Part shown: positions 1-64,000 of the stretch, in pieces
Position numbering within the stretch: the stretch's first letter is position 1
Layout: each line of letters opens with the position of its first letter
The notes under the pieces: generated by a model
Databases searched by the model: none
The model's input: the letters and a program-made list of their open reading frames with translations, nothing else
What the model was told of the DNA's origin: nothing
Translations under genes and position numbers: made by a program
From: Mesostigma viride
Taxonomy: Eukaryota; Streptophyta; Mesostigmatophyceae; Mesostigmatales; Mesostigmataceae
Reading direction: 5' to 3'
NCBI GenBank assembly: GCA_009746045.1
Contig: RPFO01000059.1
Span: forward strand, 2,179,716-2,243,715
DNA length: 64,000 bases

Positions 1-169
1 CCAGGGCGCTACAACCGCGCGGGGGCGGCAGACCAGGGTGACACCTGTAAGCTACCCTCACCATTTTTCACAAATGGTTTCCTGTTACCTTCTGTCTGCC
101 AAGTGTTGCCTGAGTGTGATGATGTGGATTGGGAAGTGGCATATGACATGACACTGTCACACATGATGC

Positions 170-1486
170 GTGACCCACCATAGCTCCCTTAGTGCAGCAG
201 CAGAAAAGGTAATCACGTATGGTGCTCTAGCAGAGCAACTGCACAAGGTTATGGGCCATGAGGCTGTGGCTGAAAGGCTAGCCAATAAAATACAAGGCCA
301 TGATCTGGAACAGATGTGCAGGCACGTACGTAAGCACTGTGAGCAATGTCAGCTATATGCTCCTAAGCCCAGAAAATGGCATGTGGCCACACCACCACTG
401 GCTAGAGGCAAACTGGTTGGGGATGTTATACACGTGGTGAAGGACACGGTATACTACCTAGTCATAAAGGATGCCTGGTCAAGGTTTGTGGTAGTGGAGC
501 CCCTGCCTGGGATGGATAAAGAGCAGCTGCACAGAGCTTTACAGATAGCCTTGGCACGTTTTCACCCCATTGAAAAAGTAATGCTGGATCAGCAGTTTCT
601 CTGCATCCAGGACAGGAATGACCTGCCCAAGATAGAAGTGTCTGGGGCTCAAGATCATGAACGTCAGGGGTTGGTAGAACGTACCATGAGAGCCATCAGG
701 GATGTGATAAGAAAAATGCCATCCAGGTTGGCTGACTCTGGTAGCTATGCTGACAGGGCATCTTGGGCAGCAGGGGTGACTACCCAGCTAAACGCCAAAC
801 CAATAATGTCCTCACCTTTTGGGGAAATCACCCCAACTGGCCTTCAGTCAGGCAGCTATGCTTCAGAGGTACACACTCACTACAACACACAAAGGCAGCA
901 CTTAGCCAAGTTGCTGGCAAAGAAAGACAAAAATAATGCCAGGCCTGTGTTTGAAGTGGGGGACCATGTGTTGTTTTTCAGAGAGGGTGACAGAGGAAGA
1001 GCACACTCTGCCAGATGGCACGGTCCAGCTGTAGTCACCAAAATTCATGAAGAAGGGACTGCAGTCACTATACAACATGACAGAGAGCGTGTGGTCAGCA
1101 AGCATAGACTCAAGCTTTATTACCCACCACTGGCAGACGTGTCAGGGGTAGAATTCTTGGACATGGATTCAGAGCAGGAGTCTGGTGGATTGATCTCACC
1201 CAATGAATTGGCTAAGGACGTCATTGATGCAAGCACTAGTACCACAGTAGAAGCTCCTGTGTTCCTCAGTAGTGCAGCCCCACTACAACCCAATAGTCCA
1301 CCTGGGCAGGAGGACGGTGCACAGGGTGAGCAGCAGGTAGCACCTCCCTCACACCTGGAGGAGTCACAAAAAGAGCAGATCCTGTCGTTCCCAGGAAGTC
1401 ATTTGCTGAGATTCTTAAGGCCTTGCACAAGGCACACAACACTAAAGCAGTTGTGGCAACAGGTACAGCACAGGTCAATGCTGTAG
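170..1486 (+). CDS. Copia-like integrase region, copy 1
   Basis: This frame encodes the integrase that inserts retrotransposon cDNA into the genome. An HHCC zinc-binding module (LHKVMGH ... CEQC) lies at about residues 24-64. The catalytic core has D85 (GDVIHV), D140 (LDQQF) and E170 (GLVERT). The second Asp and the Glu are only 29 residues apart, against about 35 in typical DDE integrases. Residues about 262-315 form a GPY/F-like C-terminal module (GDHVLFF ... RWHGPAVVTKI). The annotated Met is simply the first in frame; the real product is probably part of a longer Gag-Pol. The frame ends at 1486 and overlaps the protease/RT frame, which lies in the -1 register. Confidence 0.85.
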   Translation: MTHHSSLSAAAEKVITYGALAEQLHKVMGHEAVAERLANKIQGHDLEQMCRHVRKHCEQCQLYAPKPRKWHVATPPLARGKLVGDVIHVVKDTVYYLVIKDAWSRFVVVEPLPGMDKEQLHRALQIALARFHPIEKVMLDQQFLCIQDRNDLPKIEVSGAQDHERQGLVERTMRAIRDVIRKMPSRLADSGSYADRASWAAGVTTQLNAKPIMSSPFGEITPTGLQSGSYASEVHTHYNTQRQHLAKLLAKKDKNNARPVFEVGDHVLFFREGDRGRAHSARWHGPAVVTKIHEEGTAVTIQHDRERVVSKHRLKLYYPPLADVSGVEFLDMDSEQESGGLISPNELAKDVIDASTSTTVEAPVFLSSAAPLQPNSPPGQEDGAQGEQQVAPPSHLEESQKEQILSFPGSHLLRFLRPCTRHTTLKQLWQQVQHRSML

Positions 1487-3549
1487 GGGATGCAGGTCAA
1501 GATCCTAGTATTTTGGCTGTAGACACCCAAGCACAGGTGAGTATCATCAGTGCAGAAGCTGTATCTGGTCTGAAAATGAAGGCCTCACCATGGGCTAGAG
1601 TGTCAGATTTTTCAGGCAAAACCAAAATGCAGGTCAAAGGTCAGGTGAGCATTCAAATCTTGGGTATGCCCACTCCATTTCAGGTGGTTGAGGGTTACTC
1701 AGGGAATGCCCTGTTAGGGGAACCTTTTGTATCTTACCCTGGTGTTGTCATCTCAGCTGGGAGGTTGAGTGTGGCAGGGGTAGGACAGGTGCCTCTAGAT
1801 CATTTTAAAATCCCTTTGAGCCAGATTAGCACTGGGTTGGATGCTGCCATCAATGCAGTTAAGCCCAAGTACCTCCCAGGTCAGGAACCGTGTGTGGAGG
1901 ACCTCATACACTCTCAAAAGCTACACCCTTCAGCGTTTGGGCTTGGTAGATGGGATGTTGCATCCATGTCTCCCCTGTCCTATGATGATATTGTACGGGA
2001 CTGCCAGACGCAGATTGGGTTTCTTAAGTGGCTTGAGGCTTTTACCAAAGCCAGGGAGGAGTGGGTTGTTCCAGATGCACGTAGTCCCACACACACACCA
2101 CCTGTGACTCCTCTTGATGCTATGCCAGCTGGAGCCAAGAAGCTAAGGTTAAAGTTTGTGTGCAAGCATAAACCTCAGGCTGATGGGGGACCACCCATTT
2201 TCCATGCTAGGCCATGTGTTACTGAGTTCAGGGGCTCTACAGAGCTGACAGAGGCTGAGCTTTATACTCCTGGTATTCAGCAAACGTCTCTCAAGGTGTT
2301 GCTTTCCTTGTTTTTGCATCAGCTTAATACAGGGAAGGATTATGTGTGTAAAGCCACAGATATCAAAAGAGCCTTTCTAAAGGGGGACCCTGCCATAGCA
2401 CAGCAGGTCTGGAGAGGTCAGGTATACGTGGTGAATACTCCTAAGGTGTGGCACAGGGATATTGTTCAACCCTTGTTGAGGCCAAACCTGGGGGTTGAAG
2501 GGTTGCAGTCAGCTCCAAAAATTTTTAGGCTGTCTGCACAGGAGGTATTCATGAAGCTAGGGGCCACCTATGATGACATTGACCCTTGCCTGTTTGTCAT
2601 CCCACACCCTGATGGAATGATGATGTTTGTCTGGCATGGGGATGATCAGTTAATCTCAGGTCCTAGAGCTGCAGTGGATGCTTTCATAGCTCAGGTGTCT
2701 GCCAGTTTTGAGATTGGCAAGCAGCTAGAGCTGGGCAAGGAGCCAGTCAAGTTCTGTGGCATGATGCTTGAGTTGCTGCAGCAGCAGGGCAGCTGGGTTT
2801 GTTCCATGCAGGCCTCTGCTGAATACATTAAGTCTTGTCTGGATGTCCTGCCTGTTCACATCACCCCTGACATGTGCCCTACCATTAGAGGCAAGCTTGG
2901 TTGGCTATGTGCTACATGTGCACCCCACCTGGCTTTTGTGAGCAGGGTAGATGATGAGGTACTACAGGAGGTAGGAGCACGGGCAATCAAGCAGTTGTTG
3001 CATGATGGTCCACCTTTGATGCTTCACTCACTGGACCTGTTTACTCCCATTCACATCACGTGCATGATGGATAGTTCAATGGAGTCCAGGGTAGTTACCA
3101 AGGTTCAAGCCAGAGAGGCTGGATTGTTTTTCCTGCATAACCAAGGTGGGAAGAAGTCACTAGTCTCCTGGTTCAGTAGATTGCACAAGAGGAAAGCTGT
3201 GAGTAGCAATGTAGCTGAATGCAGGGCTGTGGTATCTTCTGTCTTGCATGCAAGGTATCTCAATCACTTGCTGGTCTGGCTTCAACACCAGGCTGGTAGC
3301 TCTGCAGGAGTGAAAGCACATTTGCTGACTGACTCTCAATCTATCATCTCTTTCCTTGCCAATCCTTTGGCTGTACACTCGGACCTGGATTGGATTGTGC
3401 TAAAACAGGAATGCAAGTACCTGGAGTCTAAAGCCCACGTCAGGGACAAAGACAATGCTGCAGATGCACTGACCAAGGTGCCACAAGCAGCAGGACCACA
3501 ATACCAGGTCTTGTATGGGTTGATGAACCCTGGTTACAGTCTGAAGTGA
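1423..3549 (+). CDS. Protease-like / reverse transcriptase / RNase H, copy 1
   Basis: This frame makes element cDNA from RNA. Residues about 30-110 look like a retropepsin (DTQA at 34-37, ALLGEP at 96-101), but the DTG glycine is Gln. Copia-type RT follows: first catalytic Asp at 313 in TDIKRAFLKGD, and an HGDD box with D407-D408 where YVDD is usual. RNase H follows, with TDSQS at about 636 and DALTK at about 681, both typical of copia. The frame is open from 1330, so the Met at 1423 need not be a start. It relates to the integrase frame by -1; an A-run at 1368-1372 lies in the overlap. No internal stop is present, so the copy may be young. The protease-like domain lies after integrase, which is not the usual copia order. 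Confidence 0.88.
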   Translation: MHKAHNTKAVVATGTAQVNAVGDAGQDPSILAVDTQAQVSIISAEAVSGLKMKASPWARVSDFSGKTKMQVKGQVSIQILGMPTPFQVVEGYSGNALLGEPFVSYPGVVISAGRLSVAGVGQVPLDHFKIPLSQISTGLDAAINAVKPKYLPGQEPCVEDLIHSQKLHPSAFGLGRWDVASMSPLSYDDIVRDCQTQIGFLKWLEAFTKAREEWVVPDARSPTHTPPVTPLDAMPAGAKKLRLKFVCKHKPQADGGPPIFHARPCVTEFRGSTELTEAELYTPGIQQTSLKVLLSLFLHQLNTGKDYVCKATDIKRAFLKGDPAIAQQVWRGQVYVVNTPKVWHRDIVQPLLRPNLGVEGLQSAPKIFRLSAQEVFMKLGATYDDIDPCLFVIPHPDGMMMFVWHGDDQLISGPRAAVDAFIAQVSASFEIGKQLELGKEPVKFCGMMLELLQQQGSWVCSMQASAEYIKSCLDVLPVHITPDMCPTIRGKLGWLCATCAPHLAFVSRVDDEVLQEVGARAIKQLLHDGPPLMLHSLDLFTPIHITCMMDSSMESRVVTKVQAREAGLFFLHNQGGKKSLVSWFSRLHKRKAVSSNVAECRAVVSSVLHARYLNHLLVWLQHQAGSSAGVKAHLLTDSQSIISFLANPLAVHSDLDWIVLKQECKYLESKAHVRDKDNAADALTKVPQAAGPQYQVLYGLMNPGYSLK

Positions 3550-4250
3550 CTGGCACATTGTACATGTTAGCCCATGACCCCCTGCCTAATACTGCAGCTG
3601 AAAGGCTGCAGTGGCAGCTGGGTAGTTTTCTGACAGTGAGAAGCACTGGTCTAGAAAGTTGGGACATGATGAATGTGTTATTTATTGAATAAAATTTTGT
3701 GAGACACTTGTTTGGATGACCATGACATGCTGGGGCCTGGAGCACCCATCTCACTCAGTTAAGAAACCATGCTTGAGACATGGGGCCTTTTTAATGCATC
3801 TCTTGTACATGTGTGAGGTGACCTTTGGGTCCTAGTAGGTTATCTGACAGTTTTTAAGGCATTGGGAATGGCTGCGTCCATTTGATGGCTATGTGTGTTT
3901 CTGTTGAAACCCAAAGAAAACTTAAAGTGGGAGTTAGTCTAAGTCTCCCGCCTGTAGCCTAAGTGGACACGTGCCAGCACCGCCGGCGCCCAATTGGGTA
4001 CTGGGACGGTGCTGGACTAGAACAGTCGTGGCATGGACACGTGGCTGTACTCAGTATGTGATGAGCCGGTACCTCAGTACCGGGACTGTAGTTGTCATGT
4101 TAGGACTGACTAGATCAGGTTGTAACTGATAGGTTAGTCCGTCCAGGATCAGTAAGTTAGTTTAACTTACGCAAAGTCTGGCCAGCCATCGTTGACGGCT
4201 GGCCAGCAGTATATGTGCCACATTATCCTAATGCCAAGGTGTCTCGTCGT
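3550..4250 (+). other. 3' non-coding end of copia-like copy 1 (possible LTR)
   Basis: There is no gene here. It holds an AATAAA hexamer at 3688-3693, 139 bp after the pol stop, a TA-rich imperfect palindrome at 4152-4170, and a perfect 10-bp stem with a 9-base loop at 4178-4206. This is the position expected for a 3' LTR, but no second copy is in the window to prove it. Confidence 0.5.
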
Positions 4251-6833
4251 TCACGCACACACACGCCATTTGGCAGTGCCCGAGCATTCCAGCTTTGTGT
4301 TGCATAACTCTGCAGCCTGGGTGATCTTCTCTGGCAAGGCCTTCACAATGGTCTGTTTATAATCTCCTCCAGCCTGAAGCCTGATACTCCACTCCCCGTC
4401 CCTCCTGAACAGGGTAGCCTGCATTCCACAGAACACTACAGGCTTGTTGGGCTCCTGCCACAGCTCCTTGCCCAGTGAAAACTTGCCACTGATGACAGGA
4501 ATAAACTTCTTCAGCCAGGTCGTGGGGGCTAGCAAATGCAGATCATCTCCATGCAAACTAGCATACACTGGCAGACCCTCCCATTGGGCCAGCAGCAAAC
4601 AGGGATCAACTGAAGACACTCTCAAGCCACACTCACTGATCAGAGCTTCCTGCAGCGTGAGTCTCCAGATGATTGGGCTCGACCTGAGTCCTTCCAGGCC
4701 CTTCAGAATAACCAGGAATTGTTGATGCAGCTCCAGCTTCCAGATGGCAGGCACCTCAACACAGTAAGGCTCATCCTGCTTCCACACCCTCCTGGCCACT
4801 TCTGGATCAGATTTTAAAAATGTCCTCTTGAAGTCCAGCAGCACTGATGACATAGCTGCTCCCCTGTTCAGCAACCCCACGTAGAGACATAGCAAAATTC
4901 TCCATGTGTCGTGTAGCATCCCTGGCGTGTATAGCTCCTCTCCTGGCAGACTCCCCGTGCCGTGATACTCATTCAGGACAGGCCTGACATGGGGCACTGA
5001 TACCTCATCCACAACCTTCCTCTTCAGCACAAATCTCAAAGCAAGCTTCCTTGATGCTGGGGGACGTCTGTCTGTTGGTGCAGCACACTCAAACTGCAAC
5101 CACTCTTCCAATGCCTTGGAGAAGGCGAGCTTCCAAGCCTCAAACAAAGTAGGCGAGCTCATCTCTTGGACCAGCTGGTCATATGTCAAAGGAGAGTGTG
5201 CAGCAAGGCTCCTGTGAGTTATGCCAATACTGCTGGGGTGCAACACAGCTGGAATCACCAAACTGGCCGCTGGGGGCACCTCCCCTTCATCCCATTTTAC
5301 ACCCTTGACCGGCTTGGCCCTGCACCTGACTGGAAATGTTGTCCTGAAATTTTCTAGGGGAATCATCCCCCAGCCATCTCTTCTCAGAGCTGTAGCTCTG
5401 ATAGAAATCCCAGGATTGCCCAGAAAATTCTGACCCAAAATCACAGGGCCATCATAGTCCTCTAGGACAAGGAAGGTCACATCCACACCCATGACAGGGG
5501 CAGTAACCTCTCCCAACACCCTTAGATGCGTCCTACCACTGAAATCAGACACCCAGGGGCAACTTGGTTCTCCGACCAGCAGTTCTCCTGTATGCTGAGG
5601 TCCCATGACAGAAACCTGTGCATTGGTATCTATCTCCATGGCAGCTACCTCAGGTTCATCCAACTGGACAAGCTTGGACACCTTAGGCTCCTTCTTGGCT
5701 CTTTGCAAAGCCTGTACAATATCTGATAGACGCACACCCCTAGGCCTGGTGTCGGGCCGTTCCGGAGGTGCAGCCTGTCCGCCTGCTTGCCCAACCACCG
5801 TATGTGAAGGTACCCCAGGGGCCGGGCCAGGGTCACCCTGATGAGGGCTCGATACAGCTGTAGCACCCTGATCAGGAAGCTCCACGTCACCCCCGCCTTG
5901 TACACCAGCGGGCACCTGGAAGAGGCCTCCTTGATTACCTCCCCGGGGACGGATCTTTGACCAGGACAGACGGTGCACTGCTTGGGAGCCATCAATGGCC
6001 ACCCAGCACTTATGGCCAGCGGCTTCTACTCGGGTCACCACCCCATCATGCCAGCTGCCACGTTTCCCTGGAAAGCTTGGTTCCTTCCACACAACAACCT
6101 GTTGTCCAACGTTAGGTTCTAGGACACTCCAGCCCTTGTCTTTCTGCCTCAGCTGGAGGAACTTGGCCTCTAGCTTCTCCTTCCATGCCTGCTCAGCATC
6201 AGCTGGCAGCATCCTGGTATGCAGCATAAGAGGATTGATGGCAATGTCACCAAAGAACATGGGAGTCCTCAGGTTCAGCCTGTCCTCCACAGAACGTAGC
6301 CATGCAGATGTCACAATGGCAGATGACGTCCTTGGAATCCTCTCCACCAGCAGCACAGTCTTGATCTCTTGGATGGCTCTCTCCACCACCCCTTGCTGGC
6401 CGTGGCTCTCCCTGGGTGTAATCAGCAACTCTGGAAACTCTGGCAGGTTCTCACAGCACTCAAACTGAATGTCACACTGCAACAACTCCAACCCAGGGTA
6501 CCTGCTCCTTGTCAACTTCAGAGCAGCAATCAATGTAGGCTTCTCCATGTCAGGCAGGATCTCTAGGGTCTTGTACTTGGTATATCTGTCCACTGCCACC
6601 AGCAGCTTCAAACCCCTGATTCTCTGAATATCTACCTGCACATGGCCTGGCTGCAAAATAGGAGTCCTGGCATGAGACTGCTTGGGCTTTCTAGCAACTA
6701 GCCTGCACTTGCAAGCTTGAGCAACCTGTTGGCAGATGGAGTACAACTCACTTCCTCCCAGCCGTCTAGCAACTTGCAAAGACTGAGCTGCATGGCCAAA
6801 CATGGTATGCAACCTTGAGGCAATGTCATACAA
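4251..6833 (-). CDS. Integrase / protease-like / RT polyprotein, copy 2 (RNase H lost)
   Basis: One open frame of 860 codons carries integrase and RT without the frame break seen in copies 1 and 3. Integrase has a zinc-binding N-terminus (HTMFGH ... CKC) and catalytic D (VQVDIQ), D (QCDIQF) and E (GVVERA), again with only 29 residues between the last two. A GPY/F-like region (VGQQVVVW) follows. The retropepsin-like segment has DTNA at 402-405 and VILGQNFL downstream; Asn replaces the DTG glycine. RT has D667 in LDFKRTFLKSD and an HGDD box with D763-D764. The frame stops just after the RT thumb, so no RNase H is encoded and the copy is probably not autonomous. Confidence 0.85.
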   Translation of the reverse strand: MYDIASRLHTMFGHAAQSLQVARRLGGSELYSICQQVAQACKCRLVARKPKQSHARTPILQPGHVQVDIQRIRGLKLLVAVDRYTKYKTLEILPDMEKPTLIAALKLTRSRYPGLELLQCDIQFECCENLPEFPELLITPRESHGQQGVVERAIQEIKTVLLVERIPRTSSAIVTSAWLRSVEDRLNLRTPMFFGDIAINPLMLHTRMLPADAEQAWKEKLEAKFLQLRQKDKGWSVLEPNVGQQVVVWKEPSFPGKRGSWHDGVVTRVEAAGHKCWVAIDGSQAVHRLSWSKIRPRGGNQGGLFQVPAGVQGGGDVELPDQGATAVSSPHQGDPGPAPGVPSHTVVGQAGGQAAPPERPDTRPRGVRLSDIVQALQRAKKEPKVSKLVQLDEPEVAAMEIDTNAQVSVMGPQHTGELLVGEPSCPWVSDFSGRTHLRVLGEVTAPVMGVDVTFLVLEDYDGPVILGQNFLGNPGISIRATALRRDGWGMIPLENFRTTFPVRCRAKPVKGVKWDEGEVPPAASLVIPAVLHPSSIGITHRSLAAHSPLTYDQLVQEMSSPTLFEAWKLAFSKALEEWLQFECAAPTDRRPPASRKLALRFVLKRKVVDEVSVPHVRPVLNEYHGTGSLPGEELYTPGMLHDTWRILLCLYVGLLNRGAAMSSVLLDFKRTFLKSDPEVARRVWKQDEPYCVEVPAIWKLELHQQFLVILKGLEGLRSSPIIWRLTLQEALISECGLRVSSVDPCLLLAQWEGLPVYASLHGDDLHLLAPTTWLKKFIPVISGKFSLGKELWQEPNKPVVFCGMQATLFRRDGEWSIRLQAGGDYKQTIVKALPEKITQAAELCNTKLECSGTAKWRVCA

Positions 6834-7310
6834 GAGAGAAAACCTTTTATTGTCATTATTATAGCACTCAAGGTATGTACAGATCCCTTATGTACAGGAG
6901 GCACCAGGGTCGTGCCTGTCAGACTGTCTCCAGCCCTATCCTCATCCTGACCATCCTGTGCCAGTCCTGCACGGTCAGAATGCTTCTGAGATCCACCTGG
7001 GTCCACATCACCAGGTCCTACCTCAGGCTCAGCACCGCCATGGCGGGCACGTTGGCGAGTAACCACTGCAGCTACAGCTGGCATACTCTCTGTGGTAACC
7101 AAGCTTGCCCCATCGTGTCCAATAGGCTCTTTCACTAGAGCATGGGGCTGCCCCTCACTGCCGTCACTAGCAGCTATATTACACACCCCTGGGGGCACCC
7201 TCCAGGGTTCAGGGATGTGTGCAGGCTCAAGTCAATGATCAGCAGCCTTGCCCTTGCCCTTATCCTGGGATGGACCAGCCTTGTCCTTGCTGCCACCCTG
7301 AGCTGGCTTG
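6834..7310 (-). other. Gag-pol linker of copy 2
   Basis: On the minus strand this stretch joins gag to integrase. It is open in one frame (7198-6698), rich in Gly, Asp and Ala, and shows no protease DTG motif, so the element has no protease in the usual place between gag and integrase. Confidence 0.5.
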
Positions 7311-7748
7311 CTAGTGACCTTCCTGCCTCAGGTACGAGGGACACTCATTCCTGAAGTGACCCTTCCCCTGGCAGAAATAACATTCCACCTGACTGATGTC
7401 CCGTGAGGTCCCACTGCTGGGCCCAGCCTTGGGAGGACCACCCACCCTCTTGAAGTCAAACTGGGACTGTGGATGTCCCGACTTCGGCGGGGTCCCCCGT
7501 CCAGCCCTTCTGTCACGCCCCCTCCTGGACCTTCCTCGACCCCTTGAAGAGGTCTCAGGCCCTCTCGAGGGCGCTGGGCCCCCGTGGCCCGATCCCCTCA
7601 TGGACTTAACCGTGGGTTCAGTGGCCTCCTCATCACCCTGACGAGGGCGCTTACCACCCACGTACTTGCCGCTGAAACACTCATACAACTGGTCCGTCAT
7701 GGCTGCCCAGCCATGGACCTGTCGCATGTGGATGGTCACATTATCCAT
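7311..7748 (-). CDS. Gag C-terminal part with CCHC zinc knuckle, copy 2
   Basis: Arg/Gly-rich basic stretch (SRGRGRSRRGRDRRAGRG) followed by one retroviral-type zinc knuckle, CYFCQGKGHFRNEC (C-x2-C-x4-H-x4-C), near residue 127. Such knuckles bind the element RNA during particle assembly. The frame overlaps the N-terminal gag frame by 8 nt at 7741-7748, so a frameshift separates the two halves; whether this is decay or programmed cannot be told from one copy. It lies between gag N-terminus and integrase, as expected. Confidence 0.75.
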   Translation of the reverse strand: MDNVTIHMRQVHGWAAMTDQLYECFSGKYVGGKRPRQGDEEATEPTVKSMRGSGHGGPAPSRGPETSSRGRGRSRRGRDRRAGRGTPPKSGHPQSQFDFKRVGGPPKAGPSSGTSRDISQVECYFCQGKGHFRNECPSYLRQEGH

Positions 7749-8460
7749 GCATGGTGACCGGATCCAGCTGCAGCGACTTGAGAAAGTCGCCCATGGCCAT
7801 CCGATCTGCGACGAAGAAGCCCTTGGCCATGGCGTCCTCCCTCAGCTTGACGAAGTCTTCAAAGGCGTGGACCACTAGCTGCCCCTTGATGGGCTTGTAG
7901 TCCAAGTATTCTTGCTTCAGGTGGGACCCATCTATGGTCCTCTTGTCACTCAGGAACGACCTGAGCCGCGTCATAAACGCCGCCCAGGTGTCCCCCGCCG
8001 CGTGTCGCTCCCGAACAAACTTGAACAGCCGCCTCGCCGACTGCCTTATGTAGGCACTAGACGCCAGGATGCGAAGCTTGTCACCGGTGTATATCTCCGT
8101 GTACAAGTTCATGTCCTCTAACATCCTCTCAGCATCCCGGGGCTGCCAATTGTCCTTGATGGACTGAAACTGGCCTAGCACCGCGTACCCCTCAGCCACG
8201 GTCGGTCGCTTAGGCGCCGCTTGATCTGCGGCAGGCGCGTTCTGACCGCCCTGCGATCCTTGGCTCTGATTATCTGGCACCTCAGCCTGGTCTCCCAGCG
8301 CCTGGCCGTCCCCGCGCCCATCGCGTCCATCTCGTCCATCCATCCCAGCGCCGCGCCGCGCAAAGCCCATAAAGCCCGCTTGTTGGTTGATAGCTCCATC
8401 ATCCATGATGGCCTCAGACTGTTCAGATCTGCTACAGCCAGCCAAGTGGCCAAGCAGCAA
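7741..8460 (-). CDS. Gag N-terminal (capsid-like) part, copy 2
   Basis: The frame opens with an Asp/Gly/Arg-rich low-complexity region and continues into a helical domain of about 150 residues (DNWQPRDAERMLEDMNLYTE ... DFLKSLQLDP) that resembles retrotransposon Gag capsid in size, helix-rich composition and position before a zinc knuckle. The Met before DDGAINQQ is a more natural start than the first Met in frame. It is followed at once, in another frame, by the zinc-knuckle half. The capsid call rests on position and composition, not on a strong motif. Confidence 0.65.
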   Translation of the reverse strand: MLLGHLAGCSRSEQSEAIMDDGAINQQAGFMGFARRGAGMDGRDGRDGRGDGQALGDQAEVPDNQSQGSQGGQNAPAADQAAPKRPTVAEGYAVLGQFQSIKDNWQPRDAERMLEDMNLYTEIYTGDKLRILASSAYIRQSARRLFKFVRERHAAGDTWAAFMTRLRSFLSDKRTIDGSHLKQEYLDYKPIKGQLVVHAFEDFVKLREDAMAKGFFVADRMAMGDFLKSLQLDPVTMHG

Positions 8461-8512
8461 TTAAAGCAATATAAGCTACTGAACAAGAAAGGAAAGTGCC
8501 AAGTGTTACCAC

Positions 8513-8948
8513 TCAGGCAAGACCACCACGGCTGGCCCCAGGCGCGTCCTGGTTCTCCTTGTCGCTGTCGTCGTCGCTGTCGCTCACCACAATCAGCTCT
8601 GGCACCCTGCTACCCGCTGCGCCGTCGTCGACCCGCTGTCGGCCCGCCATGACTGAATCGTCACCGTTGGTATAGTAGACAGGTGACAACCCGTCGTTGG
8701 CACCCCGCGGATTGTATCTTGGCACCTCGTGGTCGCCAAGTGCCTCGTCGCCTAGCCCAGCGACGCCCCTTGCTCCCACCTCAAGGTCACTATCGTACCC
8801 AAGAGGTGCAAACTCTTCCCAACGCGTCACACGAACGCGAAGGGGCTGGGGCAGTTCCTGAAAAGGAACTCTTGCTCGCTCCGGAAACCTGCCGACTCTT
8901 GTCGCGCGCTGTCCTCCGGTGATGGCTTCCGCTGTCGCCCCGACCTCT
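8513..8948 (-). pseudogene. Upstream ORF of copy 2, 3' part (split by hAT insertion)
   Basis: The minus-strand frame runs from the hAT target duplication to a stop at 8513, 52 nt before gag. It is in phase with the 10710-11194 frame once the transposon and one 8-bp duplication are removed; together they make 306 codons. Near its end it has a hydrophobic-acidic stretch (LIVVSDSDDDSDKENQ) shaped like a SUMO-interacting motif. No known family was recognised. An extra ORF before gag is absent from copy 3. Confidence 0.6.
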
Positions 8949-8956
8949 GCAAGCCG
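8949..8956 (+). repeat. hAT target-site duplication, left
   Basis: GCAAGCCG, identical to 10710-10717. Confidence 0.85.
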
Positions 8957-9464
8957 CAGAGTGAGATCGTACGTTATACGCGTTATACGGTCACGGTGGA
9001 GTATAATGTATAATACGGTATAATGCGGTATAATACGGTATTATACGTTTTCGTACGGACACACTCAGAATACTCTGATTTTACACATTTTAAGACACCC
9101 ACCATCAATCCACATGTTTTTAACACTGTTTTGGACATAATCCAAGGTTGCCCTACCCTCGGCTATACTCTATACGGTGGATATTGTGGACACGATCGAT
9201 GTATTGCATGTAATACTGAGAATGTAAACGTGCGCATGCATAATTGTGTGTATGTGTATATATGTGGCTTTATATTGGTTATGTTTACTTGGGTGCCTTC
9301 ACTTTGATGCAAGTAATCATATATTTTAATATATATATGTGGCTGTGCATGCACGCAAATACTACAGTAGTATACAATTAATGCATGTAGTATGTTTGCA
9401 TGGTGCGATGCTATGTGAATATACTGAGCTGCATGTGACTACAGGTGTGTGACTCGTGGTGTGC

Positions 9465-9537
9465 ATTAATTAATTAATTAACTGAATTAATTAATTAATA
9501 TTAATTAATCTCGTGTCCCCGTTGGGGAACCACGGAG
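9465..9537 (-). repeat. LINE-type 3' hairpin and TTAA-rich tail inside the hAT
   Basis: TTAA-rich tail at 9465-9509, then an imperfect hairpin at 9510-9537 (CTCGTGTCCCC, GTT, GGGGAACCACGGAG). The same module recurs at 18 kb, 19 kb (twice) and 23 kb. Read on the minus strand it is a retroelement 3' end, so a LINE or SINE fragment has landed inside the transposon. Its 5' boundary is not visible. Confidence 0.65.
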
Positions 9538-9820
9538 GCTAAACAGGTGGGGATGTGATAAGTAACTCACATATTCTCACCTTCCATACAACAACCTTGT
9601 TTTCCAGCAGGCTGAAGAGCATGACAGGCGTCTATGAGCTCGCCAGCTCGATCCTTGCAACGGTGATGCCGCTCCCAGGCAGCTAGGGTCCTTGACTACG
9701 CAATATAGAATGTCTACCGTGTGAAAACCTCCATACAGGAAGCGTAGCAAAGCCAGATAACTGCCCGATCAATTCTGGGTAGCTTTAGGAAGCATGGCAT
9801 ACGCAGCGTAAGGAAAACAA

Positions 9821-10219
9821 TTGAAAGCTGCGGAAAATCTGATAGCACAACTGCAACAAGTGGAGAACAAAATAGCAAGAAAAACCCAGAAACGGCGCAA
9901 AAAGTTTCATGCCAGGTTCATTAAGAGCGCAAACAGACTGGGCGGTGACATGCGGCAAATCAACGTACCACGGCCGGCATTATTTCCTACCCAGGCGCGC
10001 AAGAAAAGCCAGCCAGCCATGGATGGATTAACCGCGGATCGCGCAGGCCTGAACGAAATCATTTTAGAAATGACAGGAAATGGCCGCAGATCGAAGATGC
10101 TTAGGTTATTTTCATGGTGTCCGTTACTAAACGGCTCTTGCTGCATCAAAATAACCCACGAATGTCGAGTTCTACCGTCGCAGGCACACATGCTAGATTA
10201 TTCATCGCGGCCAAATTGA
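9821..10219 (+). CDS. Unrecognised 132-codon ORF inside the hAT element
   Basis: The N-terminus is strongly basic and helical (QQVENKIARKTQKRRKKFH); the rest has no motif I recognise, including none of the hAT dimerisation or catalytic signatures. It lies between the subterminal repeats. It may be a captured fragment or a chance ORF. Confidence 0.25.
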   Translation: MKAAENLIAQLQQVENKIARKTQKRRKKFHARFIKSANRLGGDMRQINVPRPALFPTQARKKSQPAMDGLTADRAGLNEIILEMTGNGRRSKMLRLFSWCPLLNGSCCIKITHECRVLPSQAHMLDYSSRPN

Positions 10220-10709
10220 CGTTGGATGAGACCCCCGTGCAAATCTGTACCAACAAAGGCAGCGAATTTGCAAATAGTGCAGATCTTGCTATGAAACATC
10301 ATAATAGAACATCACTTTTAACCATCGGCTTAATTTTTTCGCCTGTCGCCCGCCGGATTAGCCATATTTTAACGGAACGCACGTCGCCATGGCCACCTCC
10401 GCACGGTGCGCGCACTGTGCACCACAATGTCAAAATAAGATCGCGTCGAATTGTGAAAGTTCAGACGGGTCAGTACTTATAGTAGAGATACGAAATCTGT
10501 GGCTTCAAATCGTTGCCCTGTCGTTCTGGCATCCTAGCCGCGCAAAACGTAAAAAAAACGCGGAAAACACGGCATCATACGGTATAATACGGTATTATAC
10601 GTCATTATACGCTAAAACGTATTATAACGTATGAATCATACGCTCAAAGCCAGCGTATTACGTATTATACCGTATTCTACCGTATTATACGGCGTATGAT
10701 CTCACTCTG

Positions 10710-10717
10710 GCAAGCCG
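10710..10717 (+). repeat. hAT target-site duplication, right
   Basis: GCAAGCCG, identical to 8949-8956. Retaining one copy keeps the interrupted ORF in frame. Confidence 0.85.
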
Positions 10718-11194
10718 CCTGTAGTGCTCCGCTCCGCGTCGTTCACGCCTAACTGGCCCCGCTGCAACACCCTCGTCGCCGATGACGCCTGCGAAAGTAC
10801 GTGGTAAACCCGCACCCGCTGCTGTCGGTACAAACTCGTGTCGCCCTGCGCCAGCTGCCTCCGCAACCTCGCCTCGCCTTGTCGCCAACTCCGCACGCAC
10901 TCGCTCAGCTACTGCTGTAATCACCGTCTGGATGCCGACCAAACCGTGAAGCTCCTGCTCGAGGTCGTCGATGCTCCGGTGCTCCGGAATGACGATGGTT
11001 TGCACGTGCCGCAGAATTCGCTCCCAATCTTCGACCTGGTCGTCGACGAATTGCACGAAGCTGCGATTAACAGGCGGACGATCTGCAAGCAATAAAGATA
11101 GATCCCGAACGACACGACGCAATTCAGGCGAAATCGAACCCCCAGCAGACTGCCGAAACCGGAAATCCTGCTGCCGTTGTTCTTCCTGCACCAT
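10710..11194 (-). pseudogene. Upstream ORF of copy 2, 5' part (split by hAT insertion)
   Basis: This is the N-terminal 161 codons of the interrupted ORF: charged, helical and probably coiled-coil in part (DDQVEDWERILRHV ... SIDDLEQELHGLV). It has no catalytic motif I recognise. Its reading frame continues exactly into 8948-8513 if the 8957-10709 insertion and one target duplication are excised, which is the main evidence that it was one ORF. The start at 11194 is the first Met in a frame with no upstream homologue to check against. Confidence 0.6.
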
Positions 11195-11985
11195 TCACCA
11201 CCGGACGAGCTCCTCGCGTCGTCAACGCTGCACACCGCAACCGGCAACGACCCTCCTGGCCGTTCCGCTGAGACTGCATGGTTGTAATTTGAGTTAACGT
11301 TCTTAGCAAACGCAATGTGAAGGATATGGTTGCAATGCAGCAATGTGTGAATATGGTTGGAAACGGAGCTTTGTTAAAATTGGATAATGTTACAGCGCTC
11401 ACACACTTGAGGCTTGTACACGCGCTTGCCAAGTCAAGGCACAACACGTGAGGCGGGCTCGCAAGAGATGCCCATTTGGCACTGGCCTATTGTTTATATA
11501 CTTGTGCACTGTGCTTGCTAGTCCTGAGCAGCCTAGGAGGCCTGCTCAGTAATAACACCCCCGGTACAGTATTCACTACCTGTACAGCGTCCAACTCCTA
11601 TACAGTAGGTCTGCCATACAGGCACAGTGACCACAGAGCACAGTCCACAGTGGCTATTGCATCTGCACCTAGAAGTCCAGGACTAAGCCTGCGGTACCAA
11701 CAGACCACAGGTTAAGGTTCCTATTTCCTGCGTACGACGTATTAATCCAATACCGTCGTAGGTACAGCACCTAATTCCTGTCAGCCCAGGAATTACTGTC
11801 GACCCCATATGCCGTCGGCAAATATTCACGTCCGACTTAGAAGAACAGCCGGCTCGCGCTCGCGCGCGACCGGGAAGTCGGAACGCCATAACTTTCTTGA
11901 TACTTGTCGGAATGAACTCGTTCCGGTGCCGCTGGAATCGCAGAGAAATGCCGAATCAGGATCACGCCAATGCGCTTGGCGTTAA
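11195..11985. other. Non-coding region between copies 2 and 3 (possible LTR sequence)
   Basis: There is no credible gene. It sits where the 5' LTR of copy 2 (minus) and of copy 3 (plus) would be back to back. It contains short direct repeats of the form ACAGTA/ATACAG at 11570-11640 but no block that I can match to the 3' flank of either element apart from the 45-bp repeat that starts at 11986. Confidence 0.4.
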
Positions 11986-12030
11986 CTCAACGTGACCGAC
12001 CGCCATAGCTGAGCCGGTCGGGCTTTAACT
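11986..12030 (+). repeat. 45-bp direct repeat with hairpin, 5' copy
   Basis: Identical to 17795-17839. It contains a CCGACCG / CGGTCGG stem with a 12-base loop. It ends 19 bp before the gag ATG at 12050. Confidence 0.8.
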
Positions 12031-12049
12031 TGTATTCATAAAAATCCCG

Positions 12050-14080
12050 ATGGCTTCCGGTACACGGAGCCGCACGGGCGAACACACAGATACGCCAAGT
12101 GGCGAGGCCGCAGGGTCCGTCCTGCCACGCTTTAGTGCGGACGAGGCCACGAGGTTGATGCAAACCCTCGTGGCGCAACCTGAACTGGCCAAGCAGTTCA
12201 AGCATCTCATGCTGGCTGCTGACGATGCACTAAATCGCGGCCCTCTCAAGCAAACGGAGGTGCCCGCTGATCTACCGGCCGACTATACGGCGGACGACGC
12301 AGCAGATTTTCTAGCTGCTCTCAAGCGTCTGCGCGATGGACGCGCAGACAAAGATTCGGAGCTGATTGGCAAGTTCCGTGCAGTATTCTGCAGTACAACA
12401 AAGCACCCAAACATTGCCAATCTAGTTCGCATTGCGGACGACAACAAACAAACCTGGGAAGTTTTTTACAACGGTCTAGATGCCCACTTGTCGCGGTCTA
12501 AGGAAGAGGCCGACGAGCAAGCCTTCAACGACTTCGAGGGCTATGCAGTTAATAAGGCAAATTTGCCCGGGGCTGCACGTGATTTCCAGGTCTTCGTGCA
12601 CAAGCACAAGCTGCTAGATACTCTCAAGCCCATTTTCCTGTGCAATCGATTTCTCAAGAAATGCGACCTGTCGTCGGATGTGCATCTGACCATAGCGACG
12701 GAACTCAAAAAGAAGAGTGCCGTCAGTTTCGACGAGGGCATGCTGTATTTGATCTCATGCTTCAAGAGTGCGCAGTCCAAGCCGGCTGCCTCGGCTGCTC
12801 TGCCATCCCTGCGCAAGGTGGATGCCGGCGCGTCTTCTTCTTCAGGCGCAGAGGCTCCAATTACGCGGTCGGAGCTTACGGCCATCCTGAAAAAGGTCGT
12901 CGGCCACGGCAACAACGGGGGCCAGCGAGGGCGCAAGCGCGGGCATGGTGGCGACGCCAAGCAGGGTGATCATCCCCCGGCCAAGCGGCAGCAGGGGGCG
13001 TCTACTGACCGCAAGCAACGCTGTGAGCGCTGCTTCGGACGTCGCCATGTCCGGGATGACTGCCGAGTTCGCCCGGACCTGGAGCTCGAGGACAACCTTT
13101 GCCGCAAGTGCCACGACGTTCTGCGTGGTCACAGCGTGGAGGCGTGCAAGGCCAAGCGCATCGTCGTCCACGGCACACGCGAGGAGTGGGCAGAGCGACG
13201 GGCAGCACGAAAGTCAGGTGAGAGCACGCTCGATACCCCTTCTTTTGCTCAATGCGTCACGCTGAACCGGGCCGTCGTAGAGCCTGACGTCGTTCCTAAA
13301 AGCAACGTGACTGCATCCTCTGTCTCATTCCGTGATGTGCTCACGCAATCCGTTGATGCTGCTCTGGCTCTGTCGCGCCAGGATCACGTGCTTCCTGAGC
13401 ACGGGTCTACAATGCGTGACCTAAGCAATGTGGTGTCTTCTAGGTCGGGTGTGTACAACGCCGAGCGACCAAGCACTACTGCAGCACCCCAGCTAGATAC
13501 TGGGGCGGTTGGGCCTATGAGGAATGTTGTGACAGTGCAAGAGAATGCTGGGCGGGCAGATGTTCTCGGTACACACCACCCTAGTGTGGATCTTCACATT
13601 GGCAAGGTGCTCACACGGGCGGCCTTTCGTGCAGCCTCTGAAGCTGCCCAGTTAGCCAATGTCACTACCCCAGTAGTCACCCCACCTGTTGAGAATCCTG
13701 ACAATGCCACTGCACCTCAGGCTGTCACCCTGAAACTGTTAGCATACCAGATGCACCGTGCATACGGGCATGAGGCCCAAGCCGAGGTAGAGGGGGCACA
13801 CATGTTGGGGGCACCTTTATACAACGAGCTGAAGAATGTGCGTGCTCAGTGTCCTGCCTGCATCAAGATCAGGAAGAAGTCGCGTAGGCGGCATGCCAAG
13901 ACTCCACCCTTGGAGCGAGGGTACCTTGTGGGGGATGTCATGCACATGGAAGGGGGGGACACCTATTTCATAGTCAAGGATAGGTTCAGCAAGGCCACCT
14001 ACATTGAGCCGCTGCCCCACATGTTGAGGCTGACCTGCACAGGGCTATCAAGATCAGCCTGGCTTTCTTTCATCCCGTAG
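12050..14080 (+). CDS. Gag plus N-terminal integrase, copy 3
   Basis: This frame encodes the particle protein and the start of integrase. Residues about 50-270 are a helical Gag/capsid-like domain. Two zinc knuckles follow: CERCFGRRHVRDDC at about 325, and a longer-spaced one (CRKCHDVLRGHSVEAC) at about 351. A Ser/Thr/Val-rich linker leads to the integrase zinc module (HRAYGHEA ... CPAC) and first catalytic Asp D629 (GDVMHM). After PLPHM the frame is lost through one missing base near 14023, and the last 20 or so residues are out of frame. A lone DTGA at 483-486 has no retropepsin fold around it. Confidence 0.8.
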   Translation: MASGTRSRTGEHTDTPSGEAAGSVLPRFSADEATRLMQTLVAQPELAKQFKHLMLAADDALNRGPLKQTEVPADLPADYTADDAADFLAALKRLRDGRADKDSELIGKFRAVFCSTTKHPNIANLVRIADDNKQTWEVFYNGLDAHLSRSKEEADEQAFNDFEGYAVNKANLPGAARDFQVFVHKHKLLDTLKPIFLCNRFLKKCDLSSDVHLTIATELKKKSAVSFDEGMLYLISCFKSAQSKPAASAALPSLRKVDAGASSSSGAEAPITRSELTAILKKVVGHGNNGGQRGRKRGHGGDAKQGDHPPAKRQQGASTDRKQRCERCFGRRHVRDDCRVRPDLELEDNLCRKCHDVLRGHSVEACKAKRIVVHGTREEWAERRAARKSGESTLDTPSFAQCVTLNRAVVEPDVVPKSNVTASSVSFRDVLTQSVDAALALSRQDHVLPEHGSTMRDLSNVVSSRSGVYNAERPSTTAAPQLDTGAVGPMRNVVTVQENAGRADVLGTHHPSVDLHIGKVLTRAAFRAASEAAQLANVTTPVVTPPVENPDNATAPQAVTLKLLAYQMHRAYGHEAQAEVEGAHMLGAPLYNELKNVRAQCPACIKIRKKSRRRHAKTPPLERGYLVGDVMHMEGGDTYFIVKDRFSKATYIEPLPHMLRLTCTGLSRSAWLSFIP

Positions 14081-14832
14081 TGGAGCTCATGCTAGACCAG
14101 CAGTTCCGCTGTGTGCAAGGTTTGCCGGGGATGGAGGCCGTGGTCATCGTGGGGCGTGAGGATCACGGCAATATGGGCATGATAGATCGCACTGTAAGCT
14201 ATGTCAAGACTGTGGCAGCCAAGCGACAGGATAACCCACATGGCAAATCCTACGCGGTCAAGACGGCGTGGTGCAAGGAGCTCATGCATGTGTGCAACCA
14301 TAGGCACGTGCTTGATGTCAAGGGCTTTGGGCTAGTCACGCCTCGGGGGCTGTCAGCGGGCACCTACTCACCCGAGGTAGTAGAGGCATACCAACAGCAT
14401 CTACAGGATACCGCCGCCAAGCTGCGGCTCAAGGATGCCACGCTGCCTGATTTGTCTAGCGCTTTTGAGGTCGGGCAGTTGGTCATGTTCCACAAGGAGA
14501 GCTCGCCCAGCGGCAAACGGGGCACCATGCAGGGGCCTGGGGCCATCACAAAGTTAGACTGGCCGCTGCGGGTCATAGACATAGAGTGGAATGATCGGGT
14601 GTATAGGGTACCATGGGCATCGGTGGCAGGCTATAAGCAAGGGGATAGCATGGAGAGTGAGCTGGCAGCCAACAGGGCACTGGGGTGGGTAGTGAAGGAT
14701 AATGCGCCTGTCGTAGCATCTGAGGTGGTACCCCACGGGTCGCTCCCAGGGGCAGACACAGCTACACCCCCCCCTCCCCTGGGCCCCAATATGACCCCGT
14801 GGATGGGTGGGATGAGGATGGGGTGGGTTTGA
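14080..14832 (+). CDS. Integrase C-terminal part, copy 3 (catalytic Glu replaced)
   Basis: Continuation of integrase after the frameshift. LDQQF gives the second catalytic Asp (residue 6). The position of the third catalytic residue, Glu in copies 1 and 2 (GLVERT, GVVERA), is Asp here (GMIDRT, residue 36, 14185-14187), so this integrase is probably weak or dead. A GPY/F-like module (VGQLVMFHK ... MQGPGAITKL) follows. True coding begins a few codons upstream of the Met, at about 14024. The frame ends at 14832, after the C8 tract where the next frame takes over. Confidence 0.75.
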   Translation: MELMLDQQFRCVQGLPGMEAVVIVGREDHGNMGMIDRTVSYVKTVAAKRQDNPHGKSYAVKTAWCKELMHVCNHRHVLDVKGFGLVTPRGLSAGTYSPEVVEAYQQHLQDTAAKLRLKDATLPDLSSAFEVGQLVMFHKESSPSGKRGTMQGPGAITKLDWPLRVIDIEWNDRVYRVPWASVAGYKQGDSMESELAANRALGWVVKDNAPVVASEVVPHGSLPGADTATPPPPLGPNMTPWMGGMRMGWV

Positions 14833-17117
14833 CGGGACCTAGTGCACGTAGTGACTCACCTCCTGTGCTAGCCACGGATAATGTGGGAGGCCCGCCTAGC
14901 GTGGCCTCGCCGGAGGGTCAGGGTCCTGCCCATGCGCCTCGCCCACCTAGGGACCTGGCTTCAACGGTCACGGCCTTGTGGCGTGCTCAGGCGCTTAAAG
15001 CGAAAGCTGCATCAGGGGTGGCTCAGGTCAAAACTCTCTCACAGGGGGTCAGGCCGGTTAAGTCAGCCTTGTTTCCTACGTGTAGACCGTGGCAGCTGGT
15101 GGCTGTGGACACGCAAGCATCCGTGTCTATTATCTCTCGTCGGGCAGCCACCCTGTATCCAGTGCTAGAGTCGCCGTACAAATCGGTGACCGACTTTGCA
15201 GGCACTTCGGCATATCAAGTTACCGGGATGGTGGTGCTGCCGGTGTTGGGCATTGACACGCCGTTTCACGTCGTGGATGGCTACGAGGATGTGGCCTTGC
15301 TGGGCGAACCTTTCGTATCATACCCGGGGTTCTCAGTGTCCGCTGACTTGCTGTCAGTCGCGGGGGTGGGCAGCATCCCGCTTCGCGAGTACCACGCTCC
15401 ATTGGGGGTGGTGGTCGGGCAGCCCGGCGTCGTGCGGCGCTTACCGATGGCGGCGTTTTCCACACCGCCGCTCGTCCAGTCCATCATTCAGCCTCAGGAT
15501 TGGCACCCGCGCAGCTTCGGCCTCCACTCACACTCACTGGCGGCGGATAGCCCTGTGACGTGGGAGCAACTTGTCCTGGACTGTCAAGATCCTCTCAAGT
15601 TTGCTTTGTGGCGCGACGCGTTCATTCGAGCCAAGGAGCAGTGGCGAGAGCGCGAGGTCTACCGAGGATTGGAGAGTGTGCCAGCCGGGGCCACGCGGTT
15701 GCGGTTGAAGTTCGTGCTCACCTACAAGCCGGACGAGACCAACTCTTCGGTGGTGTTCCGGGTAAGGCCCGTGGTCACGGAGACGAAGGGGTCCTCCCCG
15801 CTGGACGCCAAGGATCTTTATACCCCTGGGCTCAACCATGTTTCGCATCGGCTACTGACGGTCATCTACTTGGGCAAGCGGAACGCGGGCAAGGACTACG
15901 GGATGTGGTGCGGTGACTTTCAGCGGGCATTCCTCCACAGCGACGCTGGGGTCGCGCAGCAAACATGGCAAGGCACCCGCTACGTGGTGAAGGTCCCGGT
16001 GGTCTGGCAGGATGGCACCATTGGCAGCGAGTATATCGAGCTGTTGACAGGGGTGGAGGGGCTGCAGAGCTCTCCCATCATCTTCCGCATTTCCGCGGAG
16101 GAGGTCTTGCAGAGCTTAGGGGCCACGTACCATCGCGCGGATCCTAACTTCTTTGTGGTCCCCACCGGCGTCCCTGGCGAGCCAGCCCTCTTCGTGTGGC
16201 ATGGCGATGACTTCAAGCTGGTGGCACCTCGCACCTTTGCTACCCAGTTTCTTGCTGCAGTGGCGGCTAAGTTTCCCCTGGGCAGGGCGGTGGATCATGA
16301 GGAGGGTAAACCCGTGGTGTTTTGCGGCGTGCAGTCTACGTTGCAGCGGGATTCGCGTTCTGGCGAATGGGTCATGCACATGCAGGATAGCCGCAACTAT
16401 GTGGTTGACCTGCTGGCCGACCTCCCGTCCCCGCTGTTGGCAACCCATGGGCCCTCGGTTAAGGGCAAGCTCGGGTGGTTGGCGGACACGGTGGCACCTG
16501 ATTTGGCAGTGCTCGCTCGCCTGCCCGATGATGTGCTGGAAGGACTAGGGTCCATTCATGTTCGGCGGCAGCTGGCCATGACGCCCGGCATTGTGCTTCG
16601 TGGGCTCGATTGCTCACAGCCGGTGCACCTCGAGATAGTGACGGATGCTAATCTAGAGACGCGCACAGTCAGCCAAGTGCGGGCCCGCATGGGGGCACTG
16701 TTCTTTATCAGCAATGAGGGCCAGCCTGGCATGTTGTTAGATTGGTACTCGCGCTTGCACAGCCGCATTGCCACTAGCCCCAACACGGCTGAATGCCGGG
16801 GCATTGTTTCAGCTATCTCACATGGCATGTGGCTGCGGTACTTGCTGGGTTGGGTATTTGGCTCGTGTGGGTTCACTCTTCACTGGACTAGCACGGTGCA
16901 CACTGACTCACAAAGTTGTTTGGCCTTCCTTGACAATCCCTATGCGCGGTCACAGGACGTTGATTACCTCGTACTCGCTGAGGCGGCCTCCTGCGTCACG
17001 CGTCTCCAGCACATCGCGGATGAACTCAATCCCGCGGATGCACTCACCAAGGAGGCGCGGGAGGCTGCCCCGCAGTACGCAGTGTTGCGCAAGCGCATGA
17101 CGATGCAACACCCGTGA
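14799..17117 (+). CDS. Protease-like / RT / RNase H, copy 3
   Basis: The retropepsin-like domain has DTQA at 104-107 and ALLGEP about 65 residues later. RT has D373 (GDFQRAFLHSD) and an HGDD box at D470-D471. RNase H has TDSQS at about 702 and ends in a DALTK motif. The frame is open for all 772 codons. Real coding continues upstream of the GTG at 14799 into PQYDPVDGWDEDG, so the N-terminus is not a true start but a register switch from the integrase frame. GC content is higher than in copy 1. An AATAAA hexamer follows at 17279-17284. Confidence 0.87.
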   Translation: MDGWDEDGVGLTGPSARSDSPPVLATDNVGGPPSVASPEGQGPAHAPRPPRDLASTVTALWRAQALKAKAASGVAQVKTLSQGVRPVKSALFPTCRPWQLVAVDTQASVSIISRRAATLYPVLESPYKSVTDFAGTSAYQVTGMVVLPVLGIDTPFHVVDGYEDVALLGEPFVSYPGFSVSADLLSVAGVGSIPLREYHAPLGVVVGQPGVVRRLPMAAFSTPPLVQSIIQPQDWHPRSFGLHSHSLAADSPVTWEQLVLDCQDPLKFALWRDAFIRAKEQWREREVYRGLESVPAGATRLRLKFVLTYKPDETNSSVVFRVRPVVTETKGSSPLDAKDLYTPGLNHVSHRLLTVIYLGKRNAGKDYGMWCGDFQRAFLHSDAGVAQQTWQGTRYVVKVPVVWQDGTIGSEYIELLTGVEGLQSSPIIFRISAEEVLQSLGATYHRADPNFFVVPTGVPGEPALFVWHGDDFKLVAPRTFATQFLAAVAAKFPLGRAVDHEEGKPVVFCGVQSTLQRDSRSGEWVMHMQDSRNYVVDLLADLPSPLLATHGPSVKGKLGWLADTVAPDLAVLARLPDDVLEGLGSIHVRRQLAMTPGIVLRGLDCSQPVHLEIVTDANLETRTVSQVRARMGALFFISNEGQPGMLLDWYSRLHSRIATSPNTAECRGIVSAISHGMWLRYLLGWVFGSCGFTLHWTSTVHTDSQSCLAFLDNPYARSQDVDYLVLAEAASCVTRLQHIADELNPADALTKEAREAAPQYAVLRKRMTMQHP

Positions 17118-17794
17118 GCCACACAGGGTTACGGCTCGGGCGCTTTATGAATACAGCCATAACTCACCCTGTGTTGCTAGCATTCACGAATATCATGGTG
17201 GTAGTTTTTTTGCTTGTCCTGACCATACCCTAGCCACGTTGGACGGTGCCTTGGGCCCGTCGGCGGGTCACTGGTCCTAATAAATGGGTCACCTTTTGTC
17301 TGGTGGCATAGTTGTTTTTTTCTCGCTACTTATTACATCACTATTCATGTGTGATCACAAGGGCGCGGGTCGATACCGTGGTGATTTTGACGGCCTTGAG
17401 GCCCCCTTGAGTTCCCTACCTTAGAGGGTTTTGTATGGTCTGCATTTGATGTAATTATTTTGATAATTAATCAAAGAACAAAAGAGTATGTCGGAGTTGA
17501 GTAACTCTAGAGCCCTAGGATCTGGCTCTGAGTTCCCCATGTCCGTCCGCACGCCTTCCGCTAGCGTCCGCTCAGCCGCCGGCTATAATCCGGCGGTCCG
17601 ATGCGGGCGACCGGTCTAAGGGCGGCGCCTAGGGCCGGTGCCACCTAGGCCCCAGTCCGGGGCCTTATCCGGGTCAGTACGGACGGCTAGCTTGTCCCAC
17701 GGTTACGGCTAACCGGATAGGGTTTGCTGGCTAAGACATAAACCAGTGGTGGGCCAGCTCCGACAGCAGTTCTCTGTGTTCACCTTATCCCAAG
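17118..17794 (+). other. 3' non-coding region of copy 3
   Basis: There is no gene. It holds AATAAA at 17279-17284 and GC-rich, partly self-complementary sequence at 17560-17720. It may include a 3' LTR, but no 5' partner was found. Confidence 0.4.
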
Positions 17795-17839
17795 CTCAAC
17801 GTGACCGACCGCCATAGCTGAGCCGGTCGGGCTTTAACT
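17795..17839 (+). repeat. 45-bp direct repeat with hairpin, 3' copy
   Basis: Identical to 11986-12030, lying 678 bp after the RNase H stop. It is either the 3' end of a short or diverged LTR, or the leader of a second, mostly deleted element, since an ATG-initiated frame (17841 onward) follows it much as gag follows the 5' copy. Confidence 0.75.
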
Positions 17840-17840
17840 G

Positions 17841-18026
17841 ATGGCGTGCTGGAGCTGGGGGCGGGGGCAGCCAAGCAGGGCATTGCCGTGGGCTTGCCAG
17901 CGGCTGCCGTTGCTGAAGAGGAGGCGACCTTGGTCATGGAGATGGAGGCACAGCTAGGTCGTAAAGCGAGGCGTAGTCCCCGTAGAAGACCATATAATAT
18001 ATATAATCAGAATATACCATATAGTT
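17841..18026 (+). other. Fragment after the 3' 45-bp repeat
   Basis: A short open frame (Ala/Glu-rich, LELGAGAAKQGIAVGL) starts directly after the 45-bp repeat, in the same relation as gag in copy 3, then runs into AT-rich sequence. It may be a remnant of another element's gag leader. Confidence 0.3.
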
Positions 18027-18039
18027 GTCTCACATTATA
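18027..18039 (+). repeat. Target-site duplication, left (13 bp)
   Basis: GTCTCACATTATA, identical to 18864-18876. Confidence 0.8.
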
Positions 18040-18863
18040 ATTAATTAATTAATTAATTAAACTCGTGCTCCCGTTGGGGAGTCACGGAGCACCGAAGTGC
18101 TTTTAATCCCTGTGTGTGCACTACAGGAGAAAGGGCAGAGACCCCGGCCCAGTCTCCTTCATGCCAAAGGCATGCCACAGCTGCAATCGGGCGCGGCTAG
18201 CTAAAAGGACAGGCTAACGATCCGGCAAACTGTGGGTGCAATAAGACCCGTGTGAGCATGTCATAGCAAGGAGCGTGGGCAAGTAATCTGAACATAGCCA
18301 GGGCGTAGCATGGCTGTACTAGAACTAGGCTAAGGCTAAGTATGGCTGGTTGTGTACCGTGCGTTGGCGGCACGTGACTAGGTTTGTTGGCACAGCTAGG
18401 CAAACATTCTAGGCATGGCTGCCTTAGCGACAGTGACTCCAATGGTTACAAGCTAGGGCTATTGCTATTCTAGCCCGCTGGGGGCGTCCACATCTTGTGG
18501 TTGATCATCAGGTCCCCGCCCCTCCAGTACACCTTGGGCTTCTGGGGGTCCTGCTTATGGCGGAGGTATTCCGGCCACAGGTCGCGTCGCTGCTGTTGCT
18601 GAGCGGGGGTTAGGTCGTCATCCAGCGTCCAGGTGAGGTCGTGCAACCGCTTGCGACGAGAGAGGAACCGCTGCTTATCCTCAGGGGAGAGGAAGGTGAG
18701 CAGGACTGGTGGGGTGGCCGCCTTGTCCCGTGAGTGGGGAAGGCGGTGGCACCCACGCAGTTCTACCTCACCTACCAGGCCCATGAGGGTAAGAAGCTGG
18801 TTCTTGATCTCGTCAGCAAGGGAGGTTGACGTCTCACCTGGCTCACAAGCAAGGGAGGGTGAC
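18040..18863 (-). mobile_element. 5'-truncated LINE-like insertion, 824 bp, with target duplication
   Basis: It is flanked by a 13-bp direct repeat, GTCTCACATTATA (18027-18039 and 18864-18876). On the minus strand it ends in a hairpin (18062-18089) and a TTAA-repeat tail (18040-18060) that abuts the duplication, as target-primed reverse transcription would leave. Near its 5' end (18784-18470) it encodes a fragment resembling a LINE ORF1 C-terminal domain. Confidence 0.8.
18470..18784 (-). CDS. ORF1-like fragment of a LINE
   Basis: 104 codons. The pattern of a PVLLTFLSPEDKQRFLSRRK segment followed by DDDLTPAQQQQRRDLWPEY and KVYWRGGDLMIN resembles the C-terminal RNA-binding domain of L1-type ORF1 proteins (the 'single-strand nucleic acid binding then L-T-P-Q-Q-RR' layout common in algal and plant L1 elements). 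It lies inside the 18040-18863 insertion and is a fragment: no RT follows. The family call is from memory of the pattern and should be treated as moderate. Confidence 0.5.
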   Translation of the reverse strand: MGLVGEVELRGCHRLPHSRDKAATPPVLLTFLSPEDKQRFLSRRKRLHDLTWTLDDDLTPAQQQQRRDLWPEYLRHKQDPQKPKVYWRGGDLMINHKMWTPPAG

Positions 18864-18876
18864 GTCTCACATTATA
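18864..18876 (+). repeat. Target-site duplication, right (13 bp)
   Basis: GTCTCACATTATA, identical to 18027-18039. Confidence 0.8.
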
Positions 18877-19135
18877 CCATGTATTATTGTATTTGGTAAC
18901 TACTGTTGACGATGCCATTCACGTACATGCAGCTACAACATTGCCCTGCAGAGTTATTCGCATATGGCCCCGTGACATATCAAGGAGACATCCAGCCCCT
19001 GTGACATATAGGCACATGAGCGATCGCATGAGCAGTGGTGCTTACTACATGCAACTGAACACTCCTGGCCGCTAGGAACAGTTGCCCTGATCACGCGAGT
19101 TTGTGTCTAGCTAAACTGTCTAGATCTCGATGAAC
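18877..19135. other. Unannotated spacer
   Basis: There is no gene or repeat I can support between the 18-kb insertion and the next LINE-type tail. Confidence 0.4.
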
Positions 19136-19417
19136 GTTAATTAATTAATTAGAAACATAACTCCGTTGGGAGTACATGTAGTAGCACATATCCCGGAGAA
19201 GGGGCATATGGCTTTTAATACATTCTGGGCTACTTCCTGCAAGAGTGGAATGTAAGCAACACTTGCTCTAGGTGCCTCAAGGGCACCAGCACCACCATGC
19301 TGTCTCAGGTTCAACCCAACTAAGGGGATCCTGGCACGGGGGAGGAAGATCATCATGGCTATACAAGAGCTAGGGCATGGCTTCTCAACAGAGAGCATCT
19401 CTCTGCATAGGCATTAG
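19136..19417 (-). repeat. Short LINE/SINE 3' fragment with TTAA tail
   Basis: On the minus strand it ends with a CTCCGTTGGGAG hairpin core (19161-19172) and a TTAATTAATTAA tail (19136-19151). Its first 60 bp match the end of the next element (19418 onward) closely, sharing the order hairpin, CATGTAG, CACATAT. Non-coding; no target duplication seen. Confidence 0.6.
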
Positions 19418-20520
19418 AAAATTAAATTAAATCATACCATGCCTCCGTTGGGAGATCATGTAGCACATATTCCTTGATGGTTGGGTGGGATGGAAGGAGC
19501 CGCGTAATCGAACTAACCTAACTCTAATCTAGTCTAGAAAAATCCTAACTACCCTACTCATCACAACGCCTCCTCCGCTTGGGGGGAGGTGGTTTGCCCA
19601 CAGGGTCGGGCGTGTGAGCCTTGACAATCCTCTTCCACCGCGTCTTGTTCTGCATGGCAGTCCAAAGAAGGGAGAGAGAGTGGATGCGGTATTCAAACTG
19701 GGCTGCCGGGACCAGTAGGTCATCCAGCAACATCTGTACGTAGTTCGTGACATGTTTCCCTACCTTTTTGGGAATGTCCTTGGGGCCAGGCCAGGTCAGA
19801 ATGTGCCGTCCTGGCTGGCCAAGCCGCTGGGGGCCGGCCAGACCAAGGGCGGTGTCGACCTGGCTGGTGCGAGCAAGGTGTCCTACAAATGCTATCCTAC
19901 GCTGTCTAATCTCGTCCGAAATACGAGGCATGCCCTGATACAAAGACTCTGATGACGGGCGCTTGGAAAACCCTACGTTGAGGACCTGTCGGAGCATCCT
20001 GTAAACTGTGCCGTCTAGCCTAGATGCCAGCGTGGGTGTGATTGTCCACGCCTCGGCGCCATACGTGAGCACCGTAAGGACGAGGACCTTGAAGAGCATG
20101 CGCTTGCGGTGGTCGCCCAGGCCCTTGGAGCGCCAGTAGGTGTTGAGCGAACGAAGCCCTAGAGGCCAGGCCAGGCGGGTGTCCACATCGTCGGCGGTGT
20201 CAGGGAGCCAGCTCCCTAACAGCTTGAAGCGATCGCGGAACGGGACCGTCGTCCCATCGAGCAGGCGCGGCAGCGGCGGTGTACTGGAGGCCCCAATCAC
20301 CATCGCCTCAGTTTTGACACTAATCTCCAACCCCACCGCCCTCGCCTCCAGGCCCAGACAGTCCAGCCAGGTCTGAATGTGCTCGGGGCGCGCGATGAGG
20401 GTGGTGTCATCCGCATAAACCAGTCCATATACAGTACCCCATTGTCTCACATTCTGCGATGATGAAAAGGTATAGGGGCTGGCGCGGTCCAAGAGGCCGG
20501 TCAGGCGCCGCCGTAGCCAA
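19418..20520 (-). mobile_element. 5'-truncated LINE with YADD reverse transcriptase
   Basis: The RT frame (20492-19554) is followed by a short 3' UTR, a CCTCCGTTGGGAG hairpin core (19442-19454) and an A/T tail (19418-19432). Palm motifs upstream of YADD are missing, so the 5' end is truncated near 20520 where it meets another decayed LINE. Confidence 0.75.
19554..20492 (-). CDS. LINE reverse transcriptase, C-terminal half
   Basis: 312 codons. GLVYADDTTLIA is the catalytic YADD box of a non-LTR reverse transcriptase. It is followed by the thumb-region pattern (KLLGSWLPD ... RMLFKVLVLTVLTYGAEAW) and a C-terminal region (RQRRIAFVGHLART) seen widely in LINE proteins. The finger and palm motifs before YADD and any endonuclease are absent, so it is a truncated copy. 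The basic C-terminus (PPPPKRRRRCDE) may bind nucleic acid. The frame itself is intact, suggesting a fairly recent insertion. Confidence 0.8.
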   Translation of the reverse strand: MDRASPYTFSSSQNVRQWGTVYGLVYADDTTLIARPEHIQTWLDCLGLEARAVGLEISVKTEAMVIGASSTPPLPRLLDGTTVPFRDRFKLLGSWLPDTADDVDTRLAWPLGLRSLNTYWRSKGLGDHRKRMLFKVLVLTVLTYGAEAWTITPTLASRLDGTVYRMLRQVLNVGFSKRPSSESLYQGMPRISDEIRQRRIAFVGHLARTSQVDTALGLAGPQRLGQPGRHILTWPGPKDIPKKVGKHVTNYVQMLLDDLLVPAAQFEYRIHSLSLLWTAMQNKTRWKRIVKAHTPDPVGKPPPPKRRRRCDE

Positions 20521-20846
20521 GAGGGGAAGGAGCCGGCAGCTTTCCGCCCACGACTGAGCGACAGAGCCTAAAAACGCCGCTTGCCGGCCAGCCGGGCGGC
20601 ATGGGTCAGACCGCAGCCGCCCATCCGGCTGGGCAGTCTGATGTTTATAATCCCGGGAAGCGATGCGGAGAGAATGGGTCGGGAGATCGGGGCCACGTAC
20701 CAGCTGCGCCAAGGCCGACTGGATGCGTTAGTCGTGGCCGACGGCGGCCGGCCGGACCTGGGCGGGGAGTGCGACCCGGAGCCAATAAACGACGCGAGGG
20801 TGCGCGCAAAACCAGAGAAGCAGCCCCTTGGTACGTCTGCGAATCA

Positions 20847-21797
20847 TTAAGAAGGCGACTCAATCAATGGCAAGACCTCGTTGGTGCGCCCCTCGATGGC
20901 GGCCCGTAGTAGGGCGTCGATGACAAAATCGGGGTCGCCTACCGGAACGCCGAGGACGTCCAACCCACGAAGACGTTTGTTCCGGCCCAGGAGCTGCGGC
21001 GAAAAGCCAGAGCAATCACCATGGGGCGCTAGTACGCCGCGCATTTGGCCAGGGTCAACTCGAGGTTGATGTCGGCCACTGCCGTCTAGCTGCAGGGCCA
21101 GAAGGGCCGCGTCGGTGCATGTCCTGCAAGGTGCCCATGAGGCAGATCGATGTCGTTGAGGTATGCCAGTTGGGCAACCGCCGGGTGAGCGGCGTGGACC
21201 GCGCCGAGGCAAGCCTGGAGTGGGCGGCAAAGTACAGGGCCCCCAGGGGGTCGCCTTGCTGGGTGCCGGACCTCGACAGCAAGTCGGCGTTCGTGCCGTC
21301 CTCCAAAGTGTAAACCAGTTGACCCGGCTGGCTGTTGCACACAGTGGTCAAAGCCTCACGGAGGTCCTCGAAGTGCTCCACAACCGCCGCAAACATGCGC
21401 GTGCGGGACACGCTGTTGAAGGCCTTGTGGCAGTCGACCTTGACAACCGCGTGCGTGGGGTGGGCCTGAAGATGTGCCTGCACGGAATGGATGATGACAT
21501 CAGCCCCACCTTCGGACGCCACCCCCAGCTGGGCGGCCACAGAGGTCTCGCCCACCGCGAGGGGGGGGCAGAAATATTCATGGACCTCGGGCGCTTTTTG
21601 GCGGCAAATCACTTTGCCCACCGGCTTGCGGAGCACCTCGCGATCGTGCGCACCTTGCCCACGGCGGGGGGCAGGACACCCTTGAGCCAGGAGGCGCGCG
21701 CCCGCCAGCCACTCGCGCGCAGGGGGGGGACGCGACCCGCCGCCAGGTCAGTGAGGGTGTCAAAGAGAATGTCCTCGCCCCCGTGCCCCACCAGCAC
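20847..21797 (-). pseudogene. Decayed LINE reverse transcriptase (restriction-endonuclease-type lineage)
   Basis: RT motifs are spread over three minus-strand frames. LTDLAAGRVPP lies at about 21760; VGKVICRQ, VVKVDCHKAFNSVSR and GTQQGDPLGALYF at 21600-21200; LAYLNDIDLPHG, where YLDD has become YLND, at about 21170; and a GLDVLGVPVGDPDFV segment near 20930. The AFNSVSR and QQGDPLG pattern is typical of LINEs that carry a C-terminal restriction-like endonuclease. Several frameshifts and the altered catalytic box mark it as dead. It ends at a stop at 20847, next to the YADD LINE. Confidence 0.75.
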
Positions 21798-21805
21798 CTC
21801 CTAGT

Positions 21806-22030
21806 GCTCGTAGCGCCATACGCATGTATGTATACATATATATTTTAAAAATATAATTACTTACAGCAGAGTGAAATCACTCAAACCAAAGCAAACGCCC
21901 AGCTATAAACCTATATACAGAGCCATGTCAAAGCTCTATACTACGATAAGACCAATGGAAACGCCTAACGGGAGGAACCTAATAGCCCTGCTGCACCGCA
22001 AAATCAGCCCGCGTACGGCGGAGCATGATG
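21806..22030 (-). other. 3' UTR and AT-rich end of the endonuclease-bearing LINE fragment
   Basis: Follows the endonuclease stop on the minus strand and ends in an AT-rich run (TATATATTTTAAAAATATAA, 21838 onward) that looks like a retroelement tail. Confidence 0.4.
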
Positions 22031-22985
22031 TCAGCCATGGCCTGAGTCAGCGCCACCGACAAGCGCTGCATGACGCCAATATGACGTCCAGGTCCGCGCC
22101 GACCATGGGGCCCGCTGGCCCTCCAGGTCCAGCCGGTCCTCCCGGAGCCGGCAACACTCCTTGAAGAAGGCGGAGGTCAGGGGCCCCATGGCCCCAAACT
22201 CCTCCAGGACAAAGGGCACCACACGATGGTGCCCGACGTCGCCGTAGGCCAGGAGCTTGGCCCGCTCCGCCCGGTCCGCCGTGTAACCTGCCGTGAGGGA
22301 GGCCCCAGCCACGTGGCTAAGAGCCAAGGGCCGCGCCACCGAAACGTCAATAAGCAGATGCCGGCCACCCCCCTCAAAGTCCAGCACCACGATGTCAGGC
22401 CGGTGGTTGGGGGAATAGAAGGCAGCGCCATCCGCATCCTCGGACCGGATGTTCGCGTGGGGGAAAACCGACCGAATCATGGCGAGCACCACCGTCAGGA
22501 GGACAGTGTGCAAATACAAATACCAATTCTGATTCTGTTGGCCCCCCATGCAGGCAAGGTAGTGAGTCCCCGTGGGATCCAGCGGCTGCCCACAGCTACC
22601 ACAAGGCCGCCCGGCCGGAACAAGAGGCTGCGGGGCAAATAGCTGGTGCCGGAGCGCCACCGAGTAGTGGCTGGGAGCCAAGGCGAATGGGGGGGCCATG
22701 GGAAGAGCACGAAGGTACGCCGAGCCCACACTCCGCAAGGAAAGCGAGAACAGCCACGCACGTCCCTGGGCGTTGAGGTCCGCGAAAAGAGCAATCCAAG
22801 CAGCCGTGTGCAGAATACCCGCGTAGGTTTTCTGGTGTTTATCGATGACGCGAGCAGGGAATGCGGCGGGAGATTGAACGGAGGCGACCGAGGGAGTGCC
22901 GCGAGGGAGGTGGCGCTGTACCGCCTGAGCGGCACGGACGGGAGAACAGGCCTGCTGGATCTCAGCATAGGCCTCCTGGATGGCG
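22031..22985 (-). CDS. LINE C-terminal restriction-like endonuclease
   Basis: This is the domain that nicks target DNA to prime reverse transcription. A zinc-binding CCHC cluster (CGSCGQPLDPTGTHYLAC) is followed by the PD-(D/E)xK-type motif RPDIVVLDFEGGGRHLLIDV. The frame is open from about 22985; the first Met is at 22738, and the sequence before it is coding-like, so the ORF is 5'-truncated rather than starting there. On the minus strand this domain lies upstream of the RT fragment at 21.8-20.8 kb, the reverse of the order within one LINE, so the two belong to different insertions or the locus is rearranged. Confidence 0.8.
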
Positions 22986-22989
22986 TTGA

Positions 22990-23081
22990 CGTCTGGGGGG
23001 GACGTCCACTATATCTTTATTGGGGAATTCAGTGCCCCGTGGTCTCCCAACGGGGACACGAGACAAAATAATTAATTAATT
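22990..23081 (+). repeat. LINE-type 3' hairpin and tail in plus orientation
   Basis: CCCCGTGGTCTCCCAACGGG and GACACGAG (23035-23062) form the same hairpin as at 9.5 and 18 kb, followed by an AATTAATTAATT tail (to 23081). It lies head to head with the minus-strand endonuclease fragment, as an inverted LINE insertion would. Confidence 0.6.
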
Positions 23082-24860
23082 GATATGAATGAGAATGCGT
23101 TGTCTCGTCATTGTTGAAATGCATGAAATGTGGGCCCCGGCCACCGTTCAAGATGGGACAGGGGGCAAGTGGGTGATACTCTGCTTGGATCATGAATTTC
23201 TAACTTATATACCTACAACAATCGCGATAAGGCATTACAGAACCTCTTCACTCTTGACGATTGGCGCACGCGTCCAGGCTCTGGTTCCACTTACATATAC
23301 CCCTAGGGTTGCTAGCGTGGCTATGCCAGGGCGGGATAAGCCGTCCTGCGCCTCAGTCAGGGTTTGATCTGGGTGCTCCATGGCACCTAGTCTGCGAACG
23401 CATGCATTGCTCCTCATTTCAGGCAACCAAACGTCGTCTCTATACCATATTCACTCACAGGTAAGATGCCGTGCTTGCGGTTGATCACTTGAAGTACTCA
23501 GTATATCTGACGGAGTTGGTATAGTACATACCATGTCACTGAACGCTAGCCAGCCATGATTTTGATGTAGTACAACTCTACACATATCCAAGCCCACTCA
23601 TCTCCATCCTCAACGACTCGACAAAAGCTTTAGTTGGTGAAGCTAGGTAGTAGCTAATAGGCCCAGAAATCTCAAAGATAATGCCAGTGAAGTATATGCG
23701 GGACTGAATGTGAAGTGTACATGACAAATATGTAGGCTTGAATGAGCTTCGACCCTTGATTGAGGGATGAAGCACCGTGGCCCGATAAAACTATCGAACT
23801 CTGCAAGGCAAGGATGGTCTGATGACGCTATTATACACCCATTTATAATTACTTACACGCTGCACGGAAAAAGCTTTCTTTTCCAAAATCCAAGCAAGGC
23901 ATTCGACACGTCGTTGACCGATGACTCGACGTCGGAACTAGCTAGTACAGTACTGTAGGGGACGCCAGAGCAGAAAGGGCGGCAAACGCTTTCACCGTGC
24001 GCCAACTGGCAGCTGTGAGTACGTCAGCCGCCACGTGGAGATCTCCCCAAAATAATGTGAAGATTTGCCTGACTTTTCCTACTGGCATCCGGCGACTGAA
24101 GGCATTCTGGCGAACAAGCCAAAATGTTTGCGCACGTGCGGGGCTGCTGCCGACAAAATGTAATATCGCCATGGTTGGAGCAGCGTAACCGAGCACGGGC
24201 TGTTCCCTCTACGCTATAGTTATGACGTCCAGCGCTCCTGGCCTTCTGCCAGCAGCATGTGATCTGGGCGCTTGTGCATATCCCCCATCTGCCAATTGGT
24301 AAATGAGCCGCCGCGGCAAAAATTCGTCCCTGTTGCATGGCAGTTGTGTTTGCGTGCGGCCAGCAAGGAGTAGTTGACTGCATTTTAATGCTAATCTAAA
24401 CACGTCAGCATTTCCACTTGTCTGGATATTTGAGCAGGTACGGAGCCCATATTACCGACTGGTGCCCGTCGACCCGCCTTTTCGCATACGCTGCTCGTAA
24501 CGCGGTTGTTTTGCTGCTCCCAGAGGAGAAAAAGTTTCAGGCCATTCTTGCTGGTTAGTACTTACCTTGCTCTCGTTCATATCCGTTAGACTGGCGCATG
24601 TAGTTTGAATGCTACAACATGCGTGTTTTCCTGCTTGTAGAAGCACGCTTTGGGCGGTTTTCCGTCGTTTTGCGTGCGTGGCCCAACATAAATTGTCGTC
24701 GGCCGCGACTTGCACTGCACGAGTTGATGCGCGATTAGTGTCACACATGGCATCTGCGAACCTCGCTCTCAGTGACTCAAAGGCTTGATGTGATGTGAGG
24801 CTTCTTGTCGAAATTCAGCCTTCCGTTAGATACTAGTTATGATGTTTGTGGTTTTAGTTG
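23082..24860. other. Region without a recognised gene
   Basis: Mixed-composition DNA with many stops in all frames. I see no transposon ends, RNA genes or conserved protein motifs. The 5' exons of the Gemin5-like gene could lie here (an ATGGCATCTGCGAAC start at 24747 is followed by a stop after 13 codons), but none can be supported. Confidence 0.4.
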
Positions 24861-25404
24861 AAAATATTCTAAGCAATGTCACTTTGTTGTTCATGCATCC
24901 ACGTTTGTCGCACAGCTCGCGCGCCAGGGAATAGCTCTTTGCCACATATGCCTGCTATATGCGCCTGCTTTTGTGCCTCCTTGTCTCTGTTGTGTTTCCT
25001 TCTTTCAGATCTGTTTTCTTGTCTCTGTTGTGTTTCCTTCTTTCAGATCTGTTTCTTGTCTCTGTTGTGTTTCCTTCTTTCAGATCTGTTTTCTTGTCTC
25101 TGTTGTTTTTTCCTCTCTTCGATGTATGTCCTAAAATATTCTAAGCAATGTCACTTTGTTGTTCATGCATCCACGTTTGTCGCACAGCTCGCGCGCCAGG
25201 GAATAGCTCTTTGCCACATATGCCTGCTATATGCGCCTGCTTTTGTGCCTCCTTGTCTCTGTTGTGTTTCCTTCTTTCAGATCTGTTTTCTTGTCTCTGT
25301 TGTGTTTCCTTCTTTCAGATCTGTTTCTTGTCTCTGTTGTGTTTCCTTCTTTCAGATCTGTTTTCTTGTCTCTGTTGTTTTTTCCTCTCTTCGATGTATG
25401 TCCT
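24861..25404 (+). repeat. Tandem duplication, 272 bp x 2, rich in acceptor-like sites
   Basis: Sequence from 24861 repeats from 25133 with a 272-bp period. Inside each copy a roughly 37-bp subrepeat built on CTGTTGTGTTTCCTTCTTTCAG occurs about three times. Each subrepeat is a polypyrimidine tract plus CAG, so the block holds six or so 3' splice-site look-alikes just before the first recognisable exon of the WD40 gene. Confidence 0.8.
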
Positions 25405-25482
25405 TCTCTCAATTGTGTAACGTTCTTTCTTTTGTGCTTGTTCTCTCTTTCCTGTGCTTTCTTTTCTTTTGTGTCTGAGTAG

Positions 25483-25577
25483 GGCATTCGAACCGCGTGA
25501 CGGCCGTGGCCTTCTGGCACACGGGCCCGTCCTGGGTGTGCTCATGCCACGAGCAGGGCCGGCTGTTGCTCTTCTCG
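25483..25577 (+). CDS. GEMIN5: Gemin5-like exon (first recognisable)
   Basis: Begins with 2 nt that complete a codon from an unseen exon, then HSNRVTAVAFW ... CSCHEQGRLLLFS, a WD40 blade. Acceptor after TTTCTTTTGTGTCTGAGTAG; donor GTGAGT at 25578. Confidence 0.75.
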
Positions 25578-28500
25578 GTGAGTGGGGGAAAGGAAGCATG
25601 CCTGGGATGTAGGGCATTTGTCGGGTGGGTGGGAGTGCCTGGGATGTAGGGCACTTGTCGGGCGGGTGGGCGTGGGTGGGTGGTATTTTTTTTCTATGTG
25701 GGTGTCTTGCATCTGGGCAAGACAATGGCCTGGCGGTGACAGCGGGAGCACCACACGGGGGACTGCAGGTGGACGCCATAGCATGCCTCGCAAACTTGCA
25801 TGCAAGCACCTCGCAGAGGTGCATCCATGACCACCCGACATGGTGGGCTGTTCATGTCTTGCTGCTCATGGCAAGGGGGGGGCAGGGCGACGAGGCACCA
25901 GGCCAGCGCCGCAAGGAGTACTGCTGCGTTACAAGCCGCCGTGCATTGGGAAGCCTTCATGCCTTCGGGAGGATGCGTGTGTGGTGAATGGGAGCCGGCA
26001 GCCTGTCACCTTGCGGCTGACAGTCACTCTCTTTTGAAAACCTGCCTTTAGTCAGTGTACTGCCTGTTGCCGCTAGGCCTGGCTCACAGCTGTGGATGGG
26101 AGTGACTTTCCAGTATATGGGTCTGATGGCGTCGTGTCAGGGTGCTGGCAAGCCTTGGGACATGGAACCTCAGGGTGGAAGGGAGACCCTGGGTTTATTG
26201 TGTTCAGAGCGATCCACGGCTGTGAAGGGACCCCATTCCCATGGGTTGGAGGTAACAACCCGCATGCCTCCATCACAGCTTGGGTTGCCCTGCTCTGGGT
26301 ACCCCAGCTTTGGGTTGCCTCGTAGTCCTCATCCGCTGCTACAACTGGCTCTCGCTCTTGTTTGCCGCCTTTTGGTGAATGCCTCTTACACTTGCACGGT
26401 CCACACCCTGTCGCGCGCGGCCTTGCTTGTGCCACGCGCCCTTCCTCAACGTCCCTATTGCGTGCTGCCGTGCCTGTGCCACCATGCGTGCACAGGCGTC
26501 GGCCGATCGCAGCGTGCGCGTGTGGGATGGCAGCGGTGTGACGCCCCCCCTCATCCTCAAGGGCCACAAAGTGGGTGGGAAAACTTGTGGCAGGGGTCAT
26601 AGCATGCATCCGGTTGGTGGGCGATAGTGGGACACCAGGTGCGCAATAACGTGCAGCAGGGGTGGCTAGCATGCGTCCAATAGGGGTGGTAGTGGGCAAG
26701 ACTGGTGGCTGCAGGTGCGTTGTAATAGCCAGCTTGTGCCAGCCAAATCGCAAGGCAGCACGTGGCCCTTGTCAGCGGACTCGGTGCCATGCGGCAATCA
26801 TCGCCTGGGGTGGGTCCCGCATATCTCCTTCTGATTGTAGTCCACCATGCACTTGTTGGCGCTTTGCCTCGTGTTGTGGTCGTGTCTGTGTTGCTTGCCC
26901 TTTTCCCCCGCCCGCACAACGGGCGTGGGTGGACAGCATGGTGGCGTATGTCGTGCGTTTAGTCAAGGAATGCACTGGGTGTTGTGGATGCCAGCAGGGG
27001 TGGGATTACCCGTTCTGCAGCAAATGGCGTGTTTCCTTCTCCAGGCTAACTTTGCCAGGCCACTAGGCGCGGGGTGCCATGTCCTGCAGCGGCCACACAA
27101 GGGGACATGGGATGTGCAGGGGATGGGGGCCTTTGATGAGGATGCCACGGGCAAACGCCCCCGGCAGCAAATGGTGGTGGCTCTGCGTACAGCTCTCCCG
27201 TGGACGTGGGGGAGTGGCGGAAGAAAGCAAATAGCTCCTTTTCCCCTTGGCGCCTGTCCTATATTTATCTTGCTTCGCTTCGCAATGTAGGCTGAAAATT
27301 CGGTGCCCCCTTTGCCTCTCACGGGGCGTGTGTGCTGGCATGTATGCGGCGTGGCAGGTGGAGGTATCCGCCATCTGCACGTCACGACTGGGCGCGTTCT
27401 CAGCCGCATCAGGTGAGGGTGGACCCAGTGCTCGACATATAAGCGCATCAGACTGGGTGCACATTGAGGTCTTGTGGATCCAAGCCTGTCAATTCGGCGA
27501 GGATGAATCCGGGCTGATCCGTCAGTAAACATGCCGCGGAAGGGAAGGTCGAGTCGGTGGCAATGCAGGGCCCCTCACTTGAGTCACTGGGCCCCCATGC
27601 TACTGGAATACAAGCGTGGTTGCTGCAGCGCCGCGCGTACATGTGCTGCGCTGGCGTGCCCCCCCACCATGATGGTGCGGCCATCAGTGTGCCCCTCATG
27701 TAGCGTTTCTCATAAATAGCGCGCGCACAGCGTGTGGTTAGGGGGGTATGGGTGGTACCTCGTCACCGCGACAGCAACACGTCCACCTCCATACAAGTAC
27801 CGTGGGACGCTGCTGTACTGGGTGCACGAGAGGGGTTGTATGTGCCTGAGCCGGATGTTATGCGGCACCCAGTGGAGTTGGTATTAGATGGTGCAATATG
27901 GTCACTGTAGCCAGATAATCAATCCCATCTTAAGAACAAAGACCCACGTACTGATCTAATAGTGCACTGCCAGGTTACAGGGTACCTGCGCCAGCGCAGT
28001 GCGCATGCTGGCAGCCGTGAAACAGGCGCACAAACACCGGCAGTAGAGCAGCCGCACAGCCCGTTCTCTTGTCCTTCTTGCCTCGCTCCCACCATGCCGT
28101 CCATGTAGATAGGCCAGCCTCATGGACGCCCAAGTAGAGATACCACAAGTGGCCTTGGAGCGGACGCTGTCGTGATCCATGCGCCTTGGTCCTGCGCCTG
28201 CGCTCGATGGATGGTTCCCCACGCCGCAGGCGATGCATCTGGCAAGCTGCTGGTGTGGTCCGGCTTGTCGCATGCCAAGCTGGCAGCTGTCACCCCCGCC
28301 ACCTTCTCAGTTGGGAGCTCCCCCATCGTCTGCCTGGCGCCCTCCCCGATAAAGGTGCGTGGTTGACACCCTCTCCCTTGAACGCTGCTGCAATGGCAAA
28401 ATTTCTGCACCCAGCCAGATGCAGGTGCGTGGCCGCGTTTCCTTTGTGGTGTGTGCGGTGTTTCCACGTCGCTAGAGCACATGGCCCGCACGGTTCACGT

Positions 28501-31500
28501 GTGCAATGGGGTGTGTTGCTGTGTTGAAAGAATGTATTATGTAGGGCCATCAGGGTGTGCTGGGTGATCGACCAGCTGTAGCCGCAGTTGTGGGTACTGC
28601 CATCTCATGCGGCTCCTTATGCGTGTTTAGTCAAGTGGCATTGCTTGCCCCCACGGTTGGCATGTATACTTATCGGTCGGTAGTGAGGAGACGACAACCC
28701 ATTGTATCACACTGTAATTCCACAGAAGTGATCCACACAAGTCCTTGTGTGTATTGACAGGGGCATGCGGATAGCCTTTGACCTGCGTGCTGGCACAGTC
28801 CACCTCGCCGCCATCGCATACCTTGCCACCTTGCCACCCGCTGTATTGCCCATCGCACACCTTGCCACCGTGCACCACCCGCTGTATTGCCCATCACACA
28901 CCTTGCCACCGTGTACCACCCGCTGTATTGCGCATCGCACACCTTGCCACCGTGTACCACCCGCTGTATTGCGCATCACACACCTTGCCACCGTGTACCA
29001 CCCGCTGTATTGCGCATCGCACACCTTGCCACCGTGTACCACCCGCTGTATTGCGCATCACACACCTTGCCACCGTGTACCACCCGCTGTATTGCGCATC
29101 ACACACCTTGCCACCGTGCACCACCCGCTGTATTGCGCATCACACACCTTGCCACCGTGTACCACCCGCTGTATTGCGCATCGCACACCTTGCCACCGTG
29201 TACCACCCGCTGTATTGCGCATCGCACACCTTGCCACCGTGTACCACCCGCTGTATTGCGCATCACACACCTTGCCACCGTGTACCACCCGCTGTATTGC
29301 CCATCACACACCTTGCCACCGTGTACCACCCGCTGTATTGCGCATCACACACCTTGCCACCGTGTACCACCCGCTGTATTGCCCATCGCACACCTTGCCA
29401 CCGTGCACCACCCGCTGTATTGCGCATCGCACACCTTGCCACCGTGTACCACCCGCTGTATTGCGCATCGCACACCTTGCCACCGTGTACCACCCGCTGT
29501 ATTGCCCATCACACACCTTGCCACCGTGTACCACCCGCTGTATTGCGCATCACACACCTTGCCACCCGCTGTATTGCCCATCGCACACCTTGCCACCGTG
29601 TACCACCCGCTGTATTGCGCATCGCACACCTTGCCACCGTGTACCACCCGCTGTATTGCCATCGCACACCTTGCCACCGTGTACCACCCGCTGTATTGCG
29701 CATCACACACCTTGCCACCGTGTACCACCCGCTGTATTGCGCATCGCACACCTTGCCACCGTGTACCACCCGCTGTATTGCGCATCGCACACCTTGCCAC
29801 CGTGTACCACCCGCTGTATTGCGCATCGCACACCTTGCCACCGTGTACCACCCGCTGTATTGCGCATCGCACACCTTGCCACCGTGTACCACCCGCTGTA
29901 TTGCGCATCACACACCTTGCCACCGTGTACCACCCGCTGTATTGCGCATCGCACACCTTGCCACCGTGTACCACCCGCTGTATTGCGCATCGCACACCTT
30001 GCCACCGTGTACCACCCGCTGTATTGCGCATCGCACACCTTGCCACCGTGTACCACCCGCTGTATTGCGCATCACACACCTTGCCACCGTGTACCACCCG
30101 CTGTATTGCGCATCACACACCTTGCCACCGTGTACCACCCGCTGTATTGCGCATCACACACCTTGCCACCGTGCACCACCCGCTGTATTGCGCATCACAC
30201 ACCTTGCCACCGTGTACCACCCGCTGTATTGCGCATCGCACACCTTGCCACCGTGTACCACCCGCTGTATTGCGCATCACACACCTTGCCACCGTGTACC
30301 ACCCGCTGTATTGCGCATCACACACCTTGCCACCGTGTACCACCCGCTGTATTGCGCATCACACACCTTGCCACCGTGTACCACCCGCTGTATTGCGCAT
30401 CACACACCTTGCCACCGTGTACCACCCGCTGTATTGCGCATCACACACCTTGCCACCGTGTACCACCCGCTGTATTGCGCATCACACACCTTGCCACCCG
30501 CTGTATTGCGCATCACACACCTTGCCACCGTGTACCACCCGCTGTATTGCGCATCACACACCTTGCCACCGTGTACCACCCGCTGTATTGCGCATCACAC
30601 ACCTTGCCACCGTGTACCACCCGCTGTATTGCGCATCACACACCTTGCCACCCGCTGTATTGCGCATCACACACCTTGCCACCGTGTACCACCCGCTGTA
30701 TTGCGCATCGCACACCTTGCCACCGTGTACCACCCGCTGTATTGCGCATCACACACCTTGCCACCGTGTACCACCCGCTGTATTGCGCATCGCACACCTT
30801 GCCACCGTGTACCACCCGCTGTATTGCGCATCACACACCTTGCCACCGTGTACCACCCGCTGTATTGCGCATCACACACCTTGCCACCGTGTACCACCCG
30901 CTGTATTGCGCATCGCACACCTTGCCACCGTGTACCACCCGCTGTATTGCGCATCACACACCTTGCCACCGTGTACCACCCGCTGTATTGCGCATCACAC
31001 ACCTTGCCACCGTGTACCACCCGCTGTATTGCGCATCACACACCTTGCCACCGTGTACCACCCGCTGTATTGCGCATCGCACACCTTGCCACCGTGTACC
31101 ACCCGCTGTATTGCGCATCACACACCTTGCCACCGTGTACCACCCGCTGTATTGCGCATCGCACACCTTGCCACCGTGTACCACCCGCTGTATTGCGCAT
31201 CGCACACCTTGCCACCGTGTACCACCCGCTGTATTGCGCATCGCACACCTTGCCACCGTGTACCACCCGCTGTATTGCGCATCACACACCTTGCCACCGT
31301 GTACCACCCGCTGTATTGCGCATCGCACACCTTGCCACCGTGTACCACCCGCTGTATTGCGCATCGCACACCTTGCCACCGTGTACCACCCGCTGTATTG
31401 CGCATCACACACCTTGCCACCGTGTACCACCCGCTGTATTGCGCATCACACACCTTGCCACCGTGTACCACCCGCTGTATTGCGCATCACACACCTTGCC

Positions 31501-34500
31501 ACCGTGTACCACCCGCTGTATTGCGCATCACACACCTTGCCACCGTGTACCACCCGCTGTATTGCGCATCGCACACCTTGCCACCGTGTACCACCCGCTG
31601 TATTGCGCATCGCACACCTTGCCACCGTGTACCACCCGCTGTATTGCGCATCACACACCTTGCCACCGTGTACCACCCGCTGTATTGCGCATCGCACACC
31701 TTGCCACCGTGTACCACCCGCTGTATTGCGCATCGCACACCTTGCCACCGTGTACCACCCGCTGTATTGCGCATCACACACCTTGCCACCGTGTACCACC
31801 CGCTGTATTGCGCATCGCACACCTTGCCACCGTGTACCACCCGCTGTATTGCGCATCACACACCTTGCCACCGTGTACCACCCGCTGTATTGCCATCACA
31901 CACCTTGCCACCGTGTACCACCCGCTGTATTGCGCATCACACACCTTGCCACCGTGTACCACCCGCTGTATTGCGCATCGCACACCTTGCCACCGTGTAC
32001 CACCCGCTGTATTGCGCATCGCACACCTTGCCACCGTGTACCACCCGCTGTATTGCGCATCGCACACCTTGCCACCGTGTACCACCCGCTGTATTGCCAT
32101 CACACACCTTGCCACCGTGTACCACCCGCTGTATTGCGCATCACACACCTTGCCACCCGCTGTATTGCCATCGCACACCTTGCCACCGTGTACCACCCGC
32201 TGTATTGCGCATCACACACCTTGCCACCGTGTACCACCCGCTGTATTGCGCATCGCACACCTTGCCACCGTGTACCACCCGCTGTATTGCGCATCACACA
32301 CCTTGCCACCGTGTACCACCCGCTGTATTGCGCATCACACACCTTGCCACCGTGTACCACCCGCTGTATTGCGCATCACACACCTTGCCACCGTGTACCA
32401 CCCGCTGTATTGCGCATCGCACACCTTGCCACCGTGTACCACCCGCTGTATTGCGCATCACACACCTTGCCACCGTGTACCACCCGCTGTATTGCGCATC
32501 ACACACCTTGCCACCGTGTACCACCCGCTGTATTGCGCATCACACACCTTGCCACCGTGTACCACCCGCTGTATTGCGCATCACACACCTTGCCACCGTG
32601 TACCACCCGCTGTATTGCGCATCGCACACCTTGCCACCGTGTACCACCCGCTGTATTGCGCATCACACACCTTGCCACCGTGTACCACCCGCTGTATTGC
32701 GCATCACACACCTTGCCACCGTGTACCACCCGCTGTATTGCGCATCACACACCTTGCCACCGTGTACCACCCGCTGTATTGCGCATCGCACACCTTGCCA
32801 CCGTGTACCACCCGCTGTATTGCGCATCACACACCTTGCCACCGTGTACCACCCGCTGTATTGCGCATCGCACACCTTGCCACCGTGTACCACCCGCTGT
32901 ATTGCGCATCGCACACCTTGCCACCGTGTACCACCCGCTGTATTGCGCATCACACACCTTGCCACCGTGTACCACCCGCTGTATTGCGCATCGCACACCT
33001 TGCCACCGTGTACCACCCGCTGTATTGCGCATCGCACACCTTGCCACCGTGTACCACCCGCTGTATTGCGCATCGCACACCTTGCCACCGTGTACCACCC
33101 GCTGTATTGCGCATCGCACACCTTGCCACCGTGTACCACCCGCTGTATTGCGCATCGCACACCTTGCCACCGTGTACCACCCGCTGTATTGCGCATCGCA
33201 CACCTTGCCACCGTGTACCACCCGCTGTATTGCGCATCGCACACCTTGCCACCGTGTACCACCCGCTGTATTGCGCATCGCACACCTTGCCACCGTGTAC
33301 CACCCGCTGTATTGCGCATCACACACCTTGCCACCGTGTACCACCCGCTGTATTGCGCATCGCACACCTTGCCACCGTGTACCACCCGCTGTATTGCGCA
33401 TCGCACACCTTGCCACCGTGTACCACCCGCTGTATTGCGCATCGCACACCTTGCCACCGTGTACCACCCGCTGTATTGCGCATCGCACACCTTGCCACCG
33501 TGTACCACCCGCTGTATTGCGCATCACACACCTTGCCACCGTGTACCACCCGCTGTATTGCGCATCGCACACCTTGCCACCGTGTACCACCCGCTGTATT
33601 GCGCATCGCACACCTTGCCACCGTGTACCACCCGCTGTATTGCGCATCGCACACCTTGCCACCGTGTACCACCCGCTGTATTGCGCATCGCACACCTTGC
33701 CACCGTGTACCACCCGCTGTATTGCGCATCGCACACCGTGTACCACCCGCTGTATTGCGCATCACACACCTTGCCACCGTGTACCACCCGCTGTATTGCG
33801 CATCGCACACCTTGCCACCGTGTACCACCCGCTGTATTGCGCATCACACACCTTGCCACCGTGTACCACCCGCTGTATTGCGCATCGCACACCTTGCCAC
33901 CGTGTACCACCCGCTGTATTGCGCATCGCACACCTTGCCACCGTGTACCACCCGCTGTATTGCGCATCGCACACCTTGCCACCGTGTACCACCCGCTGTA
34001 TTGCGCATCGCACACCTTGCCACCGTGTACCACCCGCTGTATTGCGCATCGCACACCTTGCCACCGTGTACCACCCGCTGTATTGCGCATCACACACCTT
34101 GCCACCGTGTACCACCCGCTGTATTGCGCATCGCACACCTTGCCACCGTGTACCACCCGCTGTATTGCGCATCGCACACCTTGCCACCGTGTACCACCCG
34201 CTGTATTGCGCATCGCACACCTTGCCACCGTGTACCACCCGCTGTATTGCGCATCACACACCTTGCCACCGTGTACCACCCGCTGTATTGCGCATCGCAC
34301 ACCTTGCCACCGTGTACCACCCGCTGTATTGCGCATCACACACCTTGCCACCGTGTACCACCCGCTGTATTGCGCATCACACACCTTGCCACCGTGTACC
34401 ACCCGCTGTATTGCGCATCACACACCTTGCCACCGTGTACCACCCGCTGTATTGCGCATCACACACCTTGCCACCGTGTACCACCCGCTGTATTGCGCAT

Positions 34501-37500
34501 CACACACCTTGCCACCGTGTACCACCCGCTGTATTGCGCATCACACACCTTGCCACCGTGTACCACCCGCTGTATTGCGCATCGCACACCTTGCCACCGT
34601 GTACCACCCGCTGTATTGCGCATCACACACCTTGCCACCGTGTACCACCCGCTGTATTGCGCATCACACACCTTGCCACCGTGTACCACCCGCTGTATTG
34701 CGCATCGCACACCTTGCCACCGTGTACCACCCGCTGTATTGCGCATCACACACCTTGCCACCGTGTACCACCCGCTGTATTGCGCATCGCACACCTTGCC
34801 ACCGTGTACCACCCGCTGTATTGCGCATCGCACACCTTGCCACCGTGTACCACCCGCTGTATTGCGCATCACACACCTTGCCACCGTGTACCACCCGCTG
34901 TATTGCGCATCGCACACCTTGCCACCGTGTACCACCCGCTGTATTGCGCATCGCACACCTTGCCACCGTGTACCACCCGCTGTATTGCGCATCACACACC
35001 TTGCCACCGTGTACCACCCGCTGTATTGCGCATCACACACCTTGCCACCGTGTACCACCCGCTGTATTGCGCATCACACACCTTGCCACCGTGTACCACC
35101 CGCTGTATTGCGCATCGCACACCTTGCCACCGTGTACCACCCGCTGTATTGCGCATCACACACCTTGCCACCGTGTACCACCCGCTGTATTGCGCATCAC
35201 ACACCTTGCCACCGTGTACCACCCGCTGTATTGCGCATCACACACCTTGCCACCGTGTACCACCCGCTGTATTGCGCATCACACACCTTGCCACCGTGTA
35301 CCACCCGCTGTATTGCGCATCACACACCTTGCCACCGTGTACCACCCGCTGTATTGCGCATCGCACACCTTGCCACCGTGTACCACCCGCTGTATTGCGC
35401 ATCACACACCTTGCCACCGTGTACCACCCGCTGTATTGCGCATCGCACACCTTGCCACCGTGTACCACCCGCTGTATTGCGCATCACACACCTTGCCACC
35501 GTGTACCACCCGCTGTATTGCGCATCACACACCTTGCCACCGTGTACCACCCGCTGTATTGCGCATCGCACACCTTGCCACCGTGTACCACCCGCTGTAT
35601 TGCGCATCGCACACCTTGCCACCGTGTACCACCCGCTGTATTGCGCATCACACACCTTGCCACCGTGTACCACCCGCTGTATTGCGCATCGCACACCTTG
35701 CCACCGTGTACCACCCGCTGTATTGCGCATCACACACCTTGCCACCGTGTACCACCCGCTGTATTGCGCATCGCACACCTTGCCACCGTGTACCACCCGC
35801 TGTATTGCGCATCACACACCTTGCCACCGTGTACCACCCGCTGTATTGCGCATCGCACACCTTGCCACCGTGTACCACCCGCTGTATTGCGCATCACACA
35901 CCTTGCCACCGTGTACCACCCGCTGTATTGCGCATCGCACACCGTGTACCACCCGCTGTATTGCGCATCACACACCTTGCCACCGTGTACCACCCGCTGT
36001 ATTGCGCATCGCACACCTTGCCACCGTGTACCACCCGCTGTATTGCGCATCACACACCTTGCCACCGTGTACCACCCGCTGTATTGCGCATCACACACCT
36101 TGCCACCGTGTACCACCCGCTGTATTGCGCATCGCACACCTTGCCACCGTGTACCACCCGCTGTATTGCGCATCGCACACCTTGCCACCGTGTACCACCC
36201 GCTGTATTGCGCATCGCACACCTTGCCACCGTGTACCACCCGCTGTATTGCGCATCACACACCTTGCCACCGTGTACCACCCGCTGTATTGCGCATCACA
36301 CACCTTGCCACCGTGTACCACCCGCTGTATTGCGCATCACACACCTTGCCACCGTGTACCACCCGCTGTATTGCGCATCACACACCTTGCCACCGTGTAC
36401 CACCCGCTGTATTGCGCATCACACACCTTGCCACCGTGTACCACCCGCTGTATTGCGCATCACACACCTTGCCACCGTGTACCACCCGCTGTATTGCGCA
36501 TCGCACACCTTGCCACCGTGTACCACCCGCTGTATTGCGCATCACACACCTTGCCACCGTGTACCACCCGCTGTATTGCGCATCACACACCTTGCCACCG
36601 TGTACCACCCGCTGTATTGCGCATCACACACCTTGCCACCGTGTACCACCCGCTGTATTGCGCATCACACACCTTGCCACCGTGTACCACCCGCTGTATT
36701 GCGCATCACACACCTTGCCACCGTGTACCACCCGCTGTATTGCGCATCACACACCTTGCCACCGTGTACCACCCGCTGTATTGCGCATCGCACACCTTGC
36801 CACCGTGTACCACCCGCTGTATTGCGCATCACACACCTTGCCACCGTGTACCACCCGCTGTATTGCGCATCACACACCTTGCCACCGTGTACCACCCGCT
36901 GTATTGCGCATCGCACACCTTGCCACCGTGTACCACCCGCTGTATTGCGCATCACACACCTTGCCACCGTGTACCACCCGCTGTATTGCGCATCACACAC
37001 CTTGCCACCGTGTACCACCCGCTGTATTGCGCATCGCACACCTTGCCACCGTGTACCACCCGCTGTATTGCGCATCACACACCTTGCCACCGTGTACCAC
37101 CCGCTGTATTGCGCATCACACACCTTGCCACCGTGTACCACCCGCTGTATTGCGCATCACACACCTTGCCACCGTGTACCACCCGCTGTATTGCGCATCA
37201 CACACCTTGCCACCGTGTACCACCCGCTGTATTGCGCATCACACACCTTGCCACCGTGTACCACCCGCTGTATTGCGCATCACACACCTTGCCACCGTGT
37301 ACCACCCGCTGTATTGCGCATCGCACACCTTGCCACCGTGTACCACCCGCTGTATTGCGCATCGCACACCTTGCCACCGTGTACCACCCGCTGTATTGCG
37401 CATCACACACCTTGCCACCGTGTACCACCCGCTGTATTGCGCATCACACACCTTGCCACCGTGTACCACCCGCTGTATTGCGCATCGCACACCTTGCCAC

Positions 37501-40500
37501 CGTGTACCACCCGCTGTATTGCGCATCACACACCTTGCCACCCGCTGTATTGCCCATCACACACCTTGCCACCGTGTACCACCCGCTGTATTGCGCATCA
37601 CACACCTTGCCACCGTGTACCACCCGCTGTATTGCGCATCGCACACCTTGCCACCGTGTACCACCCGCTGTATTGCGCATCACACACCTTGCCACCGTGT
37701 ACCACCCGCTGTATTGCGCATCGCACACCTTGCCACCCGCTGTATTGCCCATCACACACCTTGCCACCGTGTACCACCCGCTGTATTGCGCATCGCACAC
37801 CTTGCCACCGTGTACCACCCGCTGTATTGCGCATCACACACCTTGCCACCGTGTACCACCCGCTGTATTGCGCATCACACACCTTGCCACCGTGTACCAC
37901 CCGCTGTATTGCGCATCGCACACCTTGCCACCGTGTACCACCCGCTGTATTGCGCATCGCACACCTTGCCACCGTGTACCACCCGCTGTATTGCGCATCA
38001 CACACCTTGCCACCGTGTACCACCCGCTGTATTGCGCATCACACACCTTGCCACCCGCTGTATTGCGCATCGCACACCTTGCCACCGTGTACCACCCGCT
38101 GTATTGCGCATCACACACCTTGCCACCGTGTACCACCCGCTGTATTGCGCATCGCACACCTTGCCACCGTGTACCACCCGCTGTATTGCGCATCACACAC
38201 CTTGCCACCGTGTACCACCCGCTGTATTGCGCATCACACACCTTGCCACCGTGTACCACCCGCTGTATTGCGCATCACACACCTTGCCACCGTGTACCAC
38301 CCGCTGTATTGCGCATCACACACCTTGCCACCGTGTACCACCCGCTGTATTGCGCATCACACACCTTGCCACCGTGTACCACCCGCTGTATTGCGCATCA
38401 CACACCTTGCCACCGTGTACCACCCGCTGTATTGCGCATCACACACCTTGCCACCGTGTACCACCCGCTGTATTGCGCATCACACACCTTGCCACCGTGT
38501 ACCACCCGCTGTATTGCGCATCGCACACCGTGTACCACCCGCTGTATTGCGCATCACACACCTTGCCACCGTGTACCACCCGCTGTATTGCGCATCGCAC
38601 ACCTTGCCACCGTGTACCACCCGCTGTATTGCGCATCACACACCTTGCCACCGTGTACCACCCGCTGTATTGCGCATCGCACACCTTGCCACCGTGTACC
38701 ACCCGCTGTATTGCGCATCACACACCTTGCCACCGTGTACCACCCGCTGTATTGCGCATCACACACCTTGCCACCGTGTACCACCCGCTGTATTGCGCAT
38801 CACACACCTTGCCACCGTGTACCACCCGCTGTATTGCGCATCGCACACCTTGCCACCGTGTACCACCCGCTGTATTGCGCATCACACACCTTGCCACCGT
38901 GTACCACCCGCTGTATTGCGCATCGCACACCTTGCCACCGTGTACCACCCGCTGTATTGCGCATCACACACCTTGCCACCGTGTACCACCCGCTGTATTG
39001 CGCATCACACACCTTGCCACCCGCTGTATTGCGCATCGCACACCTTGCCACCGTGTACCACCCGCTGTATTGCGCATCGCACACCTTGCCACCGTGTACC
39101 ACCCGCTGTATTGCGCATCACACACCTTGCCACCGTGTACCACCCGCTGTATTGCGCATCACACACCTTGCCACCGTGTACCACCCGCTGTATTGCGCAT
39201 CGCACACCTTGCCACCGTGTACCACCCGCTGTATTGCGCATCACACACCTTGCCACCGTGTACCACCCGCTGTATTGCGCATCACACACCTTGCCACCGT
39301 GTACCACCCGCTGTATTGCGCATCACACACCTTGCCACCGTGTACCACCCGCTGTATTGCGCATCACACACCTTGCCACCGTGTACCACCCGCTGTATTG
39401 CGCATCACACACCTTGCCACCGTGTACCACCCGCTGTATTGCGCATCACACACCTTGCCACCGTGTACCACCCGCTGTATTGCGCATCGCACACCTTGCC
39501 ACCGTGTACCACCCGCTGTATTGCGCATCGCACACCTTGCCACCGTGTACCACCCGCTGTATTGCGCATCACACACCTTGCCACCGTGTACCACCCGCTG
39601 TATTGCGCATCACACACCTTGCCACCGTGTACCACCCGCTGTATTGCGCATCACACACCTTGCCACCGTGTACCACCCGCTGTATTGCGCATCACACACC
39701 TTGCCACCGTGTACCACCCGCTGTATTGCGCATCACACACCTTGCCACCGTGTACCACCCGCTGTATTGCGCATCACACACCTTGCCACCGTGTACCACC
39801 CGCTGTATTGCGCATCACACACCTTGCCACCGTGTACCACCCGCTGTATTGCGCATCGCACACCTTGCCACCGTGTACCACCCGCTGTATTGCGCATCAC
39901 ACACCTTGCCACCGTGTACCACCCGCTGTATTGCGCATCACACACCTTGCCACCCGCTGTATTGCGCATCGCACACCTTGCCACCGTGTACCACCCGCTG
40001 TATTGCGCATCGCACACCTTGCCACCGTGTACCACCCGCTGTATTGCGCATCACACACCTTGCCACCGTGTACCACCCGCTGTATTGCGCATCGCACACC
40101 TTGCCACCGTGTACCACCCGCTGTATTGCGCATCGCACACCTTGCCACCGTGTACCACCCGCTGTATTGCGCATCACACACCTTGCCACCCGCTGTATTG
40201 CGCATCGCACACCGTGTACCACCCGCTGTATTGCGCATCGCACACCTTGCCACCGTGTACCACCCGCTGTATTGCGCATCGCACACCTTGCCACCGTGTA
40301 CCACCCGCTGTATTGCGCATCACACACCTTGCCACCGTGTACCACCCGCTGTATTGCGCATCACACACCTTGCCACCGTGTACCACCCGCTGTATTGCGC
40401 ATCACACACCTTGCCACCCGCTGTATTGCGCATCGCACACCTTGCCACCGTGTACCACCCGCTGTATTGCGCATCACACACCTTGCCACCGTGTACCACC

Positions 40501-43500
40501 CGCTGTATTGCGCATCGCACACCTTGCCACCGTGTACCACCCGCTGTATTGCGCATCACACACCTTGCCACCGTGTACCACCCGCTGTATTGCGCATCAC
40601 ACACCTTGCCACCGTGTACCACCCGCTGTATTGCGCATCACACACCTTGCCACCGTGTACCACCCGCTGTATTGCGCATCACACACCTTGCCACCGTGTA
40701 CCACCCGCTGTATTGCGCATCACACACCTTGCCACCGTGTACCACCCGCTGTATTGCGCATCACACACCTTGCCACCGTGTACCACCCGCTGTATTGCGC
40801 ATCGCACACCTTGCCACCGTGTACCACCCGCTGTATTGCGCATCACACACCTTGCCACCGTGTACCACCCGCTGTATTGCGCATCACACACCTTGCCACC
40901 GTGTACCACCCGCTGTATTGCGCATCACACACCTTGCCACCGTGTACCACCCGCTGTATTGCGCATCACACACCTTGCCACCGTGTACCACCCGCTGTAT
41001 TGCGCATCACACACCTTGCCACCGTGTACCACCCGCTGTATTGCGCATCACACACCTTGCCACCGTGTACCACCCGCTGTATTGCGCATCGCACACCTTG
41101 CCACCGTGTACCACCCGCTGTATTGCGCATCACACACCTTGCCACCGTGTACCACCCGCTGTATTGCGCATCACACACCTTGCCACCCGCTGTATTGCGC
41201 ATCGCACACCTTGCCACCGTGTACCACCCGCTGTATTGCGCATCACACACCTTGCCACCGTGTACCACCCGCTGTATTGCGCATCGCACACCTTGCCACC
41301 GTGTACCACCCGCTGTATTGCGCATCACACACCTTGCCACCGTGTACCACCCGCTGTATTGCGCATCGCACACCTTGCCACCGTGTACCACCCGCTGTAT
41401 TGCGCATCACACACCTTGCCACCGTGTACCACCCGCTGTATTGCGCATCACACACCTTGCCACCCGCTGTATTGCGCATCGCACACCTTGCCACCGTGTA
41501 CCACCCGCTGTATTGCGCATCGCACACCTTGCCACCGTGTACCACCCGCTGTATTGCGCATCACACACCTTGCCACCGTGTACCACCCGCTGTATTGCGC
41601 ATCACACACCTTGCCACCGTGTACCACCCGCTGTATTGCGCATCACACACCTTGCCACCGTGTACCACCCGCTGTATTGCGCATCACACACCTTGCCACC
41701 GTGTACCACCCGCTGTATTGCGCATCACACACCTTGCCACCGTGTACCACCCGCTGTATTGCGCATCACACACCTTGCCACCGTGTACCACCCGCTGTAT
41801 TGCGCATCGCACACCTTGCCACCGTGTACCACCCGCTGTATTGCGCATCGCACACCTTGCCACCGTGTACCACCCGCTGTATTGCGCATCACACACCTTG
41901 CCACCGTGTACCACCCGCTGTATTGCGCATCGCACACCTTGCCACCGTGTACCACCCGCTGTATTGCGCATCACACACCTTGCCACCGTGTACCACCCGC
42001 TGTATTGCGCATCGCACACCTTGCCACCGTGTACCACCCGCTGTATTGCGCATCGCACACCTTGCCACCGTGTACCACCCGCTGTATTGCGCATCGCACA
42101 CCTTGCCACCGTGTACCACCCGCTGTATTGCCATCACACACCTTGCCACCGTGTACCACCCGCTGTATTGCGCATCACACACCTTGCCACCCGCTGTATT
42201 GCCATCGCACACCTTGCCACCGTGTACCACCCGCTGTATTGCGCATCGCACACCTTGCCACCGTGTACCACCCGCTGTATTGCGCATCGCACACCTTGCC
42301 ACCGTGTACCACCCGCTGTATTGCGCATCACACACCTTGCCACCGTGTACCACCCGCTGTATTGCGCATCACACACCTTGCCACCGTGTACCACCCGCTG
42401 TATTGCGCATCGCACACCTTGCCACCGTGTACCACCCGCTGTATTGCGCATCGCACACCTTGCCACCGTGTACCACCCGCTGTATTGCGCATCGCACACC
42501 TTGCCACCGTGTACCACCCGCTGTATTGCGCATCACACACCTTGCCACCGTGTACCACCCGCTGTATTGCGCATCGCACACCTTGCCACCGTGTACCACC
42601 CGCTGTATTGCGCATCGCACACCTTGCCACCGTGTACCACCCGCTGTATTGCGCATCGCACACCTTGCCACCGTGTACCACCCGCTGTATTGCGCATCAC
42701 ACACCTTGCCACCGTGTACCACCCGCTGTATTGCGCATCGCACACCTTGCCACCGTGTACCACCCGCTGTATTGCGCATCACACACCTTGCCACCGTGTA
42801 CCACCCGCTGTATTGCGCATCACACACCTTGCCACCGTGTACCACCCGCTGTATTGCGCATCACACACCTTGCCACCGTGTACCACCCGCTGTATTGCGC
42901 ATCACACACCTTGCCACCGTGTACCACCCGCTGTATTGCGCATCGCACACCTTGCCACCCGCTGTATTGCGCATCACACACCTTGCCACCGTGTACCACC
43001 CGCTGTATTGCGCATCGCACACCTTGCCACCGTGTACCACCCGCTGTATTGCGCATCGCACACCTTGCCACCGTGTACCACCCGCTGTATTGCGCATCGC
43101 ACACCTTGCCACCGTGTACCACCCGCTGTATTGCGCATCACACACCTTGCCACCGTGTACCACCCGCTGTATTGCGCATCGCACACCTTGCCACCGTGTA
43201 CCACCCGCTGTATTGCGCATCGCACACCTTGCCACCGTGTACCACCCGCTGTATTGCGCATCACACACCTTGCCACCGTGTACCACCCGCTGTATTGCGC
43301 ATCACACACCTTGCCACCGTGTACCACCCGCTGTATTGCGCATCACACACCTTGCCACCCGCTGTATTGCGCATCACACACCTTGCCACCGTGTACCACC
43401 CGCTGTATTGCGCATCGCACACCTTGCCACCGTGTACCACCCGCTGTATTGCGCATCGCACACCTTGCCACCGTGTACCACCCGCTGTATTGCGCATCAC

Positions 43501-46500
43501 ACACCTTGCCACCGTGTACCACCCGCTGTATTGCGCATCACACACCTTGCCACCGTGTACCACCCGCTGTATTGCGCATCGCACACCTTGCCACCGTGTA
43601 CCACCCGCTGTATTGCGCATCACACACCTTGCCACCGTGTACCACCCGCTGTATTGCGCATCACACACCTTGCCACCGTGTACCACCCGCTGTATTGCGC
43701 ATCGCACACCTTGCCACCGTGTACCACCCGCTGTATTGCGCATCACACACCTTGCCACCGTGTACCACCCGCTGTATTGCGCATCGCACACCTTGCCACC
43801 GTGTACCACCCGCTGTATTGCGCATCGCACACCTTGCCACCGTGTACCACCCGCTGTATTGCGCATCACACACCTTGCCACCGTGTACCACCCGCTGTAT
43901 TGCGCATCACACACCTTGCCACCGTGTACCACCCGCTGTATTGCGCATCGCACACCTTGCCACCGTGTACCACCCGCTGTATTGCGCATCACACACCTTG
44001 CCACCGTGTACCACCCGCTGTATTGCGCATCACACACCTTGCCACCGTGTACCACCCGCTGTATTGCGCATCGCACACCTTGCCACCGTGTACCACCCGC
44101 TGTATTGCGCATCGCACACCTTGCCACCGTGTACCACCCGCTGTATTGCGCATCACACACCTTGCCACCGTGTACCACCCGCTGTATTGCGCATCACACA
44201 CCTTGCCACCGTGTACCACCCGCTGTATTGCGCATCGCACACCTTGCCACCGTGTACCACCCGCTGTATTGCGCATCGCACACCTTGCCACCGTGTACCA
44301 CCCGCTGTATTGCGCATCACACACCTTGCCACCGTGTACCACCCGCTGTATTGCGCATCACACACCTTGCCACCGTGTACCACCCGCTGTATTGCGCATC
44401 ACACACCTTGCCACCGTGTACCACCCGCTGTATTGCGCATCGCACACCTTGCCACCGTGTACCACCCGCTGTATTGCGCATCACACACCTTGCCACCGTG
44501 TACCACCCGCTGTATTGCGCATCGCACACCTTGCCACCGTGTACCACCCGCTGTATTGCGCATCACACACCTTGCCACCGTGTACCACCCGCTGTATTGC
44601 GCATCACACACCTTGCCACCCGCTGTATTGCGCATCGCACACCTTGCCACCGTGTACCACCCGCTGTATTGCGCATCGCACACCTTGCCACCGTGTACCA
44701 CCCGCTGTATTGCGCATCACACACCTTGCCACCGTGTACCACCCGCTGTATTGCGCATCACACACCTTGCCACCGTGTACCACCCGCTGTATTGCGCATC
44801 GCACACCTTGCCACCGTGTACCACCCGCTGTATTGCGCATCACACACCTTGCCACCGTGTACCACCCGCTGTATTGCGCATCACACACCTTGCCACCGTG
44901 TACCACCCGCTGTATTGCGCATCACACACCTTGCCACCGTGTACCACCCGCTGTATTGCGCATCACACACCTTGCCACCGTGTACCACCCGCTGTATTGC
45001 GCATCACACACCTTGCCACCGTGTACCACCCGCTGTATTGCGCATCACACACCTTGCCACCGTGTACCACCCGCTGTATTGCGCATCGCACACCTTGCCA
45101 CCGTGTACCACCCGCTGTATTGCGCATCACACACCTTGCCACCGTGTACCACCCGCTGTATTGCGCATCACACACCTTGCCACCGTGTACCACCCGCTGT
45201 ATTGCGCATCACACACCTTGCCACCCGCTGTATTGCGCATCGCACACCTTGCCACCGTGTACCACCCGCTGTATTGCGCATCACACACCTTGCCACCGTG
45301 TACCACCCGCTGTATTGCGCATCGCACACCTTGCCACCGTGTACCACCCGCTGTATTGCGCATCGCACACCTTGCCACCGTGTACCACCCGCTGTATTGC
45401 GCATCGCACACCTTGCCACCGTGTACCACCCGCTGTATTGCGCATCACACACCTTGCCACCGTGTACCACCCGCTGTATTGCGCATCACACACCTTGCCA
45501 CCGTGTACCACCCGCTGTATTGCGCATCACACACCTTGCCACCGTGTACCACCCGCTGTATTGCGCATCACACACCTTGCCACCGTGTACCACCCGCTGT
45601 ATTGCGCATCACACACCTTGCCACCGTGTACCACCCGCTGTATTGCGCATCGCACACCTTGCCACCGTGTACCACCCGCTGTATTGCGCATCACACACCT
45701 TGCCACCGTGTACCACCCGCTGTATTGCGCATCACACACCTTGCCACCGTGTACCACCCGCTGTATTGCGCATCACACACCTTGCCACCGTGTACCACCC
45801 GCTGTATTGCGCATCGCACACCTTGCCACCGTGTACCACCCGCTGTATTGCGCATCACACACCTTGCCACCGTGTACCACCCGCTGTATTGCCCATCACA
45901 CACCTTGCCACCCGCTGTATTGCCCATCGCACACCTTGCCACCGTGTACCACCCGCTGTATTGCGCATCGCACACCTTGCCACCGTGTACCACCCGCTGT
46001 ATTGCGCATCGAACACCTTGCCACCGTGTACCACCCGCTGTATTGCGCATCGCACACCTTGCCACCGTGTACCACCCGCTGTATTGCGCATCGCACACCT
46101 TGCCACCGTGCACCACCCGCTGTATTGCGCATCACACACCTTGCCACCCGCTGTATTGCGCATCGCACACCGTGTACCACCCGCTGTATTGCGCATCGCA
46201 CACCTTGCCACCGTGTACCACCCGCTGTATTGCGCATCGCACACCTTGCCACCGTGTACCACCCGCTGTATTGCGCATCACACACCTTGCCACCGTGTAC
46301 CACCCGCTGTATTGCCCATCACACACCTTGCCACCGTGTACCACCCGCTGTATTGCGCATCACACACCTTGCCACCCGCTGTATTGCGCATCGCACACCT
46401 TGCCACCGTGTACCACCCGCTGTATTGCGCATCACACACCTTGCCACCGTGTACCACCCGCTGTATTGCGCATCGCACACCTTGCCACCGTGTACCACCC

Positions 46501-49500
46501 GCTGTATTGCGCATCACACACCTTGCCACCGTGTACCACCCGCTGTATTGCGCATCACACACCTTGCCACCGTGTACCACCCGCTGTATTGCGCATCACA
46601 CACCTTGCCACCGTGTACCACCCGCTGTATTGCGCATCACACACCTTGCCACCGTGTACCACCCGCTGTATTGCGCATCACACACCTTGCCACCGTGTAC
46701 CACCCGCTGTATTGCGCATCACACACCTTGCCACCGTGTACCACCCGCTGTATTGCGCATCGCACACCTTGCCACCGTGTACCACCCGCTGTATTGCGCA
46801 TCACACACCTTGCCACCGTGTACCACCCGCTGTATTGCGCATCACACACCTTGCCACCGTGTACCACCCGCTGTATTGCGCATCACACACCTTGCCACCG
46901 TGCACCACCCGCTGTATTGCGCATCACACACCTTGCCACCGTGTACCACCCGCTGTATTGCGCATCACACACCTTGCCACCGTGTACCACCCGCTGTATT
47001 GCGCATCACACACCTTGCCACCGTGTACCACCCGCTGTATTGCGCATCGCACACCTTGCCACCGTGTACCACCCGCTGTATTGCGCATCACACACCTTGC
47101 CACCGTGTACCACCCGCTGTATTGCGCATCACACACCTTGCCACCCGCTGTATTGCCATCGCACACCTTGCCACCGTGTACCACCCGCTGTATTGCGCAT
47201 CACACACCTTGCCACCGTGTACCACCCGCTGTATTGCGCATCGCACACCTTGCCACCGTGTACCACCCGCTGTATTGCGCATCACACACCTTGCCACCGT
47301 GTACCACCCGCTGTATTGCCATCGCACACCTTGCCACCGTGTACCACCCGCTGTATTGCCATCACACACCTTGCCACCGTGTACCACCCGCTGTATTGCG
47401 CATCACACACCTTGCCACCCGCTGTATTGCGCATCGCACACCTTGCCACCGTGTACCACCCGCTGTATTGCGCATCGCACACCTTGCCACCGTGTACCAC
47501 CCGCTGTATTGCGCATCACACACCTTGCCACCGTGTACCACCCGCTGTATTGCGCATCAACACCTTGCCACCGTGTACCACCCGCTGTATTGCCCATCAC
47601 ACACCTTGCCACCGTGTACCACCCGCTGTATTGCGCATCACACACCTTGCCACCGTGCACCACCCGCTGTATTGCGCATCACACACCTTGCCACCGTGCA
47701 CCACCCGCTGTATTGCGCATCGAACACCTTGCCACCGTGTACCACCCGCTGTATTGCGCATCGCACACCTTGCCACCGTGTACCACCCGCTGTATTGCGC
47801 ATCGCACACCTTGCCACCGTGTACCACCCGCTGTATTGCGCATCACACACCTTGCCACCGTGTACCACCCGCTGTATTGCGCATCGCACACCTTGCCACC
47901 GTGTACCACCCGCTGTATTGCGCATCACACACCTTGCCACCGTGTACCACCCGCTGTATTGCCCATCGCACACCTTGCCACCGTGCACCACCCGCTGTAT
48001 TGCGCATCGCACACCTTGCCACCGTGTACCACCCGCTGTATTGCGCATCGCACACCTTGCCACCGTGTACCACCCGCTGTATTGCCATCACACACCTTGC
48101 CACCGTGTACCACCCGCTGTATTGCGCATCACACACCTTGCCACCCGCTGTATTGCCCATCGCACACCTTGCCACCGTGTACCACCCGCTGTATTGCGCA
48201 TCGCACACCTTGCCACCGTGCACCACCCGCTGTATTGCCCATCGCACACCTTGCCACCGTGTACCACCCGCTGTATTGCGCATCACACACCTTGCCACCG
48301 TGCACCACCCGCTGTATTGCGCATCACACACCTTGCCACCGTGTACCACCCGCTGTATTGCGCATCGCACACCTTGCCACCGTGTACCACCCGCTGTATT
48401 GCGCATCGCACACCTTGCCACCGTGTACCACCCGCTGTATTGCGCATCGCACACCTTGCCACCGTGTACCACCCGCTGTATTGCGCATCACACACCTTGC
48501 CACCGTGTACCACCCGCTGTATTGCCCATCGCACACCTTGCCACCGTGTACCACCCGCTGTATTGCGCATCGCACACCTTGCCACCGTGCACCACCCGCT
48601 GTATTGCGCATCGCACACCTTGCCACCGTGTACCACCCGCTGTATTGCGCATCACACACCTTGCCACCGTGTACCACCCGCTGTATTGCGCATCGCACAC
48701 CTTGCCACCGTGCACCACCCGCTGTATTGCGCATCACACACCTTGCCACCGTGTACCACCCGCTGTATTGCGCATCACACACCTTGCCACCGTGTACCAC
48801 CCGCTGTATTGCGCATCACACACCTTGCCACCGTGTACCACCCGCTGTATTGCGCATCACACACCTTGCCACCGTGTACCACCCGCTGTATTGCGCATCG
48901 CACACCTTGCCACCCGCTGTATTGCCATCACACACCTTGCCACCGTGTACCACCCGCTGTATTGCGCATCGCACACCTTGCCACCGTGTACCACCCGCTG
49001 TATTGCGCATCGCACACCTTGCCACCGTGTACCACCCGCTGTATTGCCCATCGCACACCTTGCCACCGTGTACCACCCGCTGTATTGCCCATCACACACC
49101 TTGCCACCGTGCACCACCCGCTGTATTGCGCATCGCACACCTTGCCACCGTGTACCACCCGCTGTATTGCGCATCGCACACCTTGCCACCGTGTACCACC
49201 CGCTGTATTGCGCATCACACACCTTGCCACCGTGTACCACCCGCTGTATTGCGCATCACACACCTTGCCACCGTGTACCACCCGCTGTATTGCGCATCAC
49301 ACACCTTGCCACCGCTGTATTGCCCATCACACACCTTGCCACCGTGTACCACCCGCTGTATTGCGCATCGCACACCTTGCCACCGTGTACCACCCGCTGT
49401 ATTGCGCATCGCACACCTTGCCACCGTGTACCACCCGCTGTATTGCGCATCACACACCTTGCCACCGTGTACCACCCGCTGTATTGCGCATCACACACCT

Positions 49501-52500
49501 TGCCACCGTGTACCACCCGCTGTATTGCCCATCGCACACCTTGCCACCGTGTACCACCCGCTGTATTGCCCATCACACACCTTGCCACCGTGCACCACCC
49601 GCTGTATTGCGCATCACACACCTTGCCACCGTGTACCACCCGCTGTATTGCGCATCGCACACCTTGCCACCGTGCACCACCCGCTGTATTGCGCATCGCA
49701 CACCTTGCCACCGTGTACCACCCGCTGTATTGCGCATCACACACCTTGCCACCGTGCACCACCCGCTGTATTGCGCATCACACACCTTGCCACCGTGTAC
49801 CACCCGCTGTATTGCCCATCACACACCTTGCCACCGTGCACCACCCGCTGTATTGCGCATCACACACCTTGCCACCGTGTACCACCCGCTGTATTGCGCA
49901 TCACACACCTTGCCACCCGCTGTATTGCGCATCACACACCTTGCCACCGTGCACCACCCGCTGTATTGCCCATCGCACACCTTGCCACCGTGTACCACCC
50001 GCTGTATTGCCATCACACACCTTGCCACCGTGTACCACCCGCTGTATTGCGCATCACACACCTTGCCACCCGCTGTATTGCGCATCGCACACCTTGCCAC
50101 CGTGCACCACCCGCTGTATTGCGCATCACACACCTTGCCACCGTGTACCACCCGCTGTATTGCCCATCACACACCTTGCCACCGTGTACCACCCGCTGTA
50201 TTGCGCATCACACACCTTGCCACCGTGTACCACCCGCTGTATTGCGCATCACACACCTTGCCACCGTGTACCACCCGCTGTATTGCGCATCGCACACCTT
50301 GCCACCGTGTACCACCCGCTGTATTGCGCATCACACACCTTGCCACCGTGTACCACCCGCTGTATTGCCCATCGCACACCTTGCCACCGTGTACCACCCG
50401 CTGTATTGCCCATCACACACCTTGCCACCGTGTACCACCCGCTGTATTGCGCATCACACACCTTGCCACCCGCTGTATTGCGCATCGCACACCTTGCCAC
50501 CGTGCACCACCCGCTGTATTGCGCATCGCACACCTTGCCACCGTGTACCACCCGCTGTATTGCCCATCACACACCTTGCCACCGTGTACCACCCGCTGTA
50601 TTGCGCATCACACACCTTGCCACCGTGCACCACCCGCTGTATTGCGCATCGCACACCTTGCCACCGTGCACCACCCGCTGTATTGCGCATCGCACACCTT
50701 GCCACCGTGTACCACCCGCTGTATTGCCCATCGCACACCTTGCCACCGTGTACCACCCGCTGTATTGCCCATCACACACCTTGCCACCGTGTACCACCCG
50801 CTGTATTGCGCATCACACACCTTGCCACCCGCTGTATTGCGCATCGCACACCTTGCCACCGTGCACCACCCGCTGTATTGCGCATCACACACCTTGCCAC
50901 CGTGTACCACCCGCTGTATTGCCCATCACACACCTTGCCACCGTGTACCACCCGCTGTATTGCGCATCACACACCTTGCCACCGTGTACCACCCGCTGTA
51001 TTGCGCATCACACACCTTGCCACCCGCTGTATTGCGCATCGCACACCTTGCCACCGTGCACCACCCGCTGTATTGCGCATCGCACACCTTGCCACCGTGT
51101 ACCACCCGCTGTATTGCGCATCGCACACCTTGCCACCGTGTACCACCCGCTGTATTGCGCATCACACACCTTGCCACCGTGTACCACCCGCTGTATTGCG
51201 CATCACACACCTTGCCACCTTGTATTACCCGCTGTATTGCGCATCGCACACCTTGCCACCGTGTACCACCCGCTGTATTGCCCATCACACACCTTGCCAC
51301 CGTGTACCACCCGCTGTATTGCGCATCACACACCTTGCCACCCGCTGTATTGCCCATCACACACCTTGCCACCGTGCACCACCCGCTGTATTGCGCATCG
51401 CACACCTTGCCACCGTGTACCACCCGCTGTATTGCGCATCACACACCTTGCCACCGTGTACCACCCGCTGTATTGCGCATCGCACACCTTGCCACCGTGT
51501 ACCACCCGCTGTATTGCGCATCACACACCTTGCCACCGTGTACCACCCGCTGTATTGCCCATCACACACCTTGCCACCGTGTACCACCCGCTGTATTGCC
51601 CATCACACACCTTGCCACCGTGTACCACCCGCTGTATTGCGCATCACACACCTTGCCACCGTGCACCACCCGCTGTATTGCGCATCGCACACCTTGCCAC
51701 CGTGTACCACCCGCTGTATTGCGCATCGCACACCTTGCCACCGTGTACCACCCGCTGTATTGCGCATCACACACCTTGCCACCGTGTACCACCCGCTGTA
51801 TTGCCCATCACACACCTTGCCACCGTGTACCACCCGCTGTATTGCGCATCACACACCTTGCCACCGTGCACCACCCGCTGTATTGCGCATCACACACCTT
51901 GCCACCGTGTACCACCCGCTGTATTGCGCATCGCACACCTTGCCACCGTGTACCACCCGCTGTATTGCGCATCGCACACCTTGCCACCGTGTACCACCCG
52001 CTGTATTGCGCATCACACACCTTGCCACCGTGTACCACCCGCTGTATTGCGCATCACACACCTTGCCACCGTGTACCACCCGCTGTATTGCGCATCGCAC
52101 ACCTTGCCACCGTGTACCACCCGCTGTATTGCGCATCGCACACCTTGCCACCGTGTACCACCCGCTGTATTGCGCATCACACACCTTGCCACCGTGTACC
52201 ACCCGCTGTATTGCGCATCGCACACCTTGCCACCGTGTACCACCCGCTGTATTGCGCATCACACACCTTGCCACCGTGTACCACCCGCTGTATTGCCCAT
52301 CGCACACCTTGCCACCGTGTACCACCCGCTGTATTGCCCATCGCACACCTTGCCACCGTGTACCACCCGCTGTACGAGACCATCAGGCAGCAGAGCTGGT
52401 GGTCGGTTCCGAGGACGGCAGCATAAAGGTGGTCAACGCCTTGTCGGGGGACGTTCTGCAGTCGCTCACGTCGCACGAGGGCGGGGTAAGTCCGTGTCCT

Positions 52501-55500
52501 GCCACGCGTGGATGACTTTCTCGCCATGCCCAAACAGCGCAAGGTCCCCAGTCAAGCAAGGGGCTATGGCAGGCGTGGGGGTACCACAGGACGGACGCGC
52601 GCCCGCGTGAACACCTGGGACACTTGGAGGCCGCGTCATGGAAGTGTTCAAAGGCGTGATCAGAAGACCGTGCAGATGCATAGGTCATGCAGATGGTGTG
52701 ACAAGAAGCATGGTCCCGCGTTATTGGCTTAAAGTCAATACAGGGCTAAGGTGCTTTGTGAGATTTACATCTTAGAGAGTTGATAGGTTGATGACTGATG
52801 TTTTCTTGGCTGGGTATTCCCCGGGATGCGTGCGGTACCCTGAGAGACAGCACTTGCGGCCCCATACTTGGTTGAGTGGGTTCTCCTGCGCGCTTGAGGT
52901 ATTCATGCCCGCTCCATGCTGGTTGCCATCCTCACTTACGCTGCGATCTGCCGCCCACGCGATGGCCCCCGCCAGGTCCAGTGCCTCACCTGGCTGCCCC
53001 CCATGGGCATCTCATCCGGGAAGGCATACCCAACGACCTACACCGAAGCGGCAGCGGTGGACCAGCCACCCTGGGTGGGTGGTGACCCTGCGGACAGCAC
53101 CCAAAGCGAGGAGGCAGCGCCACGTGTCTCTCTGCTGGCTAGTGCGGGCAAAGACCGCAAGATCGTGGTGTGGCGAAGCAGCATCGCAACCGCCAGCAGC
53201 AGCGGCATCAACAGCAGTAGAAGGCCTGCTTTGTCGGTGGAGGGAGGTCCGAGCGGAGCCGATGCTGGCAGCACAGGCCCCCAGCCCAACAACTTTCCCT
53301 CTCCCGTGTCTGCTTCAATCAGTATCGCTGCGTCTGATGCGGCGTATGGGAAGCTATTTTGGGCCACCATACCCTTCCCAGGGGGGCGAGCGGCGGCATC
53401 CCAAGCCAGGGTGCGTGTCCACGGTCATGCTGTGGTCGCACGGTGTTTAAGCTCGCTGGCTGGCTCGATGTTCTATCGATATGCATGGACAAGGACGTCT
53501 GTGTTGGTGGCATGGACAGGGGCGTCTGTGTCGGTGGCATGGATAGGGGCGTCTGTGTTGGCCGCATGGACAGGGACGTCTGTGTTGGCCGCATGGACAG
53601 GGACGTCTGTGTTGGCCGCATGGACAGGGACGTCTGTGGCGGCGGCATGGTCAGGGGCATCTGTGTTGGCCGCATGGTCAGGGACGTCTGTGGTGGCCGC
53701 ATGGACAGGGACGTCTGTGGTGGCCGCATGGACAGGGGCGTCTGTGTTGGCCGCATGGTCAGGGACGTCTGTGTTGGCCGCATGGTCAGGGACGTCTGTG
53801 TTGGCCGCATGGACAGGGACGTCTGTGGTGGCCGCATGGACAGGGGCGTCTGTGTTGGCCGCATGGTCAGGGACGTCTGTGTTGGCCGCATGGACAGGGA
53901 CGTCTGTGGTGGCCGCATGGACAGGGACGTCTGTGGTGGCCGCATGGACAGGGACGTCTGTGGTGGCCGCATGGACAGGGGCATCTGTGTTGGCCGCATG
54001 GTCAGGGACGTCTGTGTTGGCCGCATGGACAGGGACGTCTGTGTTGGCCGCATGGTCAGGGGCATCTGTGTTGGCCGCATGGTCAGGGGCATCTGTGTTG
54101 GCCGCATGGACAGGGGCGTCTGTGTTGGCCGCATGGACAGGGACGTCTGTGGTGGCCGCATGGACAGGGGCGTCTGTGTTGGCCGCATGGACAGGGATGA
54201 TGCTGACGCATGATGGAGGTTGATGTGGGGCTAATGGACAGTTCGTGGATCCCTTTGAACGCAACGCCCGAGGAGTGGCTTATGGGTAGTAGGGGTCCTT
54301 GATGCCGTCTTGGTATGTTTGTGATGCAGAGCATTGAATGTGCCGTTCACATATACTGAAGTTAAATGGAGTATATGAAACTCTTCTCATTCCATGTGCA
54401 GCACACAGCAAACTTGCTCTTTTATAGTGCCCAGAATAACACTAGCTTGGAGGAGCCACTCCCTACCCAGTTCAGTGTACACACGCGACCATGGATTGTT
54501 TTGGGGGGGGCTTTTCTTCCCATCATGGCAGCCATGGTGCCCTCCTTGTGTTTCATGGCAGCCCCACCCCCCGCGGTCACCTCGTACTCTTGGGGGGTGG
54601 TTTTGTGGCGATGTGTGCTTGGGCACTAGATGTGAGCTATCCATCCTCAACGTCAACCCATATGAAACAGCGGATGGCTCTGCTTGCCCCCGCAACACAG
54701 CTGTACCCTGCTTCACGGCGGTCGTCCCCTGCGCGCATACCCCACACTTGCCGGCGGTTGTTCCCTGCGCACACATATCAGCCTGACAGTGGGTGAGGCA
54801 CACGTGCCAACACCCGCCTGCTTCTGCTTCCCTTTTTTTTTGCTTCCCTTGTCTTTGCTGGCCACCTGTGCTGGCCTCCTGTTTTCGCTATCGTTGCGGG
54901 TCGCAGAAGGAGAGATCGTGGGCGGCACTGGCGTGGCTGCTGCCCCCCAGCGTGGGTGAATGCTTCCCACTCCAGGTACTGGCCTGCACGCATCATGTGC
55001 CAACTTGGCTGCAGGACGTTCATCCCGCGCCGCCGTGTTCTGGTCCCTTTAAAGCCAGCTTGCTTGTGTCGTCTGTGCTTGCTATTCCTAGGTAACCGCT
55101 TGTCCGCGGTGCGCGCCTTGCAGTGCCAGTCCCTGTACAAACCTGGCATGCCATGTGCTGGGATCACCCAGATGTTCACGGCTGCGCGTCTTATACTCCC
55201 CGGTGGACTGCTTTCTTTCATGCCTCAAAATGTGGTAGAAGCATTCACGGCGTTTCACAGGAAAGTGGCTCTTTATTTTGTGCGCTGGCATGCTTCTCTG
55301 TCCACACCCAGTAGTGGAGGGATGGCATTCTGCCCTGGTGGGCAAGGCGTCACGCGCACCTGCGCACGCCAGCCGTCCGACTCAGGACCGACACCTGCTT
55401 GGCGCAGTGTCCGCCCCTTGGCTCATCTCATCGTCTCGTGTCTGGGTTTTTTATGTTGCGGGGATATGAAGGGGCAGCGAACCCTCGGCGGAGTTGCCAG

Positions 55501-58500
55501 AAAGCAGAAGCAGGTTTAATGATGACAAGCGGACTTTCTTGGTTGTTTTCTAGACTGTGGGGGCTTGTATGTGCGGTGCCTGTATTCGTCTTTGTTGCCC
55601 ATTGGAAATGTCGTCCCTTCCTGTGGCCTGCTCATAGAGGCTATCAGATGAGCAGATGTTGCTGTGGTGGGGGCCTTGACATGAATGATTTTCGCAAATA
55701 AAAAGTTTCCTATGGGTATTCAAAATGTTCTCAGGTGTTTCTTGATTAAATGTGAGCCAGTCTTAAATTTTCCTTATCACCACAAAGGTGCACACCTTGG
55801 CATCGCAAAGGTCCACAATTTCTTTCCGGGACCTCCGAATGAAGCAGCCACGCACTGGTTTGCTGCGCTTTGCCATTATAGCCTGCGCAACGCCTCCCTG
55901 CATTGCGCCTGACAAACTGGCCGCCACTGCATCCTCCTCACATTCGCCCCTTGTGCCTGCAGCTCCTATGCAGTGCGCAGCTGGGCCAGTTGTTCTCATT
56001 CGAACTCAAGGGAGTGAGCATGACCGCACCGCCGCCCGCGATCCGGGTGCCGTCTCCCCACAGGTGTGGGTCTGGTGCACCACGAATATGTTTTGTTTGG
56101 GTGATAAGCTTGGCAGGCCTGTGGGAACACGGCACTTCCCCCTTGCTGCGTTTTCCCTTCCTCATTCCATCAAGGACGGCGTCGCCCTTCTGTTCCAGTT
56201 GCAGGCATCCGCATCTGGCCGCCTCCCTTGCGCTGGCACACCCTCAACCATCATCGTCGATCGGATGCCTGCCTATGCACCTGCAGGCCAAGCGCTTGAC
56301 CTGGCTTTGGAACTGCATGCTCCGTGGGAAGTTACCTGCATGCCCCGTGGGGTTTGCACCCTTACTGCTTGCACATGCCCCACCTGCACCCCTCCCTTGC
56401 ATGCTGCCAGCCGCATGGTGTTCAGCATAAACCCGCTGCTGCGAGCCGCGCCGGGTCTTGGCGTAAGCGCTTTCGCATCACCGGGGCATGGACTGCTGGC
56501 AACGGCACAGCCAACCAAGGAGGACGTGAGCACGCATGGAGCTGTGTCTAAGAGAGCCCAGGTGTTTGCGACCGACGCTGTCATCACCACCAGCATGGAC
56601 CGCCTGCTGGTTGTCCTCGACAGGAAGGGCGCGCCAAAAGACGACCTGCTGACGCCCAGATGGAGCGCCCAGGGACTTGGTGGCGTGGTCTTCTGCCTTG
56701 CGGTGAACCCCCTGGACCCCAACCAGGTAGGCCTCCTCTTGTCGTGCACAACGCTCGCGTGTGGGCACCTTCGTGCTGTCAATCGTGGCCAGCACCCACC
56801 CTCGCGCCCATACCTGCCCTCAGCCGTGCCTGCCACACTGTATCAGGGGTGCCCGTACCCCAGGGCTCCTCCCTTTCTGGCGACTATGTAGGGCGGGTGA
56901 TGGCTGCTTCTTGGCCTATTTTCCTCGTCTCTGTGAGCGTGCGTTGCACCTGTTGGCCGTGGCACAAGCTGCCTGCTGGCTGACGGTTGCCTCCGCCTCT
57001 AGCTTAGAACTCGGCTCGGCCTGTAAGCTTTCTGCGCAGTAGAAGGAATGCTCACCCAACCCACCCACCACCCATCCGCCCACCTGCTGGGTGCAGGTCG
57101 CGGTGGCGTGCGGCGACGGCACCATCCGCCTGTGGAGAGTCAACCACAAGACCAACCCGTTTCACAGGTAAAGCCCAGCTGTGTTCCTCAGGGGAGGCCC
57201 AGCATGGTCCTACCGACAAGGCGTATTCCTGTCCCCCTGGCAAAGCCTAGCTTCCTTCTACAAACGAGATGTGGTCTGGTTTCCCCATGCCATGCCCAAC
57301 ATTGCGAGCGTGCACGCCAGAGCTGGTGTGCTTGCTCGTAGCATCCAGCATGGTACGTGTAGCATCTTCAACGGAGCCAGCAGCCACGGCGGTTTGCCTA
57401 CATCTGATATGGGTGAATGTGCCCATCCGCCCACGTCTATGTCTCCTCTCCGTTTCGAATCTGCGCATGCTGTGTACGGCTGAAGGCCTTCCTGATGGCT
57501 GAGCAACAACTGAGCGTGCACGCGTGGGGATGGGTTTGAGCGTGTCCATCCGTGCGGATATCCCTTTGTGCACGCGGCAAATTCGTTGGATTTCTTTTTC
57601 TTCCTCTGGCCGCAGCACCCACACACCCACACACCCGCACACACATACAAGTCATGGGTATGCGTCTACCCCGTTAGCCACAGCTTTGGTGCAAAAGAGC
57701 TCAGGAGTTGCCGACCTTCATGTGGGACACGGGTGACAGCGGCTAACGAATGTCTCTTCTTCCCACGCGCATGGCTCCCCTTCCCACGCGCATGTCTCTG
57801 CTTCCCAATGGCAATTTCGCCCGCTCCTATGCCCCTCTTGCTCTTGATGCAGCAAGATTCTGTGGGAGGGCATCCAGGGCAAGGTGACTGTGGTGGCGTG
57901 GCACCCCTTGGACGGCTCCCTGCTGGCATACGGCACCGACGAGGGCTTCATCGGCCTCTACTACTCGGACAAGGAGGTGGGTGCCCTCTTCTCGCATCAC
58001 GCGCACAAGGGGGTAGGTGCCCTACCTTATGTTCACACAAGAGTAAGTGCCTTGTATCACGCGCTCAAGGAGGCGTTTCCCCAGCATGCCATCTCATACT
58101 TCAGACGCATGCATGCGTAGCTTTTCTTGTCGGCACATTGAATCGTGGAAGGTGGCCAACGTGCCATTGAATTCACCAGCACGTGGTGGTATAGGGAGGG
58201 TGGTCGTGTGCACGGTTCTGACCATGTATGCGCAACTGTGTGTACCGTTTTGTGTCTGGGGGTGCCTGTGATCTGGAGGGGAGAAGCAGAAGGGAGCCAT
58301 GGGGCCCAATGTCCTTGCGGATTCCACAAGCAACATGGCTCGCTTTCATGCCCCTCGCTTCTGCTTGCTGCCTCCACCTCCTTGCTGCCACCAGGTCTGC
58401 CTCACGCACAAGGTGCCAGCGCACAAGGAATCCGTCCACAGCCTCAGCTGGCGGCTGGTGGAAACACAAGCCACTGCATGCGCCGCAACGTCTCCTTCAC

Positions 58501-61500
58501 CGCTTCTTGCCGCACCTCTGGCAACCGCCACATCAGCCGACGGGCCGCACGCGCCTTCCCCAGCATCCCAGCTCATGGTGGGCCCCGTTTTGACGCAGGG
58601 GGAGGCATCACAAGTTGTGGGGGAGACAACGGTGCCCCCCGCGCCCTCCCTGGTGCATGCAGTCCTCTACAGCGTGGGACGAGACGGGGTGGCGCTGGAG
58701 TGGGCGGCGCACCTCGACGCGTTTGCTAGCGGTCATCACGGCGCTGCGCCACCAGGCGACGAACGCGCTGTTACCGCGGCACCTGGCGGCCAGGCATGCA
58801 GCGCCACCAGCAGCGCCACCAGCAACGTGAACGGCAGCACCTCCAGCAATGCAGTGATGAAGCGAATGATGGGGGGGGGCGGCGCCAGCATTGCTGCGCG
58901 ATGGGCTGATGCTAGCGGTGGCGTGGCGTCCTCCGGCGGTGCGGATGGCAGCGGCCAGTCGGGTGGAGGCGGAAGGGACGAAGGCCCCTTGGTGAGCGGC
59001 ATGCCGGCATCCGGCACCGAGGGAATGGCTGCGACCTTGCGGCCTGGGGCCATGGCGGGGGATGCCAGTAGTGAGGGATCCCCGCAGGAGGGTGCGGTGG
59101 GCTCAGGCGGTGGCGTGCGGCAGTGCACGGAGCTACGGTGGCGCGCGGGCCGACAGCACAACAAACGCACCCTGGTCGCTGCAGGCTTCTCCGATGGCAG
59201 CGTGGAGGTGTACCACGCCGCCTCGCGGATGGCAGCGCACGCAACACCCAGGGACACGGACGGCGCTGCCCCTGGAAACACCCCTCTGGCAGGAGAGACG
59301 GGTGGCGACCGGGGTACAGGCGGTGGCACCCTGGGGGGTGCATCAACTGATCGGTGGCTGCCCATGGGCGGTGGCGTGGACATGGGTGCGGGCAGTGCCA
59401 GTGTTGCGGGTGCCAGCAGTTCCCGCGTCGCCGCCGCTCCGGCCGAGCTGCCGTGGGTATGTGTCGCTCGCTTCTGGGGGCACTCCAAACGGGTCAACCG
59501 ATTGCGCTGGTGCAGGGGGGGGCCAACAGCCAGCAAGCCACACAAGGAGGATGGGAGGACCGGCTCGTGGGTGGACCATGCGCTGGCCTCGGTGGCTGAA
59601 GATGGCAGCATTAGGGTGTACGATGTCGGCGCTGCGCTCAGGGGGGTGGCGGCTGACCCTCACGGGCTAACAACTGGAGCAGGCCTCAGCGGGCCAACCG
59701 CCCAAGGTGTTGCTGGCACCGGCACGCCAGTGCCGTGGGGGACCAGCGCCCGCGTGCTCACGGGCCACAAGAAGCAGGTGGGTGTACGAAGCAGGGGTGG
59801 GTGGGTGGGCGAGCAACACCGGCCGTGAGAAGCAGGTGTGGGTGGGTGGGCGAGCAACACCGGCCGTGAGAAGCAGGTGTGGGTGGGTGGGCGAGCAACA
59901 CCGGCCGTGAGAAGCAGGTGTGGGTGGGTGGGCGAGCAACACCGGCCGTGAGAAGCAGGTGTGGGTGGGTGGGTGAGCAACACCGGCCGTGAGAAGCAGG
60001 TGTGGGTGGGTGGGCGAGCAACACCGGCCGTGAGAAGCAGGTGTGGGTGGGTGGGTGAGCAACACCGGCCGTGAGAAGCAGGTGTGGGTGGGTGGGTGAG
60101 CAACACCGGCCGTGAGAAGCAGGTGTGGGTGGGTGGGTGAGCAACACCGGCCATGAGAAGCAGGTGTGGGTGGGTGGGTGAGCAACACCGGCCGTGAGAA
60201 GCAGGTGTGGGTGGGTGGATGAGCAACACCGGCCGTGAGAAGCAGGTGTGGGTGGGTGGGTGAGCAACACCGGCCGTGAGAAGCAGGTGTGGGTGGGTGG
60301 GTGAGCAACACCGGCCGTGAGAAGCAGGTGTGGGTGGGTGGGCAAGCAACACCGGCCGTGAGAAGCAGGTGTGGGTGGGTGGGTGAGCAACACCGGCCGT
60401 GAGAAGCAGGTGTGGGTGGGTGGGCAAGCAACACCGGCCGTGAGAAGCAGGTGTGGGTGGGTGGGCGAGCAACACCGGCCGTGAGAAGCAGGTGTGGGTG
60501 GGTGGGCGAGCAACACCGGCCGTGAGAAGCAGGTGTGGGTGGGTGGATGAGCAACACCGGCCGTGAGAAGCAGGTGTGGGTGGGCGAGTGGGCCATACGG
60601 GCCACAAGACGCACGTGTGGGTGTGAAGCAAGAACGGAGGGGTCACGGGCCACAAGAAGCAGGTGGGTCGGGGGTTGGGCGGGCAGCATAGGCCATAAGA
60701 CACCGGTATGCAGCAGGGAGATTAAGGGGGGGGGGAAAGTTCGAGCGGTAGACTGCTGTACCTGCCCGTCGTGGCCTACACCTGATGACCTGCCAGCCTG
60801 GTCAACCTCATAACCTGAGCACGCCCTCGACCTGATCACGCCCTCAACCTGGTCACGCCCTCAACCTGATCACGCCCTCAACCTGATCACGCCCTCGACC
60901 TGATCACGCCCTCGACCTGATCACGCCCTCGACCTGATCACGCCCTCAACCTGGTCACGCCCTCGACCTGATCACGCCCTCAACCTGATCACGCCCTCGA
61001 CCTGATCACGCCCTCAACCTGGTCACGCCCTCAACCTGATCACGCCCTCAACCTGATCACGCCCTCAACCTTATCACGCCCTCAACCTTATCACGCCCTC
61101 AACCTGATCACGCCCTCAACCTGATCACGCCCTCAACCTTATCACGCCCTCAACCTTATCACGCCCTCAACCTGATCACGCCCTCAACCTGAGCACGCCC
61201 TCAACCTGAGCACCCTCTCAAGCTGGAGCGTTGAAAAGGGTACCAAAGGGCAGCTTCGTGCTGCCTTGGCAGGCGCAAGAAGAAGTACTACGAGTATATT
61301 GTTTACGAGTGTATTGTTTACGAGTGTATTGTTCTGCGTTAGTGTTGTACTACGAGTGTATTGTTTACGAGTGTATTGTTCTGCGTTAGTGTTGTACTAC
61401 GAGTGTATTGTTTACGAGTATATTGTTCTGCGTTAGTGTTGTACTACGAGTGTATTGTTTACGAGTGTATTGTTCTGCGTTAGTGTTGTACTACGAGTGT

Positions 61501-63898
61501 ATTGTTTACGAGTGTATTGTTCTGCGTTAGTGTTGTACTACGAGTGTATTGTTTACGAGTGTATTGTTCTGCGTTAGTGTTGTACTACGAGTGTATTGTT
61601 TACGAGTGTATTGTTCTGCGTTAGTGTTGTACTACGAGTGTATTGTTTACGAGTGTATTGTTCTGCGTTAGTGTTGGACTACGAGTATATTGTTCTGTTC
61701 TGCGTTAGTGTTGTACTACGAGTTTATTGTTTTGTTCTGCGTTAGCACAGCCACGCTGCATCCCGCCTGCGGTTACCCTTGGACGAAGTGGGCGGCTTTG
61801 TCCACCGATACCGACGCCCTTTCCCATTTGTTTCGTCCTTCCCTTCTTCTCCCTTGTGTCCTTCTGCCTTGTGCCCTGCCTTGCCTGGTTCCCCAATGGT
61901 TGCGTGTGCACGTGGGGCCCCACCCCATGCCGCACAGATCATCAGCATTGAGTGGCACCCACAGGACGCCGGCTTGCTGACGTCATGCGGCTCTGACGGC
62001 TCCGTCATGGTAATGTGCTGATGTCATGCTGATGTGTTGATGTCATGTTGATGTGCCATTGTCGTGGTAAGCGGAGTATTAGCTTGTCCCATTATGCTCT
62101 TCAGCTTAGCGATTCCAGGCCATGACAATCCAAAATGCCATGGTAGGATGATGATGTTGATGATTATGATGGCTTTAGCTATGCTTGCTTCGTGCCAACT
62201 GGTCTTTAATATTTCCTTACAACGATTATGTAAACGAGTATCAACCATTAAATGATCTTCTTACAACTTCCAAAAGGTCTGCTTGCGTGTCAATGCGGGG
62301 CTGACGGCGGCCAGGTGTGGGACGTGCGCCCTGACCCGGCCGCGTGCCTGGCGAGCTGCGATGCGCTGCACCAGGGGCGCGTGATGGCATTGGCGTGGAG
62401 CCCCGTGTCGCCAAGTGTCGTGCTGAGTGGGGGTGACGACCAGTGCGTGCGCGCGTGGGAGTTCACCGCACCCAGCAAGAGCCGGGGCACCAAGGGGGCG
62501 GGCGCGGGCGTGGGCGGCAGTGCCAGGAGTGGGGCCGCGGAGAGGCAGGCCCACAAGGCTGGCCAGGGAGTGGCAGCTGATTCTGGCAACGTGCAGGCGG
62601 AGCCCATGAGTAGCGAAACAGCGCATGAGGGGGCACCCACCCTCAGCAACAGTGCATCAAAGGAAATGCCTGCTGGACAGGGTGATGTAGGAAGAGAGGC
62701 GCCGCAGACAAATGTGCCTCAGCCGTTGACATCTGGTGACAGCCGCGCGGGTCCTTCACCCCGTGAAGCCAGTGCTGGCGTCCCTGTTGCAGAGGGGGTT
62801 GTCGCCCACACGAGCGCGGCGGTGCCACCTGTCAGCATGGCGCCAGCCATGGGCGACGTGCATGCAAGTGCAGGTGGCCCCGCTGATCACGCGGCACTCT
62901 CTGGTGTGCGTGGTGAGGAGGCAGACACCTCAGCAGGGGTTGCCAGCACTAGTGGTGCGCCAACGCCCATGGCCACGGCAGGTGTTGTAGCTGTCGACGC
63001 ACCTGCAGCGGGTAATGCGGCGGCTGATGCCCTGCGGAATGCGGTTCCCAACGAGACAGCTGCGCGCCGTGGGGCCGTTTCCCAGGCGGTGACGGATGCA
63101 GGCGCGGGTGCGTCCACAGAGGATGGCTCGAGCCAGCCCGGTGGCCAGGCGGGCCACCTGGCGCACACGAGTGCTGTGGTGGGCTCCCTTCCCACGGTTG
63201 CAGATGCGGCCTCCGGTGGGTCCCAGAGCCAGCCTCCACCGCCAGCTCCCCCGTCGTCATCAGCCAGCAGCAAGCGCAAGAAGAAGGGGGGAGCGGAGGG
63301 AGGCCGGTCGCTGGTGCCAGCACCGGACCCTGCCGTGTGGCTGCGGGGGCACGCGCAGGCGGCATGCTTGGTGGCGACCGAGCGGATGCTAGCAATCAAC
63401 CAAGACTCTGCGTGGCTTGCCAGGGGAGGACTGGGTGGTCGCGATGACCCATCATCCACCGCAGGGGGAGGGGGGGTGCCCTCGCAAGGCGCCACCATAG
63501 CGGGCCGCAGCGGTCTCAAAGCCACCGCCGCCCATGGCCTGGGGTCCCTGGCGGTCCCTGGCGCAGCGATGGACGCGGTGGTGGATGAGGAGCGGGTGCT
63601 GAGGGAGGAAGGGGCGGCGGGGGGGGATGCAGGCGGTGCAGGGGCAGGGGCTGGCCGAGTGTCGCTGATGCGAGCGGCCACGTTGGCCATGTGGCGCGGT
63701 GACATCAGCGGCGTGCTTGCGGCGCTGGCCCATGAGGGGTTTGCTACCAATGCAGGGGAACAAGCGGGTGGGGTTGCCACTGGTGGCAGCACTGGCTTGC
63801 TTACGGGCGACTGGGTCAGCTTGAGCGTTTGTGCGGGGCGTGACGTGTGGGAGCGCGTCGTGAGGGCGTACGCGCGCCAGCTGGAGGCGGCGGGGGAG
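25483..63898 (+). CDS. GEMIN5: Gemin5-like WD40 protein gene, 13 exons in view (3' end outside)
   Basis: Gemin5 recognises snRNA precursors and the m7G cap with tandem WD40 propellers and delivers them to the SMN complex. Exons 25483-25577, 26496-26570, 27358-27412, 28113-28354, 52387-52485, 52976-53410, 55963-56013, 56205-56726, 57097-57167, 57853-57976, 58395-59777, 61938-62009 and 62315-63898 all have GT-AG borders and join in one frame of 1,602 codons. The order of motifs follows Gemin5: IVCLAPSP / LVVGSEDGSI, SRMVFSINPL, ITTSMDR, LGGVVFCLAVNP / VACGDGTIRLW, VTVVAWHP / LAYGTDEGFIGLY, ISIEWHP, and a MWRGDISGVLAALA ... YARQLEAAGE start of the helical dimerisation region. Alternatives are other WD40 proteins; the SMDR and GTDEGF signatures argue against them. 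Ala/Gly/Ser-rich inserts and repeat-filled introns are unusual. Confidence 0.78.
26496..26570 (+). CDS. GEMIN5: Gemin5-like exon
   Basis: 25 codons, ASADRSVRVWDGSG to LILKGHK: the end of one blade and start of the next. Acceptor CACAG, donor GTGGGT, both phase 0. Confidence 0.75.
27358..27412 (+). CDS. GEMIN5: Gemin5-like exon
   Basis: VEVSAICTSRLGAFSAAS plus one base of the next codon. Acceptor GGCAG, donor GTGAGG. It joins in phase to the exon at 28113. Confidence 0.6.
28113..28354 (+). CDS. GEMIN5: Gemin5-like exon before the giant intron
   Basis: Encodes GADAVVIHAPW ... GDASGKLLVWSG and SPIVCLAPSPIK. The last segment is the first strand of a WD40 blade that is finished only by the exon at 52387. 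Acceptor ATAG at 28109-28112 after a pyrimidine-rich stretch; donor GTGCGT. Confidence 0.72.
28355..52386 (+). other. Giant intron 4 of the Gemin5-like gene (24,032 bp)
   Basis: Bounded by donor GTGCGT (28355) and acceptor CAG (52384-52386). Both sides are phase 0, and joining them makes SPIVCLAPSPIK run into AAELVVGSEDGSIKVVNALS, a normal WD40 blade. About 98% of it is the 41-bp array. Confidence 0.78.
28828..52374 (+). repeat. 41-bp minisatellite array, about 575-580 units, 23.5 kb
   Basis: The unit begins CCGTGTACCACCC and ends ACACCTTGCCA (41 bp; C17 G7 T9 A8). Three sites vary: GTGT/GTGC, TGCGC/TGCCC and CATCG/CATCA. Length variants are a 31-mer (10-bp loss between CCACC repeats, over 30 cases), a 33-mer (8-bp loss between CACC repeats, at about 33.7, 35.9, 38.5, 40.2 and 46.2 kb) and 40-mers (GCGC to GCC, e.g. 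31.89, 32.1, 42.13, 47.3 kb). No forward frame has a stop, and no AG occurs. Block duplications are visible within it. Confidence 0.97.
52387..52485 (+). CDS. GEMIN5: Gemin5-like exon after the giant intron
   Basis: 33 codons, AAELVVGSEDGSIKVVN to SLTSHEGG, completing a WD40 blade. The acceptor CAG lies 10-12 nt after the last array base; donor GTAAGT. Confidence 0.78.
52976..53410 (+). CDS. GEMIN5: Gemin5-like exon
   Basis: VQCLTWLPP ... LLASAGKDRKIVVWRSS is a full blade, with an insert between its first and third strands (52.99-53.12 kb) and a Ser/Ala-rich tail. Acceptor GCCAG, donor GTGCGT, phase 0. Confidence 0.77.
53484..54196 (+). repeat. 27-bp minisatellite in intron 6, about 26 units
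   Basis: Unit GACGTCTGTGTTGGCC plus GCATGGACAGG with G/A and T/G variants. Because 27 is a multiple of 3, it leaves long open frames on both strands, with 9-residue periodic peptides. It lies between donor 53411 and acceptor 55962. Confidence 0.93.
54197..55962 (+). other. Rest of intron 6
   Basis: About 1.8 kb without a WD40-like segment or other motif. A small unseen exon cannot be excluded, but the flanking exons already join in phase 0. Confidence 0.45.
55963..56013 (+). CDS. GEMIN5: Gemin5-like micro-exon
   Basis: 17 codons, LLCSAQLGQLFSFELKG, the closing strands of a blade. Acceptor CTGCAG, donor GTGAGC. Confidence 0.7.
56205..56726 (+). CDS. GEMIN5: Gemin5-like exon
   Basis: Contains SRMVFSINPLL, AVITTSMDRLLVVLD and LGGVVFCLAVNPLDPNQ, the most diagnostic Gemin5-type segments here. 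The acceptor TTGCAG at 56204 gives phase 0; a shorter exon start nearer 56410 is possible. Donor GTAGGC. Confidence 0.75.
57097..57167 (+). CDS. GEMIN5: Gemin5-like exon
   Basis: VAVACGDGTIRLWRVNHKTNPFH plus two bases. It continues the blade begun by the previous exon. Acceptor GTGCAG, donor GTAAAG. Confidence 0.8.
57853..57976 (+). CDS. GEMIN5: Gemin5-like exon
   Basis: KILWEGIQGKVTVVAWHP to LAYGTDEGFIGLYYSDKE. The phase-2 junction with the previous exon makes Ser. Donor GTGGGT at 57977 is echoed by two similar sites downstream. Confidence 0.82.
57977..58060 (+). repeat. Threefold repeat of a splice-donor neighbourhood
   Basis: GACAAGGAGGTGGGTGCCCT at the real donor is followed by CACAAGGGGGTAGGTGCCCT (58002 onward) and CACAAGAGTAAGTGCCTT (58036 onward). 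Confidence 0.6.
58395..59777 (+). CDS. GEMIN5: Gemin5-like large exon with low-complexity inserts
   Basis: 461 codons. WD40-type segments (VPAHKESVHSLSW, LYSVGRDGVALEW, LVAAGFSDGSVEVYHA, HSKRVNRLRW, LASVAEDGSIRVYDV, ARVLTGHKKQ) are separated by long Gly/Ala/Ser-rich inserts, for example around 58,800-59,100 and 59,220-59,430. Acceptor CACCAG, donor GTGGGT. Confidence 0.83.
59778..60640 (+). repeat. 41-bp minisatellite in intron 11 containing donor-like sites, about 20 units
   Basis: Unit GTGAGAAGCAGGTGTGGGTG plus GGTGGGCGAGCAACACCGGCC (41 bp). Each unit repeats the exon-end/donor sequence AAGCAG|GTG and the G-rich run GGTGTGGGTGGGTGGG. A fuller copy of the exon end, ACGGGCCACAAGAAGCAGG, recurs at 60645. 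Confidence 0.93.
60812..61217 (+). repeat. 17-bp minisatellite in intron 11, about 24 units
   Basis: Unit ACCTGATCACGCCCTCA with A/G and GATC/GGTC/TATC variants, directly after the 41-bp block. Confidence 0.93.
61286..61746 (+). repeat. 47-bp minisatellite in intron 11, about 10 units
   Basis: Composite unit with two internal CGAGTGTATTGTT half-repeats and TCTGCGTTAGTGTTG. The first and last units are divergent. Confidence 0.92.
61938..62009 (+). CDS. GEMIN5: Gemin5-like exon
   Basis: 24 codons, IISIEWHPQDAGLLTSCGSD to GSVM. It completes the blade started by TGHKKQ. Acceptor CACAG, donor GTAATG. Confidence 0.82.
62315..63898 (+). CDS. GEMIN5: Gemin5-like exon: last WD40 blade, linker, start of helical domain
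   Basis: 528 codons. VWDVRPDPAACLASC and RVMALAWSP ... VVLSGGDDQCVRAWEF end the propeller. About 320 residues of Ala/Gly/Ser/Pro-rich linker follow, with a basic SSKRKKKGG patch at about 63265. Then come CLVATERMLAI, MWRGDISGVLAALAHEGFA and VWERVVRAYARQLEAAGE, matching the start of the Gemin5 TPR-like dimerisation region. Acceptor GGCCAG, donor GTGCGT at 63899, so the gene runs past the window. An earlier in-frame acceptor is possible because the frame is open upstream. Confidence 0.8.
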
Positions 63899-64000
63899 GT
63901 GCGTGGCGGCTTTTAGACTGATGCGGGGACGTTGGCAGATTTACTGCGGGGTGTGTGGGGTGGCAGGTTGTGAGCATCTATGGGGCGCGATGTCTTGGCA
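63899..64000 (+). other. Start of the next intron of the Gemin5-like gene
   Basis: Begins GTGCGT. If read through, the frame meets a stop at 63914-63916, which supports splicing because the dimerisation and C-terminal domains are still missing. Confidence 0.55.

Follow-up and report, generated by a model that had tools for sequence, protein, structure and literature searches.

An AG-free 23.6-kb minisatellite ends 12 nt before the acceptor of a putative Gemin5-like gene intron in Mesostigma viride

INTRODUCTION

AG is the signal that ends introns, and CAG is favoured over GAG as an acceptor. The AG-exclusion zone has been defined as the stretch from the acceptor to the first AG upstream, any AG within the first 12 nt being ignored (Gooding et al. 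2006, PMC1431707). The human exons with distant branch points presented in that work include examples of 381 and 438 nt, with the branch points lying toward the far end. Other published work both predicted and reported that no dimer before acceptors is more under-represented than AG; the parts of it that bear on this point concern short tracts in which point mutations are selected, rather than the amplification of repeats. In Drosophila, the Y-linked genes kl-3, kl-5 and ORY are described as having gigantic, satellite-rich introns (PMC6508621, PMC8248703). The intronic transcripts (AAUAU)n and (GUCUU)n described there are AG-free, the AAGAC satellite being so in its GUCUU orientation only; the passages on these genes connect the satellites with neither AG nor the position of acceptors, and they place further satellites in the kl-5 and ORY loops.

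We analysed a window of 64,000 nucleotides of the M. viride contig RPFO01000059.1; coordinates are counted from its first letter and all features lie on the plus strand. The array that we describe is, like the AG-exclusion zones of the distant-branch-point exons in PMC1431707, an AG-free stretch before an acceptor but, unlike the human examples given there, it is a 23.6-kb tandem repeat with no YTNAY inside it. As in the Y-gene introns of PMC6508621 and PMC8248703, long tandem repeats are held within an intron, although those sources describe five-base satellites and introns that they call megabase-sized. The reported under-representation of AG is matched by the other acceptors of the same gene. 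The open-licence PMC literature yielded no paper linking an AG-exclusion zone to an intronic tandem repeat, and none that brought together an intronic satellite, a branch point and freedom from AG; among the matches listed, no open-licence PMC paper was recognised, by its title and the opening of its abstract, as describing an AG-free intronic array.

RESULTS

The array lies in what appears to be an intron of a Gemin5-like WD40 gene, as judged from reading frames, splice signals and the match of the joined exons to Gemin5. The exon upstream of the array (28230..28354) ends in ...SPIK in phase 0, with the donor AAAG|GTGCGTGG, and the WD40 exon AAELVVGSEDGSIKVVNALSGDVLQSLTSHEGG on the other side (52387..52485) has the donor GTAAGT. 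The putative intron between them (28355..52386; 24,032 nt, 98% of it array) has GTGCGT...CAG ends and keeps phase 0. An alignment to Gemin5 (E 7.7e-26) starts 11 residues before the 28354/52387 junction and crosses it without a gap; together with the reading frame, this backs the acceptor AG that a preliminary description of this DNA had placed at 52385-52386. A 358-aa query made from joined exons gave PDB matches below 1e-10 to four Gemin5 sequences only, and Gemin5 also heads the match list for the open reading frame at 62252-63913. The TPR_GEMI5 profile scored 25.4 of the 33 bits required, below the Pfam cut-off, and shorter exon pairs matched other WD40 proteins better than Gemin5.

The non-repeat end of the intron (52375..52386) holds a GAG at 52376-52378 and the acceptor CAG at 52384-52386, so that the array stops 12 nt ahead of the acceptor. 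On a matrix built from 8 sites this acceptor is weak (-0.94; 72% of 1,543 AGs do as well), and it is outscored by three neighbours, 28798 (5.09), 52390 (3.34) and 52393 (5.67), of which the last two are out of frame. The matrix is itself poor, since true acceptors left out of it score from -1.4 to 5.2. The site at 28798 belongs to an acceptor-like sequence just 5' of the array (28778..28798; TTGAC, then GGCACAG).

Minisatellites have units of 10-100 bp. The array (28799..52374) is made of head-to-tail, near-identical units with a 41-bp period (583.9 copies, 94% matches), and is thus a minisatellite. Between 584 anchors there are 583 units of 18 types (533 of 41 bp, 31 of 31 bp, 13 of 40 bp, 5 of 33 bp and 1 of 30 bp). 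By unit-type entropy, measured in bins of 58 units with the last 3 units binned separately, the portion on the acceptor side (45274..52374) is the most varied, at 2.4-3.0 bits; the middle has 1.1-1.5 and the left edge 2.0. Units outside the two main types account for 70/174 in unit numbers 406-580 versus 26/348 in 58-406, and the left edge is also varied (12/58). Regular higher-order repeats were not found in the array (unit-type autocorrelation ≤0.14 at lags 1-29), but the longest repeated block is 21 units, compared with 9-14 in 20 shuffles, which indicates some block duplication. A 29-base piece of the unit had no exact match in viral_contigs or genome_contigs, collections from which records of this genome are possibly excluded.

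There is no AG between 28799 and 52376, and the nearest ones lie at 28797 and 52377, exactly as the preliminary description had read them. The resulting gap of 23,580 exceeds every other in the window; the runner-up, within another array, is 374. Nor does AG occur in any of the 18 unit types (583 units), which bears out the further claim that the variants are AG-free. The expectation of over a thousand AGs by base composition was too high, the figure being 779. Even 779 is not the right null for what is a single repeated 41-mer, and we rejected a base-composition null over the whole array on the ground that its units are copies. With only 18 variants of a single 41-mer among the 583 units, the absence of AG counts as about one event. 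At the level of the unit, the probability of being AG-free is 0.18 for a shuffled unit, 0.08 for 41-mers of the remaining window and 0.17 for 41-mers of the putative introns of the gene. AG is also not singled out: 28799-52376 has 0 GG, 2 GA and 3 AA, and purine-purine steps are nearly absent throughout the array. A unit entirely free of such steps, a property noticed post hoc, is rarer than an AG-free one, with unit-level probabilities of 1.7e-4 (shuffled unit), 0.003 (remaining window) and 0.010 (putative introns).

The opposite strand, a check proposed at the outset, is not AG-free, there being 1,166 CT versus 2,154 expected. Donor-like GT had been called abundant, which holds literally (1,657 GT) but not for extended donors: there is only 1 GTNNG, with 168 expected from the shuffled array, and GTRAG occurs 0 times versus 12 expected by array shuffling. 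The unit-level probability of GTNNG-freedom is 0.78, which makes that lack meaningless on its own. In the consensus unit every purine has pyrimidine neighbours. Of its 123 single substitutions 15 create an AG, none of them a transition; one-base deletions do so in 0/33 cases and internal-deletion junctions in 41/1,189.

AG-free zones also precede the other acceptors of the gene. At the eight examined, the gaps to the next AG upstream are 124, 170, 67, 69, 77, 51, 113 and 149 nt, so that 8/8 lie at 51-170 versus a background median of 11 (n = 2,287; P = 8e-7). Four of these acceptors (25478, 26494, 57851 and 61936) were already in a list of AG gaps viewed before the exons were set; the four outside that list (gaps of 67, 69, 77 and 51) fall between the 95.9th and 99.0th percentiles. 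Before the eight acceptors, AG shows the strongest depletion of the 16 dinucleotides, followed by AA and GA. In the last 100 nt of the eight introns (n = 480 41-mers, in overlapping windows), 71% of 41-mers are AG-free, a share that is not independent of the AG-gap test; the figure is 8% for the window without its arrays and 17% for the putative introns. Those without purine-purine steps make up 7.3% there, as against 0.55% in the array-free part of the window (n = 3,278) and 1.0% in the introns. The frequency of unit-like 41-mers near acceptors is thus 9 to 13 times that of the window and 4 to 8 times that of these introns as a whole. Given that the gene keeps such zones, a repeat flush against an acceptor is expected to be AG-free.

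The claim that expansion here was open only to an AG-free unit fails for the gene generally, where four other arrays carry AG. An array of 27-mers (53483..54197), which we assign to one of the gene's later introns, has 27 AG on the sense strand; a 41-mer array (59788..60623), which begins 10 nt into the intron starting at 59778, has 80 AG and 0 CT; the array at 61304-61694 has 25 AG on the sense strand and that at 24861-25404 has 14. The claim is therefore limited to the last stretch before an acceptor. Other dinucleotides are fully absent from some of these arrays (CT, TC and TT from 59788-60623; AA, CA and CC from 61304-61694). The array at 24861-25404 ends 78 nt before an acceptor near 25482, and its last AG, at 25354, lies 128 nt before that acceptor; this is a counterpoint to an origin of the main array in an acceptor-proximal zone.

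By the definition of Gooding et al., the AG-exclusion zone of the focal intron runs from 52386 back to 28798 (23,588 nt); the GAG ending at 52378, 8 nt short of the acceptor G, is disregarded under the 12-nt rule. The array contains no YTNAY branch motif, and ATCAC is the sole U-N-A core in the consensus unit. The last CATCAC (52257..52262) offers a candidate, its A at 52261 lying 125 nt before the intron end; that this A is the branch point is speculative. Upstream of the array, the A of TTGAC (28778-28782) lies 16 nt upstream of the AG at 28797, slightly beyond the bypass range of 12-15 nt quoted in PMC1431707. In the last 180 nt of eight introns (25478 left out; too few to define a motif), YTNAY falls within the AG-free zone of 5/7 non-focal introns (26494, 27356, 52974, 57095 and 57851) and is absent from it at 28228, at 61936 and in the focal intron. 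From any branch site in the array the first AGs reached would be those at 52377 and 52385, and the CAG (52386) would be preferred over the GAG (52378). The intron should therefore still be spliceable, and the branch point most likely falls within the last array units.

DISCUSSION

On balance we lean towards an origin in which the array grew within the acceptor-proximal AG-exclusion zone and inherited its freedom from AG from one seed unit. Splicing would already have required an AG-free zone close to the acceptor, and this zone would have supplied the seed 41-mer. Slippage and unequal exchange may then have amplified the seed, mostly away from the acceptor, with homogenisation spreading the AG-free unit across 23.6 kb. 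Growth in that direction is not the sole reading of the unit types, since the left edge is varied too. One AG-free unit and homogenisation (18 types) suffice to explain the array-wide absence of AG, and purifying selection on each copy is unnecessary because purines flanked by pyrimidines cannot give AG by transition. The suggestion that splicing selected which repeat could grow is thus upheld in part: the AG-free zones at 8/8 other acceptors favour it, whilst a purging of AG by splicing along the whole array is unsupported. Splicing remains the right frame for the AG-freedom of the array.

Freedom from AG at the unit level is not rare (0.08-0.18), GG is just as absent, and other arrays in the window lack other dinucleotides entirely. 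A founder unit that was AG-free by chance, with no link to a splicing zone and a merely coincidental acceptor nearby, is accordingly a possibility to which we give some weight, though we think it unlikely. It would leave unexplained why the array stops 12 nt short of an acceptor, why purine-step-free 41-mers are scarce at a distance from acceptors and why unit variety forms a gradient. The strong form of the preliminary description, in which any unit gaining an AG becomes a full cryptic acceptor and its carriers are removed, so that splicing keeps 23.6 kb AG-free, appears improbable. Each unit would, on that account, also supply branch and pyrimidine signals. AG is indeed missing from all variants, those of the diverse acceptor-side part included, and is strongly depleted before the acceptors of this gene; AGs inserted into a large exclusion zone are, moreover, reported to impair gene expression (Gooding 2006, PMC1431707). 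However, the 18 types, as we read them, reflect roughly ten independent mutations, mostly transitions, purine-to-pyrimidine changes and deletions, for which the neutral expectation is already about one AG or fewer, and GG is also at 0 despite having no acceptor role. With so few mutations and with transitions never creating AG, selection on single copies was rejected for want of power.

That the array is exonic and translated, its unit shaped by selection for an open frame, is hardly credible. Three overlapping sense ORFs of 7,927, 7,883 and 7,942 aa run through it, the near-lack of AA, AG and GA leaving all three sense frames without stop codons, and GGCACAG at 28798 resembles an acceptor, but the unit-level probability of being stop-free is 0.32. 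We rejected a coding array because its frame is not continuous with the flanking exons: joining 28354 to 28799 leads to a stop at 52424 in the next exon, and plain retention to a stop after three codons. The Gemin5 alignment, by comparison, is gapless at the junction once the array is removed. A unit of 41 is also not a multiple of 3, so that changes in copy number would shift the frame.

A more general proposal is that tandem repeats on the acceptor side of introns have passed a splicing filter on both their identity and their orientation, such that only AG-free or nearly purine-step-free units expand there; we regard this as doubtful. Units with few purine-purine steps would also contain few GTRAG donors, GAR enhancers or stop codons. 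If the filter operates, the array is an extreme case, with a 23.6-kb AG-exclusion zone, hundreds of interchangeable branch sites and one acceptor, and the filter would explain why the AAGAC satellite of the Drosophila kl-5 introns is described as transcribed as AG-free GUCUU. If closeness to an acceptor determines which repeats grow, splicing should allow the composition and strand of satellites in introns to be predicted, and long AG-free arrays would test both the range of the spliceosome's acceptor search and its choice among many equal branch sites. The locus is a single event and no proof of a rule; it is a concrete and checkable case.

A structured sense-strand RNA was rejected on the folding of one 410-nt piece of the array (z = +0.69); nothing reached the Rfam gathering score anywhere in the window, and no tRNA was found in it. 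The opposite strand of the same piece, which is not the transcript of this gene, folds better than its shuffles (z = -5.4).

AG is absent from the array

Tandem Repeats Finder (TRF) described the array (28799-52374) as a 41-bp tandem repeat of 583.9 copies with 94% matches. A fixed-anchor split gave 583 units of 18 types (533 of 41 bp, 31 of 31 bp, 13 of 40 bp, 5 of 33 bp and 1 of 30 bp), 473 of them belonging to two types one base apart. The preliminary description of an AG-free stretch before the acceptor was borne out: there is no AG in 28799-52376, the flanking AGs being at 28797 and 52377. Base composition predicts 779 AGs there, not the "over a thousand" anticipated. Because the units are copies of one another, the appropriate yardstick is the chance that a single 41-mer contains no AG; this was 0.18 (shuffled units), 0.08 (41-mers elsewhere in the window) and 0.17 (41-mers in putative introns of the gene). 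The other purine-purine steps number GG 0, GA 2 and AA 3; a unit without any purine-purine step, AG included, is rarer: this feature, spotted post hoc, has probabilities of 1.7e-4, 0.003 and 0.010 against the same three backgrounds. This absence is accompanied by all three sense frames being open (~7,900 codons; unit-level p for stop-freedom 0.32), so a giant protein could be wrongly called here by a gene finder.

Separately, an array piece (40000-40409) folded far better than shuffles on the antisense (-) strand (z = -5.4); the sense strand folded no better than shuffles (z = +0.69).

The putative array-bearing intron and its splice signals

Exons on either side of the array have WD40-like translations. 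Only four PDB sequences, all Gemin5, matched a 358-aa joined-exon query below 1e-10 (best 7.7e-26), and Gemin5 was the first match of the ORF at 62252-63913, which also had a TPR_GEMI5 match under the Pfam cut-off. Shorter exon pieces gave better matches to WD40 proteins other than Gemin5, as short WD40 pieces commonly do. When the exon end at 28354 is joined to 52387, the Gemin5 alignment starts 11 residues upstream of the junction and crosses it without a gap, from which we infer a phase 0 intron of 24,032 nt (28355-52386). A coding array was rejected: its open frames are the one observation in its favour, a retained intron runs into a stop codon after only three codons, and splicing to the acceptor-like GGCACAG at 28798 would read the array in a frame with a stop at 52424. 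The stretch 28778-28798, immediately 5' of the array, holds TTGAC and then this GGCACAG, and outscores the inferred acceptor on an 8-site matrix.

The array ends 12 nt 5' of the exon. Under the scanning model (PMC1431707), any branch point located 5' of 28797 should as a rule lead to the AG at that position, except when the two are no more than 12-15 nt apart. On that side the closest YTNAY is TTGAC, whose A (28781) is 16 nt away, which makes an upstream branch point very unlikely; failing that, the branch point would lie inside the array. YTNAY does not occur anywhere in the array. The single U-N-A core of the consensus unit is ATCAC, present at 337 places, the last 125 nt before the intron end; its use as a branch point is speculation. 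The acceptor of this intron (AG 52385-52386) scores poorly on the 8-site matrix and is outscored by AGs at 52390 and 52393, both out of frame.

Selection on copies or an acceptor-proximal seed

Of the 123 possible one-base replacements in the consensus unit, 15 make AG, none of them a transition. By our own reading of the 18 unit types, the visible variants represent roughly ten mutational events. With so few events zero AG is unremarkable, and GG, also zero, counts alongside this against copy-by-copy selection; no sign of selection on individual copies was found in the 18 types and 583 units. The earlier proposal that only AG-free units can expand is wrong as a general statement on these introns, because several sense-strand arrays assigned to introns of the same gene carry AG: 27 in 53483-54197, 80 in 59788-60623, 25 in 61304-61694, 14 in 24861-25404 and 4 in 60812-61225. 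Most of these lie far from any acceptor, so a narrower form of the proposal, confined to the final stretch before an acceptor, may at most apply.

AG-free zones before acceptors are already known (PMC1431707, PMC10946897). Upstream of seven other acceptors of the gene the AG gaps were 170, 67, 69, 77, 51, 113 and 149 nt. Set against 2,289 background gaps with a median of 11, none of the seven ranked below the 95.9th percentile (p 3.8e-6); adding an eighth acceptor, 25478 (gap 124), gave p 8e-7 (background n=2,287). Acceptors 25478, 26494, 57851 and 61936 were already in an AG-gap list seen before the exons were set, and reading frames support them too; the four outside that list lay at the 95.9th to 99.0th percentile. 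AG was the most strongly depleted of the 16 dinucleotides before the eight acceptors (median gap 95 versus 12), followed by AA (p 0.001), GA (0.008) and TA (0.048), with GG at 0.098. Short tandem repeats lie within the AG-free zones of 57851 (57759-57807, 21-mer x 2.3) and 61936 (61846-61877, 15-mer x 2.1), and may show how an array of this kind begins to form.

In the last 100 nt of eight introns, 71% of 480 overlapping 41-mers were AG-free and 7.3% lacked purine-purine steps, compared with 8% and 0.55% (of 3,278) in the window outside arrays and 17% and 1.0% in the putative introns overall, although this AG share and the AG-gap test are not independent. Such 41-mers being more frequent near acceptors, the acceptor-proximal zone is the likelier seed source, 9- to 13-fold relative to the window and 4- to 8-fold relative to introns. 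We therefore lean towards an array that grew from an acceptor-proximal AG-exclusion zone and inherited its AG-freedom with the seed. A founder that was AG-free by chance, unconnected with splicing, seems rather improbable. Two points count somewhat against the former and in favour of the latter: the contrast with introns falls short of that with the window, and the AG-bearing array 24861-25404 ends 78 nt (last AG 128 nt) before an acceptor near 25482. With growth from an acceptor-proximal seed, older units would lie on the acceptor side and the middle would have been homogenised later; the entropy of unit types (2.4-3.0 bits on the acceptor side, 1.1-1.5 in the middle, 2.0 at the left edge) is as expected from this.

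In Drosophila, introns of kl-5 were probed as (GUCUU)n, transcribed from the AAGAC satellite, and those of kl-3 as (AAUAU)n (PMC8248703). Both, as given there, are AG-free like the array, and only kl-5 bears on orientation. With a single informative orientation, and further satellites in the loops concerned (PMC6508621, PMC8248703), this amounts to one coin toss, a lead and not evidence.

Other features of the window

Array 24861-25404, which precedes the acceptor near 25482, is a 272-bp direct duplication (100% matches) whose 38-mers contain the acceptor-like string TTTCCTTCTTTCAG. At 59751-60623, a 41-mer array from which CT, TC and TT are wholly absent starts 10 nt past a donor (AAGAAGCAG/GTGGGTG, the slash marking the boundary). 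Its unit (GAAGCAGGTGTGGGTG...) is similar to that exon-intron boundary, so this array may be a donor-seeded counterpart. A 27-mer array (53338-54213) follows the exon at 52976, whose frame stays open to ~54220 and reads the array as a 9-residue repeat like WTGTSVLAA; it is probably intronic, because there is a donor-like GTGCGT at ~53411. ORFs at 167-3549 have integrase core (rve) and RVT_2 matches under the Pfam cut-offs, and resemble the remnant of a Copia-type retrotransposon.
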